64,000 nt of DNA from a virus, in the IMG/VR virus record IMGVR_UViG_3300030099_008323, positions 122,104 through 186,103 of that record. One strand, given 5' to 3'. Below, in pieces: positions 1 to 64,000 of this stretch. The position numbers and the translations under genes were made by a program. The notes beneath the pieces are model-generated. The model made no database searches and was not told the DNA's origin. It saw nothing but the letters and a program-made list of their open reading frames with translations. How positions within the stretch are numbered: the stretch's first letter is position 1; every line of letters starts with the position of its first letter.

Positions 1-930
1 ATTTGTACAAACATAAACATGGCCGTCTGCGCCAACGCAGGGTTGGATTTGCGATCCTAAACATTTTTTATAGTTTCTTCCATATAGAGATGGATCATTT
101 TCTAAATCTTGCAGCTTGTACCCATTAATTTGATATTTATCCCCTAATATTTCTTTAGCCTGCTTGAGCAAGGGCTCTACCTCTGTATTCCAAAAATCAA
201 TCTCTCTTTGTACACCCTCTTCTCTTTCACGATTCACAACCTCGGGTTTAAACTGGCAGTAGTCAACATCAAATTTACTAAAGTATTTAGCAAAATCTAC
301 AATCTCACTATAGGTGTCAGGAGTTATAACAAAACCAACACCTATAGTTATTTTTTTACCTTTATTATTATTAATTTGTACTAGTTTAGCTAAGTTATCA
401 GACATCTTTTGCCAGCCTTGATTTTTTCTAGCTCTTCTAACTGAATTATATGTTTCTGGGGTTCCAGCATCAATCGAAAAGCGCACCCAAGTCATATTTT
501 CAACAAATGTATCAAATAGATCCCACCTGTCAAGTAAAACACCGTTAGTGAAAATACCCATTTTAACAGAATTAGCTCCTAAAAATTGAATAGCCTCTTT
601 CAAATGTCTATTAAGTGTTGGTTCTCCGCCGCCGGTCCAATTTACTGCCCTAACTTTCATGTCAACAAAGTCTCTGCAAAGATCCATTAGGACCTTGCGG
701 GGCATAATTGATCGATCAAAAGTTTCTAAATTTTTTGATTCTGGAAGGTGTATATACGAGGATATACAAAAATAGCATCCGTGATTGCATGCATTGCTAG
801 GATCAACCTCCACTAAAACAGGATTTGAATAGCCTGTTTCTAAATGTTCTAAAGCTCTGTCGACATTAGCGATTATCTTTGCTTGGGGGTTGAAAATAAG
901 AGAATCATTTAATAAATCTTCAATTTTCAT
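1..930 (-). CDS. Radical SAM/SPASM-type enzyme (3' end outside window)
   Basis: Partial gene running off the left edge; it starts at an ATG overlapping the end of the exostosin-like gene by 11 nt. I translated it by hand from the reverse strand. The N-terminal third has the radical SAM cluster motif CNHGCYFC (CxxxCxxC), followed by a WTGGGEPT segment typical of the SAM-binding core. Near the visible end there is a Cys-rich stretch (CLGSQIQPC, then VYVC) like the auxiliary Fe-S (SPASM/twitch) region. It should bind [4Fe-4S] and generate a 5'-deoxyadenosyl radical. Substrate unknown; its place in a glycan operon suggests modification of a sugar or peptide. Family certain, reaction not. Confidence 0.85.
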   Translation of the reverse strand, partial: MKIEDLLNDSLIFNPQAKIIANVDRALEHLETGYSNPVLVEVDPSNACNHGCYFCISSYIHLPESKNLETFDRSIMPRKVLMDLCRDFVDMKVRAVNWTGGGEPTLNRHLKEAIQFLGANSVKMGIFTNGVLLDRWDLFDTFVENMTWVRFSIDAGTPETYNSVRRARKNQGWQKMSDNLAKLVQINNNKGKKITIGVGFVITPDTYSEIVDFAKYFSKFDVDYCQFKPEVVNREREEGVQREIDFWNTEVEPLLKQAKEILGDKYQINGYKLQDLENDPSLYGRNYKKCLGSQIQPCVGADGHVYVCTN

Positions 931-1834
931 TTTTATTTTTTAGCCACTTTAAAAAATATTCGGTAGGATCTTTAAAATATTCACGTATCACGTCGTCAAA
1001 ATATCTTTTAGCTTTTTCAGCTCTTTGTTCCAACAATTTGTGGGGTATATTATTTATCTCCTGAAGACATTCTTTAATATATTCTGGGCTATTATCCTCC
1101 TTACATATTCTATAAACAAAACTAGTATCGTAAGTATCTTCACCAACTAAAAAATAATCATAATCTGATATTAATATTGGTACCCTATTATAATAGCAGC
1201 TCTCTAGCAACCTTACACTATCAATTCCAGATCCCCTAGGACACAAAGATATGCTACTTTGCAACATAGTATCGATGTAATCTTTTTGTACCTTTGATCC
1301 AATTTCAGATGGACCAGACCAAGTCCTATTGATATGAAGATTCTTATCTAAATCTGAATGATGAAGTGCATGGACCATCATTGCTCTAACAATATGATTT
1401 AAATATCCACGAAAACCAAAACTTTTTTTCCTGGGAAACTCATACTGTTCATTTTGATTATCAATAATATCCAATAAAAGATGAGAAAAAGTTGGTCTGG
1501 CAAAAAGATATTTAATATCTGAGTAAATCTTAAGTGGACCCATAGTTGTGATGATACAATTGTGAAGCCAATTAGGTATTTGCATTCCACCTTCACCTTC
1601 TATATCACATATATGCTTATCTTCATTTCCGTCAAAATATTCAAAATCAGATTTTTTAAAATTTTGATATTGATCATTGGGGATCTGTCCCATATAAAAA
1701 TAATCAGCTTCTTCCGGGCTGACTATTGTACAATGATCTCTAATTCCTTGCTCACTTAATGGCACCGTATTATAATAGATTTTAGTATCATCATGCACAT
1801 GTTTTTTTGCATTAGGATATACGTATAATTTCAT
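920..1834 (-). CDS. Exostosin-like glycosyltransferase
   Basis: 304 residues, cytosolic. The C-terminal half carries the exostosin/GT47 hallmark around residues 195-215 (SLCPRGSGIDSVRLLESC, then VPILISD), the nucleotide-sugar binding part of this family. The N-terminus (MKLYVYP) also fits the usual start of short bacterial/viral exostosins. It lies 2 nt downstream of the ThDP enzyme and overlaps the radical SAM gene, so it is translated within the same operon. Donor and acceptor cannot be told. Family assignment is from motif recall, not a search. Confidence 0.75.
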   Translation of the reverse strand: MKLYVYPNAKKHVHDDTKIYYNTVPLSEQGIRDHCTIVSPEEADYFYMGQIPNDQYQNFKKSDFEYFDGNEDKHICDIEGEGGMQIPNWLHNCIITTMGPLKIYSDIKYLFARPTFSHLLLDIIDNQNEQYEFPRKKSFGFRGYLNHIVRAMMVHALHHSDLDKNLHINRTWSGPSEIGSKVQKDYIDTMLQSSISLCPRGSGIDSVRLLESCYYNRVPILISDYDYFLVGEDTYDTSFVYRICKEDNSPEYIKECLQEINNIPHKLLEQRAEKAKRYFDDVIREYFKDPTEYFLKWLKNKNEN

Positions 1835-1836
1835 AT

Positions 1837-3705
1837 TTATTCCATCGATTCGCTAACATTAAAAATACTAGGCATTGGTGGATCCTCAGAAATAGGCAGA
1901 GGCTCTACAATCATATTTTCATAAAATTCTTCTCTAGGAAGATAAGGGTACATATCCTCTACTGGAGTACTCCAGCCAACTATTTTTGGCTCATATGTAT
2001 GGTATTCATGGCAATTAACGTCACAAACCATTGGGCCATCAAACTCTAGAAATTGTCTTATCTTGTCTCTAACTTGTTCATATGTATCCTCTCCAGTTAT
2101 AGTCATTGTAGGTACTCCATATGCGTCTGCAATTGCAATGAAGTTTGGCGGCGCATATCCTTTTGGGCCACATGCTTCACTTCTTCCTTCAAAGTTGACT
2201 TCTTGAAATGCTTTCGTAATTCCGTATATATGATTATTTAAAATAACTGTTTTAAGCTTAATATTGTAATTTAAAAGAGTCTGAAGCTCTTGAATATTCA
2301 TATTAAACCCACCGTCTCCAATAACACAAACAACATTTTGATCTTCGCTAGCAGCGAATACGCCTCCCATTGCTCCAGCAAAAGAAAAGCCCATAGGTGA
2401 ATTTCCGTTATTTGTATAATATCTTTGACCGGTCTTTGTTTTAAAAGCGTGGTTCAACACAACAATATTACCGCCACAGTCTCCTACCAACACATCATTG
2501 GATTTCATTTCCTCTGACAATATTCTTGCAAAAGCATATGGATGAACAGAGTCACCCTCCTTAAACATATCTTCCGTGACAGGATCATACTTCTCCTTCC
2601 AATCTTTTACTTTAGTCATCCACTTAGAGAAGTCTGGCAAATAAGAGCCGGCAGTAGAGTTATTGCAATATGCTAGCCTTTCTCTTAAGAGCTTTATAAA
2701 AAGCTTAGCATCTGAATGAATACACTCATCGAATGGAAGCTGCTGCCATTTTTTAACTAAATTAGCTTTGTCAATGTCAACCATATATTTTTTTGCTTCT
2801 CTAGCAAAAGTACTAGGCTCACCGCCAGTTATCCTACCAGATATTCTACTTCCAATAGCTAATATTAAATCAGAATTCTGTATACCAAAATTTCTTCCAG
2901 CGCCGCCGTATGTGCCGATTCTACCACCATAATATTCAAAATCAGAACAAACTATGTCAAGAGCGTTCCAAGTTGGAAAACAGGGTATCTGTAGTTCTCT
3001 AGCTAACTCCATAAAATCTTCATTTGCATCAGCAAGGCCCACGCCTGCTCCAATCATCAAGCAAGGCCTTTCAGAGTTTTTTAAATCTTCTATAAACTTA
3101 TCAATCTGAAAATTAATCTTGTCGACATTAAAAACTGGCTGGTTAATCTCTTTGTTGTAAGACCTAAGAGAATCAACCTCAACTTCCATTTTTGCCACAT
3201 CAATTGGTAAATCAATTAGTACAGGGCCCGGTCGTCCAGTAGTTGCAATGTGAATTGCCTTTTCCAGCTCATACCTGATGTCCTCTGGGTTTTCTACTAG
3301 TTTAGCATATTTTGTAATTGGTTCTACAATACTGACTATATCAGTCTCTTGAAATCCTATTTGCCTAATTGACTCATCAGGTCGCATGTATTGCGTCTTG
3401 ATTTGACCAGTGATAAATACACATGGAACTGTATCATAAAAACAATTGCCAATTGGTGTTACAAAGTTCATACCACCAGGACCACTGGTTGCAATAGACA
3501 CGCCATATTTTCCAGAAACCTTTGCATAGCCCTCTGCGGCAAAGCCACCAGCTTGCTCATGCATAACAGCAATATATCTGGTTTTATCATTTCTGGTGAA
3601 CGCATCAATCAAATGACCATTAGCTGCTCCATAAACTACAAAAACTTCTTTTATACCATCTTCTGCTAAGTGATCAATAACATAATCAGCAACTTTTTTT
3701 TTCAT
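1837..3705 (-). CDS. Acetolactate-synthase-like ThDP enzyme
   Basis: 622 residues with the three-domain layout of ThDP-dependent decarboxylases. N-terminal Pyr domain with the catalytic Glu in MHEQAGGFAAEGYA and the TSGPGG motif; central domain; C-terminal PP domain with the Mg/ThDP motif GDGGFNMNIQEL followed about 20 residues later by NN. Start is supported by an AGAGG Shine-Dalgarno. It could make acetolactate, but no IlvC/IlvD is present. In this context a known alternative is a YerE-type enzyme that attaches a two-carbon unit from pyruvate to a keto-sugar (branched sugars of O-antigens). The neighbouring SDR, methyltransferase and glycosyltransferases favour the sugar reading; this is inference. 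Confidence 0.85.
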   Translation of the reverse strand: MKKKVADYVIDHLAEDGIKEVFVVYGAANGHLIDAFTRNDKTRYIAVMHEQAGGFAAEGYAKVSGKYGVSIATSGPGGMNFVTPIGNCFYDTVPCVFITGQIKTQYMRPDESIRQIGFQETDIVSIVEPITKYAKLVENPEDIRYELEKAIHIATTGRPGPVLIDLPIDVAKMEVEVDSLRSYNKEINQPVFNVDKINFQIDKFIEDLKNSERPCLMIGAGVGLADANEDFMELARELQIPCFPTWNALDIVCSDFEYYGGRIGTYGGAGRNFGIQNSDLILAIGSRISGRITGGEPSTFAREAKKYMVDIDKANLVKKWQQLPFDECIHSDAKLFIKLLRERLAYCNNSTAGSYLPDFSKWMTKVKDWKEKYDPVTEDMFKEGDSVHPYAFARILSEEMKSNDVLVGDCGGNIVVLNHAFKTKTGQRYYTNNGNSPMGFSFAGAMGGVFAASEDQNVVCVIGDGGFNMNIQELQTLLNYNIKLKTVILNNHIYGITKAFQEVNFEGRSEACGPKGYAPPNFIAIADAYGVPTMTITGEDTYEQVRDKIRQFLEFDGPMVCDVNCHEYHTYEPKIVGWSTPVEDMYPYLPREEFYENMIVEPLPISEDPPMPSIFNVSESME

Positions 3706-3784
3706 TTATTCCTCTATTGTATACCATGCATCATTATAAGCTCTTTTTTAAAATGCTTAAATTCTTCCGCGTCAAATTTTTTAT

Positions 3785-4723
3785 CTACTTTTTTTTTACT
3801 GTAGTTGTTTCAGGGGTGGCGCTATGATTCGTTGGAAAGCCCTGATCAGTCTCATAAACAACCTCATCGTGCTTCCAATTACCACCACCTAAGAGCTTCT
3901 CTAGTTCTTCCTCTTTAATAGCATAAAAGTTCTCTTCTGAGGGAAACTCACCAGACCTAACCTCCTCTGCATACTTAGTTAAAGCAGATTGCATCATCTG
4001 GCCGGCCTCACAATATCTTTTAACAAACTTTGATTTAAATTCCCAAAACAAACCCATTAGATCATGAAAGATTACTAATTGGCCATCAACTTTATCTCCT
4101 GCGCCAATACCATAAACAGGAATATTAAGCTCGCTAGCAATCATATCAGCTGACTCGCGGGGCATGCCCTCTAACAATAGAAAAGAGCAGCCGGCTTCTT
4201 GTAGTTCTAGAGCTTGCTGGAGGATAATTTCAGCTTGTTTAGCTGTTTTTCCCTGCACTCTATAGCCGCCTAGCTTTGCTCTGGTGTGAGGTGTAAGGCC
4301 TAAGTGGCTCATAACCATAATACCAGCATCTGCAATTGCTCTAATTCTCTCAGTCATTGCACCTTCGACTTTAACACAGTCCATACCAGCTCGAACAAAA
4401 CGACCAGCATTATGAACTGCTTCTTCATTAGATATCTGATATGACATATAAGGCATATCACCAATTAAAAATGCGTTTTTAGCACCTTTCGAGACTGCCT
4501 CACACGAACTAATCATTTGGTCCATACTAACAGGAATAGTTGTCTTATAACCTAATGTAGTCATGCCCAAAGAGTCGCCTACCAAAATACAGTCTACACC
4601 TGCACCATCAGCGATTCTAGCTTGCGGGTAATCATAAGCTGTAGTAAGAACAGTTTTTGTATTTTCTCTCTTGTGTCTTCTCAATCTGAGAATAGTTACT
4701 TTATTTTTATCATCTGCTGGCAT
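3785..4723 (-). CDS. panB: Ketopantoate hydroxymethyltransferase-like protein (PanB)
   Basis: 312 residues; bacterial PanB is about 265. The TIM-barrel motifs are intact: TAYDYPQA, the Mg-binding LVGDSLGM, HLGLTPH, GGYRVQGK, LLLEGMPRE and IPVYGIGAG. PanB transfers hydroxymethyl from methylene-THF to 2-ketoisovalerate. No other pantothenate gene is here, so it may instead hydroxymethylate a 2-keto acid or keto-sugar made by the ThDP enzyme downstream. The extra 45-residue C-terminal tail ends in a run of nine A (coding KKK). One slipped base there would add 24 residues ending just before the ribosome binding site of the next gene (see findings). Confidence 0.88.
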   Translation of the reverse strand: MPADDKNKVTILRLRRHKRENTKTVLTTAYDYPQARIADGAGVDCILVGDSLGMTTLGYKTTIPVSMDQMISSCEAVSKGAKNAFLIGDMPYMSYQISNEEAVHNAGRFVRAGMDCVKVEGAMTERIRAIADAGIMVMSHLGLTPHTRAKLGGYRVQGKTAKQAEIILQQALELQEAGCSFLLLEGMPRESADMIASELNIPVYGIGAGDKVDGQLVIFHDLMGLFWEFKSKFVKRYCEAGQMMQSALTKYAEEVRSGEFPSEENFYAIKEEELEKLLGGGNWKHDEVVYETDQGFPTNHSATPETTTVKKK

Positions 4724-4724
4724 T

Positions 4725-6248
4725 TTAATCTCCTAAAATTTTTCTTTTGAGACTTATTTTAGCAGTCTCAATAACGTTTTGTTCAGCTCTTTTTCCAAAT
4801 TTTTCTCTTAAAAGCTGTAAGTATTTTGGATTAGTATGGTATTTTGTCCAGGCTTCATCTCGAAACTTTAAAATTTGTGCAGCCGTAAGACTATCTGTTG
4901 GTAAATTTTGTGTATCGTAAGAATGCTGACTGTAACCAGTATAACTATCCGGCAATTTCATGCCCTTACTTTTTGCTTGTATATATAAAGGACTACCTGG
5001 GTATGCCATAGCTGTATAAAAATTAACCATTTCTGTATTTGACTCCATGGCGAAGTTTAGCGTATATTCTAAAGACTCCATAGTGTCCATAGGTAATCCA
5101 AAAATATAATTTGCCGCTATGTTTATTCCAGATGATCTCATGTTGTCCATTATATCACCAATCTTAACATCTTTAAAGTTATCTTTATGAACTTCTTTAC
5201 GTAAGATTTGGTCTGGATTTTCTATGCCTAGGCCGAGCCAATTAACTCCTGCCTTTTTAAGAGTGTCCAGGTATTTTGGCTTGCAGGTATCAATCCTAGA
5301 ATATGCCCAAATATTAAAATCATATTGTCTCTCTATAATCATTTGACATATTTTTTCAAAATGACGAGGGTTTAAAACAAAAAGTTCATCTGCGATCTTA
5401 ACGTTTTTAACACCTAGGCTTGCAATATAATCAAATTGATTAATTATAAATTCAGGTGACCAATACCTCCATACGTTACTTTTATCGCTAGCTACTCCAA
5501 TTGATGAGTCTGTTCTGTTGATGATGTTAATCATGCAGAAAGAGCATTTATATGGACAACCTAAACTGGTATACAAAGCAGCAAAAGGCTCTTTCTCTGT
5601 ATTGTTGGACCATGAATGCCATCCTGCTGTTCTGTACTTTTTTATATCAGGGAGCAAATCCCATGCCATTCCTGGTAAATCTACTTCAAGTTTATTCTTG
5701 GGCACTATTGATTGTGGCTTGTTTAAAACGATGCCTTCTTCTGTCTTGTATCCCAGGCCATCTACTTTTTTTAGCTGCACTTCATCAGAAAAATTAGTTA
5801 CTTGAAGAAAATTACTTATTGTATATACACCTTCATTTTGACATATATAGTCAACACAGCTCTCTGATAAGACTTCTCTTGGTAGCGCTGCGACGTGGCC
5901 GCCGACGAAGAGCACATTTGTATTGGGGCTAATTTTTTTTAATTCTTGAGCTGTAGCAATTGCACCCTCCATATTTTGAGTAGATGCACTAGGCTGCTGA
6001 CCATACACAACAAAACAAACAACTCTCGAATTAATATCTTTAATTTGTTGTGCTGCTGACAAATAATCTAATCTTTCAGCTTCGCAGTCTAATATAGCTA
6101 CACCAAAACCTTTTATACGACAATGGTTGGCTAACATCGCAGCCCAAATTGGAGGCTCAATAGCAGAGTGTTTGTTGCTCAGATCTTGATATATCGCCTT
6201 TGAGGCATTTGGGTGCACAAATAATATGTCTAAATTTCTCATATTCAT
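4725..6248 (-). CDS. B12-binding-type radical SAM protein
   Basis: About 507 residues from the ATG that follows the epimerase stop codon by one base (TAAGATG); an upstream in-frame start would overlap that gene. Residues 1-190 form a cobalamin-binding-like Rossmann domain (DILFVHPN, then VLFVGGHVAALP, then ICQNEG), without the classical DxHxxG cobalamin His. Then a radical SAM domain with GCPYKCSFC (CxxxCxxC) and a GLGIENPD SAM-binding segment. This class performs methylations and sugar or lipid rearrangements. One of two radical SAM enzymes in the operon. Specific product unknown. Confidence 0.88.
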   Translation of the reverse strand: MNMRNLDILFVHPNASKAIYQDLSNKHSAIEPPIWAAMLANHCRIKGFGVAILDCEAERLDYLSAAQQIKDINSRVVCFVVYGQQPSASTQNMEGAIATAQELKKISPNTNVLFVGGHVAALPREVLSESCVDYICQNEGVYTISNFLQVTNFSDEVQLKKVDGLGYKTEEGIVLNKPQSIVPKNKLEVDLPGMAWDLLPDIKKYRTAGWHSWSNNTEKEPFAALYTSLGCPYKCSFCMINIINRTDSSIGVASDKSNVWRYWSPEFIINQFDYIASLGVKNVKIADELFVLNPRHFEKICQMIIERQYDFNIWAYSRIDTCKPKYLDTLKKAGVNWLGLGIENPDQILRKEVHKDNFKDVKIGDIMDNMRSSGINIAANYIFGLPMDTMESLEYTLNFAMESNTEMVNFYTAMAYPGSPLYIQAKSKGMKLPDSYTGYSQHSYDTQNLPTDSLTAAQILKFRDEAWTKYHTNPKYLQLLREKFGKRAEQNVIETAKISLKRKILGD

Positions 6249-6249
6249 C

Positions 6250-7176
6250 TTAATAGTTTGCATACCAAGGGCTTTCAATTAGTGAAAAAGCTTTTTTAAG
6301 TTGTACGATTCCGCCGTCTAAGTCAAACCTACAATTAAATCCTTTATCATAAAATTTCTGACTGCTAACAATATAATCTCTGGTATCCGGATCACTATTG
6401 AACTCAGCCTTCATAATTTCTATAGGAATGTATTTTGAAACTTTTTCTGCTAACTGAAGTTTATTCATATTAATAGAATCGTTGCCAACATTATAAGTTT
6501 CGTTTTTACATTCTTCCCAATTGTCAACTACAAATTTAAATGCTGAACAAACATCATGAATGTGAACATAATTTCTCATGAACTCACACTCATATAAAAC
6601 TAAAAGTCTATCTCTAAGAGCACGCAAAACAAAATTATTGACTAGTAGATCTGATCTCATTCTAGAACTAGGCCCAAAAACAGTTGCCAATCTAAATGTC
6701 ACATAATTTTCTACACCCATAAAGGCCTTTTCTGCATCGACTTTTGTCGTACCATAGAGAGTCAAAGGATTGAGTGGTGATTCCTCAGTACAAACTCCAT
6801 CACTTTTTGATCCATATCCAGAATTTGTGCAAGGATAAACAACCATTTGATGTTTAGACTTATTCTCTGCCAACCAAACATTTGCATCTAAATTTATTTC
6901 TTTTGCATCTCTTGGATTATCTCTGCACAAAGGAAACCCAACCAAAGCGGCCAAGGGTATTATTACATCTGCACGGGAAACTAACTTTTCTAAACGTTTA
7001 TAGTCTCTAACATCCCCGCGCTCGAAAACAAAATTAGTATGGTTGGTATATCTCAATAGGGACGTAGCATCATACATTAAATTATCATATACTACAACTC
7101 TGTGCCCGTCTTTTAAAAAATAATCAACTAGCTCGCTGCCAATATATCCTGCTCCACCAGTTATCAATATATTCAT
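6250..7176 (-). CDS. NAD-dependent sugar epimerase/dehydratase (extended SDR)
   Basis: 308 residues, starting at the ATG in MNILITGGAGYIG. The Rossmann GGAGYIG nucleotide motif is at residues 7-13 and the catalytic YGTTK (YxxxK) near residue 150. RNYVHIHDVCSAF is the usual nucleotide-sugar contact segment of UDP-glucose 4-epimerase/dTDP-glucose dehydratase relatives. Likely makes or interconverts a nucleotide sugar for the glycosyltransferases downstream. One base separates it from both neighbours (TAAGATG on each side), indicating tight translational coupling. Confidence 0.9.
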   Translation of the reverse strand: MNILITGGAGYIGSELVDYFLKDGHRVVVYDNLMYDATSLLRYTNHTNFVFERGDVRDYKRLEKLVSRADVIIPLAALVGFPLCRDNPRDAKEINLDANVWLAENKSKHQMVVYPCTNSGYGSKSDGVCTEESPLNPLTLYGTTKVDAEKAFMGVENYVTFRLATVFGPSSRMRSDLLVNNFVLRALRDRLLVLYECEFMRNYVHIHDVCSAFKFVVDNWEECKNETYNVGNDSINMNKLQLAEKVSKYIPIEIMKAEFNSDPDTRDYIVSSQKFYDKGFNCRFDLDGGIVQLKKAFSLIESPWYANY

Positions 7177-7177
7177 C

Positions 7178-7750
7178 TTAAACCTCTTTTCTTGCAACTA
7201 CTCTTATTATTACTGGATCTTGATCTTTATATACAGCTAAATTTGTTGCTTCCTTATAATAACAAATTTCAAATTGATTTTGAAGTAGTTTTTTAATAAA
7301 GTTAGACCCATTAATTGTTCTTCTATAATGGTCATCAATAAAAGAATTATCTTTGTCTGATCTAAATTCAAAAGCAATATAATTAGAAAATTGCAATATT
7401 TGATCTTCTATATCTTCAGTTACAGAGTGAATACCAAAGCGACAATATACAAGATCATAGTTACTAGGCTTTTTAAATTTTAAAAAATCATTTATATCTG
7501 ATTTTATAAAAGTTATGTTTTTACTTGAAGTTATTGTTGAGGCATAATCAACTGCAGTAATAGAGCTACAATGGTGTCCTAACACAAAAGTATCTCTACC
7601 ATCACCGCAACACAACTCAAGCACTCTCATGTTTGTTAAATCAATTGTATCACAGACAAACTTACAAAAGGAAGAAGACAACGTAAATGCTGCCGTCTCA
7701 CTATAATATTTTTTCCAATATTTATTTGGGTTGTTGCCAATCTTTTCCAT
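7178..7750 (-). CDS. Class I SAM-dependent methyltransferase
   Basis: 190 residues from the ATG of MEKIGNNP. SAM-binding motif I is VLELCCGDGRDT (near residue 45), with ITAVDYA as motif II and DLVYCRFGIHSV as motif IV. Small soluble Rossmann methyltransferase. It overlaps the LicD-like gene by 29 nt. N-terminal KYWKKYYSE resembles sugar/lipid methyltransferases of glycan clusters. Acceptor unknown; a glycan, or the hydroxyl of a branched sugar, would fit the operon. Confidence 0.8.
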   Translation of the reverse strand: MEKIGNNPNKYWKKYYSETAAFTLSSSFCKFVCDTIDLTNMRVLELCCGDGRDTFVLGHHCSSITAVDYASTITSSKNITFIKSDINDFLKFKKPSNYDLVYCRFGIHSVTEDIEDQILQFSNYIAFEFRSDKDNSFIDDHYRRTINGSNFIKKLLQNQFEICYYKEATNLAVYKDQDPVIIRVVARKEV

Positions 7751-8360
7751 AATATCTCTCAAAAAATTTAATAGGTTTATTAATACATTTAAAGTTTTTT
7801 TGTTTGAAATTAATTGTTTTCATAGGGAACATTTCATCTTTTTTAAGATTATAAAAACTTCTGTGTCCCTGTTGTAAAAAATCACTTTCTGGTAAATTCT
7901 CATACTCATAAAGATCAATAAAAACATCTTCTTTAACAACAGAATATAAATTTGAAAACTCATTTCTTATTAGTTTATAGCCATTAGTGTTGTGTAAGTA
8001 ATCTAATTTTTGTATTACTTTATGTTCATCTTTTTTAAAATAACCAAAATCAACATCCTCATCATGCTTAATCAAATCATCATCTCTTATCATTCCTAAT
8101 AAAGTACCAAACATTGGCCAAATATCAATATCTTTCGAAAAATAATCGTAAAACTCAAACATAATTTCTAACGCATGTTCGCGAAAACCATCATTGCTAA
8201 AGTTTTTAAAATTTCTTCTATCTAGATGTATTTTATAAATGGTACCAACTGATTTTAGCTTTCCCTGTAGATCGCACCCCTCATAAAGCATATGTCGACA
8301 TATTGATTTTGTGCGCCATGTATGTGCTGGGTCTCTACCAGATATCTCTTCATCACTCAT
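7722..8360 (-). CDS. LicD-family phosphotransferase-like protein
   Basis: 212 residues with the LicD/fukutin signature: GTLLGMIRDDDLIKHDEDVD (the DxD metal site) and, at the C-terminus, ERYYGKDW. LicD proteins transfer phosphocholine or similar phospho-alcohols onto glycans such as teichoic acid or LPS. The nucleotidyltransferase-fold metal residues (HDEDVDFGY) are intact. No choline uptake or activation gene is visible here, so the transferred group is unknown. Confidence 0.82.
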   Translation of the reverse strand: MSDEEISGRDPAHTWRTKSICRHMLYEGCDLQGKLKSVGTIYKIHLDRRNFKNFSNDGFREHALEIMFEFYDYFSKDIDIWPMFGTLLGMIRDDDLIKHDEDVDFGYFKKDEHKVIQKLDYLHNTNGYKLIRNEFSNLYSVVKEDVFIDLYEYENLPESDFLQQGHRSFYNLKKDEMFPMKTINFKQKNFKCINKPIKFFERYYGKDWQQPK

Positions 8361-8647
8361 CTAATAATCCTTCCCAATATCCAATCTCTAAACATCAACA
8401 TATCGCTTAATTTAGCCATAATAGGACTAGAAAATGCGGCCGGCTTATTCTTCTCAAAGAAATAATGTCCCGTCCAAGCAAAAGGATAAACAACAAATGG
8501 TATCAAAGGAAATAGATACCACATCCAATTATATAGAACATATAGTGTGAAAATTATAGTAGTTAATTGACCAGCGACATGCAGACGTCGATTCCACACA
8601 TTTGTGTGCAAAGTTAAATAATATTTGTAATATTCTGTCAATTTCAC
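8357..8647 (-). CDS. Mpo1-like (DUF962) membrane protein
   Basis: 96 residues, with hydrophobic segments at about 25-60. It carries the DUF962 pattern: YLTLHTNVWNRRLHVAGQ near the N-terminus and VYPFAWTGHYFFEKNKPA in the middle, including the conserved His residues. Yeast Mpo1 is an Fe2+-dependent dioxygenase that removes one carbon from 2-hydroxy fatty acids. A phage copy beside glycan genes is unexpected; see the finding linking it to the hydroxylase-like gene near 19 kb. It overlaps both neighbours by 4 nt. Confidence 0.8.
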   Translation of the reverse strand: MKLTEYYKYYLTLHTNVWNRRLHVAGQLTTIIFTLYVLYNWMWYLFPLIPFVVYPFAWTGHYFFEKNKPAAFSSPIMAKLSDMLMFRDWILGRIIR

Positions 8648-9045
8648 CAGCTAATCTCCCAGTCCTCAAACTCAGCTGCTAAACAATCAATTTTATAATC
8701 TTTTCTGCCGCCGGCTACTTCTTGAATTTTATTTTTTGCTGTATTCCTAATACCGTTCAAGCCATGAGTTAATTCTAAATTATTACCATCTTTAATTCCT
8801 TTTCTATAATTTGATTCATTATGCCAGATATGTAAATTCATTTGCGATAATACGACAATAGCTCTTACAAACTCACCATCAACACCATCTGATTTCGGCA
8901 ATAATGTATTGATGTCATGAACTATATCTTTAATTTCCTGTGCATATTCATCTTTATGTTCAGGAATAAAAACTTCCTTTAATTGCACGATTGATAATCT
9001 ATCAATCAACTCAGATAAAGTAGGCAAATATTTTCTACTACTCAT
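8644..9045 (-). CDS. Conserved hypothetical protein in glycan operon
   Basis: 133 residues, soluble, helical, no membrane segment. The N-terminal TLSELIDRLSIVQLKEVFI resembles a small family seen next to glycosyltransferases in bacterial glycan loci. I cannot name a function. Its position between DUF962 and a glycosyltransferase, with a 4-nt overlap downstream, makes it a firm gene. Start supported by an AGGAG sequence just upstream. Confidence 0.65.
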   Translation of the reverse strand: MSSRKYLPTLSELIDRLSIVQLKEVFIPEHKDEYAQEIKDIVHDINTLLPKSDGVDGEFVRAIVVLSQMNLHIWHNESNYRKGIKDGNNLELTHGLNGIRNTAKNKIQEVAGGRKDYKIDCLAAEFEDWEISW

Positions 9046-9053
9046 TTTTTCTC

Positions 9054-10673
9054 CTAGGTGAATTGTCTAAAATATGGATCGTATACTTTAAAATTATTTC
9101 CAAATAAATGTTTATACTTATAAAATATTCTTGATTCTTCTTTTAATTGTTCAATATTATTTTCTTTTTGAGATCTGCCGCCTGTTAGATAAAGACCAAC
9201 GATCTTATTCAATTTTTTAAATTCAAAGCCACTGTCAACTGCCCTGAGCCACATATCCCAATCATCTGCAAAATTACAGTCCTCTTCATCAAAAAAACCA
9301 CATTCATCATGAATTTGCATTTTCCATAGTGGCATTGGCCCTGGTAGACATTTTACCATATTTTGTTTAGAAAATTCATATGTAGAGTGGTCAAAAAGCA
9401 CTTTTTTATTCTTAGCTTCATCAAAAGTTTCATTTTCGTTAATAGTTTGTGCAACATCGCCATATACCAAATCCACTTTACTACTTTGTAATTCATTATA
9501 AAGATTTTCAATACAATCTTTACTTTTTCTATCATCAATAAATCCAAAAGTGACGTACTCAGTATTAACTTTCTGTAATGCCATGTTAAAACAAGGAGTT
9601 GGTGGAAGCTTTTCATCAATGCGATAATACCTTATATTATCATTTTTTTCTGTAAATTCTTTAACTATTTCTTGCTCTCTACCAGGAGAGTTCGAATCGA
9701 TTATAATAAGCTCACACTGATCAAAAATGGTCTGCTCAGTTATATTCTCTAAAAATCCACGAAGAAATTTTTCGCCTTCATAGTATGTTGTGACAATGGA
9801 TATTTTCTTTTTTTGTTTTTCTTTTTTAGCCTCAATTAGTTTGATAACAGTATCAAATATTTCTTTTCTTTTATTAATCATATAATCAATCAAAGCAGGT
9901 CCTTTAAGAGAAAACCATGGCTCATGAGAAGCACCAACTAATGAATTAGTAATCACATTAATTCCCAGCATTCGAGCCTCGACAACTAACCTAGATAAAG
10001 TTTCTGGCGTTCTTGGTATAAAAACTAGCTTATTATTCTTACTTAATTTTTTTAGAAAATCATTATAATTCTCACTTTGTATCATTTCATATTCTATGTT
10101 GTTTTTTTGACAATATTGTGAAGCTCCATAAGTATTTTTATGAATAATGTTTGATTTCATCACAGAACATATATTTTTCTTTTTATTAACTGTCAGCGCG
10201 TTAATAAGAGATAAAGTCTCCATAGACCATAAATTACCAGATAAATTTACAACATTATCAATGTCTAAATTATCCTTAACAATACCTGCATGAAAAGACG
10301 ATTGAGTTAAAACTTTGATAGCATTCTTGTAAAAAGAGTGATTTCTAATATGCTTCTTGGGTACCTTAAAGTTTTTGAAAGACGCAGGGTTTCTAGTATC
10401 TACATACTTATGATCATGTTCATATATGATATATCTAGCATTCTCTTGGAGCCATTGTTTGCACTCTCTTTTCAGATTGCAAAAATTTGATATGATGAAA
10501 AAAGAATCTTTATTTTCTTGCAGTAACTCAAGATTAACTAAATGAGATTGACACTTTATTATATCATGACCATCTTCATCTAGCATCTTAATTAACTCTT
10601 CATCATTAAGTTCTCCGCCACCAACAATATGCATTAAGAAGAAATCAGAAATGTAAAATACATTTTTATTCAT
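9054..10673 (-). CDS. Glycosyltransferase with C-terminal GT2 (GT-A) domain
   Basis: 539 residues in two parts. The first 280 residues look like a GT-B half-domain (FIISNFCNLKRE, then LVVEARMLGINVITN). From about residue 290 a family 2 transferase starts: KISIVTTYYEGEKFLRGFL, ELIIIDSNSPG, and a metal-site-like FIDDRK. A two-domain transferase could add two sugars in sequence. It overlaps the upstream glycosyltransferase by 8 nt. Confidence 0.82.
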   Translation of the reverse strand: MNKNVFYISDFFLMHIVGGGELNDEELIKMLDEDGHDIIKCQSHLVNLELLQENKDSFFIISNFCNLKRECKQWLQENARYIIYEHDHKYVDTRNPASFKNFKVPKKHIRNHSFYKNAIKVLTQSSFHAGIVKDNLDIDNVVNLSGNLWSMETLSLINALTVNKKKNICSVMKSNIIHKNTYGASQYCQKNNIEYEMIQSENYNDFLKKLSKNNKLVFIPRTPETLSRLVVEARMLGINVITNSLVGASHEPWFSLKGPALIDYMINKRKEIFDTVIKLIEAKKEKQKKKISIVTTYYEGEKFLRGFLENITEQTIFDQCELIIIDSNSPGREQEIVKEFTEKNDNIRYYRIDEKLPPTPCFNMALQKVNTEYVTFGFIDDRKSKDCIENLYNELQSSKVDLVYGDVAQTINENETFDEAKNKKVLFDHSTYEFSKQNMVKCLPGPMPLWKMQIHDECGFFDEEDCNFADDWDMWLRAVDSGFEFKKLNKIVGLYLTGGRSQKENNIEQLKEESRIFYKYKHLFGNNFKVYDPYFRQFT

Positions 10674-11940
10674 ATTCCTTCACTATACTACTAATTTCAT
10701 CCATCCAATCATCTTCAGACTTAATTGGTAAGACCTCTAGAATTGAGTCAACATATTTTTTATATTGGTTTTCTTGACTAAACTCAGTGCATATCCACTT
10801 CTGTAACTCTTTAGCTCTTTTTTTGAATCTGCCATAATCTTTGTAAATTTCTTCTAAGTTCATTTTTATCGAACCGTCTTCTGGATAAGCCCACATAGAA
10901 TCTTTTTGAAGTACTCCATCCCACACAGCCTCTGGCTGAATTGGTGCTAGATTATAACTAATTCTTGAAAACATATGTTTGTTCTTTGTCTTTCCATTTT
11001 TTTGCTTAGTAGTTTTATATAGAAAATCCAAATGCCCACTCCAATCTGTCGCGGCTACTGGCAAGCCATAGTAAGCAGATTCGAATATAGGTAGCCCAAA
11101 TCCTTCTCCATGTGTTGTCGAAACAAATGCTTTAACCTTGGGGTTTTTATAAATTGCTGACATCTCGTGATCGTTTAAACGACCATGCAGCAAATATATC
11201 TTGCACTTTCGATCACCTAAAGAATTTATCATATTTCTTAAATTATTCAGTGTGTGCGTTCTATCAATAATAGAATTTTTAGCAATATTTGTTTTTAATA
11301 TTAAGCCAACATCTTCATTTTCTCTAAAACAATCAATAAAGTTTTTAATAAGCGCTGTTAAATTTTTACGTGGGCTTATTTGTGCAACAGAAAGAAAGTT
11401 AAAGCTAGTCTTTAAATCAAGCTTAACACTCTCATCCGCTTCATACTCATAAACAGGATAAGAAACATAATCAACAGGCACTTGTGTGCGAAAATCAATC
11501 TCTTCATTTGTTTTATTATTAGTGGCTCTATAAACTGTATTGACATAAGAATCTTTTGAGTGTTTGCTAATAGTAATAATCTTATCCATTAAATAAGATT
11601 TCTCAATCCACTTTGGTGAAACTTTAGTGGTCTCAATGCCTGCGGTGACACCTATGTTAACAGGTGCTATTTTTTCCCATTCATTAGGGATAGATATCTG
11701 TAAAGATGCATCAAAAATACCGCCGGAAGCTGCATATTCAACAGTCTTAGTTATGGCAGCATCTATCCAAAGTCTCTCTTCATCAGTATCCGCCAACCAA
11801 CTAGTCTGTCCCCAGTTAATTGGTTGTATGTAAATATCAAACAAATCTTCCCTAGATCTTAAAGCGCGTAGGACTGTTCTGCTGTGATGGCCATAGCCAG
11901 ATTGAGTTAAAATTGGTGCTTTTAATAATACTTTTTTCAT
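10666..11940 (-). CDS. Glycosyltransferase, GT4-like (GT-B fold)
   Basis: 424 residues. The C-terminal nucleotide-sugar domain has FLSVAQISPRKNL, a YLLHGRL strand and the donor-binding HGEGFGLPIFESAYYGLPV (EX7E-type). N-terminal APILTQSGYGHHSRTVLRAL is a typical GT-B acceptor-domain start. Retaining mechanism expected. It follows another GT4 gene by one base. Sugar specificity not predictable. Confidence 0.85.
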   Translation of the reverse strand: MKKVLLKAPILTQSGYGHHSRTVLRALRSREDLFDIYIQPINWGQTSWLADTDEERLWIDAAITKTVEYAASGGIFDASLQISIPNEWEKIAPVNIGVTAGIETTKVSPKWIEKSYLMDKIITISKHSKDSYVNTVYRATNNKTNEEIDFRTQVPVDYVSYPVYEYEADESVKLDLKTSFNFLSVAQISPRKNLTALIKNFIDCFRENEDVGLILKTNIAKNSIIDRTHTLNNLRNMINSLGDRKCKIYLLHGRLNDHEMSAIYKNPKVKAFVSTTHGEGFGLPIFESAYYGLPVAATDWSGHLDFLYKTTKQKNGKTKNKHMFSRISYNLAPIQPEAVWDGVLQKDSMWAYPEDGSIKMNLEEIYKDYGRFKKRAKELQKWICTEFSQENQYKKYVDSILEVLPIKSEDDWMDEISSIVKEYE

Positions 11941-11941
11941 C

Positions 11942-13192
11942 TTATACCTCTAACAGTTGCCAGCGTTTATTATTTTTTCTCTGGCCCCATTTACCATATT
12001 TTACATGTATTTCTTTCAATTTTTTATCCCATGTTTTCCAATATTTCTCAAAATTAAAGTTTTTATCTACATACTCTTTACCTTTAGCTCCCATTTCTTG
12101 TCTTTCTTCTTTAGACATTTTATAGATCTTGGTAAGAGCATTAATAAAATCATCTTTATTAAGTCGATCTTCATAGATATAAGGAATATCTTGTGAGCCA
12201 ATAATGCATTTTGAGGCCGGCTCAATACCAACGCCAAACCATTGCTCGCCATCAGTCACTTGATCTTGTAGCCCGCCAGTCATATTAACGATGATTGGGG
12301 TACCACAAGATAGCGATTCTAGTGTAGCTAGTCCAAAACCTTCTGCATCAGAAATATTGACAGTTACATCAGAAACGTTATACATCATAGCCATATGTTC
12401 AAAATCAACTTTTTGAGTTGAGAATTGCACCTCTCCATCTCGTAGGCCTAGCTTATCAATGATTGCAAACAAGTTAGGCCCATTTGGATCATTAGGATCA
12501 GTATGCATGATTAGTCTAGCCTTATCATGTCCAACATTATCTAAAAATTCTTTAAACCAGAATATCAAAGTACCAGGGTGTTTTCTTCTTGCATTTCTAT
12601 TGTTCCAATAAACTAAAAACTTATCTTGCTCAATATTAAATTTATCTCTTAGAGACGATATTTCCTCTTGAGGCAACGGTTTAAATACATCAGAATTTAC
12701 AGCATGAGGTAAATAAAAAGACTCTACCTCAGGAGAGACAGTTTGCACAATGTCATGAGTTACCTTAGATATGCACCCCACTACATCAGTTGAGTCATAC
12801 CAAACCTTATTATATTGTGGATATGGATAATTATCCCACACATGATAATAAACCATAGGCACTAAAGATCTTATTTCATCTTCAATTTCCCATAGCCACC
12901 CAAAAAATCTAGGATCCGTCATAAACCACAATAGATCTGGCTTTTCCGACATAAGAACTGATCTTACAGATTCTTGTGACCCGTACCCATCAACAGGATA
13001 GATAACTAAATCATCTCCCCATTTATCAGTTCTTTGTGGCTTATAATCTTCATGCTTCACAGCTCCACCAAAACAAACAAAAGAATAATCTCCTGTTTCT
13101 AAAAGATTTTCTATCATATATCGAGTCTGTATACCAACTCCGGATGGAGAAAAAGGGTGATCAGACAAGACAAAAACTTTAATTTTTTTCAT
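11942..13192 (-). CDS. Glycosyltransferase, GT4 family
   Basis: 416 residues. Signature DAEGFGLATLESLSCGTPI (EX7E motif) near residue 285 and a FLVYWNNRNARRKHPG loop at the start of the C-terminal domain. N-terminal VLSDHPFSPSGVGIQTRYM fits the GT-B acceptor domain. First of the three consecutive transferases in transcription order, so this operon could assemble a short oligosaccharide on phage or host surface components. Confidence 0.87.
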   Translation of the reverse strand: MKKIKVFVLSDHPFSPSGVGIQTRYMIENLLETGDYSFVCFGGAVKHEDYKPQRTDKWGDDLVIYPVDGYGSQESVRSVLMSEKPDLLWFMTDPRFFGWLWEIEDEIRSLVPMVYYHVWDNYPYPQYNKVWYDSTDVVGCISKVTHDIVQTVSPEVESFYLPHAVNSDVFKPLPQEEISSLRDKFNIEQDKFLVYWNNRNARRKHPGTLIFWFKEFLDNVGHDKARLIMHTDPNDPNGPNLFAIIDKLGLRDGEVQFSTQKVDFEHMAMMYNVSDVTVNISDAEGFGLATLESLSCGTPIIVNMTGGLQDQVTDGEQWFGVGIEPASKCIIGSQDIPYIYEDRLNKDDFINALTKIYKMSKEERQEMGAKGKEYVDKNFNFEKYWKTWDKKLKEIHVKYGKWGQRKNNKRWQLLEV

Positions 13193-13195
13193 TTT

Positions 13196-13975
13196 TTACC
13201 TGCAATGCTCTGTTTTATAAAATTCACAACCAAAACCACTAGTACAAGACAAACGGTTTTTAATATATTTTCTGTTGTTTATATTATAAAGCGCTTGGTT
13301 CAATAATTTAATAGCATTTTGTGTTTTTTTTGGTCCGCTTGTTACGCGAAATATCTCAACGTTATTTGTCTTTGCAGTTCTCTTAAGTAAAGCAAAATGT
13401 GTATCAACATTTGATGCATCAACATTATGCTTCTTTGCAAAGAAGTGTTTGTATAAAGTAAGCTGATAGCTAGTCATTCTATCATTTTTTCTTCTAGAGT
13501 CCCATCCCCAAGAGCATGTTTTCCAATCTATGACATGATACATACCATCTGAAGTTTGAATTACTAAGTCAACAAATCCTTTAAATTTTTGATCATTATT
13601 TTCAATTGCCTCAAATAATTTTTCTTCAATTGATATTAAATCAAAGTTTTTAAACTGTTTTTTTACAGCAGGAAGTATAAAAGATATTATATTTTTACTT
13701 TGAATTCGCATATCTTGCACAAGTTTAGAGTTAATCTCTACATTAGATTTTTTCAAAAACTTAAGTTCATTTAAAAATTTTTTTTCAAACACTTCATGAA
13801 GATTTGTTGCAAAATTGTCCTTCATTAGTACTTCACAGACATAATGCATCGCAGTGCCAAAAGCAGTGTGCTCACTACCTAAAAATTTTTTTACCTCGTC
13901 AATATAGACTAACTTGTGTTTAAAAGCACACTCATTCCATATTTTCAACTCAGAAAATGATATGTGTTTTCTCAC
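13196..13975 (-). CDS. PD-(D/E)XK nuclease with probable Fe-S cysteines (Cas4/RecB-like)
   Basis: 259 residues. The nuclease core shows GFVDLVI (Asp) followed by HVIDWKT (D-x-K), and an upstream FGTAMH segment. One Cys lies near the N-terminus (NECAF), and three near the C-terminus (C-x5-C-x7-C). That is the arrangement that binds a [4Fe-4S] cluster in Cas4/AddB-type exonucleases. Likely a DNA exonuclease for recombination or degradation. It shares a 4-nt ATGA overlap with the gene upstream. Confidence 0.82.
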   Translation of the reverse strand: MRKHISFSELKIWNECAFKHKLVYIDEVKKFLGSEHTAFGTAMHYVCEVLMKDNFATNLHEVFEKKFLNELKFLKKSNVEINSKLVQDMRIQSKNIISFILPAVKKQFKNFDLISIEEKLFEAIENNDQKFKGFVDLVIQTSDGMYHVIDWKTCSWGWDSRRKNDRMTSYQLTLYKHFFAKKHNVDASNVDTHFALLKRTAKTNNVEIFRVTSGPKKTQNAIKLLNQALYNINNRKYIKNRLSCTSGFGCEFYKTEHCR

Positions 13976-14316
13976 TTTTTCCTCGGTGCGCGAGTTGATT
14001 TTGTTTTTTTCGATCGTTTTGTTGTTTTTTTAGGTTTATTTTTTTTTATTTCTAAAACTTCTGCCGGAGATTCTTCAATACTTTTTAATTCAAATACCCA
14101 AGTACCACGAGAGCGTTCTAGAAAATAATTATCTAAACCTAAAGTTGGTGAAAGACATTTGCCAAGACGAGTATTTTCGGGCAATTTAATCTTCTTAACT
14201 TCGTTCATTAAAGATGGCATGCCAAATCTAACTCTAGATGTAGGATCAAAACTCATGGGCTCTAATACTACCTCAAAAATTAATTTATTGTCTTTAATAT
14301 AAAAATTTGTTTTCAT
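13972..14316 (-). CDS. Hypothetical protein with basic tail
   Basis: 114 residues: a beta-rich first 85 residues, then a Lys/Arg tail (KKTTKRSKKTKSTRAPRKK) that could bind nucleic acid. No family recognised. It sits between a metallopeptidase gene and the PD-(D/E)XK nuclease, overlapping the latter by 4 nt, which may mean the two act together. Confidence 0.6.
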   Translation of the reverse strand: MKTNFYIKDNKLIFEVVLEPMSFDPTSRVRFGMPSLMNEVKKIKLPENTRLGKCLSPTLGLDNYFLERSRGTWVFELKSIEESPAEVLEIKKNKPKKTTKRSKKTKSTRAPRKK

Positions 14317-14317
14317 G

Positions 14318-15001
14318 TTATGTTACCTCTTCTTCTAAAGAAACTAATTTATCATAAATATAAGGACATAATTTATGTAAATAAACTCTATTTCCTAAAT
14401 AATATTCTTCAAATGCGCGCGCAAAATATTCGTCTAGACTTGTAATTGAATACGGCGCTAAAAATAGTCCTATGGTCATATTATTTAATTTTTCATAGCC
14501 AATACCCCTGTAAAGAAACTTATCAAAAGCATGATTATATTCTGTATTTAAAAAATCATATTGACTTATATCATGATCATGATATTTTAATATTTTTTCT
14601 AGTTTTGACCTCTTAGATAAAAAACTATTTTTTATTTTTTCATCTGCATAGATGTATTCTTCATATCTTTCTAATACTGCATGAGATATCTCATGCACAA
14701 TATCATCTAGAAGATCATTAAAATTATCTTGTTTTGGCGAAACATATATTGCACCGTTCATATATGAAGCATTGATGTTTCTTTTTTCAAAAAAATCAAA
14801 ATTTCCAACATATATAACATCTATTAAGGATAGAAAATCATATGGTAAGAGACGGTTAACCTTATTTACTATCTCCTTAAAAGAAATATCATTTTCAAAT
14901 CTGTCATGAAAAAAAACATTAAAAGATCCGATTTTTTGCTCTGATAAAGAACTCACACTATTCTTTACATAACTTACAAGATTTTGTTTTTTTTGTTTCA
15001 T
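14318..15001 (-). CDS. Zincin-like metallopeptidase (HEISH)
   Basis: About 227 residues when started at the ATG at 15001. DIVHEISHAVLERY contains the HExxH zinc motif; further acidic/His residues (EYNHAFDKF, DEYFARAFEEYY) could supply the third ligand and a helical cap. It overlaps the preceding gene by 44 nt, so the start is uncertain; a GTG just after that gene's stop is an alternative. One of several HExxH proteins in this window. Confidence 0.7.
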   Translation of the reverse strand: MKQKKQNLVSYVKNSVSSLSEQKIGSFNVFFHDRFENDISFKEIVNKVNRLLPYDFLSLIDVIYVGNFDFFEKRNINASYMNGAIYVSPKQDNFNDLLDDIVHEISHAVLERYEEYIYADEKIKNSFLSKRSKLEKILKYHDHDISQYDFLNTEYNHAFDKFLYRGIGYEKLNNMTIGLFLAPYSITSLDEYFARAFEEYYLGNRVYLHKLCPYIYDKLVSLEEEVT

Positions 15002-15281
15002 TTTCAATAATTTGCAACTTTTCATTAATTTGTTGTATCTTGTCTTGATGAATAGCTGCACCATCATCACAAGCCTGTTGGTAGCCTCTAACCCAATTTT
15101 CCTCTGCTATAGCTAGAAGAAATTCTGGAAATTGTGTTGCCATAACCTCTACTATCATCTCTACAGTAACATTAGAATCTTCTGGATTTAATTCTTTGCC
15201 AACATATTCAACTAGCATATTTTTTAAATCATTCTCTGGTTCAACTAATTCTTTTAAACTTAAATTTTCATTTATTTGCAT
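14958..15281 (-). CDS. Conserved phage hypothetical protein with C-terminal CxxC
   Basis: 107 residues, acidic and helical, ending CKLCKE. The N-terminal LSLKELVEPENDLKNMLVEY and the central FPEFLLAIAEENWVRGYQQA look to me like a protein recurring in marine phages, but I know of no function. It follows PhoH with a one-base TAATG overlap, so the two are co-translated. Confidence 0.65.
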   Translation of the reverse strand: MQINENLSLKELVEPENDLKNMLVEYVGKELNPEDSNVTVEMIVEVMATQFPEFLLAIAEENWVRGYQQACDDGAAIHQDKIQQINEKLQIIENETKKTKSCKLCKE

Positions 15282-16588
15282 TACAATACCTTTGAAGCCA
15301 ATGTCGCAACTTTTGACCTCTCTCCTTTAATTAATGTTATATGAGCAGAAAGCTCATGCGATTTGAATTTTTCAACAGCGTATGAAAGACCATTTGACGT
15401 TGAATCTAAATACACGCTATCAATTTGTTCTACATCTCCTGTTAGAATAATCTTGGTGTTCTCACCAACTCTTGTAATTATAGTTTTTAATTCATGAGTT
15501 GTTAAGTTTTGTGCCTCGTCAATAATAATAAACGCGTTTGATATTGTTCTACCTCTAATATATGTAAGTGCTTCAATTTGTATTGTACCATCCTCAAAAA
15601 GATAGCTCATGTGGTCTTTTTTTCCGTTCAACAAGAAATCAATGTTGTCTTGTATTGGCATCAACCATGGCTTCATTTTTTCTTCCATTGTGCCAGGCAA
15701 ATAACCTATATCTTTACCAAGTGGTTGTACTGGACGAGACACAACTAGTTTTTTATAATTGTTGTCTTCTAGCACCTGTTCTAAGCCTGCAGCTATGGCT
15801 AATAAAGTTTTTCCACAACCAGCCTTACCAACTAAAGTAACAATTGGTATTGTTTCGTCCATCAATACATCTAATGCAAACATTTGCTCTTTGTTTCTAG
15901 GTCTTAGCCCCCATATTCCACTCTTAAACTCTCTTACTTTTTGCAGTGGCGTGTTATAATTTTTAAATTTGACTAATGCTGTTTTTTTCTCATTTGCATT
16001 AGATACCATCATTATAAATTGATTTGATTTAAAATTAGCCTCATCAACATCAATAATCACTTCTTTACCTTCATATATACGATCAATGACTTGATCATCG
16101 ACTAAATGATTTGTTAAACCAGTAAATAATTCACTGCAATCGGTTATAACCTTGTTGGTGACGTAGTCCTCTGTTAATATTCCTAAAGAGTCACATTTTA
16201 CACGCATATTAATATCACGGGTAACAACAATAACTTTTCTTTTAGGATTGTTTTTTTGTTCTGTGATTGCAGTGGTAATTATTTCGTTATCAGCACTCTT
16301 AAGATCGCAGGATTCCGGCATGTCTTCAATATTAAAACCTCGTACAGACAAAATGCCTTTGCCTTTTTGCACTCGGACTCCTTTGTGTAAATTACCCTTT
16401 GATCTAAAACCATCTAATATTCTTATGGTCGACCTAGCATTTAATCCGACGCCATCCTGTCTTTTTTTATGCTTATCTATCTCATCTAAAACTTTTAAAG
16501 GTATCACTATGTCATTGTTACTAAACTCAAAAATAGAATTCGAGTTTGTTAAAAATACATTAGTATCTAATACGTAAATTTTTTTCAT
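15281..16588 (-). CDS. phoH: PIN-PhoH fusion ATPase
   Basis: 435 residues. Residues 1-140 are a PIN RNase-like domain (YVLDTNVFL, VLDEIDKHKK, SADNEIITTA, VVTRDINMR: the acidic residues are in place). Residues about 235-435 are the PhoH ATPase with Walker A VGKAGCGKT and Walker B FIIIDEAQN, followed by ILTGD. Same layout as bacterial YlaK-type proteins, where RNA unwinding and cleavage are coupled. Phage PhoH is common in marine phages, but usually without the PIN domain. Divergent from the serine protease gene, only 36 bp apart. Confidence 0.92.
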   Translation of the reverse strand: MKKIYVLDTNVFLTNSNSIFEFSNNDIVIPLKVLDEIDKHKKRQDGVGLNARSTIRILDGFRSKGNLHKGVRVQKGKGILSVRGFNIEDMPESCDLKSADNEIITTAITEQKNNPKRKVIVVTRDINMRVKCDSLGILTEDYVTNKVITDCSELFTGLTNHLVDDQVIDRIYEGKEVIIDVDEANFKSNQFIMMVSNANEKKTALVKFKNYNTPLQKVREFKSGIWGLRPRNKEQMFALDVLMDETIPIVTLVGKAGCGKTLLAIAAGLEQVLEDNNYKKLVVSRPVQPLGKDIGYLPGTMEEKMKPWLMPIQDNIDFLLNGKKDHMSYLFEDGTIQIEALTYIRGRTISNAFIIIDEAQNLTTHELKTIITRVGENTKIILTGDVEQIDSVYLDSTSNGLSYAVEKFKSHELSAHITLIKGERSKVATLASKVL

Positions 16589-16624
16589 GCTTTACTCTTA
16601 CCTGAAAAACTAGTTAATCATACA

Positions 16625-17377
16625 ATGCTCAGGATTTTAAATTATTTAGTTATTATTTTGTCATGTCTCACTTTAAATAGTTGCGCCATGCAAACAAACA
16701 TAGTTAAGTCTCTAGAGGATGCAAAAAAATCAGTTTTAAAGATAGAAACATGGGCAAGGCTAGGGCAGTGTAATGAAAAAACTATGACCTGCGGAGATTA
16801 TGAAATGCTGTCTATGGGCTCTGGCGCCATAATACTTTATAAAAATTCAAAAAAAGTATTAACAGCAGCGCATGTGTGTAAACAAGATGATTTTGAGCAA
16901 TTCATTCGAATCAATAATGGTGATTTTTATTTAAAAGCAATTGACAGAGAGGGCAAAGAATATATTCTAGAGAGAATTAAACACAATAAAAAACAAGATA
17001 TATGTCTCCTTCAAAGTGTATCTGGGCCTCTTGGAGATGGACAATATTTAAAGTTATCTGTTAAAAAACCCGAATATGGTGAGCAAGTTTATAACTTGGC
17101 CGGCCCGTTAGGTATAATTGAAGGAGAGATGGTGCCGCTAATGCATGGACAATATTTTGGAGAACAAGATGGTAGCGCTTTCTATAGTATTCCTGCAATT
17201 GGAGGATCATCCGGATCACCAGTAGTTAATTCTAGAGGAGAATTAATTGGTATGATTCACTCTGTGCACTTTCGTTTTCATCATATTTCTCTGTCTGCAA
17301 CACACTCGCAGCTTTGGAATTTTTTAGCGCACGTACATAATCATACATTACGATTCCAGAACTCGTCCCAACATTAA
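16625..17377 (+). CDS. Trypsin-like serine protease lipoprotein
   Basis: 250 residues. Signal peptide with a lipobox-like LNSC at residues 16-19, then a protease domain with an apparent triad: His in LTAAHVC, Asp in KQDICLL and Ser in GGSSGSPVVNS (GxSGSP). Probably exported and lipid-anchored in the host envelope. One of the few plus-strand genes in this part. Its last 146 nt lie antisense to the SpoU gene, and both proteins have conserved residues there (see findings). Confidence 0.88.
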   Translation: MLRILNYLVIILSCLTLNSCAMQTNIVKSLEDAKKSVLKIETWARLGQCNEKTMTCGDYEMLSMGSGAIILYKNSKKVLTAAHVCKQDDFEQFIRINNGDFYLKAIDREGKEYILERIKHNKKQDICLLQSVSGPLGDGQYLKLSVKKPEYGEQVYNLAGPLGIIEGEMVPLMHGQYFGEQDGSAFYSIPAIGGSSGSPVVNSRGELIGMIHSVHFRFHHISLSATHSQLWNFLAHVHNHTLRFQNSSQH

Positions 17378-17870
17378 GACTTCTTACAGACCCATATTGT
17401 GGAATTTCAATACAATAATCAGATAAATTTATAGCTTCCTCGGTTAAACCTACTCCCTCTTCTCCAAACATCATTAAAGGTGGTTTTTTTAAAGATAGCC
17501 AATTAAATTTATCTAATGTATGGACTTTAAGATTAGATACGTTGTTCTCGATCGCAATTATAGTATAATTATTTTTCAGCTCTAAAAGTTGAGATAAATT
17601 ACGTTCAAGATGTGTAAGGCAAATATAATGGTGTGTGCCCACTGTGCCGCGTCGGTCATAACGCTTCTTGCCCACATAAAACACCTCTCTAGCGCCAAAA
17701 GCATTTGCATTGCGAATGAGAGTACTAATATTAAAATCTCCTTGCCAATGTTCCATACATACTGCGAAGGGTTTAGAGTTTTTTTGAAGGTCTTTTTTAA
17801 TCGATTCCGTAGGCCAGTCTTTATATTTATCAACAACATTTCTAGTCCACATGCTCCAATAGTCAGACAT
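17232..17870 (-). CDS. SpoU-type RNA 2'-O-methyltransferase
   Basis: 212 residues from the ATG of MSDYW, which overlaps the stop of the upstream gene by 8 nt. SPOUT motifs: NISTLIRNANAFG (motif 1), MMFGEEGVGLTE (motif 2) and SLNVGTSSGIVMYDYVRA (motif 3, knot and SAM site). Target may be a tRNA or rRNA ribose; given the phage tRNA nearby, a tRNA is plausible. The last 30 residues, past the knot, have no recognisable role. Confidence 0.9.
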   Translation of the reverse strand: MSDYWSMWTRNVVDKYKDWPTESIKKDLQKNSKPFAVCMEHWQGDFNISTLIRNANAFGAREVFYVGKKRYDRRGTVGTHHYICLTHLERNLSQLLELKNNYTIIAIENNVSNLKVHTLDKFNWLSLKKPPLMMFGEEGVGLTEEAINLSDYCIEIPQYGSVRSLNVGTSSGIVMYDYVRALKNSKAASVLQTEKYDENESAQSESYQLILL

Positions 17871-18186
17871 TATCAGCGCCAATAATTATTATATCATCAG
17901 TATTTAAATTTGCAAATAAATTATGTTGTTTATTTTCTATAGCGACAATCGCGTCTTCAATACTATTGTGTTGACCGCAACTTTCATTTGGGTATGATAT
18001 AGCATTATATTTTATCGATAATTTATTTTCAGCAATCATATATAAATTTTTACAATTGTTTTTTTTTATGTCACTGCATGTTTTATTTCCCTTGACTTCA
18101 ATAAAAATATGTCCTAAACATATACCGTCTCTCCAGACATATTTTTTTGATGAGAGAAAATTATCTTTTTTTAAAAAATATTTCAT
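17863..18186 (-). CDS. Hypothetical protein
   Basis: 107 residues, no recognised family. Small alpha/beta protein with segments CLGHIFIEVKGNK and NTDDIIIIGADNV. Its start overlaps the preceding gene's stop by one base (TAATG) and its end overlaps the methyltransferase start, so it lies in a coupled three-gene unit. Five cysteines are spread through the middle. Confidence 0.55.
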   Translation of the reverse strand: MKYFLKKDNFLSSKKYVWRDGICLGHIFIEVKGNKTCSDIKKNNCKNLYMIAENKLSIKYNAISYPNESCGQHNSIEDAIVAIENKQHNLFANLNTDDIIIIGADNV

Positions 18187-18389
18187 TAGTAATTTTCTTG
18201 AATTTCAGTTATTTTTGGGTAACTAGTTTTATATTTGATGGTAATAAAACCTTTAATTTTTGAAGGCTTGGTCGCCTCAATGTGAATTATCTGCAGGTTT
18301 CTACAAAGACAACAATCGCATGCATTATGGCTACCATAATTGCTAGCAATTAACTTTGTATTGCACTCCTCACATTCAATTATAGTCAA
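18186..18389 (-). CDS. Small zinc-finger-like protein
   Basis: 67 residues from a TTG start preceded by GGAG at 7 nt. The first half has a four-Cys knuckle (CEEC, then CDCCLC) likely to bind zinc; the rest is beta-rich. No ATG is available at the front. First gene after the tRNA in transcription order. Confidence 0.55.
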   Translation of the reverse strand: MTIIECEECNTKLIASNYGSHNACDCCLCRNLQIIHIEATKPSKIKGFITIKYKTSYPKITEIQENY

Positions 18390-18431
18390 TTACTTACTCC
18401 ATCATAATTAACTAGCTACAATTATAATATT

Positions 18432-18508
18432 TGGTTGGCCCAACGGGACTTGAACCCGTGACACCCACTTTATAAGAATGGCGCTCTAACCTACTGAGCT
18501 ATGGGCCA
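18432..18508 (-). tRNA. tRNA-Ile with anticodon UAU, CCA encoded
   Basis: 77 nt folding into a full cloverleaf: acceptor TGGCCCA/TGGGCCA (with U1-A72), D-stem GCTC/GAGC, anticodon stem CCATT/AGTGG with loop CTTATAA, T-stem ACGGG/CCCGT with loop TTCAAGT, then A73 and encoded CCA. The loop places UAU at 34-36, which reads AUA (Ile). Most bacteria read AUA with a lysidine-modified CAU tRNA; a UAU tRNA would serve this AT-rich genome directly. A tRNA search program could confirm the identity. Confidence 0.9.
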
Positions 18509-18512
18509 GTAA

Positions 18513-18683
18513 TCAATCTAGTAGTAGCTGTAATTGCTTATCTTTTTTTTCAGTAAGATTCTGCTCTTCTTGCACTTCCATATACTGAAGGCTAGCTAAA
18601 TGAGGATACTTCTCAAACACTTGCGGAAGGGTCAAATTTTCCGTCATTTGAATTTTTTTTATTTCTTCGCTTACCTTTCCCAT
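18513..18683 (-). CDS. Small hypothetical protein
   Basis: 56 residues from the ATG of MGKVSEEIKK, chosen because an AAGGAG sits 10 nt upstream. Helical and acidic; no family recognised. It overlaps the 3' end of the preceding gene by 71 nt in another frame. It ends 5 bp before the tRNA. Confidence 0.5.
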   Translation of the reverse strand: MGKVSEEIKKIQMTENLTLPQVFEKYPHLASLQYMEVQEEQNLTEKKDKQLQLLLD

Positions 18684-18894
18684 TCTTTTTATTCTCCTTT
18701 TTAATATCAAAATCAGGGTGCAATCTAGTTTTTACTACAAACATATCTTTGGAAGCTAAAAATTTAACTTTAACTTGCATGCCCTTATGTGAATCATTAC
18801 CTTCCCAAATACTTAATAACTTTTTTCTTTTTGTATCAGCCAAATCAAATGATTTATGAAAGCTTTCATTTTTCCATGGTTTATTTACACTCAA
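18613..18894 (-). CDS. Small basic hypothetical protein
   Basis: 93 residues from a TTG codon with AAGGAG 9 nt upstream. The body (residues 1-65) has a beta-rich MQVKVKFLASKDMFVVKTRL segment; the tail is Lys/Arg/Asn-rich and lies in the overlap with the next gene. Function unknown. Confidence 0.5.
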   Translation of the reverse strand: MSVNKPWKNESFHKSFDLADTKRKKLLSIWEGNDSHKGMQVKVKFLASKDMFVVKTRLHPDFDIKKENKKNGKGKRRNKKNSNDGKFDPSASV

Positions 18895-18970
18895 AATATT
18901 CTCCTTGTAATAGTGTTTGCAAACTACAAAGATATTATAATAACAAATATTATATAATTTAAACTAATAT

Positions 18971-19483
18971 TTAATTATTTGAATTATTATATTCTACTCT
19001 AGTGCCTAGCGCTCTATCGACCCAATCAGTGGTTACTCCCCAGTTAGCATCTTGGTTCTTGCCCATGTGATGATCATAGTGCCATGGTAAGTGCTGTTTG
19101 CACCAAGCTGGATCTAAATGAGCTTTTTTATGTATTATATAATATTTTATTGCACAATATATTAAAGTAATGTAAAATAAAGGAGTAACTAGTATTAAAG
19201 GTAAGTGAAAAATACCTAATACTATCAAACCTATTATTTCTCCTCTAGCAGCTGGATCAAATAAACCTTTACTATAATCTGGATCGTAGTTATTGTTTTT
19301 ACGAGAGCTTCGATGATGACCATGCCAATGTGAAGCCCATCTACTTTTTTTATTTTTTCCTAAACCATGTAATACATACTTATGCAAAACCCACTCTAAT
19401 ATATTGGAATATATAATTCCAAGCGGGATGCATAAAAGATGCAATGCTGCTAGCAAGGTCACCCCATAGATTGGTACCTCCAA
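18971..19483 (-). CDS. Fatty acid hydroxylase/sterol desaturase superfamily protein
   Basis: 170 residues. Integral membrane di-iron protein with the histidine boxes HKYVLH, HWHGHH, HKKAH and HYDHH, and hydrophobic segments at about 5-30 and 85-115. It should hydroxylate a membrane lipid or carotenoid-like substrate using O2. Rare in phages. Together with the Mpo1-like protein near 8.5 kb it suggests remodelling of host or virion lipids. Short for the family (often 200-300 residues) but all four boxes are present. Confidence 0.87.
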   Translation of the reverse strand: MEVPIYGVTLLAALHLLCIPLGIIYSNILEWVLHKYVLHGLGKNKKSRWASHWHGHHRSSRKNNNYDPDYSKGLFDPAARGEIIGLIVLGIFHLPLILVTPLFYITLIYCAIKYYIIHKKAHLDPAWCKQHLPWHYDHHMGKNQDANWGVTTDWVDRALGTRVEYNNSNN

Positions 19484-19522
19484 AGATAACTAGCAGTAAG
19501 TGTCATAAAAACAAATAAGTTA

Positions 19523-19813
19523 TTATTTTTTTAAACCTTTCTTGCCTCTTTCAGCATCACTTTCATTTTGCACACCATGTCTAGTATCTTCTTTCATATC
19601 ATCATCGCGCTTAGGATCGCCGTGTTCTTTAACAACAGCTTCTTCGACATTCTCTCTTAGAAGTCCACGAACAATAGTATTACCAAATTTCATATCATAA
19701 ACACCAATTTCTCCGTTTTCATTTAATGAGTGCCACAAAACTTCTCCTACTGCATCTTCATCAGAAATGCCGTATCTCTCTTGAAGGTCTGAACTCAGAC
19801 GCCCTTCCCTCAT
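19523..19813 (-). CDS. Hypothetical protein
   Basis: 96 residues; ATG immediately follows the stop of the 48-residue tagged gene (TGAATG). Acidic body with a GNTIVRGLLRENVEEAVV helix and a charged, polar tail. No family recognised. Last gene of the tagged-protein operon before the hydroxylase-like gene. Confidence 0.55.
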   Translation of the reverse strand: MREGRLSSDLQERYGISDEDAVGEVLWHSLNENGEIGVYDMKFGNTIVRGLLRENVEEAVVKEHGDPKRDDDMKEDTRHGVQNESDAERGKKGLKK

Positions 19814-19960
19814 TCATTTGTGTTGGATGGCTTTAAGCTCTTTCTTTTCCTTGCTTGTTAAACTCTTCTTTGCTTTAAGTTCTTTTTGCCTAGCTTTCTG
19901 AGTTTTTGTCAACTCACCTTCATTAACAAAATTTCTAAAGTTTTCAAATAATTTTTTCAT
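19814..19960 (-). CDS. 48-residue tagged basic protein (KLFENF tag)
   Basis: Found by reading the gap; too short for most gene callers. It begins MKKLFENFRNFVNEG, the same tag as four larger proteins here, followed only by a Lys-rich helix (KTQKARQKELKAKK). Essentially a tag plus a basic peptide, comparable in kind to phage T4 internal proteins that are packed with DNA. One base separates it from the upstream tagged gene, and AAGGAG lies upstream. Confidence 0.7.
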   Translation of the reverse strand: MKKLFENFRNFVNEGELTKTQKARQKELKAKKSLTSKEKKELKAIQHK

Positions 19961-19961
19961 T

Positions 19962-20456
19962 TTAGTTCTCCTTGAACCATTCTGGTTTTATTCCTTGTAA
20001 AATATGTTTCTCATACTCTTCTTTGGATTTCTTATCGTCAATCTCGCCTTTAACTAGCTTTTGCACAAAACCTAAAGTAATTGCATTAGCCACTATATCT
20101 GCACACCTGGCAGTTACTTCGTTTTTAAGTTGGTCTACAATAATACTTTCACTAGCTTCTGCTATGGGCTGCATTTTATCCTCCGGAACATCGATGATCA
20201 TAGTTGAGTATACATAATCACGATGTGGCTTAGGACAGCAGTGCTCGATCGATTCATCTCTTACATATGTTTTTGTAAATTTAGATATCTTATCATTCCA
20301 TAAAAGCATATTGCTAGTTACGTCATCAGGCTCGCCATATTTGCTGATTAATTCTTCAGAGTACTTTTTAGCATCGTCATGTTCCCAATTTTTTAAAACA
20401 TCAGATGCTTTTTCTTCATTTATAAATCTTCTAAAATTTTCAAATAGTTTTTTCAT
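19962..20456 (-). CDS. Tagged protein (KLFENF tag), function unknown
   Basis: 164 residues beginning MKKLFENFRRFINEE. Behind the tag is a globular, mildly acidic domain with CCPKPHRDYVYSTMIIDVP in the middle; I do not recognise it. FINE|E at residues 11-14 fits the hydrophobic-x-Glu cleavage rule of T4-type head proteases. Starts on the stop codon of the previous gene (TAATG). Confidence 0.68.
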   Translation of the reverse strand: MKKLFENFRRFINEEKASDVLKNWEHDDAKKYSEELISKYGEPDDVTSNMLLWNDKISKFTKTYVRDESIEHCCPKPHRDYVYSTMIIDVPEDKMQPIAEASESIIVDQLKNEVTARCADIVANAITLGFVQKLVKGEIDDKKSKEEYEKHILQGIKPEWFKEN

Positions 20457-20929
20457 TAGCAGTTACAATTCCATTTTCTTAAAGCTTTATTAATTCTACT
20501 ATTAGGATCTCTTTTTCCTTTTGCTCCAGTTCTTTTCTTTTTCATTCCGCACATTCTAGAACAAAAAGATTTTCTTCTTTTTGCAGCTTTACCGCCCTTT
20601 TTAAGCTTGCTAGGTTTTTTAGTAACTGCAGTTTTTAATTTTGATCCTGGGTTAGCTTTTCTATAACGTTTAACTCCTTTAGCGGTTAAACCACCAGATT
20701 TTGATTTGTCGCCACTTTTAACAGAAAATTTCTTAGGCATTTTACCTTTACGTTTTTTCTTTTTTTCCTCTAGCTCAACTTCTTCTTTTTGCAAAAACTC
20801 GCTACACCCAACCTTTTCACGAGGATCTTCTAGAAGCTCTTGCAACAAATCTTCATCTAATTGTTCTTCTAGAACATTTTGTATTTCTTCTTCAATAATT
20901 TGTTTTAGTTTTGATTTTATAATATTCAT
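20456..20929 (-). CDS. Tagged basic protein with phage GLTAKG domain
   Basis: 157 residues. A variant tag MNIIKSKLKQIIEEEI leads to NVLEE at residue 22, an acidic linker, then about 75 very basic residues starting SGGLTAKGVKRYRKANPG and ending RKSFCSRMCGM ... RKWNC. That C-terminal domain recurs in phages (I recall it as DUF6321, not checked). Cys and basic residues suggest DNA binding. Overlaps the gene on each side by 4 nt or 1 nt. Confidence 0.72.
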   Translation of the reverse strand: MNIIKSKLKQIIEEEIQNVLEEQLDEDLLQELLEDPREKVGCSEFLQKEEVELEEKKKKRKGKMPKKFSVKSGDKSKSGGLTAKGVKRYRKANPGSKLKTAVTKKPSKLKKGGKAAKRRKSFCSRMCGMKKKRTGAKGKRDPNSRINKALRKWNCNC

Positions 20930-21144
20930 TTCTTTTTTGATAAATCCTGAGTTTTTGCTTTAAGAATATTTGATTTAACAATAAATCTTAATATTTTTTT
21001 TAATTTCTTATCTTTAAGATCTGGGTCTTTAATAGATTTTTTTAAATAATTCAAATCTTTTTTTGAAAGACCATGGCCTTCACTTAAGACGTTAGCTAGC
21101 TCTTCTTGAATAATTGATTTTAAATCTAATTTGTTAATTTTCAT
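20926..21144 (-). CDS. Small tagged protein (KITK tag)
   Basis: 72 residues: tag MKINKLDLKSIIQEELANVLSE (quoted in two parts elsewhere as residues 1-22), then a short Lys-rich helical peptide KKDLNYLKKSIKDPDLKDKK. VLSE|G at residue 22 fits the proposed cleavage site. Nothing else in it is recognisable; a packaged basic peptide is the simplest reading. Confidence 0.65.
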   Translation of the reverse strand: MKINKLDLKSIIQEELANVLSEGHGLSKKDLNYLKKSIKDPDLKDKKLKKILRFIVKSNILKAKTQDLSKKK

Positions 21145-21148
21145 TAGC

Positions 21149-21445
21149 TTATCCCTTTGTTAAGCCTACTTGTAATTCATGAGCCATTTCAGATGCTATA
21201 GATTTAAGATCAAAAGTAAGATAGCTATGCGCGCTGGTTGGCTGCATTTGCGGCATTACACCGGCCTCTTTTAAATCTTCAATCATTTGACCAAGATATT
21301 TGTTAACAACACTTACATATATTTGGCTACTATCAGGCCTCTTCGCGTCCATGGCCTTATTGACATCACCAATATCAATCTCTTGAACAACACTTTCCAG
21401 CTCTTCTTTAACAATTTGTCTTAATTGTGATTTTGTAATTTTCAT
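21149..21445 (-). CDS. Small tagged protein (KITK tag)
   Basis: 98 residues. Tag MKITKSQLRQIVKEELES with VVQE|I at 20-22; the remaining 75 residues form a small helical protein (VNKYLGQMIEDLKEAGVMP). Starts 4 nt from the next gene and has AAGGAG upstream in a 25-nt gap. No family recognised. Confidence 0.65.
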   Translation of the reverse strand: MKITKSQLRQIVKEELESVVQEIDIGDVNKAMDAKRPDSSQIYVSVVNKYLGQMIEDLKEAGVMPQMQPTSAHSYLTFDLKSIASEMAHELQVGLTKG

Positions 21446-21470
21446 TATAATTATTCTCCTTTTATTTCTA

Positions 21471-21716
21471 TCAACGCAGTCTATTAATTTGAATATTTAA
21501 ATTTTGCAAAGCTTCAACAGCAGCTGCAAGACTAGGTCGTAATGGTGTCATTGGATCACTTGGATTTTGGTCTAACATGTCAAGCATGTTGCCTAAATAA
21601 TCTGACATGCCACTAATTTTTTGAACCTCCTCAGGACTAAAAGGCCCGCCTTGATTAACGACTTCCGCCAGCTCTTCTTTGATAATTTGTTTTAATTGTG
21701 ATTTTGTAATTTTCAT
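21471..21716 (-). CDS. Small tagged protein (KITK tag)
   Basis: 81 residues. Tag MKITKSQLKQIIKEELAE, but position 22 is Gln (VVNQ), so the proposed cleavage site is missing here. The body is a short helical hairpin (GMSDYLGNMLDMLDQ, then AVEALQNLNIQINRL). DNA of the tag is almost identical to that of the two genes upstream. Confidence 0.65.
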   Translation of the reverse strand: MKITKSQLKQIIKEELAEVVNQGGPFSPEEVQKISGMSDYLGNMLDMLDQNPSDPMTPLRPSLAAAVEALQNLNIQINRLR

Positions 21717-21719
21717 TAA

Positions 21720-22079
21720 TCAGTCTCCATATTTTTGACGATCACGTTGCAATTGAGCATCCATTTCTTCTCTATCTCTCATATTATCAGCAAATTTAAG
21801 ATCTGCAATATTTTCAGCTGCATCCTCTAAATCTGAATCTACTAATAAGTAGTCTCTCATCTTATTAAGATTGTTTGCCGCAACAGCCATTTTGTTTGTC
21901 CACCAGGTTGGAAGATGGCCATCCATTTGCTCTAAAGCTTGGAGCATTTGGCCGGCATCTTCAATGATAGTTTTCATTGCACGACGAGCTGAAGATGCGT
22001 CTTCGTGACCGTCTTCATTGAGAGATGCCTCTAATTCTTCTTTAATAATTTGTTTTAATTGTGATTTTGTAATTTTCAT
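21720..22079 (-). CDS. Small tagged protein (KITK tag)
   Basis: 119 residues. Tag MKITKSQLKQIIKEELEA with SLNE|D at residue 22, then an all-helical acidic body (MKTIIEDAGQMLQALEQMDG, then NLNKMRDYLLVDSDLEDA). It resembles the neighbouring 81-residue protein in its helical layout, which suggests duplication. Starts on the stop codon of the previous gene. Confidence 0.65.
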   Translation of the reverse strand: MKITKSQLKQIIKEELEASLNEDGHEDASSARRAMKTIIEDAGQMLQALEQMDGHLPTWWTNKMAVAANNLNKMRDYLLVDSDLEDAAENIADLKFADNMRDREEMDAQLQRDRQKYGD

Positions 22080-22678
22080 TATTTATCGATCCTACCAACC
22101 GCTCTATTATACTTGCGGTCAAAAGACGTCTGACGCGCTACCACGACTCGTGCTTCTTTAGCGTCCTTTTCACCACGGTGACCGACCCCACCTAGAATTG
22201 TATAAGACTTATCTATCGCATCGTCTAGCCACTTGCCGTGGCTGAGCCCGAGGAGGCCTCCTGTTCCTCCTGGTTGGGCTTTACTATAGATAACGGCATA
22301 GATACTATTAAGAAGCTCGTTTTTTGATGCTTGTACAAATTTATATCTATGGCCTAGGCTGCTTTGCATATTATCCCAAGGTTTATAAAATGTATCTACA
22401 AGCTGTTCGGCGCTTTGCTCCAGGCCCTGCGGTGTGACTCTACGGCTTGATAATTCACCCGCAAGCTTCTTCCATTCACGATTAAAATACGGTATTAACG
22501 CGCGCTGTTTATAGTCAGCCAGCTTCGCATTACTAATTATTTTTTGTTCTTCAGCTTTTCTATCCGGTGCTGCAGAAGCGTCAGCTGCCCTGGCGGCCGC
22601 CAACGCTGAATTTTCATTCAAAACACTTTCCAGTTCTTCTTTAATAATTTGTTTTAATTTTGATTTTGTGATTTTCAT
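22079..22678 (-). CDS. Tagged protein (KITK tag), function unknown
   Basis: 199 residues. Tag MKITKSKLKQIIKEELES with VLNE|N at residue 22, a low-complexity Ala/Asp linker, then a helical domain with many charged residues (ADYKQRALIPYFNREWKKL). The 3' half has visibly higher GC than its neighbours. No family recognised. Overlaps the 371-residue gene by 4 nt. Confidence 0.65.
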   Translation of the reverse strand: MKITKSKLKQIIKEELESVLNENSALAAARAADASAAPDRKAEEQKIISNAKLADYKQRALIPYFNREWKKLAGELSSRRVTPQGLEQSAEQLVDTFYKPWDNMQSSLGHRYKFVQASKNELLNSIYAVIYSKAQPGGTGGLLGLSHGKWLDDAIDKSYTILGGVGHRGEKDAKEARVVVARQTSFDRKYNRAVGRIDK

Positions 22679-23790
22679 GCTGTCTTCCTCTTTTTTTTCT
22701 TTTTTCTAGGAGAATCAGTCGCAACATATGTAGGCTTAGCAGCACCAGATTTTTGCTGTTGATTCTTATCTTTTCTTCTTTTTCTCGCTGCTGAAGCACG
22801 TCTTTCTGCAGGTGTCATACTAGCTCTTTTTGCAGAGGATACACACTTTGGTACACCTTCTCCTTCTTTATCACTAGCACAAGAATCGCCTGTAACAACA
22901 TTTACCCATCCTGGTTTTCCATCTTTTGATTTTGAACCCTTGAACCAGTGATATAGGCTAGATTTTTTCTTTTTGGATTTTTTTTTCTTTTTAGGTTTTT
23001 TCTTTTCTTCAAGTTCAGCTTCTTCAAGACCTTGAATATCTACTTCGAGTATTTCATCCTCTAGTACTTCTTTTTCTTCAGCTTTAACACAATTTCTGTA
23101 CGTCTTACCGTACATTTTTTTAGTTTTTCTTTTGCTATCTGTTTTGTATCCTTTTTGACACCTGCCACCTTTTTCATTTAAAAAAGACTCGATTTTTTCC
23201 ATTACAATATCTTCTTTAGATAAAGACTCGTTTTTCTTTTTCTTGCCGCCCGTGCCCCAGTTTTTAGCGCCTTTTTTGCGACACTTCACAAGAGCGCCAG
23301 ATGCATATGCAGAAGGCCAAACTCTATATCTAGCTTTAACTTTGTAATAACAAGCATCTCTTTTGCCTTTCTTTTTCTTTTTAGCTCTTTTCTTTTTTGT
23401 TCTTTTTTTAGACCTTTTTCTTTTTTCATCAAGCATCTCTTCTTGTGCTTCAAAAAATATTTCAAGGCCTTCAGCAATATCTTCTTTTGTAATGTTTATT
23501 TCTTCATCATCGCCTGCAATAATATCTTTGTCTCTATGGACACCAATATCTTCGCTGCCCTCAATAAATTCATCGATGAAAGCATCTAAATCAAAATCAT
23601 CTGGAAGCTCAACACCTCTCTCATCTAAAAAAGGTTTAAGTTCATCAGGAGTTTTTAACATTTTGCGACCAATAGCGCCGCCTTCTTTGCCGATTAAATC
23701 TCTGGCTGCAGCTTCAACATCTTTTTCTGTTGCTTGTTTCTTCTCTTCTTCATTAACAAATTTTCGAAAATTTTCAAATAGTTTTTTCAT
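22675..23790 (-). CDS. Tagged multi-domain basic protein
   Basis: 371 residues with an N-terminal tag MKKLFENFRKFVNEE, an acidic segment, and three small Cys/Lys-rich units: one around YRVWPSAYASGALVKC, one around GRCQKGYKTDSKRKTKK, and a C-terminal YHWFKGSKSKDGKPGWVNV. Units of these types recur in phages and some giant viruses (I recall DUF5872; not checked). They are separated by acidic linkers containing SFLNE|K-like sites, so the protein may be cut into several DNA-binding peptides. Translation is coupled to the HAD gene by ATGA. Confidence 0.72.
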   Translation of the reverse strand: MKKLFENFRKFVNEEEKKQATEKDVEAAARDLIGKEGGAIGRKMLKTPDELKPFLDERGVELPDDFDLDAFIDEFIEGSEDIGVHRDKDIIAGDDEEINITKEDIAEGLEIFFEAQEEMLDEKRKRSKKRTKKKRAKKKKKGKRDACYYKVKARYRVWPSAYASGALVKCRKKGAKNWGTGGKKKKNESLSKEDIVMEKIESFLNEKGGRCQKGYKTDSKRKTKKMYGKTYRNCVKAEEKEVLEDEILEVDIQGLEEAELEEKKKPKKKKKSKKKKSSLYHWFKGSKSKDGKPGWVNVVTGDSCASDKEGEGVPKCVSSAKRASMTPAERRASAARKRRKDKNQQQKSGAAKPTYVATDSPRKKKKKRKTA

Positions 23791-24374
23791 AAGCTTAAAA
23801 GTTTTAATTGTTCAATTGTTTGGGCTGTGTTTTTATGATGAATTATTAGACCACCTTTTTTAGCCCACGGCCTAATCTTACTATAAGTATCATCAATAAG
23901 TAGTTTATTATCGCCAGAATATATAAATTTATCCTCTTCTATTATAATATTTATATCAGGCCCTAATTTTTTTTCAATCCAAGCCTTTTTTCCTGTTATA
24001 CACCCTTTTCCTGGCATTGGGGCAGTAAGTATAATTATTTGTGGCGTCGCGTTTTTTATGTATCTCCATAATTTTTGGCCGTCATTTGTCCATTTTAAGT
24101 CAGCCCAAAAATTATGATCGTCACTAACTCTTTTGTACATGTAGTTTCTAACTTCAATTATTTTTTTTTGTGGATCTCGCGTTAGATCAGCAATATCAAT
24201 TTGTGCTCTTCTACCTAGGCTTAATAGTTTTTTACGTAATTTTTCTATATCAACTTTTAGGTTACTAGGCACCCTAGAATTATCTAGAAGATCAGAGTTT
24301 ATATAATCAACAGCTCCTTTTTCAAAGTTAACTAAAACGCCGTCCATGTCGCAAAATATTTGTATTTTATTCAT
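23787..24374 (-). CDS. HAD-superfamily phosphatase (5'-nucleotidase-like)
   Basis: 195 residues. Catalytic DxD in FCDMDGVLVNF at residues 7-17, a motif-II Thr/Ser candidate in IIILTAPMPG, and the distal acidic motif LLIDDTYSKIRPW. Layout matches the small deoxyribonucleotidase branch of HAD enzymes (NT5C type), which hydrolyse dNMPs. First gene of the leftward tagged-protein operon; SD AAAGGA before the ATG. Divergent from the tail fibre with a 117-bp AT-rich promoter region between. Confidence 0.75.
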   Translation of the reverse strand: MNKIQIFCDMDGVLVNFEKGAVDYINSDLLDNSRVPSNLKVDIEKLRKKLLSLGRRAQIDIADLTRDPQKKIIEVRNYMYKRVSDDHNFWADLKWTNDGQKLWRYIKNATPQIIILTAPMPGKGCITGKKAWIEKKLGPDINIIIEEDKFIYSGDNKLLIDDTYSKIRPWAKKGGLIIHHKNTAQTIEQLKLLSL

Positions 24375-24491
24375 TTTTTTGTCCTTTTAGAAAAAATATT
24401 ATAACACAAATATAATCATTTGCCATACTAAGACTGAATTTTTATTTAAAAAATATCTAATTATAGTAGTTCATGTTTAGGAGAAAAAATC
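24375..24491. promoter_or_regulatory. Divergent promoter region
   Basis: 117 bp between the leftward HAD/tagged operon and the rightward tail-fibre gene. On the minus strand TGGCAA, 16 bp, TATAAT is a reasonable sigma-70-like pair upstream of the HAD gene. On the plus strand TAATTATAGT lies upstream of the fibre's TTTAGGAG ribosome site. It lacks the TTTACY/GTKCY promoter type seen beyond 49 kb, consistent with a different expression class. Confidence 0.4.
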
Positions 24492-25877
24492 ATGTCTACT
24501 GGCCACTTAGCCTTCCTCGGTGCCGCAAGATTTCAAGGTTACTGGGACGCGACGTCAAATAAAGCATCTGGCTCTGGCGTCTCAAATGCGCCATCTGGAC
24601 AAATAATTTCTTTATTTAGAACTGGCTCATCGGCTGGAGGCGGATACCACCCGTCTTCTAATCTTACGGCATCTGTTGGAAATTATTGGCAAGTTACAGG
24701 CTCTGGAGTGCTTAACGTTGATGGAACCGCAACATGGAAAACAAATGATTGGATTATATATTCAGGGTCCTCTTGGACAAAACTAGCATTTGAAGATACA
24801 ATTGCATCTGTGGTTTTTGGAGATTTATCCACCAGCGCCTTTCATATGGGCCAAGATAATGATCAACAGATTATCTTCGCATCTGGATCTGTGCATAGTG
24901 GCTCAACTAATCTTAAATTTAATTACAATACAAATACTATTGCACTTCCGTCTGCCTCGTTTGTTGGCGATCTTAAAATGGCTGATGATAAAAAAATAAT
25001 ATTTGGTGATAATAATGAAACGTTTATAAAATATAATGAAGCAGTTGATGATTTTCTTACAATTTCTGGATCTGCAAAAGGCATAGTATTGTCAGGTTCA
25101 ACAATACAAATAGCTGGAACTTTAGAGGGCGCTTCACCATTAAGAATTGGTGGTGAAGTTCAGTTTACATCAACTGGCAGAGAGGCAGCTTTTAATTTTG
25201 GCCCGAATCAAAATTCAAAAATATTTTATGAGGGAGGCGCCACAGGAATATTAGTAATATCTGGCTCTACAGCTAAGGGCACTGTTATATCCGGGTCAAA
25301 CCTTGTCGTTGATAAATTTATGGGTGTTGGAACAACAATCGATGAAATATCACATGCTATTACGCTGCCCAACAATGATGATACTACTGGTGCTATAAAA
25401 GCTAATTCTTACATATCCTACTCTTCACGTGTACACAAACAAAATATAAAACCACTAATAAATTCAATAGATATATTAAATAAATTAGACGGAGTTTCGT
25501 TTGAGTGGAAAAAAACAGGCCGAGAGGATTTTGGATTTATCGCAGAGGATGTGGGTAAAATATTACCAAGTATTGTATCTTGGGATAAAGAAAGAAAAGA
25601 AGCACAAGGCATCCAATACATGAAATTAATATCATTTATTGTTGAAGCAGTTAAAGACCAAAATTATAGTTTTATAGAATTAAAAGATGATATAGAGCTT
25701 CAAAACCAAGTACAAGATAGAAAAATAATAGAATTAAATAATAATTTAAGTGAAGAAAACAAAAAACAATATATATCGTTAAAACAAGAACTTACAAACA
25801 TAACGAACTCTTTTAATAAAAAATTGTTAGCACTAGCTTGCAGTACAACGCTTTTTTTAATACTTTTGGCTCTCTGA
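24492..25877 (+). CDS. Tail fibre/appendage protein with S74 chaperone domain
   Basis: 461 residues. N-terminal FQGYWDAT ... WQVTGSG ... WIIYSGSSW is the beta-sandwich repeat common in phage fibres, followed by Ser/Gly-rich beta-helical sequence with repeated SGST turns. From about residue 315 the S74 intramolecular chaperone begins: SYSSRVHKQNI, with catalytic Ser and Lys five residues apart, then FGFIAEDVGKI. It should trimerise the fibre and then cleave itself off. Odd: after the coiled coil the protein ends in a hydrophobic helix (ALACSTTLFLILLAL). Confidence 0.85.
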   Translation: MSTGHLAFLGAARFQGYWDATSNKASGSGVSNAPSGQIISLFRTGSSAGGGYHPSSNLTASVGNYWQVTGSGVLNVDGTATWKTNDWIIYSGSSWTKLAFEDTIASVVFGDLSTSAFHMGQDNDQQIIFASGSVHSGSTNLKFNYNTNTIALPSASFVGDLKMADDKKIIFGDNNETFIKYNEAVDDFLTISGSAKGIVLSGSTIQIAGTLEGASPLRIGGEVQFTSTGREAAFNFGPNQNSKIFYEGGATGILVISGSTAKGTVISGSNLVVDKFMGVGTTIDEISHAITLPNNDDTTGAIKANSYISYSSRVHKQNIKPLINSIDILNKLDGVSFEWKKTGREDFGFIAEDVGKILPSIVSWDKERKEAQGIQYMKLISFIVEAVKDQNYSFIELKDDIELQNQVQDRKIIELNNNLSEENKKQYISLKQELTNITNSFNKKLLALACSTTLFLILLAL

Positions 25878-25894
25878 AAAAGTATTTATAGTGG

Positions 25895-25925
25895 ACTGGT
25901 GTAGGCGCTCCACGCGCTGACCAGT
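25895..25925 (+). promoter_or_regulatory. Two-tier stem-loop between the fibre genes
   Basis: ACTGGT pairs with ACCAGT, and inside it GGCGC pairs with GCGCT (one G-U) around a TCCAC loop. No T-run follows, so it is not a classical terminator. It lies in the 82-bp gap upstream of the second fibre gene's AAGGAGG; it may act in mRNA processing or stability. Base pairing seen directly, role inferred. Confidence 0.5.
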
Positions 25926-25959
25926 ATTGCTATATAATAAATTTAAGGAGGAAATATTT

Positions 25960-28119
25960 ATGGCTACTTCAGACTTTTCCCAGTTAAGGACTTACCTTGA
26001 CTTACAAGACATGTCGGGCTCAGCTGGTGAGGCTTTACCAACTAGCGTCAACGGTGTTATTTACTACAGCTCAGGATCCATGCACATGCGTGATGATCTT
26101 GCTGTCAATGGTGCCCTCAGCGTAGCAGGCGCCATTACCAACGTTACTGACCCAACAAACAACCAAGATGCAGCAACAAAAAAATATGTTGATGATCAAT
26201 TAACAGCTTTTGACTTGGATGCCACTACAGACAGTGGAACTATTGACGTATTGCTTGGTAGCGAGACGTTAACTGTTGCCGGTGGCACAGGCTTGGATAC
26301 CTCAGCGACAGGAACTACAATTACAGTTAATATTACTGCTGGTGGTGTCGACACAACCCAATTAGCTAATGACGCAGTTGAAGGTACCAAAATTGCAGAC
26401 AATGCAGTTAACTCTGAGCACATTGCCCTTGGTGCACTAGACCAAGAGCATTACAGCACTGGCTCAATTGATAGTAACCACTTAGCCGGCTCAATCGCTA
26501 ATGCTAAATTAGCTAACAGTGCAATTACTATTGCTGGAAGCTCTACGTCTCTTGGTGGCTCAATTTCTGCTGCTACAATTGCTGCCGCGGTCGATGGTGA
26601 AGACATGGCTATCACTGCCTTGACTGATCTAGACTTCAAGACAGCAGGCAACAAGACTATTTTTGATACTGTCGGTGCTAATACACTTACTGTCGGAGCT
26701 AGCAATACAACCGTGGCTATTGCTGGTAATCTTTCAGTTGCCGGTACAACCACAACTGTTGACTCAACACAAGTTCAAATTGGTGATCGTATTGTCGAAC
26801 TTAACACTGCTGGTGCGTCAGGCGACGCTGGTCTTTACGTACAGGACGCTTCAACCAACCAGACTGGCTCACTCTTGTGGGATTCAAGCGAAGATGCTTG
26901 GATGGGTGGCTTGAAAGATGCGGAAGTTCACTTTGCCGATCTTAGTTCAACTCAGACCCTCACCAACAAGACTTTGACTTCACCTGATATCAACACGCCT
27001 GATATTGACGGTGGTACTATTGACGGAGCAACCATTGCTACTTCTAATATTACTGTTGGGGCTGGCAAAACTCTTGATGTTTCTGCAGGTACTTTAACTC
27101 TTGCAGCCGGTCAGATTGCGCATGCGGCTCTTGCTAACGATGCTGTTGATGGTGACAATATTGCTGACAACGCAGTTAACTCTGAGCACATTGCCCTCGG
27201 TGCGTTAGATCAGGAGCACTACAGCAGTGGGTCGATCGACAGCAACCACTTGGCTGGAAACATTGCTAATGCTAAATTGGCCAATAGTGCAATTACTATT
27301 GCTGGAAGTTCTACATCTCTTGGCGGTTCAATTTCTGCTGCTACAATTGCTGCAGCGGTTGACGGTGAAGACATGGCTATTACTGCCTTGACTGATCTAG
27401 ACTTTAAAACAGCAGGTAACAAGACTATTTTTGATACAGTAGGTGCCAACACACTTACTATCGGTGGATCTTCTACTACTTCGTCTTTCCCCGGCGCCGC
27501 ATCTATTGTTGGAGGCTTTCACGTTGGTCACGCTAGCGGATACGGTGGTGACGGTGCATCGTTTGACGATGCTGGCTCACTTTCAATGAAAGGAGCTTTA
27601 AGTGTCGGCACAAACAACAGTGGCGGGGCACAAGTCGGAAATAAAGACTTTGTTGTGTTTGGGCAATCTCAGGGTAAGAATGTATTCTTTGATGCTTCAG
27701 CTGACACATTAACTGTTAATGGTGCATTTGCAGTTAATGGTGATTCAAGTATTGTTGGTGATATTGGCATGAATGGCGATTTGACTTTACAATCTGATCA
27801 TGATGTTAAAGCACGTGCATTTATCACATATTCTGATCGTGAGTTGAAGACTAACATTCAGCCAATGAATAATCCTCTAGAGAAAGTTATGAAGCTCGAA
27901 GCAGTTTCATATGATCTTAAGACTGGCAAGAAGAACGAGATTGGATTTATCGCTCAGGATGTTGCTAAAATTGCTCCTGAAATCTGTGCTGTTGACAAGA
28001 ATGGTATCGGTCGTGGTATCGATTACTCAAGAATGTCAACTCTTCTCGTTGGTGCCCTTAAGGCTCAGCAGACTCAGATTGAGGATCTTAAGAAAGTAAT
28101 TGCAAAATTACAGAAATAA
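25960..28119 (+). CDS. Long tail fibre with S74 chaperone domain and duplicated repeat
   Basis: 719 residues from the ATG with AAGGAGG 8 nt upstream (a longer reading frame adds 11 residues without support). The shaft contains two nearly identical units of about 113 residues (starting near 26367 and 27137; NSEHIALGALDQEHY ... NSAITIAGSSTSLGG). The C-terminal S74 domain has YSDRELKTNI with Ser and Lys in the usual spacing and IGFIAQDVAKIAPE. Codon use is noticeably more GC-rich and less A/T-ending than the flanking genes, suggesting acquisition or strong expression. Confidence 0.88.
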   Translation: MATSDFSQLRTYLDLQDMSGSAGEALPTSVNGVIYYSSGSMHMRDDLAVNGALSVAGAITNVTDPTNNQDAATKKYVDDQLTAFDLDATTDSGTIDVLLGSETLTVAGGTGLDTSATGTTITVNITAGGVDTTQLANDAVEGTKIADNAVNSEHIALGALDQEHYSTGSIDSNHLAGSIANAKLANSAITIAGSSTSLGGSISAATIAAAVDGEDMAITALTDLDFKTAGNKTIFDTVGANTLTVGASNTTVAIAGNLSVAGTTTTVDSTQVQIGDRIVELNTAGASGDAGLYVQDASTNQTGSLLWDSSEDAWMGGLKDAEVHFADLSSTQTLTNKTLTSPDINTPDIDGGTIDGATIATSNITVGAGKTLDVSAGTLTLAAGQIAHAALANDAVDGDNIADNAVNSEHIALGALDQEHYSSGSIDSNHLAGNIANAKLANSAITIAGSSTSLGGSISAATIAAAVDGEDMAITALTDLDFKTAGNKTIFDTVGANTLTIGGSSTTSSFPGAASIVGGFHVGHASGYGGDGASFDDAGSLSMKGALSVGTNNSGGAQVGNKDFVVFGQSQGKNVFFDASADTLTVNGAFAVNGDSSIVGDIGMNGDLTLQSDHDVKARAFITYSDRELKTNIQPMNNPLEKVMKLEAVSYDLKTGKKNEIGFIAQDVAKIAPEICAVDKNGIGRGIDYSRMSTLLVGALKAQQTQIEDLKKVIAKLQK
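26367..26706 (+). repeat. Tail-fibre internal repeat, copy 1
   Basis: About 340 bp encoding the shaft unit that is repeated at 27137-27475. The protein copies differ at only a few positions, while the DNA differs at many third codon positions. So the duplication is not very recent but the protein is under constraint. Confidence 0.8.
27137..27475 (+). repeat. Tail-fibre internal repeat, copy 2
   Basis: Second copy of the shaft unit. Changes relative to copy 1 are conservative (for example SIANAKL versus NIANAKL). Between the copies lies a distinct 140-residue segment starting at VQIGDRIVELNTAG, a frequent fibre domain. Confidence 0.8.
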
Positions 28120-28146
28120 TTTAGTTATTGTTTAGATAATAACAAA

Positions 28147-28176
28147 CCCTCGGCTGATTCAGCCGAGGGTTTTTTT
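28147..28176 (+). terminator. Rho-independent terminator after tail fibres
   Basis: CCCTCGGCTG pairs with CAGCCGAGGG (10 bp, loop ATT) followed by seven T. Located 28 bp after the fibre stop codon and pointing rightward, it would stop plus-strand transcription before it runs into the leftward genes. The strongest terminator I see in the window. Confidence 0.92.
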
Positions 28177-28196
28177 ATATAAATTATCTATTGTAG

Positions 28197-29024
28197 TTAC
28201 AGACGATGATCATTTTTAAAAATTTTAAACTGTAATAATAATTTTTTAGCTTCTTGCGAACCACTAGTTTTTATTGTCTTTTGCAACAAATTTATTGCAG
28301 AATTTATATATATGCGCGCAGCGTCATAATATCCCTCTTCAAATGATCGATCTGCATTTTTTTTCGCTTCGATTGCTTTTTTAATTAAAACATTAGCAGT
28401 CTCTTCTTGAATTATTTCTTCTAATTTTGATTCTGCAATATTTATATTTTTACTAACCATATCATTTACAATCAAGTTTTTCTCACTTAATAAAGTCTCA
28501 ATCTCTTCAAAAAATATTTTTTCTAAATTATAAACTAATGATTCGTTTTTCTTTTTTTTCATTCTTTGCGTTTTCTTTTTTGATGCCGCAACTCTTTTTT
28601 TTGCGTAATCACATGCTCCTCTAAGGTTCTTCTTTTTTTGAGGATCTTTTGCTCTACCCGCAGCTACACATGCTCTTTGTTTAATTAGTTGCTTAACCTG
28701 TGATTGTCTTTTGTGAGGTTTTGATTTTAAAGACTTCTTTGCAAGAGTTTTTTTAACATCGGATGCAGTCTTAAAGCTTACACCCACAGTATCACTTGGA
28801 TTTTCATCGGTGTATAAACGACGACCAGATCCTTTTGGTTTTTTACCTGTTCCTTTTTTTGGATCTTTGCCTTCATTTGTCTCGTCTTCGTTAGCATAAA
28901 GAGCAGCTAAATATTTTTTAACAGCTTCTTTGTTTGGATCCGTACATCCAACTTTTTCTCCACGCTCGCCGTCTTTGTTTTTTTTATAAACACATCCTGT
29001 TTTGTAATCTGGAACATATGGCAT
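28197..29024 (-). CDS. Basic DNA-associated protein with RRLYTDENPSDTV domain
   Basis: 275 residues. N-terminal Cys-containing segment (TGCVYKKNKDG ... KVGCTDP), then a Lys-rich domain starting GKKPKGSGRRLYTDENPSDT and ending KKRVAASKKKTQRMKK, a module I recall from marine phages and some giant viruses (DUF5824-like, unchecked). The C-terminal 110 residues hold helices resembling the KITK tag (ESKLEEIIQEETANVL) and a LLSE cleavage-like site. Probably packaged with the DNA. Confidence 0.65.
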   Translation of the reverse strand: MPYVPDYKTGCVYKKNKDGERGEKVGCTDPNKEAVKKYLAALYANEDETNEGKDPKKGTGKKPKGSGRRLYTDENPSDTVGVSFKTASDVKKTLAKKSLKSKPHKRQSQVKQLIKQRACVAAGRAKDPQKKKNLRGACDYAKKRVAASKKKTQRMKKKKNESLVYNLEKIFFEEIETLLSEKNLIVNDMVSKNINIAESKLEEIIQEETANVLIKKAIEAKKNADRSFEEGYYDAARIYINSAINLLQKTIKTSGSQEAKKLLLQFKIFKNDHRL

Positions 29025-29389
29025 TAATCTGACTCCCTCACAAAATAATTAGTAACATTATATTTCTTAAGAAGTTTTTTGAAAGAAGATAAATCTAGAC
29101 CTAAAAATGCTGCTCCTTCACCTTTTGTTCTAGCTGCAGAATAAGTGTATTTTAAAACTGCATGCCGAACAATATCAGGCAAAGAGGACCATATGTTAAT
29201 TCCGTATAATTTATAGTTAACAGACTTAGCAGCCAATTCTAATCTTAGAGCAATTATTTCTTCTAAAGTTAAACAAGAAAGCATTATTTCAAAACGCTCA
29301 TTTATTTTATTTTCGGACTTAAGCTTATTAGCAATGCTGTAGTAATCTTGATCTTTCTTTTTGAATCTGCTTCTTTTACTTTCCCACAT
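29024..29389 (-). CDS. Phage hypothetical protein with HTH-like C-terminus
   Basis: 121 residues from the ATG of MWESKRSRFKKK. All-helical; the last 35 residues (GEGAAFLGLDLSSFKKLLKKY) look like a Fis-type helix-turn-helix, and LTLEEIIALRLELAAK a dimerisation helix. It sits downstream of the 1150-residue enzyme gene and overlaps the basic protein by one base. A regulator or a DNA-binding structural protein are both possible. Confidence 0.55.
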   Translation of the reverse strand: MWESKRSRFKKKDQDYYSIANKLKSENKINERFEIMLSCLTLEEIIALRLELAAKSVNYKLYGINIWSSLPDIVRHAVLKYTYSAARTKGEGAAFLGLDLSSFKKLLKKYNVTNYFVRESD

Positions 29390-29401
29390 TATATTCACAC
29401 T

Positions 29402-32400
29402 TTATACAAACATATCATACATTTGTTTGGCAGTATCATCTACAGAAAGATCTATGGTGGTTGTGTCTTCATCATCTTGCTCTTCTGCCGGTTCGTTATT
29501 ATCCACGTCAACATCTTCTTCACCTATCAAGTTATCATCTCTTTTGGCTGACATAGGTACTTCAGAAGCAAATTTTTCTGCAGATCCAGCTACTTGTGCA
29601 CCGCTAGGCTTTTCAGTGCTAACTCCTGTAAATGCTGGTTGTTGCCCTAGTGTTCTAGCTAAATCCTCTTCAAAAGATGCTAGCCATAAATCAATATTGT
29701 ATAGAGTGTAGTTTTTAAATTGTTCAACATACTCTGAATTTTGTGCTAATGCTTTTCTTTTATCTGCTAACACAGACTCAATGTTTGAATCATTTATTGT
29801 CTCAAATGCAACTCTTGCTCCAGTAGGATCCAAGCCCTCTTCTTTAAAATCTTCAAAATCACTTTCAAGTTGATCCTCTGGGGACATTTCTGCTTTTTTA
29901 AAGCGCGCATCTTCTTTACCATCAGATGGCATAACTCTGTCAGGATCATCTAACTCAATACTGATTTTATTATCGCTTTCCTGCTCAGTAAGATCACCTT
30001 CGCCTAGAGCACCCAGCGCCCTTGCATCTAATGATTCAAAGCCACCAAAAGTTGATTTCATTTTTGATAATACATGCGCGCGATATGATTGACGCTCTTC
30101 AGGCTTTGAAAGTTTTCTTAAGCCAGATTTAATAATTGGTAAAATTTGGCTTAAAGCATCTGCTAACATGTTAATTGGAGTTGAAGAATAGGGAGCTGGC
30201 TTGGTGTCGGCATCAATATCTGCTTCTGTAATAATATGTCTAACAACTTTTCTCAATTTGTTTTCTTGAAGTTTTGTATCTATTAGGTTTTGTTTTTTAT
30301 TTATCTCCCTAATTCTGATAGCTTGTCTGATTATTTTTCTCAACTGCTTTTCTTGTAGTGTGTCTTCCATTTTATTACTCCCAGGCGAAAATGCCATTGA
30401 ACCTCCAGCAACAGATGATTGCTCAGATACAGCCATTGCCCTGTCTTTAATTTCTTCATCAGATTTTTGGTACTGATTAATTAACACCTTTAATTTTTTT
30501 TGTATGTCTAGTGATAGCCGACTAATCATACTTTCTAAATCATTATCAGAGATATTCGCCCCAACAATTTTTGGATCTAATACTATATCAACTGCTTTAC
30601 TTTTAATTATATCCTCAGGATTAGTAAACTCTTCTTTTTCAGCCTGCTCAACCAAAGAAAATAGGTAGTTCATCGTAAAAAAACCCTCTGCAACAACCTC
30701 CTGTGAGTTGGTTTGTTTGTTTAACACCTGGATGACATCATCATAAAAGTTATCATCAGGCATAAGTTTTTTAAAAGTCTTCCAGTCTCCTTTAACAAAA
30801 GCTTGCCTCATTCTTGTAGCACTTGCTGCTTCACCGTCAACTTCTAAAGCTTTTGCGGGTGGGTAATCTACAACTTCAGCATTTGCCGTAGATGGTTTAT
30901 TTTGAAAATGATTGTAAAAACCTTTAATTCTTTCTTTATCGCCTCCTTTATCGCTAGCGCCTAAAGCAAAAACAACTCCTGGAAACTGAGAAACAAATTT
31001 TTGATCATTCATAAATTCATAACAAGTTGTCATTGGCGTAGGCCACTTGCCCTGATCTTTAAACTCTACTTTATCGCTAAATCCACCATATATGTCAAAT
31101 ATCGCTTTACTTTGTTGATAAGTTACAGTTAAGCCAGGCTCTTTTCTAGGTTTAAACCCAGTAACAACAATAACTTTTAAAACATCAGGTCTTTTTTCAT
31201 ATTGTTTAATCATTGAATAATGACCATTAGTGGGTGGCTTAAATCCACCAGGGATAAGAACAACTACTTTTCTTTGCTGTTCTGCAACAGGTGCAGCTTC
31301 TATAGCGTAACTTTCCAATAACTCACCATATTTAAATTTATTTTCATGCATCGCTTCTGCTGAATCAGAAGGTATATCTTCGCCTTTTGGTGTAACACCA
31401 AAGCCGCCGCCTCTATTATCTACAATAAACTCTCCAGTAAATTTAAATGCAATACCATCACATATGTCTGTTGATTGTATGACAATACCTTCATGCTTCT
31501 CATCTCCGCCCTCAACACCTAAATCTACATCGGTCATAATAGATTTTTTCAAGGCGTTACCAATATGACGCACGGCATGCCAAAGAATGACTGCACTGTT
31601 GATCGCCTCTGCATCACGAGGGCTAGCACCTATATCAAACGGACCAATTCCAGTTTCGTGGCCCTTCACCATAACGTCTTCATACATTTTAAGGGCAAAT
31701 GCGCTTTGCTTCGGGTCTTTTATATAATCATCTTTAGTACGAATTTTACCTTTTACCGATTCACCATCTGCAGTAAAGCCTGGAGTATCTGGATAGTAAG
31801 CAATATGCGCAGGATTTTCTTTTACTGATAAAAGAAGTTCTTTTAGTGTTCTACCTTCAAGCTCACCTGTTTGTTCATTAATCCTGACAGGGCCAACACT
31901 CATTTGCTCATTAACTTTTTTATAATTGTAAGAAACTCTCATATTGAGAGCTTCCTCAATTCTCCTCAACACCATCTCTCTTGTAAGACCTTCTTTAAAC
32001 CTAACACCAATTTTTGTATATACATTAAATGGCATGTCTAGTTCAGTTGCATGTCTTTGTATGGCTTTTGCAAGGTTATCAAGCACCTCTTGATGTTCTT
32101 GTTTCTTTGCCTTTAACTCGTTATTTTTTGCAGCAATAAGCTGGTCAATCTGTACAGTGTCTTGGCGTTGGGCCAGTAATTCATCTTTTTTCTTAAGGAG
32201 ATCATTAATTTCTGCAACTGTTTCCCAATAGAAACCTCTTGTAAGGCGCCTCGACTTTGTTTTTCCTGTTTTAGTTTCTTTTGTTTCGGTATAAAACTCT
32301 GAAAGTCTATGAATAGCGATATAATTTTGCTTATAATTAACATTATTTTTTACTGGCTTATAACCTCTTTCTGCGTTCGGGCCTTTTGGATCGTCTGCAT

Positions 32401-32854
32401 TTGCATAATATTCAGCATCAAAAAAGACTCCTTCGGGCCCCATGCGCTCAAAAAGACCCAAAGCCTCAACATATGGTCTTAGTTCCATTAAATTATGATT
32501 TAATATCTTCGACATGTGGTTGACAACCTGAACCATTCCATGTCCTTCGTTGCCTCCAAATCTTTGCACCACATTATCTGGAGTCACACCTTCAAAATCA
32601 TATTTTGTTTTTGTACCACGCGTTTTTCCGCCTCTATCTATTACAAACATGAATCCTGCAGGATTATTTGCTTTCTGAAGACGAAAAGATGTATTAACAC
32701 CGTCTAATTTTACAGAAACAGAGCTTCCTTTTGATTCTTCTTCGTAAAGAGGTATAGCATTTACCGCTTTTACGTAAAAATTAATTAAATCACGGCCATT
32801 TCTTACCTCACGGCAATCAAATGGATGTGCCATATGTCCAGCAGCACCGCCCAT
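29402..32854 (-). CDS. Ligase-like (KLDG) and HxGH nucleotidyltransferase fusion
   Basis: 1150 residues; ATG preceded by GGGGAAA. Residues about 1-480 carry covalent-nucleotidyltransferase motifs: SVSVKLDGVNTSFRL (K49 as the AMP-acceptor lysine), EGIVIQ near 452 and FKFTGEF near 470, as in RNA/DNA ligases. Residues about 530-720 hold a cytidylyltransferase/NMNAT-like domain with GGFKPPTNGHY. The C-terminal 430 residues are acidic and contain two helices like the KITK tag (KQLRKIIRQAI and NKLRKVVRHII). Activity could be RNA/NAD repair. The tag-like helices raise the possibility that it is carried in the virion. Confidence 0.72.
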   Translation of the reverse strand: MGGAAGHMAHPFDCREVRNGRDLINFYVKAVNAIPLYEEESKGSSVSVKLDGVNTSFRLQKANNPAGFMFVIDRGGKTRGTKTKYDFEGVTPDNVVQRFGGNEGHGMVQVVNHMSKILNHNLMELRPYVEALGLFERMGPEGVFFDAEYYANADDPKGPNAERGYKPVKNNVNYKQNYIAIHRLSEFYTETKETKTGKTKSRRLTRGFYWETVAEINDLLKKKDELLAQRQDTVQIDQLIAAKNNELKAKKQEHQEVLDNLAKAIQRHATELDMPFNVYTKIGVRFKEGLTREMVLRRIEEALNMRVSYNYKKVNEQMSVGPVRINEQTGELEGRTLKELLLSVKENPAHIAYYPDTPGFTADGESVKGKIRTKDDYIKDPKQSAFALKMYEDVMVKGHETGIGPFDIGASPRDAEAINSAVILWHAVRHIGNALKKSIMTDVDLGVEGGDEKHEGIVIQSTDICDGIAFKFTGEFIVDNRGGGFGVTPKGEDIPSDSAEAMHENKFKYGELLESYAIEAAPVAEQQRKVVVLIPGGFKPPTNGHYSMIKQYEKRPDVLKVIVVTGFKPRKEPGLTVTYQQSKAIFDIYGGFSDKVEFKDQGKWPTPMTTCYEFMNDQKFVSQFPGVVFALGASDKGGDKERIKGFYNHFQNKPSTANAEVVDYPPAKALEVDGEAASATRMRQAFVKGDWKTFKKLMPDDNFYDDVIQVLNKQTNSQEVVAEGFFTMNYLFSLVEQAEKEEFTNPEDIIKSKAVDIVLDPKIVGANISDNDLESMISRLSLDIQKKLKVLINQYQKSDEEIKDRAMAVSEQSSVAGGSMAFSPGSNKMEDTLQEKQLRKIIRQAIRIREINKKQNLIDTKLQENKLRKVVRHIITEADIDADTKPAPYSSTPINMLADALSQILPIIKSGLRKLSKPEERQSYRAHVLSKMKSTFGGFESLDARALGALGEGDLTEQESDNKISIELDDPDRVMPSDGKEDARFKKAEMSPEDQLESDFEDFKEEGLDPTGARVAFETINDSNIESVLADKRKALAQNSEYVEQFKNYTLYNIDLWLASFEEDLARTLGQQPAFTGVSTEKPSGAQVAGSAEKFASEVPMSAKRDDNLIGEEDVDVDNNEPAEEQDDEDTTTIDLSVDDTAKQMYDMFV

Positions 32855-32865
32855 ATAATTTCCCC

Positions 32866-33867
32866 TTATTTAGTCCATTTTTTAACTAATCTTTCGAAAA
32901 GTAACTGATCTTTCTTCGAAGTAAAAGATTCATTAAGATTTTCATTAGTTTTTTTAATTTTTTTAGTTTTTTTAATTTTTTTAGTTTTTGTCAGCCCATC
33001 GATGGCTCTTTTGAGAGCGGCTTTTGCTGAATCGACTCTATCCTTAAGATCTTTATTATCTGGATCTTTTTTAAGCTTTTCTTCAGCTCTTTTTAGCCTT
33101 TTTTCAGCTTCTTCAACTGCAGTCGGCTTCTTTTTAGGCTCAAGATCTTTTGCAGTGCCTTTAAATCTATCAAGCTTGGTAGGATCACCTTCTTCAAGTT
33201 TTTCATCGTGTCTTTTGCCGGCTGAATAATGCCCCTCTTCCATTTCTGCTTCGTCAGTAGTTTCGCCACCAGCTTTGCTAATAATTGCTTGTTGCAAACT
33301 ATCTGGAAGCGTATCTTGATCTCCTATAAGGGCTGGATTCTCATCATACTTTGGTGTCGACAATTGTTTTTCTTGTAGCATCTTGAAAGCTATATCTGTT
33401 AGCTTATCAAGGGCCTCCTCTTGTAAAAGTGACTTAATCATAGTGTTGTTCTCCTTGAGTTGGTCTTCGTAATCTCTAAAAATAAGGCCATTACCTAATA
33501 AATAGGCTTCAGCCTCCATATTTCGCATATGAGGGTCTTTTTGTGCATATCCAGGGCCAGTTGATACCTCTGAATCAAATTCACCCCTACAATTTTGTGT
33601 GTGGTGCACTAATTCATGTGACAAAGACCGTAAAATATCTTTGACATGACGTTTATCAACATAAATTGTTATTTCTAAGATATTTGGGTCGTAATAAGCT
33701 GTTTTTCCAAAAGGATTTTCAGCATTTTTAACATCTGATACAAAATTAACACCAACTGGCTTGTTAAATCCTAATTTTTTTTGTGCGTATGGCAAAAAAT
33801 CAGAGGCATGCCTTACAATATCACCGCACTTGCCAGTTGTATCGTTTATTTTGAACATTTTATTCAT
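32866..33867 (-). CDS. HELVHH metallopeptidase with Lys-rich tail
   Basis: 333 residues; start ATG overlaps the previous stop (TAATG). LSHELVHHTQNC is a HExxH zinc site, with a downstream NMEAEAY Glu as possible third ligand. Residues 140-333 are low-complexity: LLQEEALDKL tag-like helix, charged linker, a KKIKKTKKIKKT repeat and a final LLFERLVKKW. A virion- or maturation-associated peptidase is plausible. Confidence 0.72.
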   Translation of the reverse strand: MNKMFKINDTTGKCGDIVRHASDFLPYAQKKLGFNKPVGVNFVSDVKNAENPFGKTAYYDPNILEITIYVDKRHVKDILRSLSHELVHHTQNCRGEFDSEVSTGPGYAQKDPHMRNMEAEAYLLGNGLIFRDYEDQLKENNTMIKSLLQEEALDKLTDIAFKMLQEKQLSTPKYDENPALIGDQDTLPDSLQQAIISKAGGETTDEAEMEEGHYSAGKRHDEKLEEGDPTKLDRFKGTAKDLEPKKKPTAVEEAEKRLKRAEEKLKKDPDNKDLKDRVDSAKAALKRAIDGLTKTKKIKKTKKIKKTNENLNESFTSKKDQLLFERLVKKWTK

Positions 33868-34817
33868 TAAGCGCCTCCAAAACCAGCAGGTGCCGATTTA
33901 CCACGTTTATAATTAGGTTTTTTTGTATATGGGGGCGTATTTTTTTGCATGCCATGTTTTAAAAGTCTTTTTTTCATTCTAGAATGCCTAGCAAGGTACT
34001 TTTTTTGGATTGGTTCTATCTCATTAAGGGTGTAAAATCCAGTTTTCTCCTCATTTACGTCTTGATTTAAGAATATTTTGAATTTTCTATGGTATTTACC
34101 GTCTAATGACATCATTCTATCATAAGAATCTGTCTTTAGTTTATGTAAGAGGTCAATATATTTGTTGTTTCTTAGAAATTTAAAGGCTAGATTCTCGTTT
34201 GAATACTCACCTTTGTCTTCAAGTCCAGATTGACGAAATTTTTTAATCTTTTTTGTTAATTTAGAAGCAATTTCATGTGTTTGTTTGAATTTTTTGACGT
34301 CAAACATATCCTCAACACGCTCTATCATATCAACAAATGACATTGCCTTTCTTTTTACCATGTCCATATCAAATTTATAGTATTCCGGTGCTAACTTAAC
34401 CGGCTCTGCAATCCAACTATCTTTTAGAATTGAATAAACACCTGTTGAGTGGTGCTCTTCTTCGTTATGTTGGACGTAAATTTCAACTTCAAAGCCAAAA
34501 ATTTTAATATTATGCTTATTGTTCCACAATGTTGTCTTTGCACTAAAAAAATCTCTAACTAAATCATAGTTATCATTGATATCTGAGAAGTCGACTATTA
34601 AATGCAAGTCTATGTCTGAATACTTTGTGTAATTGTAGTTAGCTATCGAGCCTGTGAATGTAATATCTTCAATGATTCCATTCTTGAGGTCTAAACTATT
34701 AAAAAAATCTTCAGCAATTTCAATAAGCTTTTTGCGTATTTTTGGATTTAAAGATTTATTTTGCCAAATTTTTGATTGTAAATCATCATTAACAACACCG
34801 ACTTGATCAAAATTCAT
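33867..34817 (-). CDS. Pol-beta-type nucleotidyltransferase
   Basis: 316 residues. The minimal nucleotidyltransferase signature is clear: FTGSIANYNYTKYSDIDLHL (GS...DxD) at residues about 55-75, with a third acidic residue in FEVEIYV. C-terminal part is helical and ends with a basic PNYKRGKSAPAGFGG tail. Substrate (RNA end, antibiotic-like, protein) unknown. GAGG ribosome site upstream; first gene of a leftward three-gene unit with the peptidase and the ligase fusion. Confidence 0.78.
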   Translation of the reverse strand: MNFDQVGVVNDDLQSKIWQNKSLNPKIRKKLIEIAEDFFNSLDLKNGIIEDITFTGSIANYNYTKYSDIDLHLIVDFSDINDNYDLVRDFFSAKTTLWNNKHNIKIFGFEVEIYVQHNEEEHHSTGVYSILKDSWIAEPVKLAPEYYKFDMDMVKRKAMSFVDMIERVEDMFDVKKFKQTHEIASKLTKKIKKFRQSGLEDKGEYSNENLAFKFLRNNKYIDLLHKLKTDSYDRMMSLDGKYHRKFKIFLNQDVNEEKTGFYTLNEIEPIQKKYLARHSRMKKRLLKHGMQKNTPPYTKKPNYKRGKSAPAGFGGA

Positions 34818-34892
34818 ATTTTACCTCAAAGTAAATAGTTTTAAAATTTTTACTATGAATATTTTGTTAGTATATTGTAAATGGAGGAAAAA

Positions 34893-35069
34893 ATGAAATA
34901 TTTTTATAATACTGCTAGCATATTTCTGCTTTTGGCAATTTTATTTTTTATCTTGAAAGCACTTTTCAAGATCACCATCAACACTATTGCATCCGTGTGT
35001 AAAATATTTTATTGCACATGCATCGGAGTGCATGGACTTGTTTTTAATTGGAACTCTAGATGGCTATAA
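34893..35069 (+). CDS. Small single-pass membrane protein
   Basis: 58 residues from the ATG five bases after GGAGG. Hydrophobic helix at residues 8-30 (ASIFLLLAILFFILKALF), short Cys-containing tail. Position in the lysis neighbourhood and opposite orientation are consistent with a small membrane lysis or regulator protein, but nothing specific identifies it. Overlaps the end of the minus-strand gene by 6 bp. Confidence 0.45.
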   Translation: MKYFYNTASIFLLLAILFFILKALFKITINTIASVCKIFYCTCIGVHGLVFNWNSRWL

Positions 35070-35297
35070 TTTTTCTAATTTGCCTTCAAGGCGCCCAACA
35101 ATTCTTAGAATCTCACTATTGTTTGTGCGAATAACCGAGATATCCTCTCTGAGGACCTCTATTTCACGCTCAATATCTTTAAATTTTGGTTCATTAATTG
35201 TTTGTACCCAAAAAATCACGCCAGCAATTGTGGCAATTAGAGCCACAATCAAAGTAAACCAATCTTTAAATGCCTGAATATTTAAATTACTGTTCAT
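35064..35297 (-). CDS. Membrane/coiled-coil protein, candidate lysis protein
   Basis: 77 residues: one transmembrane helix at about 14-33 (LIVALIATIAGVIFWVQ) followed by a coiled coil (IEREIEVLREDISVIR). This layout occurs among holins and hemolysin XhlA-like proteins and spanins. It overlaps the next gene by 11 nt and lies downstream of the amidase, so a lysis role is likely but unproven. Confidence 0.6.
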   Translation of the reverse strand: MNSNLNIQAFKDWFTLIVALIATIAGVIFWVQTINEPKFKDIEREIEVLREDISVIRTNNSEILRIVGRLEGKLEKL

Positions 35298-35523
35298 ATT
35301 TAGACCCCGATCGTTTTTTTATTTTCTTTTCAACTCTTTGTAGGCGTTTCATAATCTTTTTTTGTTGATTTTTTACATTTACAGAATCTTTTTTATGAAC
35401 TACTTTTACAATCTTAGGCGTTGCGGCTACAACTATTAAAGAATTTATAAAAATACTAACAGCAAAAAATAAAAAAGAACAAAAAAGATATTTATTAAGA
35501 ATTTTTTTGCTACACGTTAGCAC
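35287..35523 (-). CDS. Membrane protein with basic coiled coil, candidate spanin/holin
   Basis: 78 residues from a GTG start with GGAGG 9 nt upstream. Transmembrane segment at about 12-33 (LFCSFLFFAVSIFINSLIVV), then a strongly basic helix (KIMKRLQRVEKKIKKR). Could be the inner-membrane component of a lysis pair with the overlapping 77-residue protein. Confidence 0.55.
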   Translation of the reverse strand: MLTCSKKILNKYLFCSFLFFAVSIFINSLIVVAATPKIVKVVHKKDSVNVKNQQKKIMKRLQRVEKKIKKRSGSKYEQ

Positions 35524-35569
35524 TTTACGATTCCTCCGACTTATTTAAATAGTCCCCAGAAATACAATT

Positions 35570-35773
35570 ATGCAAGATATAAACCCCGGCGATATAGTAA
35601 CACTTAAAGGTCTCAGCAAACAAAAAGAAAAACCCCTTGGAATTGTTAAAAGAAAGCTAGATAGAAAAACTTTTGAAATATTTTGGATTAACGAGGGAAT
35701 AGCAACAAGATTTGCTTTAGTTGATATGGCTAAATCTCATAGATTAGAAATTATTAGCCAAGCTGCTCAATAA
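35570..35773 (+). CDS. GDLV-family small beta-barrel protein (outlier copy)
   Basis: 67 residues. PGDIVTLKG near the start, PLGIVKRKL in the middle and SHRLEIIS at the end match the layout of the small-protein array at 53-63 kb, 20 kb away and on the other strand. No obvious ribosome binding site. Its 3' end overlaps the amidase gene by 20 bp tail to tail. Confidence 0.65.
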   Translation: MQDINPGDIVTLKGLSKQKEKPLGIVKRKLDRKTFEIFWINEGIATRFALVDMAKSHRLEIISQAAQ

Positions 35774-36602
35774 TATCCTTCAAATCTAGACCGGCACAAT
35801 CAATTTTATTCCTTGTTAGATGATAGTGACAAACTACACCTTTGTATTTTCCCTTAGAGGCTTCTGGTACAACTCCATTGTTTGTCATGTTTTCATTAAT
35901 CATTGGTGTTTGAAGGGGAATATTGTAGTGTCCACACAAAACTTCAATTAGTTTTTTGTAAGCTTCAATTTGTATCCTATAATACCCTAAGTGCGGTTTA
36001 AGCCTGATGCCGTGAACTTTACTGTCTTTGCAAATCGGTCTAGGCCCGAAACCTCTTTTTTGATACCAGTCTTGATATTTTGTATAATAAGCATTTGAAA
36101 AATCAACACCAATAGAGTATTTGTTAACTTTTCCTGCATGCCAGGCAACATGGTTTGTATCAACATATTGATGGATCACACCATCATTGTCAATACAAAA
36201 ATGTGTAGATATTTTTCTCGCCTGTAAAACACGCTTACACCTTTCTGCAGACGTTGTTGCATCCCAGTGTGTAACAATCATATTTGGATTTCTCTCACGT
36301 CTCCATTTTCTGTAACAATTAGAAGGCATTAAATCTTGCTTAACATCCCACTCAATATCAACTTGTTGTCCGTTGATTAGTAAATAATTATCTGATTCTT
36401 GTAAATCTCGCTCAGCCAACAATCTTCTAAATGTATTAGGACCAACTTTGCCATCTACACTTAAATCATGTAACATTTGAAAATGTTTGATACTTTGTAT
36501 TAAATCAGAATTAATATCATGTATATTGGGGTTAAGCCAAGACGGATGCCACCCATATTTTTTCGATGATCTTTTATTGTAATTAATTAATAACCATTCC
36601 AT
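35754..36602 (-). CDS. Endolysin: peptidoglycan-binding domain plus amidase_2
   Basis: 282 residues. Residues 20-75 form a PG-binding_1 domain (IKHFQMLHDLSVDGKVGPNTFRRL without gap is residues 37-60); residues about 95-280 are an N-acetylmuramoyl-L-alanine amidase of the T7-lysozyme/PGRP type with zinc ligands in VTHWDAT, AWHAGK and CHYHLTRNKIDCAG. It cleaves the bond between MurNAc and L-Ala. No signal peptide, so a holin is needed; two membrane proteins follow directly. Confidence 0.9.
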   Translation of the reverse strand: MEWLLINYNKRSSKKYGWHPSWLNPNIHDINSDLIQSIKHFQMLHDLSVDGKVGPNTFRRLLAERDLQESDNYLLINGQQVDIEWDVKQDLMPSNCYRKWRRERNPNMIVTHWDATTSAERCKRVLQARKISTHFCIDNDGVIHQYVDTNHVAWHAGKVNKYSIGVDFSNAYYTKYQDWYQKRGFGPRPICKDSKVHGIRLKPHLGYYRIQIEAYKKLIEVLCGHYNIPLQTPMINENMTNNGVVPEASKGKYKGVVCHYHLTRNKIDCAGLDLKDIIEQLG

Positions 36603-36606
36603 TACA

Positions 36607-37158
36607 TCAACCTCTCAATCTTATATATATTTTTTTATTTTCATCGCTTTCAGTACCAAGAGTCATTTGAATTGATTTTAAATATGGCTTAGATAAGCTG
36701 CCTTTAGAATTAAAATCATTTATTTGTTGCATTGAAAAAAAACCATATTCTGTGTGTTCATCGCTAAGCTTTACCTCGCCACCACCAAATGCAGCCTGAA
36801 AAAATACTTTGTTGCCGTGGTTGTAATGAAGCGCTTTTGGTTCAAACACATTAAGTCCTGTTTCTTCGAACACCTCTCTTTCCAAAGCAGACAAAATATT
36901 CTCGTCGCTTTTCATATGTCCACCAGGCAAATCCCAGCCCATATCATTTTTTAATAAAAGTACTTTTCCATTTCTGTGCATAACAACTTTAACTGATTTT
37001 GATAGATCCTCTCCGGTTGCTTGTTGTTTGTCTGCTGGATATATATTTTTAACATATCCTAAATTATTTCCAATTGTTCCAGCTAGGCTCGGGCGATCTC
37101 CACCAAAATATGTGAGTTCATTAATATAGCCCCTCCAACTTTCAAATAATTTTTTCAT
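36607..37158 (-). CDS. Tagged Nudix hydrolase (KLFE-W tag)
   Basis: 183 residues. N-terminal tag MKKLFESWRGYINEL, then a Nudix fold with the box GHMKSDENILSALEREVFEE (followed by TGL), matching Gx5Ex7REUxEExGU. Nudix enzymes hydrolyse NDP-X compounds (ADP-ribose, NADH, ADP-sugars, capped RNA). The shared tag suggests that this enzyme is packaged and delivered with the DNA, where it could act on host nucleotides or defence signals at once after entry. That delivery is inference. Confidence 0.85.
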   Translation of the reverse strand: MKKLFESWRGYINELTYFGGDRPSLAGTIGNNLGYVKNIYPADKQQATGEDLSKSVKVVMHRNGKVLLLKNDMGWDLPGGHMKSDENILSALEREVFEETGLNVFEPKALHYNHGNKVFFQAAFGGGEVKLSDEHTEYGFFSMQQINDFNSKGSLSKPYLKSIQMTLGTESDENKKIYIRLRG

Positions 37159-37161
37159 ATG

Positions 37162-38472
37162 CTATTTTATCTCTTCAGGTGGCCCGGTGAAGGTGTAGGA
37201 TGAATTCTCAAGTTTTCTAATAGCCGGTATTACTTCATCGTATAGCTCTTTTACTCTTTTTCTAGCATTCTTATATCCTATTTTTGCAGATTCATAGTTT
37301 TTTTCCCAGTTTTTCTTCTCATTTTTATCAGTGCTAGGGTCATCGACATCAGGCTTAGCAATATTTTTTTTGTCACTAATGTATTTTTTTACATTTTCAT
37401 CAATGCCATATAATCTTACATGGAAGTGGTGAAAATGATTTTTTTCATGCCTAACTTTTGTCCCAAATATTTTTCTACTCAGCCACCTTTTTGATCTTTT
37501 TCCTGCTTTGATATCCTGCTTAAGCTTTTGTTTAATAGCAGCAATAATTTTTTCATCTATAAATATATACTCAACTATAAATTCTGTGCCTGCGCCCGGA
37601 CCATACAAGCAATGCGCTATGAAATTTATACATGCATCAATATCAATTTTTGATACGTCCCTACCTAGATTATCAAAATTCCAAGACTCTTTAGAGCCTC
37701 TTCTTTTATCTGAAACACTCATTTTTACTTTTCTTGTCGGTACGTATCCCTTTAAAGGCACATCACCTGTTATTTCTTTTCCTTTGAATTCTTGTTCCGA
37801 TAAAGTTGGTACTGACATATCAACGTCTAGACCCCATCTATGACTGCCATGGCCGTAGATCTTTGTACCTAGCTTATATCTACCGATATCTAGTTTGGAT
37901 ATGTCTTCAACAAACCATGGCGCATATTTTGCAACAGATGGGTTTACTTCAAGACTATTTAAAAACCTTATCATAGTTGGCCATCCCCATCTTCTATTGT
38001 TAGCTTCTTTCACTTCAACGACACTATTACCATTAAATTTTTTCAGGCCGGCCTTTGAGAATTCCTTTGGTGTTGGTAATGATGGTGGCGAGGTAAAGCT
38101 TGATAATTTTGCTGCAGCAAATTCTAGATACCTTAAATCGTCCTCCATCAACAGATATTTGTCTTGTACAACTCTTGCTATATCACTAGGATCAAGAAAT
38201 CCACGTATGTAGTACGATAATTCAACTGATTTCTTAACAAACTCCTCTCCTAGGCCTTTATCTTTTGCTTGTGATAAATACCACTTCCTAGCACGAACAT
38301 TACTCATAGCCCGGGCAACTTCCATAACCGCCTCAACATAATGATCTTCTGTGGGTTTATCTGGTGGTAGCTTTCCTAGTTTTGGATGATTTATTCCCTT
38401 AAGAGTTTTTGCTAGTGAAGAGTTATTTTGCTCTCCTATATAGGCGCGCCAATTTTCAAATAGTTTTTGCAT
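37162..38472 (-). CDS. Tagged MepA-like murein endopeptidase (M74/LAS)
   Basis: 436 residues. Tag MQKLFENWRAYIGEQ, helical middle, then an LAS-type zinc peptidase core: GHGSHRWGLDVDM (HxxGxDxD) and NHFHHFHVRLYG. MepA cuts D-Ala-mDAP cross-links. As a tagged protein it could be a virion enzyme that opens the wall during entry rather than a lysis enzyme, although it lies next to the endolysin. C-terminal 75 residues are a charged helix. Confidence 0.8.
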   Translation of the reverse strand: MQKLFENWRAYIGEQNNSSLAKTLKGINHPKLGKLPPDKPTEDHYVEAVMEVARAMSNVRARKWYLSQAKDKGLGEEFVKKSVELSYYIRGFLDPSDIARVVQDKYLLMEDDLRYLEFAAAKLSSFTSPPSLPTPKEFSKAGLKKFNGNSVVEVKEANNRRWGWPTMIRFLNSLEVNPSVAKYAPWFVEDISKLDIGRYKLGTKIYGHGSHRWGLDVDMSVPTLSEQEFKGKEITGDVPLKGYVPTRKVKMSVSDKRRGSKESWNFDNLGRDVSKIDIDACINFIAHCLYGPGAGTEFIVEYIFIDEKIIAAIKQKLKQDIKAGKRSKRWLSRKIFGTKVRHEKNHFHHFHVRLYGIDENVKKYISDKKNIAKPDVDDPSTDKNEKKNWEKNYESAKIGYKNARKRVKELYDEVIPAIRKLENSSYTFTGPPEEIK

Positions 38473-38473
38473 A

Positions 38474-38923
38474 CTATAGATCTCCAGATCTTACTGCCTC
38501 AAATTTATATTGACTCTCACATGAATAAGCTACGCTAAATCGCTGCATGACTGCTGATAAATCACCAAATAGCTGTTCTGAATTTTCTGTTGCACTCCCT
38601 ACAGTCCAATTAAGTTTCATTATCCACTCTCCATCGTCACAATAAAAAATAGATTCTGTAGCACAAATTTCACCATTCCAGTAATCCTCTCTTAACTCGC
38701 AACCAAAACGATCATTAATAATTACAACACCTTCGTCAATTTTAACATCTAGCTCCCCTAGTCTTCCACAGTCGCCACTAATTTCCCTAGTAACCATTTT
38801 ATATAACCCAGTTTGATCTTCTTGACTGGCTACACAATCATCTATAATATTTGTGCCTGTGCACATTATCATAAAATTACCAGCCAACACAATCAGGAGT
38901 AAAATTTTAAATATTTCTTTCAT
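38474..38923 (-). CDS. Secreted or lipoprotein, function unknown
   Basis: 149 residues. Signal peptide (IFKILLLIVLAGNFMIMC) with a weak lipobox. The mature part has five further Cys residues and beta-rich sequence. No family recognised. It opens a run of four exported or membrane proteins downstream of the tagged endopeptidase in position. Confidence 0.6.
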   Translation of the reverse strand: MKEIFKILLLIVLAGNFMIMCTGTNIIDDCVASQEDQTGLYKMVTREISGDCGRLGELDVKIDEGVVIINDRFGCELREDYWNGEICATESIFYCDDGEWIMKLNWTVGSATENSEQLFGDLSAVMQRFSVAYSCESQYKFEAVRSGDL

Positions 38924-38942
38924 AATAATAAATAGTCAATTA

Positions 38943-39212
38943 TTACTTAAAAACTTTTTCTTTAGCTGTCTCAAGAAGCTTGGGTAAAAAACTTTTTTTA
39001 AGCTTCATAAGCCTACCAAATTTTACCCTGTCTCTAGCGTCTGTATAAAGTGTCGTAGGTTTTTTTATCTCGCCATCAATTATTTGATCACTAAAATCAT
39101 AGAATTTTGACTTTGGTTGCTTACTTAATACCTCCGGACAAAACCATGGTAATAGCAGCGAAAAAATAGCTGCTATTGCCAAAATTATAATTAATTTACT
39201 CAGTTTACTCAT
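38943..39212 (-). CDS. Small N-terminally anchored membrane protein
   Basis: 89 residues with a single hydrophobic helix at about 5-23 (LIIILAIAAIFSLLLPWF) and a basic soluble tail. Good AAGGAG ribosome site upstream. No family recognised; its place between two exported proteins suggests an envelope role. Confidence 0.6.
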   Translation of the reverse strand: MSKLSKLIIILAIAAIFSLLLPWFCPEVLSKQPKSKFYDFSDQIIDGEIKKPTTLYTDARDRVKFGRLMKLKKSFLPKLLETAKEKVFK

Positions 39213-39224
39213 ATGTTTCTCCTT

Positions 39225-39830
39225 TTAAATATTAAAAGCCCGCATCATTCTCCTTGCACTGATAATCATCGCTGAGTGCGCAGGCGTCCAGCCACGATAC
39301 TTATGGCCCTCATGATCAGCGTCATACGTACCAAATTTAGCCTTAAGGGCTAGATGCACTAATTCATGTGTAAGAGAACTTTCAGATATTTTATAATCGT
39401 ATCCTCTCCAGACCCAAATTATATTCTGTCCTTCAACCTTACCAATTATTGTTCGTGAAGTAAACAGCTCTCCATTTAAAGAAAATCCTTTATTACTTAC
39501 TTTTTTACTATTGCCCCAACGTATCATAACTTTCTGTAGCATACCTCGTACAGCAAAGTCTCTGTCACCAAAATATTCAACCCACTTGTGGTAAAAGATC
39601 ATTAGAGCTAGGGCTGTTTTATGTTTTGGATAAATATTACAGTTTGGCATTATTTGACTAGCATTTTCAAAAAACGGAATTATAATCATTTGAGGCATTT
39701 TTTCATCAGGCATACATAAAGAATTTTTGTATAATTTTTTATTATCATTTGTAAAAAAAACATTAGGGCCATGTCCTGAACATGTGACACAAAAACTTAA
39801 AGCCAATAAAAATATTATTTTTCTTAACAA
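39225..39830 (-). CDS. Exported HELVH metallopeptidase
   Basis: 201 residues. Signal peptide ending near FCVTC (possible lipobox). The C-terminal half has LTHELVHLALKAKFG (HExxH), followed by GHKYRGWTPAH as possible additional ligands. Likely a periplasmic zinc peptidase. Role unknown; processing of envelope proteins or superinfection exclusion would be possibilities. Confidence 0.68.
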   Translation of the reverse strand: MLRKIIFLLALSFCVTCSGHGPNVFFTNDNKKLYKNSLCMPDEKMPQMIIIPFFENASQIMPNCNIYPKHKTALALMIFYHKWVEYFGDRDFAVRGMLQKVMIRWGNSKKVSNKGFSLNGELFTSRTIIGKVEGQNIIWVWRGYDYKISESSLTHELVHLALKAKFGTYDADHEGHKYRGWTPAHSAMIISARRMMRAFNI

Positions 39831-39842
39831 ACACTGAGTCTC

Positions 39843-40070
39843 CTAGCATTCTGCTTTTTTCTTGGTTACCATAAGGGCTCTAGTTACAACATCAGCTTTT
39901 AGGTCTTCTAAAATATGCGAAAAATTTTCAATATCTGATTTTGTTATTTCATCCATCATTGCCCAAAGAGAATCAACTTCATCTTTCAATAGTTCATTCT
40001 CTTTTTTAGCTTTCTTAATTTGTTCCTCAAGCGATTCAATTTCTTTTTGCAGTTTATCTAAATTTTTCAT
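39843..40070 (-). CDS. Small coiled-coil protein
   Basis: 75 residues, nearly all heptads: KLQKEIESLEEQIKKAKKE and onwards, then DSLWAMMDEITKSDIENF. Starts on the stop codon of the VWA lipoprotein (TAATG), so translation is coupled. Probably a multimerising partner; no family recognised. Confidence 0.6.
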   Translation of the reverse strand: MKNLDKLQKEIESLEEQIKKAKKENELLKDEVDSLWAMMDEITKSDIENFSHILEDLKADVVTRALMVTKKKAEC

Positions 40071-41968
40071 TAATTTTCATCCTTACATATCTCATCTAAG
40101 ATCTTCATCAAACTATTATACATTGTAGTTGGGTTGTTTGACAACAAGAACCATTCTCCGCCTCCGGCATCAGATAATTGCTCCCATTTTTGCTTATCAG
40201 ATCCTGATCTAGAAAAAGTATATAACTTAAGTTGCGATGTTGTTCCCAAGGCGCTTTTAACATCATCTAGTTCTAGAACGGGATCCATATAGCTTTGAGG
40301 GTCCTCATCGCTAAACACAATTATTATCTTTTCGACGCCGGGACGCCAATTAACATTAAAATTTTGAAGGGGTGGTTCCGACTCAACCACCTGAACCCCA
40401 GTGCCTGTTTGGTAAACCAAGCCTTGCCAATTTAAATCTATTATAGGATATATCAAATTTGAAGAAATATTATGTATCGATAAATATATTGCATCTAACA
40501 ACATTTCACGCATGCCATTCATTCCATTAGGACTAGAATCCAGCCCAGACATAGAATTTAAAAATTCTGTAAATCCTGTCAAATTCTGTACCATCTCAAG
40601 TCTTTCATAAAAAAGAGGACCTGTTGGCGAAGGCGCAGGCCCTCTTAGCATTCCCCATTGTAAAACTTCTTCATCACTAAAGTCTGCAGCAAATTTATTT
40701 AAAGCAATCATTACAGCATTTATCTCATCACCCATAGACCCAGACCAATCAACAATAAAAAGAATATCAGTTTCTTTCATTTTTTCGCCGTAGTCAGTTA
40801 CACCATCACAGTCATCATCAATTCCATTGCAAATTTCATTTTGCGGTGTTACTTCGCCTAGACACATACCACCAACAAACTGACCAAGTTCATCCCAATT
40901 ACCCCAAGAGCCGGCATCACAAACCATCTCTCCAGGCTCACATATTCCAACAGAAGCTGTTTCTAGAGGTCCTGTATAACATCCAGAAATTAAATTTTCA
41001 TCGACTAGTTGATTACAATTATCGTCAAAATTATTACATTTTTCATCTTCAAGTGGGATACCAACAAAAGGATCACACGAAGCAGGATCTTGTAATTCAG
41101 GAGGTAACCAGTAACAAAGAGCGTAACAAGGGGTTGTTATAATTTCTGCGCATTGTGTATCGACACATTCGCATGTTTTAAAACCTTGGCCACAAATAAG
41201 TGGGCTCTCTTCGCAGGGAAACAAAGTACCAACGTCTTGTATTGTACACGTGCACTCTAGCCCTTCATCAATTTGATTATCACAATCGTTATCAAACCCG
41301 TCACATATTTCATTTTGAGGTTGTTTTGCCGTGCAAGAAATCCAATTTCCATCATCACATACCTCATAGCCATTACCGCAAACAGTAGAACATGACTGAA
41401 TTAAATCTTCATCAGTCTCACCGTTACAATCATTGTCTACCCCATCACAAACTTCAGGAGGGACAATTCCGCATTCACCACAAACATTTAATTGATTTTC
41501 ATCAATCAAATCATCACAGTCATCATCGATGCCGTTACAAGATTCCTCATAACATTCTGTTACACAATCAGTGTACTGTATCTTGCCTTTGTTGCACACT
41601 TTATCTTGTGTGCCAGGATATCCGTCATCTGTTGTACATTCTAAAGACGCAATCAAATATTGTGTTGGATCGCACTCCATATGCTCTGTACAGGGTGTCT
41701 CTGAATGAAGTGTAGGAGGATCTTCACAAACATTCATACAAATTTCTTTTTGCCATATAGAGTCTAGTGGAGGACAAAAATACATTTTACATTCAATGCA
41801 TTCAGGACCATTAGTATCTGGTGTATCTTCCCATGGAATAATTTCTGGCTCTTCCACTACGCCAGCATTAGAGTCTAGATCTTCAGTCCCGGCGCTCCCG
41901 TCATTCGCAGTACTGCAGCCATATTGCAACACAACCAATGCTAAAAAAGCCACCAATAACTGCTTCAT
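40070..41968 (-). CDS. Lipoprotein with MopE-like repeats and VWA domain
   Basis: 632 residues. Lipobox LQYGC at residues 14-18. Residues about 120-400 contain repeated EICDGFDNDCDNQIDEGL-type motifs, the Cys/Asp repeat known from MopE-like proteins and abundant in Myxococcota. A C-terminal von Willebrand A domain follows with MIDAS-like DWSGSMG and a later IVFSDEDPQS. Likely displayed on the cell or virion surface and binding metal or a partner. Unusual in a phage; suggests transfer from its host. Confidence 0.82.
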   Translation of the reverse strand: MKQLLVAFLALVVLQYGCSTANDGSAGTEDLDSNAGVVEEPEIIPWEDTPDTNGPECIECKMYFCPPLDSIWQKEICMNVCEDPPTLHSETPCTEHMECDPTQYLIASLECTTDDGYPGTQDKVCNKGKIQYTDCVTECYEESCNGIDDDCDDLIDENQLNVCGECGIVPPEVCDGVDNDCNGETDEDLIQSCSTVCGNGYEVCDDGNWISCTAKQPQNEICDGFDNDCDNQIDEGLECTCTIQDVGTLFPCEESPLICGQGFKTCECVDTQCAEIITTPCYALCYWLPPELQDPASCDPFVGIPLEDEKCNNFDDNCNQLVDENLISGCYTGPLETASVGICEPGEMVCDAGSWGNWDELGQFVGGMCLGEVTPQNEICNGIDDDCDGVTDYGEKMKETDILFIVDWSGSMGDEINAVMIALNKFAADFSDEEVLQWGMLRGPAPSPTGPLFYERLEMVQNLTGFTEFLNSMSGLDSSPNGMNGMREMLLDAIYLSIHNISSNLIYPIIDLNWQGLVYQTGTGVQVVESEPPLQNFNVNWRPGVEKIIIVFSDEDPQSYMDPVLELDDVKSALGTTSQLKLYTFSRSGSDKQKWEQLSDAGGGEWFLLSNNPTTMYNSLMKILDEICKDEN

Positions 41969-41979
41969 AACCTAAACCC

Positions 41980-42270
41980 TCATGGACCCCACTTATTAAA
42001 CAAATATCCCTTCACGTCAATTTCTTCGGTATCCTCTAGATTTTTTTGATATTCTGAGTCTAAAAACAAAGAGGCGAGAGATTTACCTGCCTTGTAAGAT
42101 GAAGAAAATTCTTCTTTTAATTTCTTACTATAACCATATTCAGCTCTAAAAGATGGATTGAGTTTCCACTTGCCTGACCAAACGTTCAATTTTACAGATC
42201 CAATAAATTGATCTTGCACATAGATCTCGTTTTCAACTCCATCATTTATTTCTTTAAAGCTTATTTTCAT
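41980..42270 (-). CDS. Small hypothetical protein
   Basis: 96 residues, beta-rich N-terminus (FIGSVKLNVWSGKWKLNP) and helical C-terminus. The sequence around SFRAEYGYSKKLKEEFSSSYKAGK looks like a family of small phage proteins I cannot name. Starts inside an AT-rich divergent region opposite the 100-residue plus-strand gene. Confidence 0.55.
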   Translation of the reverse strand: MKISFKEINDGVENEIYVQDQFIGSVKLNVWSGKWKLNPSFRAEYGYSKKLKEEFSSSYKAGKSLASLFLDSEYQKNLEDTEEIDVKGYLFNKWGP

Positions 42271-42331
42271 ATTAATAACTAGTTTCTATATTGTTCCTAT
42301 AATGAATTTTATTTATATTTAAGGAGAAAAC

Positions 42332-42634
42332 ATGAATTATAGGCTTATTCACAGAGGTGATAAAGACTTTGAACCTACATTAGATTTTTTAGAAAAAAAA
42401 TACTTTCATAATGGCGGCGGCCCAGACGCAGAAGAAATTTGGAATAAATGCAAACAAGAAGTTAAAGAAGATGGGTGGGTGAGTTTTTACGGGACTAATT
42501 CACAAGTATCGAACTTAATCAAAAGAAATAGAATAGGAATTAAAGCTGTTAGATACGATAAAGACGGCGCAGAATTGTTTTATGATTCAAAACATGTAAA
42601 GTCTTTTTTTACAATGGTTAAGATTAGAAAATAA
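42332..42634 (+). CDS. Small hypothetical protein
   Basis: 100 residues, plus strand, with AAGGAG 6 nt before the ATG. Mixed alpha/beta sequence (DGWVSFYGTNSQVSNLIKRN ends in a helix). It stands alone between leftward operons, preceded by a TATAAT box about 30 nt upstream of the ATG, so it likely has its own promoter. Family not recognised. Confidence 0.65.
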   Translation: MNYRLIHRGDKDFEPTLDFLEKKYFHNGGGPDAEEIWNKCKQEVKEDGWVSFYGTNSQVSNLIKRNRIGIKAVRYDKDGAELFYDSKHVKSFFTMVKIRK

Positions 42635-42636
42635 AT

Positions 42637-45600
42637 TTATCTAATCCATCTCTTACTTTTTAGAAAAGCTAGGAACCTCTGTGCTCTCATTCTGTCATCT
42701 TTACTAAATCTAGATTTTAATCCGGATAAAATTTTAAAATTATGAATCCAAGCCTGATTAATATTTTCTGGATTAAAATTTAATTTATTTAATTTTTTTG
42801 ATTTTGGTAGTTCACTAGTGGCTATACTAGGTGTGGAGATATCGTCATTGTCTACAGCTTGGTCAGAAACCACATCCTCATCTGTAATGAGAATATCTTT
42901 AAACTCTTCATATCCTTCTCTTTTTTTAACATTTTTAGGACTATACATATTTTGCCACAATTTATATACATCTGGAGTAAGTGCAGTTCTTTCTAACAAA
43001 TCTTCAATATGGCGGTCGTGGTAGTAAGAGTCTTTATACACTTTTTCAGGGCTCCAATTTTTTCTTAATTCTAATTCATAAATTAAGCTCTCTAGAGGCA
43101 AAAGACGCTTGAAAGCCCCTGGTTTATCAGAAAGATGTGTTGATGCCGCGGCAGAAACATTTAGTGTGGCATTATATTTTAAAATAGCTCCTGTTTCTAA
43201 TTCTTTGGGTTTATCAGGCCAGTACCCAGTTTTCTGATACACTGTATATTTTATTAATCTGTTTATTTCTTCGGCTGTTAGACGTAATATTGCAGCGCCA
43301 TTGTCAACTTTTTCAAATCCTTTTTTAAGCGTTTCTCTCTGTAAGCCCTCAGTAATTGCCATAAATTTAGTAGCTGTATGACAGAATTCCCAGTAGTATG
43401 CCCTCTCATAAAATTTGTGTTTACTGCTTTTTTTCTTTGCTTTAAGCATGTCTAGTGCTCTCGTGACGAGGCCGGCTTCAGGATAAAATATTAAAGCCAG
43501 CGGAGCAGAAATTGGATGCATTAGTGGCTTGTTAGCTTTGATAAACTCTTCAACATTTTTTGTTTTATCTGAGCTTTCATATTCTTGCAAGACGTCAAGC
43601 CAAGTTTTATTTGTAAAGCCCATCGCACCTATTTCCTTACCTCTCTCTATAGCATCTTTATTTAAATACTCAGATATTGGCTTCCCATCTGGAGACAGAT
43701 TCAAAGATAAATTTGAATTTACAAATTTTTCTATTGAACTCTTAGTCATAGTTCTTGATGTGATGCTTGTTATTTTTGTAGCAGCCTCCACAGATCTTTT
43801 TAATATTTCGTGAAACTCACGTGGTTCATATTTATCTCTTTCAAAACATGCCGCAAGGCCTTGATAGAGCTTCTCAAAATTTTCTGCAAAAATATCGATA
43901 TTATTTTCTATCTGAGAAAAGTCTTTTTGCATTTTTCGCTCCGGCCCAAAATAATTGCCAGATTCATAATCATGCCATCCATTTTCTTCATATTTTCCAT
44001 TTTTATAATCTTGTATAATACGATTATATATCCTAATATCCTCTGTTTTGGTTGGGGATAGGCCATAGCATTGTGGCTCAGCCGGCCCCAGATCGAATGA
44101 TTGAGCCATTAACCAACTTTTTCTCATTTCACATGCAAAAGAAAAAGTACCAGGCTGCAAATATGATGGGCATCTACATAGATAGCCTATAACACCAATT
44201 GGATCAAACATCATGAAGAACGCTGTAATACCCCGGAAAGCCGGGGTTTGTATTACGTTTCCTTGCTCTAATTCATTAAGGTCGGAAAGATAAAAGAACG
44301 GGGAGAGTATTTTAAGTACTCTTTGTGCGCCTTTCATTAAGGTGCCTGTTAGCGCTAGTAAATCATCAGTTACCCTTAAAAATAATTTTCTATCACTAAT
44401 TGTTTCCATCTGCACAAATATCTTCTTTGCAGCTTCTTTTGCTTGCTTGAACTCTGCATCACTTGCAAACACATCATTAGCATTAAGCTCATCTAAAAAC
44501 TTCATGTATTTTTTTTCTGCACCACGAACATTGAGGGTCTTACCAGATTTTTTCATCTGTCTAAACATCGCCTCTAATGTAAGATTCGGATCGATATTCA
44601 TTCCTTTGGTAGCTGGTATCATATCTAAAACATCAGCGCCAGGTAAATATCTAAGATATTTCGCTTTGCGAGGGCCCGTAAACGTCTCTAGGGCTGATTT
44701 TTTTACTTTAACTTTATCGGTTTGATATTTTTTAGCTAACTTTCTGAGATCTTCAACTTGTTTGCTTAAAAATGTATTATTTACTCCTGCTTTTTTTCTA
44801 TCATATGGTCCATTAGAAAGCAAGGCGCCTATACCAACACGTGGAAAAAGTGGCATTTTTTGATCACTAGTGCCGCCTAACTGTGCTAGCATTTCTTTAA
44901 TTACATCAAGTTCAGCGCCACTTACATCAGTAAATATCAGTCGACCAGATTCAAGTTGGTCTAGTAGTGTTCTATACCTCCAAACATCACCTGTTCTTCT
45001 GCTACTGAAAAAATCAAAAACTTGTCCACGCGCCCCTGCTCCAGCAATATTATCTGTTGCTTCAGCTAGCCATCGACCTCTTCCATCTGGCTTAACTTTG
45101 AAATCAACACCCCATATATAATTTGTTGTTTCATGAACAAAATCGTATGTTGTTGATATGTCAATATTCATTCTATCAGGAAGAGAGGTATTCAAAATAT
45201 CAGACAGCCTCACAGATAGGCCAGAGTTTTCTGGCTTCCATGATCTTCTTAGCGCGCCAAGTTTATTAATTTCATTATTAATTTGAGCTGCAGCACTAGC
45301 CCAAGCGCCGTTCGCATTGCTAGCTAGCTTATAGTTTACAGACTTACCTTTTATGTCAGATATCGTTCCATCGTTTTGAAATTTTATAGCTGATTTTTCA
45401 TTCTCAGGCAGGGCGTCTATGAGATTATCGATCCAGCTGCTATCAAATCTAGGATCAACTGTGTGGCGTATGATTGGTCTTTCAGAATTTCTAATTCTTC
45501 TTTGAGCCGCTAAAAGTGCATCATCACCTGCAGAAGTTGCATTACGTACTTCTCTTTCTAGAGAAATGAGAAATTTACCGCCACTATTCACCGCCTCTGG

Positions 45601-46365
45601 CGATCGGCTAGTCATATTTTCTAAAGCTTGCACGCCATGGCCAGTATAAGCAAAAGAGCCAATAACTTTAGGCTCCACTCCTTTTCTTTGAAATATTGTA
45701 ACTGGACTTTTTTTATCGCTGTATTTAACTACAGTTGCGCGCGCAACAATATTGTCATTGGGAGGCCCGGTAATATTAACTATTTTTAAAATTTTTGCTT
45801 GATTCTTGACTACTGAATCTAATTCTTTCATATTAACAAATAGCTGAAAAAATCTATCAATGCCATCAATCGCTCTTCTTCCTGCTGCATCAGCTGAGCT
45901 AGCTATTTCTTGATACTTAGGACTATTTTTAAGTACTTTGTCGTAAGTTTGATAAAATTCATATAATGGCCATTTTCCAGCAGCAACTTCATATATTACA
46001 ATATCCAATATAGAATCGTAATTTGCACCAACAATATCATTAAGCGCACCTAAGATAAATTGATAAATTGCAGTCTCTTTTAAAGCTTCTAAGGCTCTTA
46101 TGGCATCTTTCCCACCTAAATCGTATATATACTGCAGCAGCCAATCTCTAGCTTTTTTACCTGTTTGAACTAAACCACCTATAGGCGTCTCAACATCTGC
46201 GGTAGCTGGCTCATTTACCGGCACTTCAGCTAGCTTTTCTCGTGCTCTAGCCATTTCTCCTGCTAGGCCTGGATCCGTTGGTCGCGGCGATCGCCCCTTG
46301 AATTCAATAATTTTTTTAGCCTCATGGAGGATGAAGCTTTCAAGATCTGCTTTATTTAATTTCAT
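42637..46365 (-). CDS. 1242-residue tagged protein, function unknown
   Basis: Begins MKLNKADLESFILHEAKKII, a divergent KITK-type tag. The rest is mostly helical with no motif I recognise: no Walker, HExxH, polymerase or protease signature was found. A weakly hydrophobic stretch lies near residues 715-735 (ITAFFMMFDPIGVIGYLC). Size plus tag suggest a large internal or ejected virion protein. A structure prediction would be the deciding step. Confidence 0.7.
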   Translation of the reverse strand: MKLNKADLESFILHEAKKIIEFKGRSPRPTDPGLAGEMARAREKLAEVPVNEPATADVETPIGGLVQTGKKARDWLLQYIYDLGGKDAIRALEALKETAIYQFILGALNDIVGANYDSILDIVIYEVAAGKWPLYEFYQTYDKVLKNSPKYQEIASSADAAGRRAIDGIDRFFQLFVNMKELDSVVKNQAKILKIVNITGPPNDNIVARATVVKYSDKKSPVTIFQRKGVEPKVIGSFAYTGHGVQALENMTSRSPEAVNSGGKFLISLEREVRNATSAGDDALLAAQRRIRNSERPIIRHTVDPRFDSSWIDNLIDALPENEKSAIKFQNDGTISDIKGKSVNYKLASNANGAWASAAAQINNEINKLGALRRSWKPENSGLSVRLSDILNTSLPDRMNIDISTTYDFVHETTNYIWGVDFKVKPDGRGRWLAEATDNIAGAGARGQVFDFFSSRRTGDVWRYRTLLDQLESGRLIFTDVSGAELDVIKEMLAQLGGTSDQKMPLFPRVGIGALLSNGPYDRKKAGVNNTFLSKQVEDLRKLAKKYQTDKVKVKKSALETFTGPRKAKYLRYLPGADVLDMIPATKGMNIDPNLTLEAMFRQMKKSGKTLNVRGAEKKYMKFLDELNANDVFASDAEFKQAKEAAKKIFVQMETISDRKLFLRVTDDLLALTGTLMKGAQRVLKILSPFFYLSDLNELEQGNVIQTPAFRGITAFFMMFDPIGVIGYLCRCPSYLQPGTFSFACEMRKSWLMAQSFDLGPAEPQCYGLSPTKTEDIRIYNRIIQDYKNGKYEENGWHDYESGNYFGPERKMQKDFSQIENNIDIFAENFEKLYQGLAACFERDKYEPREFHEILKRSVEAATKITSITSRTMTKSSIEKFVNSNLSLNLSPDGKPISEYLNKDAIERGKEIGAMGFTNKTWLDVLQEYESSDKTKNVEEFIKANKPLMHPISAPLALIFYPEAGLVTRALDMLKAKKKSSKHKFYERAYYWEFCHTATKFMAITEGLQRETLKKGFEKVDNGAAILRLTAEEINRLIKYTVYQKTGYWPDKPKELETGAILKYNATLNVSAAASTHLSDKPGAFKRLLPLESLIYELELRKNWSPEKVYKDSYYHDRHIEDLLERTALTPDVYKLWQNMYSPKNVKKREGYEEFKDILITDEDVVSDQAVDNDDISTPSIATSELPKSKKLNKLNFNPENINQAWIHNFKILSGLKSRFSKDDRMRAQRFLAFLKSKRWIR

Positions 46366-46425
46366 GTAATATTGTCCAACTTAAAATGCGCGCAGCGCGA
46401 AAAAATTTTCCTTACTTGCCCAGGC

Positions 46426-46938
46426 CTAAAGATCGTCAGGCTCACCATAATCGTCAGGTAAACCACCTGGATTAACGGGATCGATCTGTCTTAGTTGCAT
46501 AGCCTTAGCTAAACCGGTTTCTGCCAAGCTGGAAGGCTGTCTGTCTTCAGGAACCAGCTTCTCTATGGCTACGAGCTGCTCACTTAAATCTCTAGATTTA
46601 GCATATTTATTGTAGAGTTTGCCTAGCTCAGTTAGAGCTTCTTCCCATCTTTCGTTTTTCGAGTACTGAGATAAAATATTCTTATTTCTAGTCCAGTAAT
46701 TTTTAACAGTGAACATCATATCGCGATAAGCTTGCTGAGGGTTGTCGACAACATCCTTTTCCTCATATTTTGTACCAAGCTGATCTCTTACAAAATGCTC
46801 TCTTACTTCTAAAAGCTTTCTAACCAGCTGCCCGCCGCTCTTCATCTCAGGATTCATGCCTAGATCTTCTTGCTCAGCAAAAAAATTCTGAAGCTCTTCT
46901 TTAATAATCTGCTGTAATCTTTGTTTTGTAATTTTCAT
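46426..46938 (-). CDS. Tagged protein (KITK tag), function unknown
   Basis: 170 residues. Tag MKITKQRLQQIIKEELQN with FFAE|Q at residue 22. The body is helical (QAYRDMMFTVKNYWTRNK) with a Pro/Gly-rich end. Lies upstream of the 1242-residue gene, separated by 60 bp containing a CGCG-CTG-CGCG hairpin that might partly terminate transcription. Confidence 0.65.
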   Translation of the reverse strand: MKITKQRLQQIIKEELQNFFAEQEDLGMNPEMKSGGQLVRKLLEVREHFVRDQLGTKYEEKDVVDNPQQAYRDMMFTVKNYWTRNKNILSQYSKNERWEEALTELGKLYNKYAKSRDLSEQLVAIEKLVPEDRQPSSLAETGLAKAMQLRQIDPVNPGGLPDDYGEPDDL

Positions 46939-46939
46939 C

Positions 46940-47236
46940 TTAATTTCCCTTCTGATCTTTTGCCCAGATCTGTGGACATCGTTTTTTTGATTTGCTCATT
47001 AGTTGCGCCTTAACTATATCGTCTTTAGCGCCGGCCCTCAATTCATTGCGAAAGCTTAAGCCACGTTTAGTATCTTCACATGCTAGCTTTACAGCCTCAT
47101 CCGGGGCGTCATCTGCTTTATCATCAAAATCATCTGGAAAGTCTGGTATCTGAATATCACCAGGCCTTACTCTCTCAAGGACGTTTGCTATTTCCTCTTT
47201 AATAATCTGTTTAAGTTTATCTTTCGTAATTTTCAT
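46940..47236 (-). CDS. Small tagged protein (KITK tag)
   Basis: 98 residues. Tag MKITKDKLKQIIKEEIAN followed by VLER (Glu one place earlier than in the other tags), an acidic linker, then a basic helical end with two Cys residues (CEDTKRG and KKRCPQIW). One base from the next tagged gene. First gene of that unit, divergent from the plus-strand Cys-rich gene. Confidence 0.62.
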   Translation of the reverse strand: MKITKDKLKQIIKEEIANVLERVRPGDIQIPDFPDDFDDKADDAPDEAVKLACEDTKRGLSFRNELRAGAKDDIVKAQLMSKSKKRCPQIWAKDQKGN

Positions 47237-47267
47237 TATATAACTCCCGTTGCTATATTAAGTATAT

Positions 47268-47492
47268 ATGAAGAATACATTAATAATTGTATCATTTTTA
47301 ATTAGTTTGTTAATCACGAATTACACTTTTGCAATTTGCCAAGTAGCTGAAAAAGATAATGCTTCTTATTGCGAGGTAAGCGAAACAGGGCTATGCTGTG
47401 TAATCGACCTGCCAGACAATTGTTACGAAGTATGGTGTTATGACTATAGAGATTGCGTCTGGGGATCAACCGACGTTGCAATTTGTTTTTAA
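47268..47492 (+). CDS. Secreted Cys-rich small protein
   Basis: 74 residues. Clear signal peptide (TLIIVSFLISLLITNYTFA, cut before ICQ) and eight Cys in the mature 50 residues, enough for four disulfides. No ribosome site is obvious, and a TATATTAAG element lies just upstream. Its last 4 bp overlap the opposing gene's end. Could be a secreted or periplasmic effector; family not recognised. Confidence 0.6.
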   Translation: MKNTLIIVSFLISLLITNYTFAICQVAEKDNASYCEVSETGLCCVIDLPDNCYEVWCYDYRDCVWGSTDVAICF

Positions 47493-47680
47493 TCTGACCC
47501 AACGCACTCTGTCTCTTCTACACCAAAGTTGTTTGTTTCTTCGTCTTCTTTGTCCCAGATAAGCTGCAGCACTTCCATTCGATGATCTTCCTGGATAGTA
47601 GGACCTATTTCACGGAGGTTCGAACGTGCCTCAAAGCTGGTTAATTTGTTTTTCTGTAATTCAACACATATGATACACAT
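47489..47680 (-). CDS. Small conserved phage protein starting MCIICVE
   Basis: 63 residues with a CIIC pair at the N-terminus and the sequence KLTSFEARSNLREIGP; ends acidic. I recall similar short proteins in marine phage genomes but no function. Soluble, helical. Confidence 0.6.
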   Translation of the reverse strand: MCIICVELQKNKLTSFEARSNLREIGPTIQEDHRMEVLQLIWDKEDEETNNFGVEETECVGSD

Positions 47681-47694
47681 AGCATAGTTTCCTC

Positions 47695-47961
47695 CTACTT
47701 TGCTTTGCTTTTGAAATTAGTTTCTTTGCGTGAGCGTGCTATAGCTTTCTTGATGTCTTCAATTTGTTGCAAGATTGCTTTATTATAATCTCTCTTAGAC
47801 TTATAGGCCTTATAAAGCTGATTAAGCAAATCGCGCACATTGTCGTCATCTTCTTTGCCTTCATTCCATGGATGGTCTTTCTGCAGATCTTCATTAACGC
47901 CAGGGTATTTCTCAATTGCGTCTTTTATCATTTCTTTAATTAGCTCTTTTGAAATGCGCAT
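47695..47961 (-). CDS. Small tagged protein (KITK-like tag)
   Basis: 88 residues beginning MRISKELIKEMIKDAIEK, a divergent version of the tag, with GVNE|D at residues 21-24. The rest is a charged helix (LLNQLYKAYKSKRDYNKAIL) with a basic end. Three bases separate it from the upstream two-tag gene. Confidence 0.6.
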   Translation of the reverse strand: MRISKELIKEMIKDAIEKYPGVNEDLQKDHPWNEGKEDDDNVRDLLNQLYKAYKSKRDYNKAILQQIEDIKKAIARSRKETNFKSKAK

Positions 47962-47964
47962 TAA

Positions 47965-48954
47965 TTATTCCTCAAGCTTTGTTAAGTCGCGACTAAGATC
48001 TTGGAACGCTGTTTTTTTAAGTACTTTGCTCATTTGTTGTTCAAGCTTGCCTAATTCGATCAAACGAAAATCTATATCGCGAATTTTCTTTTCAATATCA
48101 TCTTGATCTGGATCTAAGCTGCCAGGTATTAATTGAGCGATAAGATCTTTTTTTTCAGCATTTAATTTGGCCTTTTCACTTTTAACACGCCGCTCGCGGG
48201 AAGATAGCGATCGCATCTTTGTCAAATTAGGATCTTCGCGGTTTGATGGCATCACAGGGTCGACCGGATTAAGAACGGGCGTCTTAGACTGTTTTGGAGG
48301 CATTTCAACTGGTGGCGTTGTACGATACTGCAGTTTCATTTGATCTAGCTTATTTTGCTCTAGCAGCGCTGCAAACGTATTTGATTGAAGCGCTTCTTTT
48401 AAAATTGACTTAAGCTGTGCTTTTGTGATTTTAACGCTTTTATGTCCTTCATTTATATCTTCGTAATCATCGTCGAACGCATCGATCTCTGCAGGAGATA
48501 ATCCAGTCGCCAGGCCACTCGGCCGAGTGCGCATCATTTTGAGGTGAAACTCAACGTCGCGACCTATCTCAGGCCTTTGTTCTATGACAGCATCCAGCAT
48601 CGCTTGCGCGTTTTGATCACGACCGCTCCTTGCCGCATGAAATAACCTTTCCAGTGCTCTATTATCAAATATCTTAGGCGGACCTTCTAAAGCTTTAGTT
48701 GCTAGCGCTTGATATGGCGTTATATCGCCCACGCTGTGTATTTGCTTTTTTGGTGAATCGATTTTTGATCGATCAGTCACAGCGCTGGTTTGCGCAACTC
48801 CCCTTCTTGGCTCGCCATACCGATTGGCTCTACGCGGCCCATCTAGATCTTCAATATCCAGCTTGGGCTCACCATATTCTGCTGGGTTTCTTTTGTAAGC
48901 CTCTAGAATGATCTCTTTCACTAGTTTTTTAAGTTTATTATTATCAATTTTCAT
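47965..48954 (-). CDS. Protein with N-terminal and internal KITK tags
   Basis: 329 residues from the ATG of MKIDNNKLKKLVKEIILEA. After about 165 residues of polar, Pro-rich sequence a second complete tag appears in frame (VKITKAQLKSILKEAL), where the expected start Met is Val encoded by GTT, so it cannot act as a start. A charged helical domain follows (RERRVKSEKAKLNAEKKDL). Looks like two tagged genes fused in frame. Confidence 0.68.
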   Translation of the reverse strand: MKIDNNKLKKLVKEIILEAYKRNPAEYGEPKLDIEDLDGPRRANRYGEPRRGVAQTSAVTDRSKIDSPKKQIHSVGDITPYQALATKALEGPPKIFDNRALERLFHAARSGRDQNAQAMLDAVIEQRPEIGRDVEFHLKMMRTRPSGLATGLSPAEIDAFDDDYEDINEGHKSVKITKAQLKSILKEALQSNTFAALLEQNKLDQMKLQYRTTPPVEMPPKQSKTPVLNPVDPVMPSNREDPNLTKMRSLSSRERRVKSEKAKLNAEKKDLIAQLIPGSLDPDQDDIEKKIRDIDFRLIELGKLEQQMSKVLKKTAFQDLSRDLTKLEE

Positions 48955-49103
48955 ATTGCTGTTCCTTAAACGTACCAATTGCTGGTTTAAGCTTGACTAT
49001 TGTAAATAGTATCGTTATAATGATTAAATCTCAAAATTAACTTGGCGGTATTTTTTTGCTTTAGACTTGGCTTTAAGTGCCTATATTGTATGTAAGTAAA
49101 TTA

Positions 49104-49220
49104 ATGAGCTATGATATATATGCAGTTTCTATCTTGATGTTAGCTATTGGCTTAATTCCTCCCTTGGCCAATGTTTTAACTCATATGATAATAACGTGGA
49201 TTAACCGTCGCGACCCTTAG
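49104..49220 (+). CDS. Possible 38-residue membrane microprotein
   Basis: ATG-started ORF encoding MSYDIYAVSILMLAIGLIP and onward, ending WINRRDP: one clear transmembrane helix and a positively charged end. No good ribosome site, so it is tentative. Similar single-helix microproteins with good ribosome sites occur further right. Confidence 0.35.
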   Translation: MSYDIYAVSILMLAIGLIPPLANVLTHMIITWINRRDP

Positions 49221-49339
49221 CTTCCCCTAGGACACTTATTAATTAATTACTTGAATTTATTGATCTTTTACAATTCCCAAAATCTGGAAATTTACCTGCG
49301 CATTGCAAATGTATCTAGCCCGCTTTAGACAAGCCCAAT

Positions 49340-49375
49340 CATTCCGGTGACTTACATTCCGGGATATCCCACCGG
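49340..49375. repeat. Palindrome GGGATATCCC nested in inverted and direct repeats
   Basis: Two copies of CATTCCGG 15 bp apart; the second runs into the perfect palindrome GGGATATCCC; and CCGGT before and ACCGG after form an outer inverted repeat. Such nested symmetry suggests a protein-binding site (operator, origin or packaging signal). Seen directly; role unknown. Confidence 0.45.
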
Positions 49376-49451
49376 CTCCCCCCTATGTTAGTGTATTTAT
49401 TAAGCTTATTAAATAGTTTATCATATATGTGCTAGTTTGTTAAGTGGTATT

Positions 49452-49649
49452 TTATTCAGTGATATCAGTAACGTACGGCTTGCCATCCTTAAAGGTGATG
49501 TGTATCTGTCCCATAAGGTAAGCGTCTAGCGCATCCTGCAAAGCGTTAGCTAGGTCTAAGCGACCAGCCGATGCTTGGTCAGCTACTAAGCTACGCATCT
49601 TATAGGCAGTCCAGTCCGCTATGTTGTCGATATTGTTCTCCTTTTCCAT
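49452..49649 (-). CDS. Small hypothetical early protein
   Basis: 65 residues, acidic helical first part (IADWTAYKMRSLVADQASAG) and a short beta end (GQIHITFKDGKPYV). The ATG lies right at the predicted transcription start of the 49656-49684 promoter, so translation may be leaderless or the promoter call may be slightly off. No family recognised. Confidence 0.6.
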   Translation of the reverse strand: MEKENNIDNIADWTAYKMRSLVADQASAGRLDLANALQDALDAYLMGQIHITFKDGKPYVTDITE

Positions 49650-49655
49650 AGTAAC

Positions 49656-49684
49656 AATATAGTTACCAGTGTTTACTAAGTAAA
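49656..49684 (-). promoter_or_regulatory. Early-type promoter (P-49.7)
   Basis: TTTACT, 17 bp, TATATT. The leftmost and one of the weaker members of the family; the box before the -10 is GGTAAC rather than GTTCY. Drives the 65-residue gene. Confidence 0.5.
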
Positions 49685-49831
49685 GGGCGTGGGTAGGTTA
49701 AAGTGTAGAGGCTATCCCCTTGTATTTGCTACCCTTTTATATACCCCTTATTCACTAGCATATATTTATATCCTGCTAGCGTTCCCTAACCTACTGTAAT
49801 AGCTTAGAGTTTTGAATAGTGTTACACCCAA

Positions 49832-50083
49832 CTAGTTAATGGTGTTATTCTGTTGGGCTACTGAGTGAATGAGAGCACCGCTTGTGTCCTCTATCCAAGC
49901 AGGCCATCCAGCGCCTAGCCAATCCTTGAGCATTACCTCAGCTTGAACCAGAGAGCCAGCCTCGTAGCGTTGGATATCACCCTCACAAGGAATGCATAGC
50001 GTATAAGTAGCTTTAATCTCTTGGCTTTCTGGCCCTAGGGCTTGAGAGAGTAGAGTGTTAACTAAGTTATTGATTTTATTCAT
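49832..50083 (-). CDS. Small hypothetical protein
   Basis: 83 residues. Central TYTLCIPCEGDIQRYEAGSL followed by KDWLGAGWPAWIED; mixed alpha/beta. Two Cys in CIPC. Overlaps the upstream gene by 4 nt (ATGA) and is the last gene of the unit that begins with the sigma factor. Confidence 0.6.
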   Translation of the reverse strand: MNKINNLVNTLLSQALGPESQEIKATYTLCIPCEGDIQRYEAGSLVQAEVMLKDWLGAGWPAWIEDTSGALIHSVAQQNNTIN

Positions 50084-50298
50084 TTAGACCCTCGCCTTAA
50101 TAGTGTTCTAATGAGAAGGTGCGCAGCCTCTAGCTTATCGCCTTCGTTATTAGCGTTAAGGTTACGCTGTAACCATCGGAGATTGCTGACTTTATTTAAG
50201 TCTCTCCGCATTTCTGGAATGTTCATGCCCTCAAGAAGCTCTGAAAGCCTAACGATTACAGGGTCTTGAACCGATTTAAAGTTATTGTTTTCATTCAT
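50080..50298 (-). CDS. Small helical hypothetical protein
   Basis: 72 residues, polar and helical (NLRWLQRNLNANNEGDKLEAA ends in AHLLIRTLLRRGSK). Coupled by ATGA overlaps on both sides. No family recognised. Confidence 0.55.
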   Translation of the reverse strand: MNENNNFKSVQDPVIVRLSELLEGMNIPEMRRDLNKVSNLRWLQRNLNANNEGDKLEAAHLLIRTLLRRGSK

Positions 50299-50405
50299 CT
50301 TTTGAACCCTCCGAGTGATTCAGGGTAGAGCATGGCCAATCCGGCCATGGTAATAAATAAAGCAATCACTAGAATAACCAGCAAGGTTATCAGTCTTAGC
50401 CTCAC
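50295..50405 (-). CDS. 36-residue membrane microprotein
   Basis: Below the usual length cutoff. GTG start; LITLLVILVIALFITMAGLA is a strong transmembrane helix with basic residues in front (VRLR). It begins 5 bp after the sigma-factor stop and its TGA overlaps the next ATG (ATGA), so it fits exactly into the operon. Function unknown. Confidence 0.6.
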   Translation of the reverse strand: MRLRLITLLVILVIALFITMAGLAMLYPESLGGFKR

Positions 50406-50410
50406 ACACA

Positions 50411-51259
50411 TTAGAATGAAGCGCTGACCATATCGGCAACGGTCTCAGCGCCGAAGCGGCTAGTGAGGTAGGAGGCCATGCGACCACGTAGGGTCTTTTC
50501 AATCTGGCCCACACGCTGCTTTGTGCAGCCGAAGGTGGTAGCACAACGCTTGTCATTGCCCTGAAGCTCGTGAGCAATGCGACCCACGAAGATAGCGCGC
50601 TGGCGGTCGTTGAGGGTCTTAGCAAAGTCCTCAAAGGCTGAGGCGAGCATGGCGCTGTTTTGCGTGCGCTCGTGTGCAATGTCCTGAGTCATAGCCTCAG
50701 AAGGCACAACGGTTGCAACGGTGGCGCCGTCGTCAGATAGAGGAGCGTCAAGGCTTGTGCCACGTGCCTGCATGTACTGGAGACAAGCGGTTACATCCTT
50801 CTCATCAAGGCCCATGTGAGCAGCAATCTCAGCGGGTGAAGCGTCTTGACCGATAGCCTTGCGAGCCTTCTGAAGACCCGACCACAACTTTTTAGAAGTG
50901 CGTGAGCCACAGTGCACAAGGCCAGCGTTAGCTTGCACGTGCTCTTGACACTTGGCGACCATCCACATGCGGGCATAGGTCGTAAAGCTTGCGCCCTGAG
51001 TGGCGTCGTATTTGTCAATAGCAATAAGGATGCCCTCGGCAGCGGCGGCGAGCAAGTCATTGAAATCAATGCCCCTACGAACATTTTTCTTGGCCACCTT
51101 GTGAGCAAGGCGAATATTGGCTTGCACTAGGCGGCGGCGCGCCTCTGAGCGGATGGCATCATCACATTGGTCTGACTGAGCAAAGGCAACAAGCTCAGCT
51201 TGCTCGGTCTTGGAAAGGATAAGGGCGGTAGTGGCGAGTGCGGTGAGAGCGTTCAGCAT
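50411..51259 (-). CDS. Sigma-70 family RNA polymerase sigma factor
   Basis: 282 residues from the ATG with CGGAGA 8 nt upstream (a longer frame would run through the promoter). Region 2: NIRLAHKVAKKNVRRGIDFNDLL and DKYDATQGASFTTYARMWMV; region 3: SPAEIAAHMGLDEKDV; region 4 helix-turn-helix: CATTFGCTKQRVGQIEKTL (residues near 245-265). RpoH-like size. It may direct host polymerase to later phage promoters, or to the repeated early promoter. Own promoter at 51299-51326. Confidence 0.92.
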   Translation of the reverse strand: MLNALTALATTALILSKTEQAELVAFAQSDQCDDAIRSEARRRLVQANIRLAHKVAKKNVRRGIDFNDLLAAAAEGILIAIDKYDATQGASFTTYARMWMVAKCQEHVQANAGLVHCGSRTSKKLWSGLQKARKAIGQDASPAEIAAHMGLDEKDVTACLQYMQARGTSLDAPLSDDGATVATVVPSEAMTQDIAHERTQNSAMLASAFEDFAKTLNDRQRAIFVGRIAHELQGNDKRCATTFGCTKQRVGQIEKTLRGRMASYLTSRFGAETVADMVSASF

Positions 51260-51298
51260 GTGGGTTTCTCCGGGTGTGCTGTTCTTGGCTACATCTAA

Positions 51299-51326
51299 AT
51301 AATAAGAACGGTTTGAGGCCAGACAA
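51299..51326 (-). promoter_or_regulatory. Early-type promoter (P-51.3) of the sigma gene
   Basis: TTGTCT, 16 bp, TATTAT, with CCGTTCT before the -10 and TTAGATGTAGCC after it. Predicted start about 33 nt before the ATG. The -35 is closer to standard sigma-70 than in the other copies. Confidence 0.75.
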
Positions 51327-51495
51327 GGGGCAAAGCGCTTTTTTTTCACTTTTTTTTGTCTGCTCTCGAAACTGTTTTTCATACCCCTATATATATGCAA
51401 TGTGCGTGCCAAATTTGCACCTTCAATAATATCAATAAGTTAGGGTGTGAAGTGCGTTACCTAGTTCCCACTTAAGTGCGCAAGCTGTTTCGCAC

Positions 51496-51630
51496 CTAGC
51501 GTAAGTCGTTGTCTTTATTGATATCCGGTGCGCAATCTAGTTCGCGGTCGTATTTAAATGTGCCCCATACTAGACCGATGCAGAAGCCTAAGGCAAGGAC
51601 TGCTAGGCACATCAAAGTACTTGATATCAT
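51496..51630 (-). CDS. 44-residue membrane microprotein
   Basis: ATG chosen because GGAG lies 8 nt upstream. One transmembrane helix (LMCLAVLALGFCIGLVWGTF) then an acidic tail. Second gene of the unit started by the 52068 promoter. Function unknown. Confidence 0.6.
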   Translation of the reverse strand: MISSTLMCLAVLALGFCIGLVWGTFKYDRELDCAPDINKDNDLR

Positions 51631-51694
51631 CAAGGATTCTCCGTTAGTTCTGCCAGTACAAACCAGCATAAAGCAGCGAGGCAAAGCATTCCCA

Positions 51695-52039
51695 TTAGAA
51701 GTGCCTCGCTTTCTTAGTCCAATCGCGACACCATGCCATGGCGTTTTTCCGCGCGTTGACTGTCTTGAACTCGACCGGCTTGCCTATCACCTGCTCGTAA
51801 GCGTCGAAGCGAGCAGCGACAAAGAGGTCATTGACCTGACAGACCGCGACTTGAGTGCCATCGGCTAGCCATGCTTTGTGGATGATGGTCGCGGGCATGT
51901 TGCGCGGGTTGATGCGAGTTTGACCAACGCGAGGGCGCCCCTCATTGCGAGCGGCGCGCTTGTGCTCGCCTCTAACTCTAAGCTTGCCTGAGAAAGTGCG
52001 GCGTGATGTACGGTAGTTGTGGCTATCGCTCTTGCTCAT
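51695..52039 (-). CDS. Basic hypothetical protein
   Basis: 114 residues from the ATG of MSKSDSHNY, with AGGATAGGA upstream; the alternative start would lie on the promoter's -10. First 50 residues are very basic (RTSRRTFSGKLRVRGEHKRA); the C-terminal 60 residues are beta-rich (TQVAVCQVNDLFVAARFD). Possibly nucleic-acid binding. Confidence 0.6.
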   Translation of the reverse strand: MSKSDSHNYRTSRRTFSGKLRVRGEHKRAARNEGRPRVGQTRINPRNMPATIIHKAWLADGTQVAVCQVNDLFVAARFDAYEQVIGKPVEFKTVNARKNAMAWCRDWTKKARHF

Positions 52040-52067
52040 TGTCCTATCCTTTTCTTGAGACACTTAT

Positions 52068-52095
52068 AACATAGGCACGGGTAAACGCGAGTAAA
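52068..52095 (-). promoter_or_regulatory. Early-type promoter (P-52.1)
   Basis: TTTACT, 16 bp, TATGTT, with CCGTGCC before the -10. Predicted start about 22 nt before the 114-residue gene. The -35 lies right behind the stop codon of the preceding microprotein gene. Confidence 0.65.
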
Positions 52096-52102
52096 AAACT
52101 TT

Positions 52103-52174
52103 TTAGTCTTTTTTCTTTCTAAGCCATTCCCAAATATAAATGACACAAACCGAACCAATCAAAAACTCAATCAT
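52103..52174 (-). CDS. 23-residue membrane microprotein
   Basis: ATG with AGGAG 6 nt upstream; encodes MIEFLIGSVCVIYIWEWLRK plus three residues, one short hydrophobic helix followed by Lys. Too short for gene callers, but the ribosome site and spacing are as good as for the larger genes. Confidence 0.5.
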   Translation of the reverse strand: MIEFLIGSVCVIYIWEWLRKKKD

Positions 52175-52203
52175 TTCACACTCCTACGTGTGCGAGCAAA
52201 AAA

Positions 52204-52266
52204 CTATTTACCTGCAATGTATTGCAAGGCACCTGAGAACATTAGAAAAAATATAAAGATTTCCAT
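52204..52266 (-). CDS. 20-residue membrane microprotein
   Basis: MEIFIFFLMFSGALQYIAGK: a single hydrophobic helix. It begins 3 nt after the stop of the preceding 51-residue gene and could be translated by re-initiation. Tentative because of size. Confidence 0.4.
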   Translation of the reverse strand: MEIFIFFLMFSGALQYIAGK

Positions 52267-52269
52267 AAC

Positions 52270-52425
52270 TCAACAACCTACTACTGGGGCTAGGATTGAA
52301 GGGTCTTGAATGATATCCAAGATATGCATGACTTCCTGTTGAATCTCATACCAAAACAGGGACCATGAACGATATTGGTAGAGCATTGGCTCAACTAATG
52401 GTGTGATGATTATATTGTAGTCCAT
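52270..52425 (-). CDS. 51-residue hypothetical protein
   Basis: ATG with GGAG 6 nt upstream. Aromatic-rich, Met/Tyr/Trp in the middle (MLYQYRSWSLFWYEIQQEV), ending in a hydrophobic LDIIQDPSILAPVVGC. Possibly membrane-associated. Follows the 71-residue gene by 9 bp. Confidence 0.55.
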   Translation of the reverse strand: MDYNIIITPLVEPMLYQYRSWSLFWYEIQQEVMHILDIIQDPSILAPVVGC

Positions 52426-52434
52426 GATTATCTC

Positions 52435-52650
52435 CTAATCGTTGCAGGGAGGATGTGACCAGTTCTCATATTGCCAGTCGGAAATAATGCCGCTCTTGCA
52501 TAGAGAATCGGTCCAGTTGTTCCAAGCCTCGGAGGAGGCGATGGTGTCAATCGTGCCATCGCTATGCGTTGAAATCGTGGGGAGGATGTAGTTAGTGAAC
52601 TCGTCAACGGCGTCTTGCCAGAGCATTGGGTTGTCAATATCGCGTGCCAT
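52435..52650 (-). CDS. Small hypothetical protein
   Basis: 71 residues from the ATG of MARDIDNPMLW with AGGAG 8 nt upstream. Soluble, Trp-rich (NNWTDSLCKSG, then WQYENWSHPPC). Part of the unit beginning at the 52869 promoter. A longer frame upstream is antiparallel-free but overlaps the previous gene completely, so it was rejected. Confidence 0.55.
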   Translation of the reverse strand: MARDIDNPMLWQDAVDEFTNYILPTISTHSDGTIDTIASSEAWNNWTDSLCKSGIISDWQYENWSHPPCND

Positions 52651-52660
52651 GTGGACTCTC

Positions 52661-52840
52661 CTAGAGGCGTTGTAGTCTGATTGAAGTGATAGTGAGCGGC
52701 GTAAGCGGGTCATTGCCATAACGCTCTTCAACAATGCGCTCGGCTTCCGCGAAAGACTTGGCTTGAAACTCGTCCGCGTAGCAGTAAGTTTCCCCACTGT
52801 AGAGCTGCTCATAGTGTACATAGAAGGTTTTGTCTTGCAT
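52661..52840 (-). CDS. Small hypothetical protein
   Basis: 59 residues from the ATG with AAGGAG 9 nt upstream. YVHYEQLYSGETYCYADEFQ followed by AKSFAEAERIVEERYG: a ferredoxin-like alpha/beta pattern common in tiny phage proteins. First gene behind promoter P-52.9. Confidence 0.62.
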   Translation of the reverse strand: MQDKTFYVHYEQLYSGETYCYADEFQAKSFAEAERIVEERYGNDPLTPLTITSIRLQRL

Positions 52841-52868
52841 TGTGGCTCTCCTTGCCGGGTACATCTAA

Positions 52869-52896
52869 ATAATAAGCACCAATAAAGCAGGGTAAA
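52869..52896 (-). promoter_or_regulatory. Early-type promoter (P-52.9)
   Basis: TTTACC, 16 bp, TATTAT with GGTGCT before and TTAGATGTACCC after the -10. Predicted start 22 nt before the ATG. One of the best matches to the consensus. Confidence 0.8.
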
Positions 52897-52932
52897 GGGT
52901 TTATTTTATTATTTTATAAACCCTCGGAATGA

Positions 52933-53127
52933 TTAAGTTAACTCAATATTGAGTGTGGAGACTGCCGTCGTCTTGCTTGGGAAAGCAACAACGCAGCCCT
53001 TAACGATATCATTCTCAATGACAACGCCTAGTTCGCGCAACCACGGCATTTCAACAGCTAGCGCATCAAGCTGTCGACCACGTTGTTTGAAGCGTACTAA
53101 GTCACCGATATTAAACTGCTTTTTCAT
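52933..53127 (-). CDS. GDLV-family small protein
   Basis: 64 residues: FNIGDLVRFKQRG near the start, ELGVVIENDIVKGCVVAF in the middle, STLNIEL at the end. Same strand order as the array members but with a longer first loop and no SESR ending. AGAGG ribosome site. Confidence 0.68.
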   Translation of the reverse strand: MKKQFNIGDLVRFKQRGRQLDALAVEMPWLRELGVVIENDIVKGCVVAFPSKTTAVSTLNIELT

Positions 53128-53136
53128 TGTTTACCT

Positions 53137-53301
53137 CTAGCTGCTAGCAGGGCGGCATGCCTCAACAAAGCGAGACACGTCAAAGCGTGGGTTCTCATCG
53201 CGTAGAGCGTAAGCGAAGTCCATAGCAACCGACTCGCGAGTGCGGCGGTCTTCAATGTTTTTGACGATATTGGCAATCATTTTAAAGTGCTTGCGGGTCA
53301 T
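53137..53301 (-). CDS. 54-residue conserved phage-type protein
   Basis: Not in longer-ORF lists. ATG with AAGGAG upstream; begins MTRKHFKMIANIVKNI and ends NPRFDVSRFVEACR. This pattern recurs in phages of several hosts (from memory) but has no known function. Helical, basic N-terminus. Confidence 0.65.
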   Translation of the reverse strand: MTRKHFKMIANIVKNIEDRRTRESVAMDFAYALRDENPRFDVSRFVEACRPASS

Positions 53302-53330
53302 GTCCTTTCTCCTTTGTTGGGGACATTTAA

Positions 53331-53358
53331 ATAATAAGAACGGTTTGAGAGGGGTAAA
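53331..53358 (-). promoter_or_regulatory. Early-type promoter (P-53.3)
   Basis: TTTACC, 16 bp, TATTAT, with AAACCGTTCT before the -10. Predicted start 23 nt before the 54-residue gene. Confidence 0.8.
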
Positions 53359-53571
53359 CTAAAAAGTTACCTTTTCCCATCCAGGCAAGAGGCTAGCACG
53401 TTCAACCGTGACCAACTGACCATAGCGTAGCTTACACTTGCCCTCGGCGTCAGCAGCGCTAAGTCCCCAGAATGTCTCATCTTTTGACTGCTCCTCGTAA
53501 ACAGGAGGACGGTGGCGCTTTGCGACATTCTTGAGGTAGGTCATTGTGACGCGGTAAGGTTTCTCTTTCAT
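53359..53571 (-). CDS. Small hypothetical protein
   Basis: 70 residues from the ATG of MKEKPYRVTMTYLKN with AAGGAG 8 nt upstream. Basic N-terminus, then ETFWGLSAADAEGKCKLRYG. Small alpha/beta fold similar in layout to the 59-residue protein at 52.7 kb (surface-loop then amphipathic helix). Function unknown. Confidence 0.6.
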   Translation of the reverse strand: MKEKPYRVTMTYLKNVAKRHRPPVYEEQSKDETFWGLSAADAEGKCKLRYGQLVTVERASLLPGWEKVTF

Positions 53572-53600
53572 TGGTGGCTCCTTCTGCCGGGTACACATAA

Positions 53601-53628
53601 ATAATAAGCACCGTTTAGGTGGAGTAAA
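53601..53628 (-). promoter_or_regulatory. Early-type promoter (P-53.6)
   Basis: TTTACT, 16 bp, TATTAT with GGTGCT before the -10. The -35 lies inside the last codons of the preceding gene, so coding and promoter sequence overlap. Confidence 0.78.
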
Positions 53629-53827
53629 GGCCTGGAGTAACTTTTTTCAAATAACTCTTTGTAAATCTTCGTACCTTGCCATCGAAGGTCTTGATATCAT
53701 AAAGAAAATAGTTATCCCGTCCAGGCTCCGCTGTTATTTGTAGGCGCTGCTCGACAATCAAACCAAGAGAGCCTTTTGGCACTCCGATAGAACCATGCTT
53801 AAACTCAACTAAATCACCGATATTCAC
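53615..53827 (-). CDS. GDLV-family small protein
   Basis: 70 residues from a GTG (MNIGDLVEFKHG). LGLIVEQRL and KVRRFTKSYLKKVTP follow the family strand order, but the LEVIS end is replaced. Its first 14 nt overlap the end of the previous family member. Confidence 0.7.
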   Translation of the reverse strand: MNIGDLVEFKHGSIGVPKGSLGLIVEQRLQITAEPGRDNYFLYDIKTFDGKVRRFTKSYLKKVTPGLYST

Positions 53828-53996
53828 TGATAACCTCTATGTCACATCCAGCAGCATGCACGTCACGTGCATGGTCCAGCATTTTCACACGCCACTCGTC
53901 ACCTTTCCAATCGGGACGGTGGTAACTCTTAACTAGCACGCCTAGTTTTGTGCCATAGTGTCTTGTTTTTACCTTAACTAAATCACCGACTTTCAC
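53814..53996 (-). CDS. GDLV-family small protein
   Basis: 60 residues from the GTG in the 14-nt overlap with the previous member. KVGDLVKVK, LGVLVKSYH and CDIEVISEYR. A longer upstream frame exists but lies inside the preceding gene. Confidence 0.72.
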   Translation of the reverse strand: MKVGDLVKVKTRHYGTKLGVLVKSYHRPDWKGDEWRVKMLDHARDVHAAGCDIEVISEYR

Positions 53997-54156
53997 TGAT
54001 AATCTCCAAGTTACTTTTGGGCAAGTCATAGCTGCCGTAGTGAAACATTACCCGTATTCGATTGGCGAGAGGCGCGGGAGCGAAGGGCGCTTCGTCGGCA
54101 CGGGTCACAACCCCAATATCACCTGAAAGTGAGCGAACTAAATCACCGACTTGCAT
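53983..54156 (-). CDS. GDLV-family small protein
   Basis: 57 residues from an ATG with GGAGAG upstream. QVGDLVRSLSGDIGVVTR, IRVMFHYG and SNLEIISESR. The ATG overlaps the stop of the basic 48-residue gene (TAATG). First of a three-member mini-array. Confidence 0.75.
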   Translation of the reverse strand: MQVGDLVRSLSGDIGVVTRADEAPFAPAPLANRIRVMFHYGSYDLPKSNLEIISESR

Positions 54157-54302
54157 TAATCTCTCCATTGAAGATGCTTAGCAATTTGACGTTTAGGCTT
54201 ACGACGACGACCAGTGCGCTCATCACGTACACGAGTGTGATGCTTGCCTGCCTTGCCCGAGTGTAAAACTCTTGGGTCTATCGTTGTTCGTTTAGCCTTC
54301 AT
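54156..54302 (-). CDS. 48-residue very basic protein
   Basis: Found by reading the gap. MKAKRTTIDPRVLHSG ... GRRRKPKRQIAKHLQ: about one third Arg/Lys/His. The ATG lies only about 2 nt from the predicted transcription start of promoter P-54.3, so a leaderless message is likely. A nucleic-acid-binding or host-shutoff peptide would fit. Coupled to the GDLV genes downstream. Confidence 0.58.
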   Translation of the reverse strand: MKAKRTTIDPRVLHSGKAGKHHTRVRDERTGRRRKPKRQIAKHLQWRD

Positions 54303-54310
54303 ACACATAT

Positions 54311-54338
54311 ATAGTAGGAACAGGAGCGCACGAGTAAA
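54311..54338 (-). promoter_or_regulatory. Early-type promoter (P-54.3)
   Basis: TTTACT, 16 bp, TACTAT with GTTCC before the -10. It lies in the 44-bp gap after the DUF2201/VWA gene. Confidence 0.72.
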
Positions 54339-54346
54339 AAACTATC

Positions 54347-55621
54347 TTATCTTTTTTCATCGATGGCGATGATGCGCTCATTTGTTTTAAAGTAAGGGCG
54401 CTCAGCATGCTCTTTAGTAGTCATCCACATGCGCTGACACTTGCTAGGCTTAGGCTTGGGCGCGCACAAGTCAGTGAGCACAATGTGACCGTCAAACTCG
54501 CGAGTGTTAACATACTCAGTAGGAGCGTTAAAGCACGTGCCGCCATACATGACACGCTCGCGCTTGCGTTGCTCGCCCTTGCGCCACACGTAAACTTTAT
54601 CCTCAGCAACACGAGTATCAAAAGGGATAACCGTAAACGTGGCAAGGCTAGCCAGTTTATTAAGCTCACCGTAAAAAGCTGCCAACATACTGTCAGAAAC
54701 TGAGCCAGATTGGTCAATGCTAATAGCAATGTTGGCAGTTCTGTTGACCTTGCGGCCTGGATGCACGTAGGCATAGCGACGATTCAAACGCTTTGGAGTG
54801 CTACGCTTGTTAGAGCGCTGTGACGTCTTGATGAAGTAACGCAACATTTTACGCCAATCAACTTTGGATTGGATACGCTCCATGATTTCCCTGCGACAAG
54901 ACGAAGAAACAGTGCCCCAGTTGCGCGTTGAAGCCTCTTGCGCTGCATCCTTCACAGCCTCTTTCAATCGCTCTTTGGCAATGTCCATGGCTGCTTGCTC
55001 TTCTGGTCCTGCTTGGCCTTGTCCCCAGTCTTCATGCGAATCAAACTGACCAGCATTGTCAGGGTCAAACGGCTGGCTAGAAGATTCACCGCCAGACCCG
55101 TCATTAGAGCCGCCGCTAGTGCCATCATTGGAATCATTTTCTTGTTCCTCCATTTTCTCAAGTAGCCGAGTGTAGTACCATTCAGCGGTCATATTGCCAG
55201 GCATATCTTCAAACATTTTGCCGCCTGGAATACAGCAGTTTTCAGGCAGATTGTCAGCGCCGATGTGGTAGTTGATTGCCAAGTCAGCAGCAATATTCCA
55301 GATTTTGAACTTTTGCGCTTGCTCGGGTGTAGGCTTCTGAGTCTGCATAACACCGGCCAGCTCGTCAGGTAGACGACCAGTGACGTGCTCAAATACAAGG
55401 TGATAAAACTCATGTATCAGCACGCCAGAGCGCTGAGAGTCAGTTAGACCCTCGAAAAACTCAGGGCTGTAGACCATTTCAAAATGGCCGTCAGGGGTCA
55501 CACGTACGCCAGCAGTCGGGATATTGCCAGGCTTTTTGTCAATACGACGTGAGAGCGCAGCAAAGAAAGGCTCGCTTTGAAGCAGCCGGTAAACGTGGTC
55601 ATTTAGATTGAAGTCAGACAT
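54347..55621 (-). CDS. DUF2201-type metallopeptidase/VWA protein
   Basis: 424 residues from the ATG with GGAGGA upstream. N-terminal HExxH-like IHEFYHLVFEHVTG (residues about 70-85), a Ser/Gly/Asn-rich linker, then a C-terminal VWA-like domain with IAISIDQSGSVSDS (MIDAS) and HIVLTDL. This is the partner protein that, in bacteria, is encoded beside MoxR AAA+ ATPases, as here. Role of phage versions is unknown; complex remodelling or host takeover is suggested. Confidence 0.85.
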   Translation of the reverse strand: MSDFNLNDHVYRLLQSEPFFAALSRRIDKKPGNIPTAGVRVTPDGHFEMVYSPEFFEGLTDSQRSGVLIHEFYHLVFEHVTGRLPDELAGVMQTQKPTPEQAQKFKIWNIAADLAINYHIGADNLPENCCIPGGKMFEDMPGNMTAEWYYTRLLEKMEEQENDSNDGTSGGSNDGSGGESSSQPFDPDNAGQFDSHEDWGQGQAGPEEQAAMDIAKERLKEAVKDAAQEASTRNWGTVSSSCRREIMERIQSKVDWRKMLRYFIKTSQRSNKRSTPKRLNRRYAYVHPGRKVNRTANIAISIDQSGSVSDSMLAAFYGELNKLASLATFTVIPFDTRVAEDKVYVWRKGEQRKRERVMYGGTCFNAPTEYVNTREFDGHIVLTDLCAPKPKPSKCQRMWMTTKEHAERPYFKTNERIIAIDEKR

Positions 55622-55829
55622 TGCGTCCTCCATCGTGGTACACAATAACTATAAGAACGATAAACCTTGGGTAAAGAAAAAAAGCTAGGAGGGTTGTTTT
55701 CTCGCAGAGCAACCTTGCTATCCTGTTAGATTTATTCAACTTCTGAGTTAGGCGTCGAACAGGCAAACACGCATGTAATACATAATGTGTGGGGTACACA
55801 ACTCCTAGCCGCCCCATAACCTCATAATA
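55622..55829. other. Intergenic gap with promoter and possible terminator
   Basis: 208 bp between the VWA gene and the MoxR gene. On the minus strand it holds an imperfect GC hairpin (GGTTG...CAACC within a longer partial stem) followed by TTTTTTT, a plausible terminator for the MoxR unit. The next promoter's -35 follows immediately. The 67-residue ORF that spans it runs through the promoter and was rejected. Confidence 0.45.
55648..55675 (-). promoter_or_regulatory. Early-type promoter (P-55.7)
   Basis: TTTACC, 16 bp, TATAGT with CGTTCT before the -10. Predicted start about 20 nt before the ATG of the DUF2201/VWA gene, giving that gene its own promoter. Confidence 0.75.
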
Positions 55830-56891
55830 TTATTTATTTTTATCACCAGTGAGAATCTTGACAAGCTTGCCCGATACGGTCTCGCCGTTGTCTGCTTTTG
55901 TTTTGTGGAAGGCTGTGACGTTAGCAGTCTCACCCTTGCCGAGTGCCTGCCATAGCTTCATGACAGCCTCAGAAGGCAACGCAACAAAGTAGTTAGCAAG
56001 GTTAACACACTGTTGCTCTGTCAACTCAGCTTTAAAAGCTTCGCTGCTATCCATCTTTTCAATGAGAGCACAGTGGTCATTGATATTGAAATCATTAGTC
56101 TTTTCGACCTTACCCTCATCAAGAATCATTTCAACAGTAACTTGGCGCTCATAGTTTTTGACAAAATCGTTGAATGCAACGCCAGCCTCAAAGCCAACAA
56201 AGCCACAAGCAAGGTGAAACATGGCAGGCTTGTGAGCCTGGACCATATCAGCGGTCACTAGGCAATCGTTCAAGCGCTTCCACGAGCGACGTGAGGGATA
56301 TACTTTATTGGGCTCGAAGTCATCGCTATGCTCCAAGTGAGAGCGATTCTGGTTGATGAAATCCCAAACAATATCAACCGTGTTGGTCTTAGCCCAAGCT
56401 AGCCAATCCTCAACAGAGGGCTCGACGTCAAAGACGGTCCAGCGGTCAAGCTCAGCCGGGTCCATTTCACCGACCTGATACTGAGAGCCATGCTCGCCAC
56501 CGTTGACAGCAGCGACCACAACGGTATCCTCGTGCAAGTAGTTGCCAAAAATCTTGCGAGAGTCGGTCAACTCGAAAATACCTTGACGCACTTCGGGGAT
56601 AGCACGGTCGACCTCATCGAGAAAGAGCAGCACCGCACGTGAGCAGGCATCTGCTAGCCAGTCAGGCGCACAGAAAGAAGTGATATCACCGTCTGTCTTA
56701 GGAAGACCCACGAGGTCACCCTCGGTCATCTGAGACGCACGACGTTCTACAACGGGCAAGCCCATATCACGGCCAATCTGATAGACAAGCTCCGACTTGC
56801 CAATGCCATGGCGACCACGAAGCATAAGAGGCTTCTTGACTGCAAGGACGTGGGGTGCGACTGAGACGAAAGTTTGAAAATCTAGAGCCAT
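55830..56891 (-). CDS. MoxR-type AAA+ ATPase
   Basis: 353 residues. Walker A GRHGIGKSE (residues 26-34), Walker B LLFLDEVDRA, sensor 1 VVAAVNGG and an Arg-finger candidate AELDRW. AAA_5/MoxR layout. MoxR ATPases remodel or insert cofactors into complexes together with VWA proteins; the VWA partner is the next gene. The pair is separated by a promoter, so each can be expressed alone. Own promoter at 56933-56960. Confidence 0.88.
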   Translation of the reverse strand: MALDFQTFVSVAPHVLAVKKPLMLRGRHGIGKSELVYQIGRDMGLPVVERRASQMTEGDLVGLPKTDGDITSFCAPDWLADACSRAVLLFLDEVDRAIPEVRQGIFELTDSRKIFGNYLHEDTVVVAAVNGGEHGSQYQVGEMDPAELDRWTVFDVEPSVEDWLAWAKTNTVDIVWDFINQNRSHLEHSDDFEPNKVYPSRRSWKRLNDCLVTADMVQAHKPAMFHLACGFVGFEAGVAFNDFVKNYERQVTVEMILDEGKVEKTNDFNINDHCALIEKMDSSEAFKAELTEQQCVNLANYFVALPSEAVMKLWQALGKGETANVTAFHKTKADNGETVSGKLVKILTGDKNK

Positions 56892-56932
56892 TGTTATCTC
56901 CTACTTGTAACTAGGTGGCTGTTGATACTTAA

Positions 56933-56960
56933 ATAATAGGAACGGTAAACTATCAGTAAA
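56933..56960 (-). promoter_or_regulatory. Early-type promoter (P-56.9) of moxR-like gene
   Basis: TTTACT, 16 bp, TATTAT with CCGTTCC before the -10. It starts 7 bp after the stop codon of the zinc-ribbon gene. Confidence 0.78.
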
Positions 56961-56967
56961 GTTTTTT

Positions 56968-57114
56968 TTAATCTGTCGCCCATTCATAGCGAAGAATACG
57001 ACCAGAGCCACAGGCACAACGACCAGACTCAGGTCTTTTCAAATACTTACAGCCGCATGAGCCGCAGTAGTAGTTATAGGTAACTTTAGGTGGTTTTATT
57101 TTCCAGTCAAACAT
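56968..57114 (-). CDS. 48-residue zinc-ribbon protein
   Basis: Found by reading the gap. MFDWKIKPPKVTYNYYCGSC ends the first knuckle; the second is CAC twelve residues later, giving CGSCGC ... CAC, a compact zinc ribbon. C-terminal ILRYEWATD. Likely binds nucleic acid or RNA polymerase. Three bases after the preceding gene. Confidence 0.65.
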   Translation of the reverse strand: MFDWKIKPPKVTYNYYCGSCGCKYLKRPESGRCACGSGRILRYEWATD

Positions 57115-57117
57115 TCT

Positions 57118-57786
57118 TTAAGCCTTCGCTTTCTTGAGATATCTTTCTTCAGTTTCAATAGTTTCAATACCGCCGACTGGCAGCACTTTAATCTTGCGGG
57201 AGCCTTTTGTAGCAGAGCGCACGTCTTCCTCACACTCTACAATCATAACTAGCTTTCCTCGCAGTTTACTAGATGGGAAAGGCACATTTTGTGAGTTGCG
57301 AACCATCGCCATGGTGCCTACAGTAAACTTAGGAACCTGAGACGCATTGTCAAGTGCGCGCTGCACATATTTGTTAAGAACCATCTTCCGGTACAGCTTT
57401 TCTGTTGGTACATAATCATCCTCAGCTAGGATGCGGCGAGCGGCATCACCAAAATAAGGAGGATTAGCCAAGTAATACTCAGCCGCAAACTTCAAGTCTT
57501 CACGCATAGCGGGCGTAAAACTTTCAATCCAGTTCTTTCGGGCTGCAATGTTTTTGGGGTCAGTCTTTTTTTCGATGCGCTGAAGTGTGTCATGCTGCTT
57601 GACAGTTAGGCGACCCCACTTGTTCGCGCTCTCACGCAGAGAGCCAAGAAAGCTACGCTCCCAGTCAGTCATTACCGTAACGCCGCGTGCTGCTACTTTT
57701 TCAATGCGCTCAAGTAGTTCTTTTTTAGACATGCTTGAAGACTCGTGTTTGCTTTGCTGATATCGCTGACGTGCCCAGTAACCCAT
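57118..57786 (-). CDS. Protein with C-terminal GDLV-like barrel
   Basis: 222 residues from the ATG with GGAGAG upstream. Residues 1-145 are helical and basic (MTDWERSFLGSLRESANKWG; PAMREDLKFAAEYYLANP). The last 70 residues (KFTVGTMAMVRNSQ, RGKLVMIVECEED, KIKVLPVGGIETI) follow the same strand plan as the GDLV proteins. It may show what those small barrels do when tethered to a larger protein. Function unknown. Confidence 0.6.
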   Translation of the reverse strand: MGYWARQRYQQSKHESSSMSKKELLERIEKVAARGVTVMTDWERSFLGSLRESANKWGRLTVKQHDTLQRIEKKTDPKNIAARKNWIESFTPAMREDLKFAAEYYLANPPYFGDAARRILAEDDYVPTEKLYRKMVLNKYVQRALDNASQVPKFTVGTMAMVRNSQNVPFPSSKLRGKLVMIVECEEDVRSATKGSRKIKVLPVGGIETIETEERYLKKAKA

Positions 57787-57787
57787 G

Positions 57788-57964
57788 TTACTCTCCATTG
57801 TGAGGGTTGTCGTCTAGTTCGTATACATTAATTGTAGGAACCCCATCGCAAAGAGTAAACTCCCCATCATCATAAAAAACCACATTGTCTTCATCGCTTC
57901 GATTAACATCTTGTTTTTGTTCATTTTTTTTCCAGTGTTGGATGTGAAAATATTCTTTGCTCAA
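57788..57964 (-). CDS. 58-residue acidic protein (TTG start), overlapping a membrane ORF
   Basis: TTG start with GAGG upstream and a TTGA overlap with the preceding stop; encodes KEYFHIQHWKKNEQ ... EFTLCDGVPTINVYELDDNP. In another frame, 57814-57924 encodes a 36-residue Met-rich transmembrane peptide (MWFFMMMGSLLFAMGFLQLM). The promoter P-57.8 also lies here. I favour the acidic frame for its ribosome site, but either or both may be used. Confidence 0.45.
   Translation of the reverse strand: MSKEYFHIQHWKKNEQKQDVNRSDEDNVVFYDDGEFTLCDGVPTINVYELDDNPHNGE
57831..57859 (-). promoter_or_regulatory. Early-type promoter (P-57.8)
   Basis: TTTACT, 17 bp, TACAAT with GGGTTCC before the -10. It serves the 222-residue gene and sits inside two overlapping reading frames. 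Confidence 0.6.
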
Positions 57965-58116
57965 CGTCGGCCCTCAATCCAGTTTGTTTTAGATTCGGAG
58001 CGGTCAATAGGTCCACAATCTTTTGGGGTTCTTAGCGCTGCGCGGACCTCCACCAACATTGACTCTAGCTGCTGCTCAAAGCGCTCTAATAGAATCCTGT
58101 ACTCTTTATCATTCAT
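57961..58116 (-). CDS. 51-residue hypothetical protein
   Basis: MNDKEYRILLERFEQQLESM then LVEVRAALRTPKD and a polar end. Helical, coiled-coil-like. The ATG overlaps the previous stop by 4 nt (ATGA). No family recognised. Confidence 0.55.
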   Translation of the reverse strand: MNDKEYRILLERFEQQLESMLVEVRAALRTPKDCGPIDRSESKTNWIEGRR

Positions 58117-58298
58117 ATCGCATACTCCTCGTCAGCCAATGGCGTGACAGTAATAATATTCTCCCAAGTCATTGAGCCCTCAGGCCACAAAACTTGATAA
58201 TCAATCGCAGTGAGTGAGTTTGTGTGTGTCTCGCTTACACGAGTGACGACACCCATCGAGCCAGTGTCATTGCATTTAACTAAATCGCCTGTAATCAT
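58113..58298 (-). CDS. GDLV-family small protein
   Basis: 61 residues: ITGDLVKCNDTGSMGVVTRV, then YQVLWPEGSMTWENI and a divergent C-terminus (VTPLADEEYAI). Linked by ATGA overlaps to genes on both sides. Confidence 0.72.
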   Translation of the reverse strand: MITGDLVKCNDTGSMGVVTRVSETHTNSLTAIDYQVLWPEGSMTWENIITVTPLADEEYAI

Positions 58299-58492
58299 CG
58301 GCCCACATCCTTTGCCATGTTAAAACTTGAGATATACATGTAGCCGCCCTTATTATAAGCGGGAGCAGTACACCTAGCCTTACGAAGAATCTCTTTCTCA
58401 GCAGCCTCTTGTCCACAATCGAGACAAGTGCTGTAGCCTAATGCCTTGCGACGGTCTGAGTATTCCTCATCACATTCAATACAGATAGCCAT
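58295..58492 (-). CDS. Small zinc-finger protein (CxxC...CxxC)
   Basis: 65 residues from the ATG with GGAGG upstream. CIECDEEYSDRRKALGYSTC ends with a second CxxC (CLDC), a DksA/TraR-like four-Cys finger, then CTAPAYNKGGYMYISS. I recall this small protein as widespread in marine phages. May bind RNA polymerase or nucleic acid. Confidence 0.7.
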   Translation of the reverse strand: MAICIECDEEYSDRRKALGYSTCLDCGQEAAEKEILRKARCTAPAYNKGGYMYISSFNMAKDVGR

Positions 58493-58521
58493 GTTGGCCT
58501 CCATGTCTTGGGTACACCTAA

Positions 58522-58549
58522 ATAATAATCACGCAGCATCGGCAGTCAA
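58522..58549 (-). promoter_or_regulatory. Early-type promoter (P-58.5)
   Basis: TTGACT, 16 bp, TATTAT: the closest copy to a standard sigma-70 -35. The -35 and spacer lie inside the 3' end of the preceding gene. Confidence 0.75.
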
Positions 58550-59011
58550 GAGCATATCCAATAAAGGTTGTCTTTTTACCTCTCCATCACCTACGCGTAT
58601 ACAAAAAACTTTGTCGCCATAGGGCGAATAGATGCTGGTGCCTACCTCAGATAGAGCGCAGATAACGCTGCTAAGCTCTACATCACAAAGAGCCCACTGC
58701 TCTTTACCATCCTCTGAATCATCAATATAAGCTGGGCCATCGTCACCAGTTAGCAGCACCAGCATATCATCAGTCAAGTGCTCAGTGGGAATAGGCTCAT
58801 CACTGAAAATAGTCTCAGTAAAGTAGTTTATGTGTTCACCTTCGGGCCAGACCTCTAAGTTAAACCAGCCATCGCGTGCGCACTTCGCTGGTTTAATAGT
58901 CCAATCATAACCATGGTCTTCCCAGTTGAGATAGTAGTTGCATATGCATTGCAACACTTTTGTGACGATTGGTGTGTCATATTTAGGCTTGAACATCCAT
59001 GAAGAATGCAT
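58529..59011 (-). CDS. Hypothetical protein
   Basis: 160 residues, acidic, rich in Trp/Tyr (YYLNWEDHGYDWTIKP; DGWFNLEVWPEGEHINYF). GGAG 6 nt before the ATG. Low pI and aromatic content recall DNA-mimic or inhibitor proteins of phages, but nothing specific supports that. No family recognised. First gene downstream of the array. Confidence 0.6.
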   Translation of the reverse strand: MHSSWMFKPKYDTPIVTKVLQCICNYYLNWEDHGYDWTIKPAKCARDGWFNLEVWPEGEHINYFTETIFSDEPIPTEHLTDDMLVLLTGDDGPAYIDDSEDGKEQWALCDVELSSVICALSEVGTSIYSPYGDKVFCIRVGDGEVKRQPLLDMLLTADAA

Positions 59012-59014
59012 AAC

Positions 59015-59215
59015 TTACTCCGACTTGCTGATAACCTTGACCCAACCTTGCTCGATTGCGTCTAGTGACATTCTCTGTGACTTGGTAAACGTGTTCCACT
59101 GCACCCAGACATACTGTCCTGCTGGGCCTTCGATAGTATTATAGGAACAGACTTCGCTTGTGACAACACCAAAATCGCCATCGCCCATATCTTTAATCAA
59201 ATCACCGGGTTTCAT
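59015..59215 (-). CDS. GDLV-family small protein
   Basis: 66 residues: KPGDLIKDMGDGDFGVVTS, YVWVQWNTF and WVKVISKSE. Its first 14 nt overlap the end of the DUF2061 gene. Last member of the main array in transcription order. Confidence 0.78.
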   Translation of the reverse strand: MKPGDLIKDMGDGDFGVVTSEVCSYNTIEGPAGQYVWVQWNTFTKSQRMSLDAIEQGWVKVISKSE

Positions 59216-59402
59216 TCTTTATCCTTAAGGCCCATAGCTTTTCAAATACATAATGGCAACATATCAAAACAGCGTGCAGAAAAACAGTGATGCCTGTAGC
59301 TGATTTAACATCGCCGGTAGCTAAAAAAAGCACTAACACGGTTACTAAAATAGATACGCACCTCCAGGCAATCACCTTCTTTAAGATGTCACTAGGCTTC
59401 AC
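59202..59402 (-). CDS. DUF2061-like membrane protein, copy A
   Basis: 66 residues from a GTG (KPSDILKKVIAWRCVSILV). Two hydrophobic segments and the DUF2061 pattern: SWR-like AWR, LATGDV, HYVFEKLW. Sits inside the GDLV array and uses the array's junctions: its front reads like KVGD and it ends NETR. Near-duplicate of the copy at 60469-60669. Confidence 0.75.
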   Translation of the reverse strand: MKPSDILKKVIAWRCVSILVTVLVLFLATGDVKSATGITVFLHAVLICCHYVFEKLWALRIKNETR

Positions 59403-59577
59403 TGATAACCTCCAACTCTGGACCATCATACCAAAACAAATCTACCCCTCGTGACCAAGAGACCTGGTAGTAGGGCGCAGCATATTCATCAGACTTTATA
59501 GCTTTGATTATAACGCCAGTGCCCAGCGAGTCTCTCACCAAATAGTTGGTGCGTCTTACTAAATCACCTACTTTCAT
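59392..59577 (-). CDS. GDLV-family small protein
   Basis: 61 residues from the second Met of MKMKVGDLV. TGVIIKAIK, YQVSWSRG and PELEVISEA. Its stop comes one codon earlier than usual (TAG), giving an 11-nt overlap with DUF2061 copy A. Confidence 0.78.
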   Translation of the reverse strand: MKVGDLVRRTNYLVRDSLGTGVIIKAIKSDEYAAPYYQVSWSRGVDLFWYDGPELEVISEA

Positions 59578-59848
59578 TTTCAAGCTCGTGTGAGGGACAA
59601 ACCAACCATACTTTGTTTTTAGGGCTCCAACCCTCTTTAAAAAACCTGCCCATTGCTAAAGCTTCTATAACTGGCTTCGTAGGGTTGCTGTCTGTTACAA
59701 TAAAACTATAGGAACTAATATATTTTGGTAAAGGTTTTTTTCTTTTTGCTATCGATAAAAGATTCTCTTTGGTTTTTACCTTTGATTTCAAAGCTATCAG
59801 CGCAGTGTATTTTTTTCTTGGATTGCACTCCCAGTCTTCAACTTTCAC
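59564..59848 (-). CDS. Unrelated protein inserted in the array, with array junctions
   Basis: 94 residues from a GTG (MKVEDWECNPRKKYTAL). The body (ALKSKVKTKENLLSIAKRKK, then SYSFIVTDSNPTKPVI) does not follow the GDLV strand plan. Yet it starts MKVED and ends ELENESR, using the same overlap sequences. Promoter P-59.7 lies inside it. Either a strongly diverged member or foreign cargo between the junctions. Confidence 0.6.
   Translation of the reverse strand: MKVEDWECNPRKKYTALIALKSKVKTKENLLSIAKRKKPLPKYISSYSFIVTDSNPTKPVIEALAMGRFFKEGWSPKNKVWLVCPSHELENESR
59705..59732 (-). promoter_or_regulatory. Early-type promoter inside the array (P-59.7)
   Basis: TTTACC, 16 bp, TATAGT with AGTTCC before the -10. 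It would boost the last members of the array independently of upstream transcription. Confidence 0.62.
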
Positions 59849-60005
59849 TGATAACCTCTAGCTGCGATTCGGGCCAATGTATTAACTCTTCTGAGCAAGA
59901 TATCGTGTGCCAGCCAGGACTAAACTCGGAGCACGCGATGATCACTCCGACGACACGATCTCCGTGGAATGAACCGATTAGTTCAACTAAATCACCGACT
60001 TTCAC
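59838..60005 (-). CDS. GDLV-family small protein
   Basis: 55 residues, missing from lists with a 60-residue cutoff. GTG start in the 14-nt overlap. KVGDLVELIGSFHGDRVVGV, then WHTISCSEELIHW and LEVISES; the final Arg codon is lost, shortening the next overlap to 11 nt. Confidence 0.75.
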   Translation of the reverse strand: MKVGDLVELIGSFHGDRVVGVIIACSEFSPGWHTISCSEELIHWPESQLEVISES

Positions 60006-60168
60006 TGATTACCTCTAAATCGTAATACGACATTTCTACTACACCATCGGGCCAGAGCACGCTAGCGTAAGCAGGTTCACCCCCGCCTTGATGTCCGTAA
60101 ACTTTGGCTATAACACCGATGCCCGCAGCGCTCCAACCTAACTGCGTAACCAAATCACCTACCTTCAC
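59992..60168 (-). CDS. GDLV-family small protein
   Basis: 58 residues, read by hand. GTG start; KVGDLVTQLG, GIGVIAKVYG, YASVLWPDG and YDLEVISESR. A full match to the family plan, with canonical 14-nt overlaps at both ends. Confidence 0.8.
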   Translation of the reverse strand: MKVGDLVTQLGWSAAGIGVIAKVYGHQGGGEPAYASVLWPDGVVEMSYYDLEVISESR

Positions 60169-60307
60169 TAATCACCTTCAACTCTGAATAGTTTTTTGCA
60201 TCCTCAACCGTGTTATCGTCAAGCCACTCAACTAATGTTATCCACTTGTTGGCCTCAACTATCAAGCCAAGATACTCGTTAAACTCAACTAAATCACCGA
60301 CTTTCAC
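60155..60307 (-). CDS. GDLV-family small protein (shortest copy)
   Basis: 50 residues from GTG. KVGDLVEFNEYLGLIVEANK, TLVEWLDD and ELKVISEGR. The loops are minimal, so this copy shows the core of the fold. A longer upstream frame lies inside the previous gene and has no ribosome site. Confidence 0.8.
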   Translation of the reverse strand: MKVGDLVEFNEYLGLIVEANKWITLVEWLDDNTVEDAKNYSELKVISEGR

Positions 60308-60482
60308 TAAAAATCTCCAACCAACTAGCTCGCATCCAAGCGGGCTCATGCCCGTCAAACCAATATACCCTATAGGGACAACCATTAGGATTTTTTAGTT
60401 GGGGCTCACTTATATATATTATAATCCCCAGGTTTGTAGGGTAAAGGCCGTGAACATTTTTTACCATGTCACCGACTTTCAT
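60294..60482 (-). CDS. GDLV-family small protein
   Basis: 62 residues, ATG start. KVGDMVKNVHG, NLGIIIYIS, YRVYWFDGHEPAW and LEIFSESR. Promoter P-60.4 is embedded in its coding sequence. Confidence 0.8.
   Translation of the reverse strand: MKVGDMVKNVHGLYPTNLGIIIYISEPQLKNPNGCPYRVYWFDGHEPAWMRASWLEIFSESR
60418..60445 (-). promoter_or_regulatory. Early-type promoter inside the array (P-60.4)
   Basis: TTTACC, 16 bp, TATAAT (perfect -10). Located within a GDLV gene; the GTKCY box is absent (GGGGAT). It could start transcripts for the downstream half of the array. Confidence 0.6.
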
Positions 60483-60669
60483 CTTCCATCCTCATAGACC
60501 ACATCTTTTCAAAGCCGTAGTGGCAAGATATCAAAACAGCATGCAAAAAAATAGTGATGTTCGTAGTTGACTCAACATCGCCAGTCGCTATGAAAAGCAC
60601 CAACATGGTCACTAAAATTGAGACACACCTCCAAGCAATCACTTTTTTTAAAGTATCACCGACTTTCAC
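60469..60669 (-). CDS. DUF2061-like membrane protein, copy B
   Basis: 66 residues from a GTG (KVGDTLKKVIAWRCVSILV). Two hydrophobic segments; differs from copy A at about 15 positions, mostly conservative. Starts with an exact KVGD junction and ends DESR. Two duplicated membrane proteins flanking array members imply block duplication of part of the array. Confidence 0.75.
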   Translation of the reverse strand: MKVGDTLKKVIAWRCVSILVTMLVLFIATGDVESTTNITIFLHAVLISCHYGFEKMWSMRMEDESR

Positions 60670-60847
60670 TGATAACCTCCAGTTCATGTGCAGCGTGAAA
60701 AGAAAAATCTGTATCACTCCAGATAATCTTATGGGAAGTAAAGCCCTCCTCTGGATAGTCAGTCATAGATATAATAACGCCCATCCCGTAGTCAACGCCT
60801 TTTATTTTATATTGCTCTTTTAAAACAACCAAGTCACCGACTCTCAT
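60656..60847 (-). CDS. GDLV-family small protein
   Basis: 63 residues from the ATG of MRVGDLVVLKEQ. GMGVIISMTDYPEEGFTSHK, IIWSDTDF and HELEVISESR. The ATG lies in the 14-nt overlap. Confidence 0.8.
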   Translation of the reverse strand: MRVGDLVVLKEQYKIKGVDYGMGVIISMTDYPEEGFTSHKIIWSDTDFSFHAAHELEVISESR

Positions 60848-61031
60848 CGTAAACTTCCAAAAGGCATGTTTGGTAGTTACCAACCGGAGTGTATGGATTA
60901 CACCACACAATGAAGGCAACATCGCGCCCCTGTTGTGAATGACGTGGTTCTTCTAGAGTCTCTAGCCTTACTACGACACCCAAAGGTTTGTCATAATGCG
61001 CGCGAAACTTTACCAGATCGCCAACCTTCAT
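60834..61031 (-). CDS. GDLV-family small protein
   Basis: 65 residues. KVGDLVKFRAHYDKPLGVVV, AFIVWCNPY and CLLEVYDESR. Coupled to the previous member by a 4-nt ATGA overlap instead of 14 nt. Confidence 0.8.
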   Translation of the reverse strand: MKVGDLVKFRAHYDKPLGVVVRLETLEEPRHSQQGRDVAFIVWCNPYTPVGNYQTCLLEVYDESR

Positions 61032-61231
61032 CCAGAATGCCCTACTATCTCTAAATCAACCTCTGTCATAAAACCTTCGTCCACTTCAAAAAAAGGAGAA
61101 ATCCACTGTATCCTCCACCTTTTAAACTTTGTCGGGTGTTTTTCCAAAACTATTCCAATAGGGTGGTAGCTCGTGCCAACGGTATCTGGACCCCATGGCG
61201 TCTTGCACCTAACTAAGTCTCCGGGCTTCAT
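61028..61231 (-). CDS. GDLV-family small protein
   Basis: 67 residues. KPGDLVRCKTPWG, PIGIVLEKH, WRIQWISPFFEV and VDLEIVGHSG. First member of the uninterrupted array in transcription order; the C-terminal SESR has drifted to GHSG. Confidence 0.78.
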   Translation of the reverse strand: MKPGDLVRCKTPWGPDTVGTSYHPIGIVLEKHPTKFKRWRIQWISPFFEVDEGFMTEVDLEIVGHSG

Positions 61232-61437
61232 AAGCCCCTCACGTCACACTGAACGACCTTATAATCTTTTATAAAATAAACTTTCTGACCCGCTTCAGGC
61301 AGACATGCTGACAAGTCTTTGGACACTCGCGAGTGAAATGTCTTAGACCCCCTCTCATACGAGATTAAAATCTCACTTTCATACACATGTTCAACCATTC
61401 CGAGCATCATCATTGTTGCTAAAATCTTGTTCTTCAT
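61228..61437 (-). CDS. Small hypothetical protein
   Basis: 69 residues. Hydrophobic Met-rich start (ILATMMMLGMVEHVY), then a beta-rich body with two Cys (ACLPEAGQKVYFIKDYKVVQ ends CDVRGL). Might have a weak signal sequence. Not a GDLV protein. ATGA overlaps on both sides. Confidence 0.55.
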   Translation of the reverse strand: MKNKILATMMMLGMVEHVYESEILISYERGSKTFHSRVSKDLSACLPEAGQKVYFIKDYKVVQCDVRGL

Positions 61438-61706
61438 GCTCTGCTCACAATCTCATATAGAGATTCGTAGTTGTTAAAACTTCGTGCATCCCAGCCATCC
61501 GTGCACAACCCAGCGTCACGCCACTGCACCTCAACGAAAAGATCCATACCGGCTGTCTTATGGTTATCGCCGTATGGTCCAATGGTGCTGGTTGAAACAA
61601 CAATGCCCATGTCGTCATCATCAGTGCAGCGGATTATGTCGCCTACTTTTGGATATTCACTTAAAGGGATTGCATGCGGTGGCCTCTCTTTTTCATACGG
61701 CGGCAT
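61434..61706 (-). CDS. GDLV-family protein with N-terminal extension
   Basis: 90 residues from the ATG that overlaps the end of the GIY-YIG gene by 14 nt (longer frame rejected as it runs through that gene). A 22-residue Pro-rich lead-in, then KVGDIIRCTDDDDMGIVVST, VEVQWRDAG and SLYEIVS. Confidence 0.7.
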   Translation of the reverse strand: MPPYEKERPPHAIPLSEYPKVGDIIRCTDDDDMGIVVSTSTIGPYGDNHKTAGMDLFVEVQWRDAGLCTDGWDARSFNNYESLYEIVSRA

Positions 61707-61947
61707 TGATAAACTCCTCTTTTTGTTTTCTGGTAAGTCTTTTAAAGCTATACTCTGCCTGTAAAGCATCTCTACGTGTTCTATAAACTCTTGTGTGTAT
61801 ATAGCTGGATGGCCTTCTTGAGCGAGTGTACTTAGCACCTTTAGCTGTTTGGTTATGCTCATGTAGCCTACGCTCCAAGTCTGTAGTTACACCACAATAG
61901 TAAGTACCATCAGCGCACAGTAAAACATAAAGGTACCAGTTTTTCAA
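61693..61947 (-). CDS. Small GIY-YIG endonuclease
   Basis: 84 residues. The domain is complete and stands alone: WYLYVLLCADGTYYCGVTTD (GIY-YIG), a catalytic Arg in LERRLHEHN and a late Glu in LQAEYSFKRL. Matches the YhbQ/UPF0213 type of single-domain nucleases. Could be a structure-specific nuclease acting on host or competitor DNA. Confidence 0.88.
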   Translation of the reverse strand: MKNWYLYVLLCADGTYYCGVTTDLERRLHEHNQTAKGAKYTRSRRPSSYIHTRVYRTRRDALQAEYSFKRLTRKQKEEFINAAV

Positions 61948-62231
61948 TGATTAAACCAAAAATTCATATGCCAAGCGAGAACAGACATATATATCACACA
62001 CACAGGAGCAAGCAATATGCGCTTGTGACGAGCAATAAATTCTAAGCCTATGGCGAAGAGAGTAAACTTTACTACTACAAATACCATAGGCCCTATCTCC
62101 AGGGCCATTGCCATGACTGGGTTTGCTTCTTCTACTCCCCTGCTCACTGCGAACAAGGTCATAACTGCATCGAGAAAGTTCATCAAGTGGCAGAGAAAAA
62201 ACCAAGCTAGCCATGTTTGCTGTCTGTGCAT
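61944..62231 (-). CDS. DUF5658-like membrane protein
   Basis: 95 residues with three predicted transmembrane helices (LAWFFLCHLMNFLDAVMTLF; MVFVVVKFTLFAIGLEFI; APVCVIYMSVLAW). The LDA...TL..V..G.EEANPVM pattern fits the DUF5658 family as I remember it. Function unknown. Overlaps the GIY-YIG start by 4 nt. Confidence 0.7.
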   Translation of the reverse strand: MHRQQTWLAWFFLCHLMNFLDAVMTLFAVSRGVEEANPVMAMALEIGPMVFVVVKFTLFAIGLEFIARHKRILLAPVCVIYMSVLAWHMNFWFNH

Positions 62232-62248
62232 TACATAGTAAATATATT

Positions 62249-62482
62249 CTACGTAGATAAAACTCTTTTTCTTCTATACTTTTTGCTGCCCAGGTGGAGT
62301 GCGCACGTACCATCATCAATGGCCTTGTAGACAAAATCTACATCTACGTCGTGAAACTCACCAGGGGTGCTAAGGTTGCTGTGGCATATATAATAATGGA
62401 TTTTTCTTTTTGTTACCTTTGTGACAAATCCATATCTACCTTGAGTCTCCAGCAAATCGCCTACTTTAATCTTAAAGTTCAT
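62249..62482 (-). CDS. GDLV-family small protein
   Basis: 77 residues. FKIKVGDLLETQGRYGFVTK, then a Lys/His-rich middle and a DVDVDFVY strand; the C-terminus ends basic (KKYRRKRVL). Divergent member. ATG within the end of the RHH-like gene (11-nt overlap). Confidence 0.65.
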   Translation of the reverse strand: MNFKIKVGDLLETQGRYGFVTKVTKRKIHYYICHSNLSTPGEFHDVDVDFVYKAIDDGTCALHLGSKKYRRKRVLST

Positions 62483-62690
62483 GCTTCATCTGATCCATGA
62501 CTGCATCAATGCCGTATTGAATCAAAGTTTTAGCTAAAAACTTTGGAGGACAGTTGTGTTTTTTTGCATACGCTTGCACTGCCTCCCACTCATCGCGGTC
62601 GACAAAGACGCCCTTAATCTCTTTTTTAGAGCGTGGCCTACCTTTTGCTAAATACTCATTGATGCTCTTTTTATTGTGATCGTTAAACAT
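62472..62690 (-). CDS. Small ribbon-helix-helix-like protein
   Basis: 72 residues. Basic start (KGRPRSKKEIKGVFVDRDEW), then helices EAVQAYAKKHNCPPKF and AKTLIQYGIDAVM. Strand-helix-helix order suggests an RHH (CopG/Arc-like) DNA-binding protein, possibly the regulator of the repeated promoters. First gene behind promoter P-62.7. Confidence 0.6.
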   Translation of the reverse strand: MFNDHNKKSINEYLAKGRPRSKKEIKGVFVDRDEWEAVQAYAKKHNCPPKFLAKTLIQYGIDAVMDQMKHEL

Positions 62691-62738
62691 TGTTTCCTCT
62701 CAGATATTTATTAGCCGCTTTGGCCTGTCTACATCTTT

Positions 62739-62766
62739 ATTATAGGCACGGCACACAACGAGTAAA
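62739..62766 (-). promoter_or_regulatory. Early-type promoter (P-62.7)
   Basis: TTTACT, 16 bp, TATAAT with CCGTGCC before the -10: the best overall copy. Predicted start about 42 nt before the RHH-like gene. Confidence 0.82.
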
Positions 62767-62769
62767 AAA

Positions 62770-63078
62770 TTAATCCATCATTTTGTTGATGGCTTCGAGT
62801 GTTTTCTCTAGTAGTTTAAGTGCCATGATTTCTTTGATGCCCTCTACCATATCCGTAGCAGCATCATTATGCATTGAAATAAAGTCTTGGCTGCTCATGT
62901 TCTGTGACATGTGCCCCTGGCAGCCATAGCCAGTCTCTTCGCTGGCTCCTTGTGTTGGATTATTCTGGTTGCTTTTTCTCTGCTCATTCTTTTGAGCCTC
63001 TTGGTTTTCTATCTGGTGTGATTGTCCGGCAGGTGTTGGCCTGTAGACAGCACCAGTGTTTACTGGACCGACTTTCAC
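62770..63078 (-). CDS. Gln/Asn-rich protein using a KVG start
   Basis: 102 residues from a GTG preceded by GGAGGGG. The start reads MKVGPVNTGAVYRP, the same bases as a GDLV junction for the first four codons. Then a polar, Gln/Asn-rich disordered stretch and a C-terminal amphipathic helix (MVEGIKEIMALKLLEKTLEA). The longer ATG frame starts directly on a TATAAT and is less likely. Confidence 0.55.
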   Translation of the reverse strand: MKVGPVNTGAVYRPTPAGQSHQIENQEAQKNEQRKSNQNNPTQGASEETGYGCQGHMSQNMSSQDFISMHNDAATDMVEGIKEIMALKLLEKTLEAINKMMD

Positions 63079-63170
63079 TTTTTCACCCCTCCCCTTGTTT
63101 CGTCTGTGTTGACCTGTTAATGGTAAGTACATATTATAATTAGTGAAAAAATAAAAAAATCGTTATTTGT

Positions 63171-63260
63171 CTAGTAGCAAGCCTTCCAAAGTAAAACAAT
63201 AGAAACCAAAAGCAACACGTCAATCGTAAAAAACATTAATGCTGGCTTGAAATCTTTCAT
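63171..63260 (-). CDS. 29-residue membrane microprotein
   Basis: MKDFKPALMFFTIDVLLLVS followed by IVLLWKACY: one transmembrane helix. ATGA overlap with the end of the GDLV gene upstream. Below normal length cutoffs but consistently placed. Confidence 0.5.
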   Translation of the reverse strand: MKDFKPALMFFTIDVLLLVSIVLLWKACY

Positions 63261-63463
63261 TTGCTCTCGCTAACTACCTCTAAATCCTGACTCATAAAAC
63301 TTCTAACCTTGTTTCCCCGTGCCGTTGGAAACATAACGCTGAACACATCGCACTTCTTTTGTAGTATGACGCCGATTGTTTCAAAAGGTATGCCAATGAC
63401 GTCACTTATGCCATTGGTAAAGTGAGAGTGAATGTTTAATTTTACTAAATCGCCGACTTTCAT
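63257..63463 (-). CDS. GDLV-family small protein
   Basis: 68 residues. KVGDLVKLNIHS, ETIGVILQKKCDVFSVMF and QDLEVVSESK. Canonical start and end although it lies 2 kb from the main array. Confidence 0.78.
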   Translation of the reverse strand: MKVGDLVKLNIHSHFTNGISDVIGIPFETIGVILQKKCDVFSVMFPTARGNKVRSFMSQDLEVVSESK

Positions 63464-63486
63464 CTACCATAATTAGTAGATTGAGG

Positions 63487-63687
63487 TTATTTATGCTTTT
63501 TCAAAGTAGCGATGCACTCCTCTGCTTCAGATAAAACTTTAGTCCAGTGTGTTATTTCATCCAAAAGCTTTGAGTGTTCTCCAATCCCGACTGGGTGGTT
63601 AAAATACGTGTCTAGCACTGCGCGGGCTTCTTCGGCCTTAGACTGAAAATGAGCTAGCGCCGCTTTGTAATACAGATTCTCTTTCAC
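63487..63687 (-). CDS. Small coiled-coil protein
   Basis: 66 residues, helical hairpin: NLYYKAALAHFQSKAEEARA then ITHWTKVLSEAEECIATL. Polar and charged; no family recognised. Starts within the end of the preceding gene (50-nt overlap). Confidence 0.6.
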   Translation of the reverse strand: MKENLYYKAALAHFQSKAEEARAVLDTYFNHPVGIGEHSKLLDEITHWTKVLSEAEECIATLKKHK

Positions 63688-63970
63688 TTTGCAACTCCTT
63701 GTGCTCTTGTTTCATTCGCAAATATTTCTTGTCTTCTCTGGCCTTCTTCCAAGCCTCTCTAAATATGATCGCAGACACAGCCTTGTCGCAGACTAGTGCG
63801 TCCGGCTCCTGCGGTATTAAAGAGCCATCTGGATTGTACTTTCTACCGTCTCTGTGGTTGGCGTACCTTCTGGCTCTGGTAAAACCCATGTGCAGAAACT
63901 TTTTTGCCATGTCTGCACCTACAAAATCTCCACACCTGAGGTAGTCATGAAACATTTTAAGTATTTGCAT
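63638..63970 (-). CDS. Conserved hypothetical protein
   Basis: 110 residues. MFHDYLRCGDFVGADMAKKF then MGFTRARRYANHRDGRKY is a pattern I recall from phage and some bacterial proteins of unknown role. Basic and helical, C-terminal half a long charged helix. The ATG is 30 bp from the window edge. Confidence 0.62.
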   Translation of the reverse strand: MQILKMFHDYLRCGDFVGADMAKKFLHMGFTRARRYANHRDGRKYNPDGSLIPQEPDALVCDKAVSAIIFREAWKKAREDKKYLRMKQEHKELQSERESVLQSGASSFSV

Positions 63971-64000
63971 GCTAGAATCGGTGGCTTCTTGCGGCGTCTT

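Follow-up and report, generated by a model that had tools for sequence, protein, structure and literature searches.

Why should a run of neighbouring genes with unrelated bodies begin with the same residues? In the window analysed here (64,000 nucleotides, G000:C1:122104-186103 of the 186 kb record of an ocean phage), nine successive minus-strand genes at 19814-23790, closely packed or overlapping, all carry one of two N-terminal tags, KITK (MKITKSQLKQIIKEELESVLNE-like) or KLFENF (MKKLFENFRKFVNE-like). The stretches 36607-38472 and 46426-47236 contain further tagged genes, and there are variants at 42637 and 47965. Altogether the window holds 8 KITK and 5 KLFENF genes, and a sixth KLFENF tag (YVSE14) lies beyond it at G000:C1:62297-62695. 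Judged from their sequences, the two N-termini are very probably two families of capsid-targeting propeptides of a marine T4-like phage, working like those of T4. The genes are listed below; a slash marks a candidate cut, with the position of the Glu in brackets.

19814..19960, minus strand: KLFENF-tagged short protein, 48 aa; VNE14/G (19919-19921).
19962..20456, minus strand: KLFENF-tagged protein, 164 aa; INE14/E (20415-20417).
20456..20929, minus strand: KITK-type (MNIIKSKLKQIIEEE) tagged protein, 157 aa; LEE22/Q (20864-20866), reading VLEE.
20926..21144, minus strand: KITK-tagged protein, 72 aa; IQE14/E, and LSE22/G (21079-21081), reading VLSE.
21149..21445, minus strand: KITK-tagged protein, 98 aa; VKE14/E, and VQE22/I (21380-21382), reading VVQE.
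21471..21716, minus strand: KITK-tagged protein, 81 aa; IKE14/E (21675-21677), LAE18/V (21663-21665), and Gln22 (VVNQ).
21720..22079, minus strand: KITK-tagged protein, 119 aa; IKE14/E, and LNE22/D (22014-22016), reading SLNE.
22079..22678, minus strand: KITK-tagged protein, 199 aa; IKE14/E (22637-22639), LNE22/N (22613-22615), reading VLNE.
22675..23790, minus strand: KLFENF-tagged protein, 371 aa; VNE14/E (23749-23751).
36607..37158, minus strand: KLFESW-tagged NUDIX-domain protein; INE14/L (37117-37119).
37162..38472, minus strand: KLFENW-tagged M74 murein endopeptidase-like protein; IGE14/Q (38431-38433).
42637..46365, minus strand: 1242 aa protein, family unknown; tag-like N-terminus MKLNKADLESFILHE15/AKKIIE, tentative.
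46426..46938, minus strand: KITK-tagged protein, 170 aa; IKE14/E, and FAE22/Q (46873-46875), reading FFAE.
46940..47236, minus strand: KITK-tagged protein, 98 aa; IKE14/E, and VLE21/R (47174-47176), in the Glu21 register.
47965..48978, minus strand: 337 aa protein; the ORF list gives it a TTG start, and the tag begins at Met9, MKIDNNKLKKLVKEIILEA.

Near the tagged operon, 18971-19483 encodes a membrane protein with histidine motifs resembling fatty-acid/sterol hydroxylase. A 5'-nucleotidase-like gene adjoins the tagged genes both here (23787-24374) and in the tag-rich region of Flavobacterium phage immuto (L487:9856-10455). The stretch 52933-63463 holds numerous small paralogues that begin MKVGDLV / NIGDLVxFK ... 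GVV, possibly an array of small beta-barrel (KOW/SH3-like) proteins.

The first-pass annotation placed a Glu preceded by hydrophobic-x at residue 22 of six KITK tags, and six of the eight tags read from the sequence do carry it. The Glu that it reported at about 11-14 in the KLFENF tags is also present, although at exactly residue 14 in all five window tags rather than over a range. Its proposal that the tags fit the T4 gp21 rule is borne out by hydrophobic-x-Glu at the tag ends, enriched over shuffles in other contigs. Among 212 KITK tags from these contigs, [LIVMF]xE ends at residues 18-25 in 72.6% (shuffled mean 22%, maximum 33%; downstream control windows 15%), and among 97 KLFENF tags it is found at 13-18 in 92.8% (shuffled 16%, maximum 27%); the tags are paralogues and the shuffles keep their shared ancestry, so these enrichment tests are not independent. 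The KITK DNA pattern left residues 16 onwards free, with Glu14 forced in its first version, and the KLFENF search pattern fixed little beyond residues 1-8. Each pattern has at least 100 loci in viral contigs, where the reversed KITK pattern, used as a control, gave 0 matches. As tblastn queries against cultured phages, the bare tags were too short to score.

Conservation by column is 3.1 bits at Glu14 of the KLFENF tags and then about 1 at residue 15; in the KITK tags it is at background level beyond residue 22. Thirteen KLFENF tags have no Glu14, and in 10 of these the motif has been moved 1-5 residues by insertion (shifted forms include VLNE15, YLAE16, TLNE17, ILNE18 and VLTE19). What is conserved in the KLFENF tags is thus the motif rather than its position. 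The second KITK site also varies (in the 212 tags, hydrophobic-x-Glu at 22 in 31%, 21 in 23%, 18 in 11% and 19 in 5%), with Glu22 the commonest second site across the family but not a fixed position.

KITK tags carry another candidate, absent from the earlier annotation. Ile12-x-Glu14 obeys the same rule and is the most conserved rule-conforming Glu of the tag. Glu14 is found in 8/8 window KITK tags, and 155 further KITK-like tags, collected with a pattern that did not force it, have hydrophobic-x-Glu at 14 in 93% and Glu15 in 72%. The mature ends predicted from Glu22 are therefore not as precise as had been claimed, since Glu14 of every KITK tag fits the rule too and some tags have Glu14 alone. 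The same site bears on the two exceptions, VVNQ (21471) and VLER (46940), described earlier as uncut or cut elsewhere. Plain lack of cutting is unlikely; IKE14 and LAE18 remain as sites in the first, and Glu14 and Glu21 (VLE21/R in the common register) in the second, so neither need be uncut.

The protease that the rule calls for was predicted to lie elsewhere in the genome, and a peptidase S77 was found at G000:C1:53749-54396 by profile search (E 3.9e-32; 108 bits, cut-off 27). The gene matches the PHROG head maturation protease, and its product aligns with T4 gp21 at LGE[LN][DN]HP and G[IV]SSRGLG (the His and Ser motifs). A search for the same site in the capsid protein, also suggested by the annotation, was successful: gp23 of this genome reads ...ENQAAQLLKE59/ASSMAGGD, corresponding to FLTE65/A of T4, and gp23 of the other tag-bearing genomes examined has L-[LVI]-[RKD]-E/[ASQT] (first L or I/V) at the expected site. 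S77 is present in 26/32 large KITK contigs and 15/22 large KLFENF contigs, compared with 6/17 random large contigs, where three of the matches are weak. For contigs of at least 150 kb the figures are 13/14 KITK and 7/7 KLFENF, versus 2/4 random. This association is partly due to both tags belonging to T4-like phages. The profile search detected no S77 in six tag-bearing contigs, four of which also have no portal; in G026, tag-bearing and with no S77 match, the portal is near the contig end. G005 (125 kb), with an atypical tag, has a T4-type portal but no detected S77 or gp23, and is a possible counterexample to the pairing of tag and protease.

T4 provides the closest model. In its capsid-targeting sequence (CTS), residues 4 and 7 serve for targeting, residues 8 and 10 for processing; on its own the CTS brings foreign proteins into the head, after which it is removed, and other CTS-like proteins are said to exist in T4-related phages (PMC9026906). 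The T4 record reads MKTYQEFIAE/A, MAKINELLRE/S and FLTE65/A. As with the CTS of the T4 internal proteins and the gp24 propeptide (cut by gp21, S77), the same short N-terminal tag ending in hydrophobic-x-Glu is found here on unrelated proteins, and both genomes encode the cognate S77 protease and gp23. In contrast to T4, the tags are of two kinds with unrelated sequences, one of 14 and the other of about 22 residues, and many more genes are tagged; the KITK tag has two candidate sites, tags are also internal, and multi-domain cargo has sites between its modules. By eye, the T4 tag MKTYQEFIAE has no convincing likeness to these tags, which are too short for a formal test.

By analogy with T4, the tag, which is short, amphipathic and rich in Lys and Glu, would dock the protein on the prohead core. 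As the head matures, gp21, the S77 protease of the phage itself, would cut after the hydrophobic-x-Glu read in the sequences. In KLFENF tags the cut would fall at Glu14. In KITK tags it would fall at the second site, anywhere in Glu18-24 but mostly at 21 or 22; Glu14 would be an extra site, or the sole one where no second exists. The freed cargo would stay with the DNA and be injected, as T4 internal proteins are, while cargo genes that are strings of modules would yield polyproteins cut apart at the same sites.

The main KITK cut could instead be made after Glu14 and not Glu22, giving a propeptide MKITKSQLKQIIKE of the same length as MKKLFENWRKHLNE, the later hydrophobic-x-Glu being secondary or accidental. 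We consider this rather unlikely, although several observations speak for it. Besides the frequency of Glu14 in the unselected and window tags, its P1' residue is mostly E, A or S, like that of KLFENF tags and gp23, and the YLSNIYKWCP module is mostly found behind tags with Glu14 alone. In L381 and L059, whose tags lack a second site, homology to internal modules starts at IKE14/ELRDY or IDE14/ELRDY, an argument for use of Glu14 where there is no other site. However, cargo homology mostly starts at the second hydrophobic-x-Glu, and the spacer after Glu14 varies in length; the second site is Glu19 or 21 in the SNFGG family and Glu22 or 24 in GxENITPEN. The T4 CTS also has an earlier hydrophobic-x-Glu, yet its processing site is residue 10. 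Finally, both sites may be used. T4 ipIII has both YQE6 and IAE10, and redundant cut sites are described for phiKZ propeptides (PMC9026906), so two sites per KITK tag are not odd.

Cutting after the second KITK site, and at the same motif between modules, is also suggested by exchange of cargo. The same cargo domain can be found after KITK tags, after KLFENF tags or within multi-domain proteins. In 28/28 contexts, hand-listed from modules found by BLAST, the junction carries hydrophobic-x-Glu (GxENITPEN 12/12, xVPHSA 6/6, AELKIPVE 4/4 and SN[FM]GG 6/6). Among 36 contexts of the LHKWFKG module, Glu stands directly ahead of G[ST]LHKWF in nearly all and the strict motif in 25. An automated test on tagged/untagged pairs found hydrophobic-x-Glu at the homology start of both partners in 37%, versus 10-20% at shifted positions; an all-against-all version without selection of tagged proteins was noisy (22% versus 6-12%). 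By eye, the RCQKGYK module follows FLNE206/KGG in the 371 aa window protein (E codon 23173-23175) and LDE/, LEE/ or IEE/ elsewhere. The 337 aa protein at 47965..48978 contains another, complete KITK tag internally, around residues 183-207 (48358-48432), with INE177 before it and LLE after it, and from its sequence looks like two tagged proteins fused.

Junctions of this kind extend to cyanophages. The 371 aa protein has three modules of the long cyanophage T4-GC119 proteins (T4-GC119 / phrog_727 / phrog_3477), and the C-terminal module of the 157 aa protein (20456..20929) is also found in cyanophage multi-domain proteins. In the long proteins the modules LHKWFKGSKSKDGK, KDACYHKVK and AAWTRKAGK often have hydrophobic-x-Glu between them. 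These proteins are without the tags, whereas in this phage the modules are found in two tagged proteins. One module-bearing relative, ORF29 of cyanophage S-SCSM1, is annotated as 'virion protein', and the virion proteins of S-SCSM1 were identified by mass spectrometry (974 peptides; PMC9602691). Candidate mature N-termini following hydrophobic-x-Glu in ORF29 include GTLHK, GKDKK, DCWDGYEK, SVRVPAK and GAAWTK.

It is improbable that the tags are uncut docking helices, binding the core, the tail or a host factor, with the terminal Glu merely capping the helix. The KITK tag is indeed an amphipathic Lys/Glu-rich segment, and Glu is common near helix ends. However, insertions in KLFENF tags shift the motif along, and it marks tag-free junctions within multi-domain proteins, neither of which is predicted by position-specific helix capping. 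It is very improbable that the N-termini are alike just because of recent tandem duplication or recombination and play no part in targeting: six KITK genes are in tandem and several have almost identical DNA over codons 1-15, but the same tags head unrelated proteins, NUDIX and M74 enzymes among them, and occur in at least 100 contigs with diverged DNA, conservation ends at the motif, and the reversed pattern has no matches.

Pfam, PHROG and NCBIfam scans of 145 tagged proteins turned up few domains, among them no embedded peptidase that could release cargo, and the profile search for a common cargo function gave scattered matches alone (amidase, FliG C-terminal, nucleotidyltransferase, DUF6321 and others). 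The recognisable domains, NUDIX and M74 endopeptidase in the window together with amidase and nucleotidyltransferase, fit injection. Single tagged proteins among the 145 match the FliG C-terminal domain, N-acetylmuramoyl-L-alanine amidase and nucleotidyltransferase, and these are possibly injected effectors acting on host motility, wall or RNA.

The tags may derive from prohead proteins. A small core protein encoded beside gp21 in these phages (L002:13370-13768 and L137, L141-L161) begins MKKSELKNIIKECVKEVIFEEG or similar, resembling the KITK tag. Its N-terminus scores 19.0 against the KITK profile, compared with 14.8 for the highest of 250 column shuffles (0/250 reach it). This hints that the KITK tag is a copy of a core-binding segment, but no more than hints at it, because both sequences are short and rich in Lys and Glu. 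KLFENF has a weak likeness to the end of the gp23 propeptide (2/250 shuffles reach the score). Its origin as a copy of the gp23 segment LLEKWERTGLLE was rejected, as the profile comparison picked another segment. A tentative broader reading, which we put at somewhat below even, is that packaging in marine T4-like phages follows a combinatorial code. Swappable tags, derived from core-binding segments of the prohead or mimicking them, would be joined to swappable cargo modules, made singly or as polyproteins that the prohead protease cuts in the head before injection. In this reading KITK would correspond to the core protein beside gp21 and KLFENF to the end of the gp23 propeptide.

Two other systems share parts of this arrangement. 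The prohead proteases of phiKZ and SPN3US also cut after Glu at a short motif, with cargo packaged and ejected and with redundant propeptide sites, but they belong to S80 and the protease here to S77; the SPN3US motif is A-x-E and several of its propeptides exceed 100 residues (PMC5694885). The polyvalent proteins of phages and plasmids are likewise multi-domain, carried into the host and freely shuffled in their domains, although their release is ascribed to embedded peptidase domains (PMC5512222), whereas here the junctions have sites of prohead-protease type. The literature searched, which covered few subscription papers, contains no report of these tag families, their spread or the inter-module sites, and a search for the tag peptides gave no match. 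The CTS and gp21 principle is known, and the two further tag families, in modular and, most likely, partly polyprotein form, are apparently new.

Phage immuto (host LMO8), among the nearest cultured phages by gp23, carries KITK-like tags (102294-102869, 102880-103359 and 113188-113946). It also has a third candidate family, FDLKKFLVENKLTxNSxLLKE (103806-104354 and 117631-118931 in phage coordinates, L487:3806-4354, 17631-18632 and 18632-18931; also L488:1803-2318), with hydrophobic-x-Glu near residue 13 and near 24, a two-site layout like that of KITK. An isolate is thus available for testing the prediction. In uncultured phages most injected internal proteins lack known homologues and are therefore difficult to identify. 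Should the tags be capsid addresses, sequence alone would be enough to list the cargo that widespread marine T4-like phages inject, with a few predicted mature ends for each protein, and the large 'hypothetical' proteins of cyanophages would be suggested to be protease-cut polyproteins.

Follow-up and report, generated by a model that had tools for sequence, protein, structure and literature searches.

The small genes that follow one another on the minus strand between positions 61231 and 59015 probably form an array of cassettes in large marine phages that is coupled in translation, shuffled by way of homology and encodes diverse barrels. The original prediction of about 12 chained genes at this place holds: the window (the whole stretch of viral DNA analysed, 64 kb) carries there 12 small ORFs on one strand, connected by 11 overlapping joints. 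The uniform 14-nt overlap that had been expected was found at eight of the 11 joints (60847, 60669, 60482, 60307, 60168, 60005, 59577 and 59215), the remainder measuring 11 nt (59848 and 59402) or 4 nt (61031). Likewise, the claim that all genes encode GDLV proteins is true for nine of the 12; the other three, two DUF2061-type membrane proteins (60669-60469 and 59402-59202) and a 94-aa protein (59848-59564), have similar ends but are not GDLV proteins. The sequence GTGAAAGTCGGTGA, with up to two mismatches allowed, has 12 copies in the window against 0.30 expected, a number that no shuffle reached. The genes of the chain are as follows, "barrel" being the predicted fold:

61028-61231, minus strand: array gene 1, GDLV barrel, 67 aa; 4-nt ATGA overlap with gene 2
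60834-61031, minus strand: array gene 2, GDLV barrel, 65 aa
60656-60847, minus strand: array gene 3, GDLV barrel, 63 aa
60469-60669, minus strand: array gene 4, DUF2061 membrane protein (Pfam PF09834, E=9.5e-8), termini MKVGD...DESR
60294-60482, minus strand: array gene 5, GDLV barrel, 62 aa
60155-60307, minus strand: array gene 6, GDLV barrel, 50 aa
59992-60168, minus strand: array gene 7, GDLV barrel, 58 aa; AlphaFold pLDDT 86.1, five strands
59838-60005, minus strand: array gene 8, GDLV barrel, 55 aa; followed by an 11-nt joint
59564-59848, minus strand: array gene 9, 94-aa protein without family, termini MKVED...ENESR
59392-59577, minus strand: array gene 10, GDLV barrel, 61 aa; exchange site relative to locus L030
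59202-59402, minus strand: array gene 11, second DUF2061-like membrane protein, termini MKPSD...KNETR; missing here in L030
59015-59215, minus strand: array gene 12, GDLV barrel, 66 aa; AlphaFold pLDDT 87.4, five strands

A second chain of three genes runs from 54168 to 53615 on the minus strand, and a profile search bore out the outlying members predicted at 52.9, 53.6-54.2, 58.1, 61.4, 62.2 and 63.3 kb. The one proposed at 35.6 kb is family-like by eye, lies on the plus strand and did not match the family HMM. The protein at 57.1 kb (57118-57798) matched neither Pfam nor the family HMM. These outlying members and their neighbours are:

53983-54168, minus strand: second chain gene 1, GDLV barrel
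53814-53996, minus strand: second chain gene 2, GDLV barrel, 14-nt joint
53615-53827, minus strand: second chain gene 3, GDLV barrel, 14-nt joint
52933-53127, minus strand: lone GDLV barrel
58113-58298, minus strand: lone GDLV barrel
61434-61862, minus strand: 142-aa protein with a GDLV barrel at its C-terminus (HMM E=3.2e-4, open-frame residues 80-128)
62249-62482, minus strand: lone GDLV barrel
63257-63463, minus strand: lone GDLV barrel
35570-35773, plus strand: lone family-like ORF, MQDINPGDIV...LEIISQAAQ, a natural end without SESR tail (by eye)
61693-61947, minus strand: GIY-YIG nuclease (Pfam PF01541, E=3.6e-16), located upstream of the array and lacking its termini
62739-62766, minus strand: candidate operon promoter, TTTACT-16-TATAAT, from a consensus match alone

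The GDLV proteins, of about 50-75 aa, are supported by structure prediction as SH3/Tudor/KOW-like five-strand barrels, as had been proposed from their strand pattern. AlphaFold models of two divergent members (pLDDT 86-87) share the barrel, with five strands each, at residues 6-9, 17-26, 32-38, 44-47 and 51-55 in the first and 6-9, 15-27, 30-41, 50-55 and 59-63 in the second, so that the refuting outcome named beforehand, unrelated folds among members, did not occur. From the two models Foldseek retrieved Tudor, CAP-Gly and KOW-containing chains (probability 1.00, TM 0.6-0.75); the E-values were weak, as short barrels usually give (0.008 or above against the PDB). In agreement with these matches, the family alignment profile hit NusG KOW, Spt5 KOW and PWWP domains, with E=2.7e-4 for the NusG chain 2xhc. 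Membership of the curated Pfam KOW family (PF00467) was not significant among 101 members scanned, two of which matched (best E=0.005), nor was any match of GDLV members to Pfam KOW/Tudor-type families; member by member, Pfam and PHROGs returned weak, scattered families, mostly barrels. The GDLV proteins have in common with KOW, Tudor, PWWP and CAP-Gly barrels (such as NusG KOW and PHF1 Tudor) the five-strand SH3-like fold, a GD that is conserved close to the N-terminus and a conserved strand-2 G. Unlike those barrels, which are domains of transcription and chromatin proteins, they are encoded in the phage arrays as separate proteins of about 60 aa. Similar viral proteins in BFVD, including A0A516MBH7 and A0A516MB52 (37-38% identity, same fold), are probably members of the family from other virus genomes. 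Clustering the 1494 members sampled at 50% identity gives 956 clusters, and their cores are under purifying selection (median dN/dS 0.14, 105 pairs). A function in host takeover or counter-defence may be envisaged for these barrels.

The 14-nt-overlap arrangement is widespread in IMG/VR. In 75 IMG/VR loci picked by a neighbouring ATPase gene, regardless of overlap, 495 of 927 family members overlap the upstream gene by 14 nt and 118 by 4 nt, while non-family gene pairs of the same loci show 127 overlaps of 4 nt, 47 of 1 nt and 19 of 14 nt. The window DNA did not match any named phage, and tblastn with three members gave no match; the nearest ATPase among isolates is 33% identical, and a search of bacterial genomes with the ATPase returned four MAG contigs of three different groups.

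Each joint spans about 33 nt and holds 40 bits of information, as in this example:

60648-60681, minus strand: joint of about 33 nt, consisting of GGAGGTTATCA, then GTGAAAGTCGGTGA, then TACTTTA

The element GGAGGTTATCA comprises the Shine-Dalgarno sequence and spacer, and GTGAAAGTCGGTGA the start of the next gene together with the stop of the previous one. Strand 5 (LEVIS) of the upstream protein encodes the Shine-Dalgarno sequence of the next gene, so that this sequence and the following start both lie within the upstream gene, in the manner of a coupled overlap; GGAGG, GAGG or GGAG precedes the start by 6-7 nt in 330 of 495 joints. The choice of synonymous codons follows the overlap. Before a 14-nt joint the Glu codon of LEVIS is GAG rather than GAA in a ratio of 388:11, compared with 88:45 otherwise (odds ratio 18; p=2e-20, which is nominal since related phages are not independent samples) and 1111:1388 elsewhere in these genes. 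These counts come from the window and the loci picked by the ATPase, the loci selected by pattern having been set aside because the search pattern itself fixes GAG. Across all of IMG/VR the GAG joint was found in at least 118 stretches and its synonymous GAA counterpart in three. Downstream of the start, codon D5 is GAT in 77% of cases (57% in gene bodies) and L6 is TTA or TTG in 84% (37% in gene bodies). The conservation of codons 5-7 could also reflect AT-rich initiation regions. The coupling of translation attributed to the overlap is supported indirectly, by the synonymous-codon Shine-Dalgarno signature in the upstream gene, and coupling would be expected in vivo. At the RNA level, the folds of five joint regions were no more stable than those of shuffled sequences (z between -0.6 and 1.1), Rfam gave no match at the joints and none of the promoter-like matches within the array was sited at a joint; the sole same-strand terminator-like match in the array (59463-59444) lies within gene 10. 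In several joint folds a weak hairpin, ATCA...TGAT, spans the start codon, without significance.

The members had been described as ending in LEVISESR; within this ending the SESR tail tracks the overlap and is a by-product of it, not a family trait. Of 510 members followed by a 14-nt joint, 333 have the E.R tail, as opposed to seven of the 417 members not so followed, and where homologous genes differ in their downstream overlap (73 pairs) it is found in the overlapping copy alone in 48 and in the other copy alone in one. The same is seen in unrelated proteins: GIY-YIG and DUF2061 proteins have array-type ends only inside arrays, free-standing homologues of the DUF2061 protein of gene 4 having no array termini, and GIY-YIG homologues within arrays elsewhere carry the termini that the window copy lacks. 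Identical ends on unrelated proteins are therefore explained by the shared gene boundary, and constitute a trap for homology searches.

The proposal that the joint serves as a repeated homology patch is strongly supported, in that joints act as boundaries of exchange. Of 143 pairs of homologous cassettes, 123 have unrelated neighbours on both sides. Two cassette lineages, each followed in 11 loci, lie next to 10-11 different genes upstream and 11 downstream. The identity of homologous cassettes drops to background outside about -12 to +21 of the start codon, and alignments of at least 92% identity end inside a joint in 128 of 261 cases (39.5 expected, sd 5.9). Small non-family genes (60-100 aa) of the same loci differ in both neighbours in 56 of 136 pairs, against 57 of 75 for family genes. 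Locus L030 is 99.6% identical to the window over 2863 bp and diverges from a joint onward; the sequences being metagenome assemblies and this a single junction difference, it could be an assembly join. In most shuffled cassettes the cores differ by 1-30% and the tails have changed to match, a pattern for which errors of assembly do not account. The genome encodes a RecA-family protein.

These observations may be read in other ways. The joint could be kept only as an efficient coupled ribosome-binding site, the exchanges arising by ordinary illegitimate recombination, with selection sparing only those products whose break falls at the joint and the shared sequence itself having no part in guiding recombination. 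This explanation, which we regard as rather unlikely, draws on the fact that the Shine-Dalgarno sequence and the stop/start constraints alone account for much of the conservation, and that small non-family genes of these phages reshuffle without such joints; it is opposed by the conservation of synonymous codons 5-7 (the D5 and L6 biases), which start, stop and Shine-Dalgarno do not require, and by the more frequent change of both neighbours in family genes. That the shuffling is an artefact of assembly, with reads joined at the repeated joint, is scarcely credible. The data do come entirely from metagenome contigs, and the joint, about 33 nt long, is repeated, but the shuffled copies have differing cores with context-matched tails, non-family proteins have acquired the array termini, and the arrays sit in long contigs beside the same ATPase gene.

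Local duplication, with gene conversion keeping the ends alike, would account for the fold and ends common to nearly all members and for the two DUF2061 paralogues of the window, 75% alike over 255 bp. Tandem growth by duplication was nevertheless rejected, as among 560 cassettes only a single pair from the same locus is at least 60% identical, and four pairs are at least 40% identical; close homologues occur in other phages beside other neighbours, and the members split into as many clusters as given above. Such an origin of the array is largely refuted and very improbable. In integrons, arrays are built from a pool of single-gene cassettes with one boundary sequence as the point of exchange, and the unit cassettes, single boundary sequence and captured unrelated genes seen here resemble them. 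A site-specific system of this kind, in which the joint would be the att site of an integrase, is however just as improbable: the 186-kb record, which may be incomplete, gave no match to tyrosine or serine recombinases (PF00589, PF00239), for which control genomes were positive, and the joints show neither an attC-like fold nor an Rfam match. Moreover, unlike in integrons, the boundary is coding on both sides.

In the literature searched no earlier description of such an arrangement was found, in line with the original prediction, and PeSLs and SAS are the nearest in concept. PeSLs (Arbiol 2010; Comeau 2014) are composite promoter-terminator motifs of T4-type phages which, as described in PMC4503421, resemble the joint as boundary repeats that carry an expression signal and shuffle small gene modules among related phages, the boundary motif coinciding with module exchange in both. 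The joint differs in being a dual-coding translation signal inside genes: it lies within coding sequence, with no stem-loop terminator or consistent promoter at the module boundaries. The SAS/ESAS of Cluster K mycobacteriophages, 13-bp sequences (GGGATAGGAGCCC) upstream of gene starts, have a Shine-Dalgarno core, precede genes of different families within the genome's non-structural half and may contain stop codons of upstream genes (PMC3203893). They share with the joint the repeated sequence with a Shine-Dalgarno core at gene starts, but are not arranged in an array, are not tied to a common protein family and have not been demonstrated to take part in exchange (PMC3203893); the window holds no match to GGGATAGGAGCCC with up to two mismatches.

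The reading of a coupled, shuffled array can be extended to a mechanism, to which we would assign an even chance: a cassette system lacking a dedicated recombinase, in which one short dual-coding sequence combines Shine-Dalgarno, start, two-frame stop and homology patch, and by which phages of a marine clade swap and capture small genes, unrelated ones among them, as whole and coupled reading frames, holding a rapidly changing set of barrels against variable hosts. In the array as such, for which the higher probability given at the outset applies, each cassette encodes one predicted SH3/Tudor/KOW-like barrel, or occasionally an unrelated small protein. The Shine-Dalgarno sequence and spacer encode LEVIS as the last beta strand of the upstream protein, and the next gene opens with (A/G)TGAAAGTCGGTGA, which provides both its first residues MKVGD and the stop codon of its predecessor, so that ribosomes ending one gene would be placed for starting the next. 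This opening sequence offers TGA in both other frames, and an upstream gene that comes in by either of these frames is therefore terminated after 4 or 14 nt. Whole cassettes could be swapped, inserted or removed through homologous recombination of one joint with any other, probably carried out by the RecA/UvsX-like protein of the phage and presumably driven by the joint sequence itself; since all joints share one sequence of about 33 nt and one phase, the recombined genes would stay intact and coupled. Each phage would thus hold its own non-redundant hand of barrels, which may be binders of variable host or defence targets.

In the mosaic genomes of phages, chance and selection are the usual explanation for breaks that fall between genes. 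In this array the boundary between genes is a standard part, which preserves expression and marks the point of exchange, and how modular exchange spares genes therefore becomes directly testable. In addition, the 956 clusters in this sample alone suggest that phages harbour a very large and uncharacterised stock of small barrels under purifying selection.

In the window, which forms the right end (64 kb) of a 186,103-bp virus record, 12 small ORFs follow each other without gaps on the minus strand from 61231 to 59015, and three more genes form a second chain at 54168-53615. The original prediction had placed about 12 genes of the GDLV family here, joined throughout by the same 14-nt overlap. 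The 12-ORF chain stands, but GDLV barrels account for only nine of its genes, and the 14-nt overlap for eight of its 11 joints (the overlap and Shine-Dalgarno sequence linking consecutive genes), with 11 nt in two and 4 nt in one. The other genes encode two DUF2061-type membrane proteins (the first with Pfam E=9.5e-8, the second its paralogue) and a 94-aa protein of no family, and all three carry array-type ends. The overlap GTGAAAGTCGGTGA, near variants included, has 12 occurrences in the window, where 0.30 would be expected. With the candidate promoter at 62766-62739, the array would belong to a single operon. A repeated promoter-like element, TTTACY/TTGACT-16-TATTAT(TTA), is also seen ahead of several small operons on the minus strand of the window (51282-62786), and sigma-70-like sites number 37 in 52-64 kb versus 17.4 expected. 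Examples of the element are:

52896-52869, minus strand, promoter-like element
53358-53331, minus strand, promoter-like element
53628-53601, minus strand, promoter-like element
58549-58522, minus strand, promoter-like element
62766-62739, minus strand, promoter-like element

The consensus of 495 joints, GATTTGGAGGTTATCA followed by GTGAAAGTCGGTGATTTGGTAAAA, holds 40 bits from -12 to +20 and bears out the predicted dual coding, since it reads LEVI-SESR-stop in the upstream frame and M(GTG)-KVGDLV in the downstream one; its GGAGG ends six nucleotides 5' of the start codon. Read directly, (A/G)TGAAAGTNGGTGA gives TGA in both other frames, at +1 (4-nt overlap) and +11 (14-nt overlap), which explains why these are the two common overlap lengths in the family and why in 43 homologous gene pairs the two phages differ, one having 4 nt and the other 14 nt. 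At a further locus (L021, 8063 onward) a joint runs directly into a larger protein with start MKVGEYDANGNGNSVLF, resembling a gp32-type single-strand DNA-binding protein, which suggests that a joint can precede core genes as well.

Codon and tail usage was counted in 927 members from 75 loci, namely the window and loci whose sole selection criterion was an adjacent ATPase gene; the compared sequences share ancestry, and p-values on them are nominal. In the terminal E-V/I-x motif, Glu is encoded by GAG in 388 cases and by GAA in 11 when a 14-nt joint comes next, versus 88 and 45 when none does, the GAG:GAA ratio elsewhere in the same genes being 1111:1388. Across all IMG/VR, the exact joint occurs with GAG in at least 118 stretches; with the codon changed to GAA, and peptide and joint otherwise unchanged, there are three. 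GAG is thus favoured though the amino acids are unchanged, which places the constraint on the ribosome-binding site; judged from codon choice, the dual use of the joint is under selection. The E.R tail tracks the joint (333 of 510 members with it, 7 of 417 without), so that SESR arises as a side effect of the start of the following gene. Synonymous change (pS) is lower at both gene ends (0.34 and 0.26) than in the core (0.56), where a dN/dS of 0.14 (105 pairs) indicates that the array genes encode real, maintained proteins.

Exchange was followed in 560 distinct cassettes (genes between joints) with a 14-nt joint on either side. Among 143 pairs with core identities of 70-99.9%, 123 have unrelated neighbours on both sides, and mean identity stays at background up to -15, climbs across the joint, is high over the core and returns to background about 21-24 nt past the next start. 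Two cassette lineages, each present in 11 loci, are flanked by 10 or 11 different genes upstream and by 11 downstream. Inside family genes, alignments of at least 92% identity end in the joint in 128 of 261 cases (39.5 expected, sd 5.9), a count that grows to 187 when 10 nt on either side are included, as anticipated for a repeated homology patch at gene boundaries. Small non-family genes of the same loci move too, though to a lesser extent: under the same pipeline, such pairs have different neighbours on both sides in 56 of 136 cases, and family pairs in 57 of 75. In these alignments the joints are the exchange points. Over 62420-59558, one locus (L030) matches the window at 99.6% identity; past the joint at 59577 it carries a different cassette (KVKGRPEYGAG), followed by a 72% homologue of gene 10 and, with the membrane gene missing, a 92% homologue of gene 12. 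This single difference could be an assembly join; such joins cannot easily account for the whole set of shuffled cassettes with diverged cores.

Regarding the route, cassettes would be exchanged by homologous recombination on short shared sequence. This is likely because there is no sign of duplication within arrays (only one within-locus pair reaches 60% identity), a search of the 186,103-bp record yielded a RecA-family gene but neither a tyrosine nor a serine recombinase, and the joints fold no better than shuffles. The joint may merely make the recombination product viable, without guiding the exchange. The interpretation leans to a joint that guides recombination itself, given that synonymous sites in codons 5-7 are conserved, although AT-rich initiation regions are an alternative cause of that conservation.

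Unrelated genes are also captured, rarely, since only 4 of the 560 cassettes lie outside the family. A GIY-YIG nuclease has ordinary ends in the window (61947-61693) and lies within an array in another locus (L136), with start MKVGDWWFYVLL and end INESR; several further copies have the E.R tail only, and have it where a joint comes next. Seven other loci have the DUF2061 protein as a free-standing gene without array-type ends, and the copies in the window and in one more locus (L137) have such ends.

An SH3/KOW-like barrel had been proposed for the array proteins, and AlphaFold models of two divergent members (pLDDT 86-87) have five strands each; in the first, strand five (residues 51-55, LEVIS) is also the one encoding the Shine-Dalgarno sequence. 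Foldseek matches PHF1 and MTF2 Tudor, eS4-type and CAP-Gly barrels (probability 1.00, modest E-values), and the family profile matches NusG chain 2xhc (E=2.7e-4), Spt5 KOW and the DNMT3B PWWP domain, while single members give weak matches scattered over various barrel families. With models and matches agreeing, the prediction of a small-barrel fold has good support, unlike assignment to the KOW or Tudor families proper.

Beside the arrays, at 54347-56891, a MoxR-type AAA ATPase, recurring in at least 80 virus loci, adjoins a DUF2201 metallopeptidase/VWA protein, whose PHROGs label of HNH endonuclease lacks Pfam support. A relative of the ATPase locus (CP070664.1, 585894-606955) lies within a 2.8-Mb MAG labelled candidate division WOR-3, possibly as a prophage or a binning artefact. 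An island at 920-13192 holds, by eye, sugar-nucleotide and metabolic enzymes resembling glycosyltransferases, an epimerase, a thiamine-diphosphate enzyme, a PanB-like protein and a radical SAM protein. In the ORF list, unrelated proteins share MKKLFENFRxFINEE-like or MKITKxKLKQIIKEEL-like N-termini, possibly targeting or capsid-sorting tags:

19962-20456, tagged ORF, first set
22675-23790, tagged ORF, first set
36607-37158, tagged ORF, first set
37162-38472, tagged ORF, first set
20456-20929, tagged ORF, second set
22079-22678, tagged ORF, second set
46426-46938, tagged ORF, second set
47965-48978, tagged ORF, second set

As originally supposed, no account was found, in the literature searched, of a dual-coding joint that serves as Shine-Dalgarno, start, stop and exchange point at once, or of the GDLV barrel family. 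Two known systems share parts of it: T4 PeSLs, by the description in PMC4503421, likewise shuffle at a repeated expression signal, and the SAS of Cluster K mycobacteriophages likewise repeat a Shine-Dalgarno sequence ahead of starts (PMC3203893). The family is highly diverse, its 1494 members falling into 956 clusters at 50% identity. Its small genes are reassorted constantly, are kept under purifying selection and show no redundancy within a phage. Proteins that bind variable host or defence proteins would be expected to show these features, and the array proteins might, tentatively, serve in host takeover or counter-defence.
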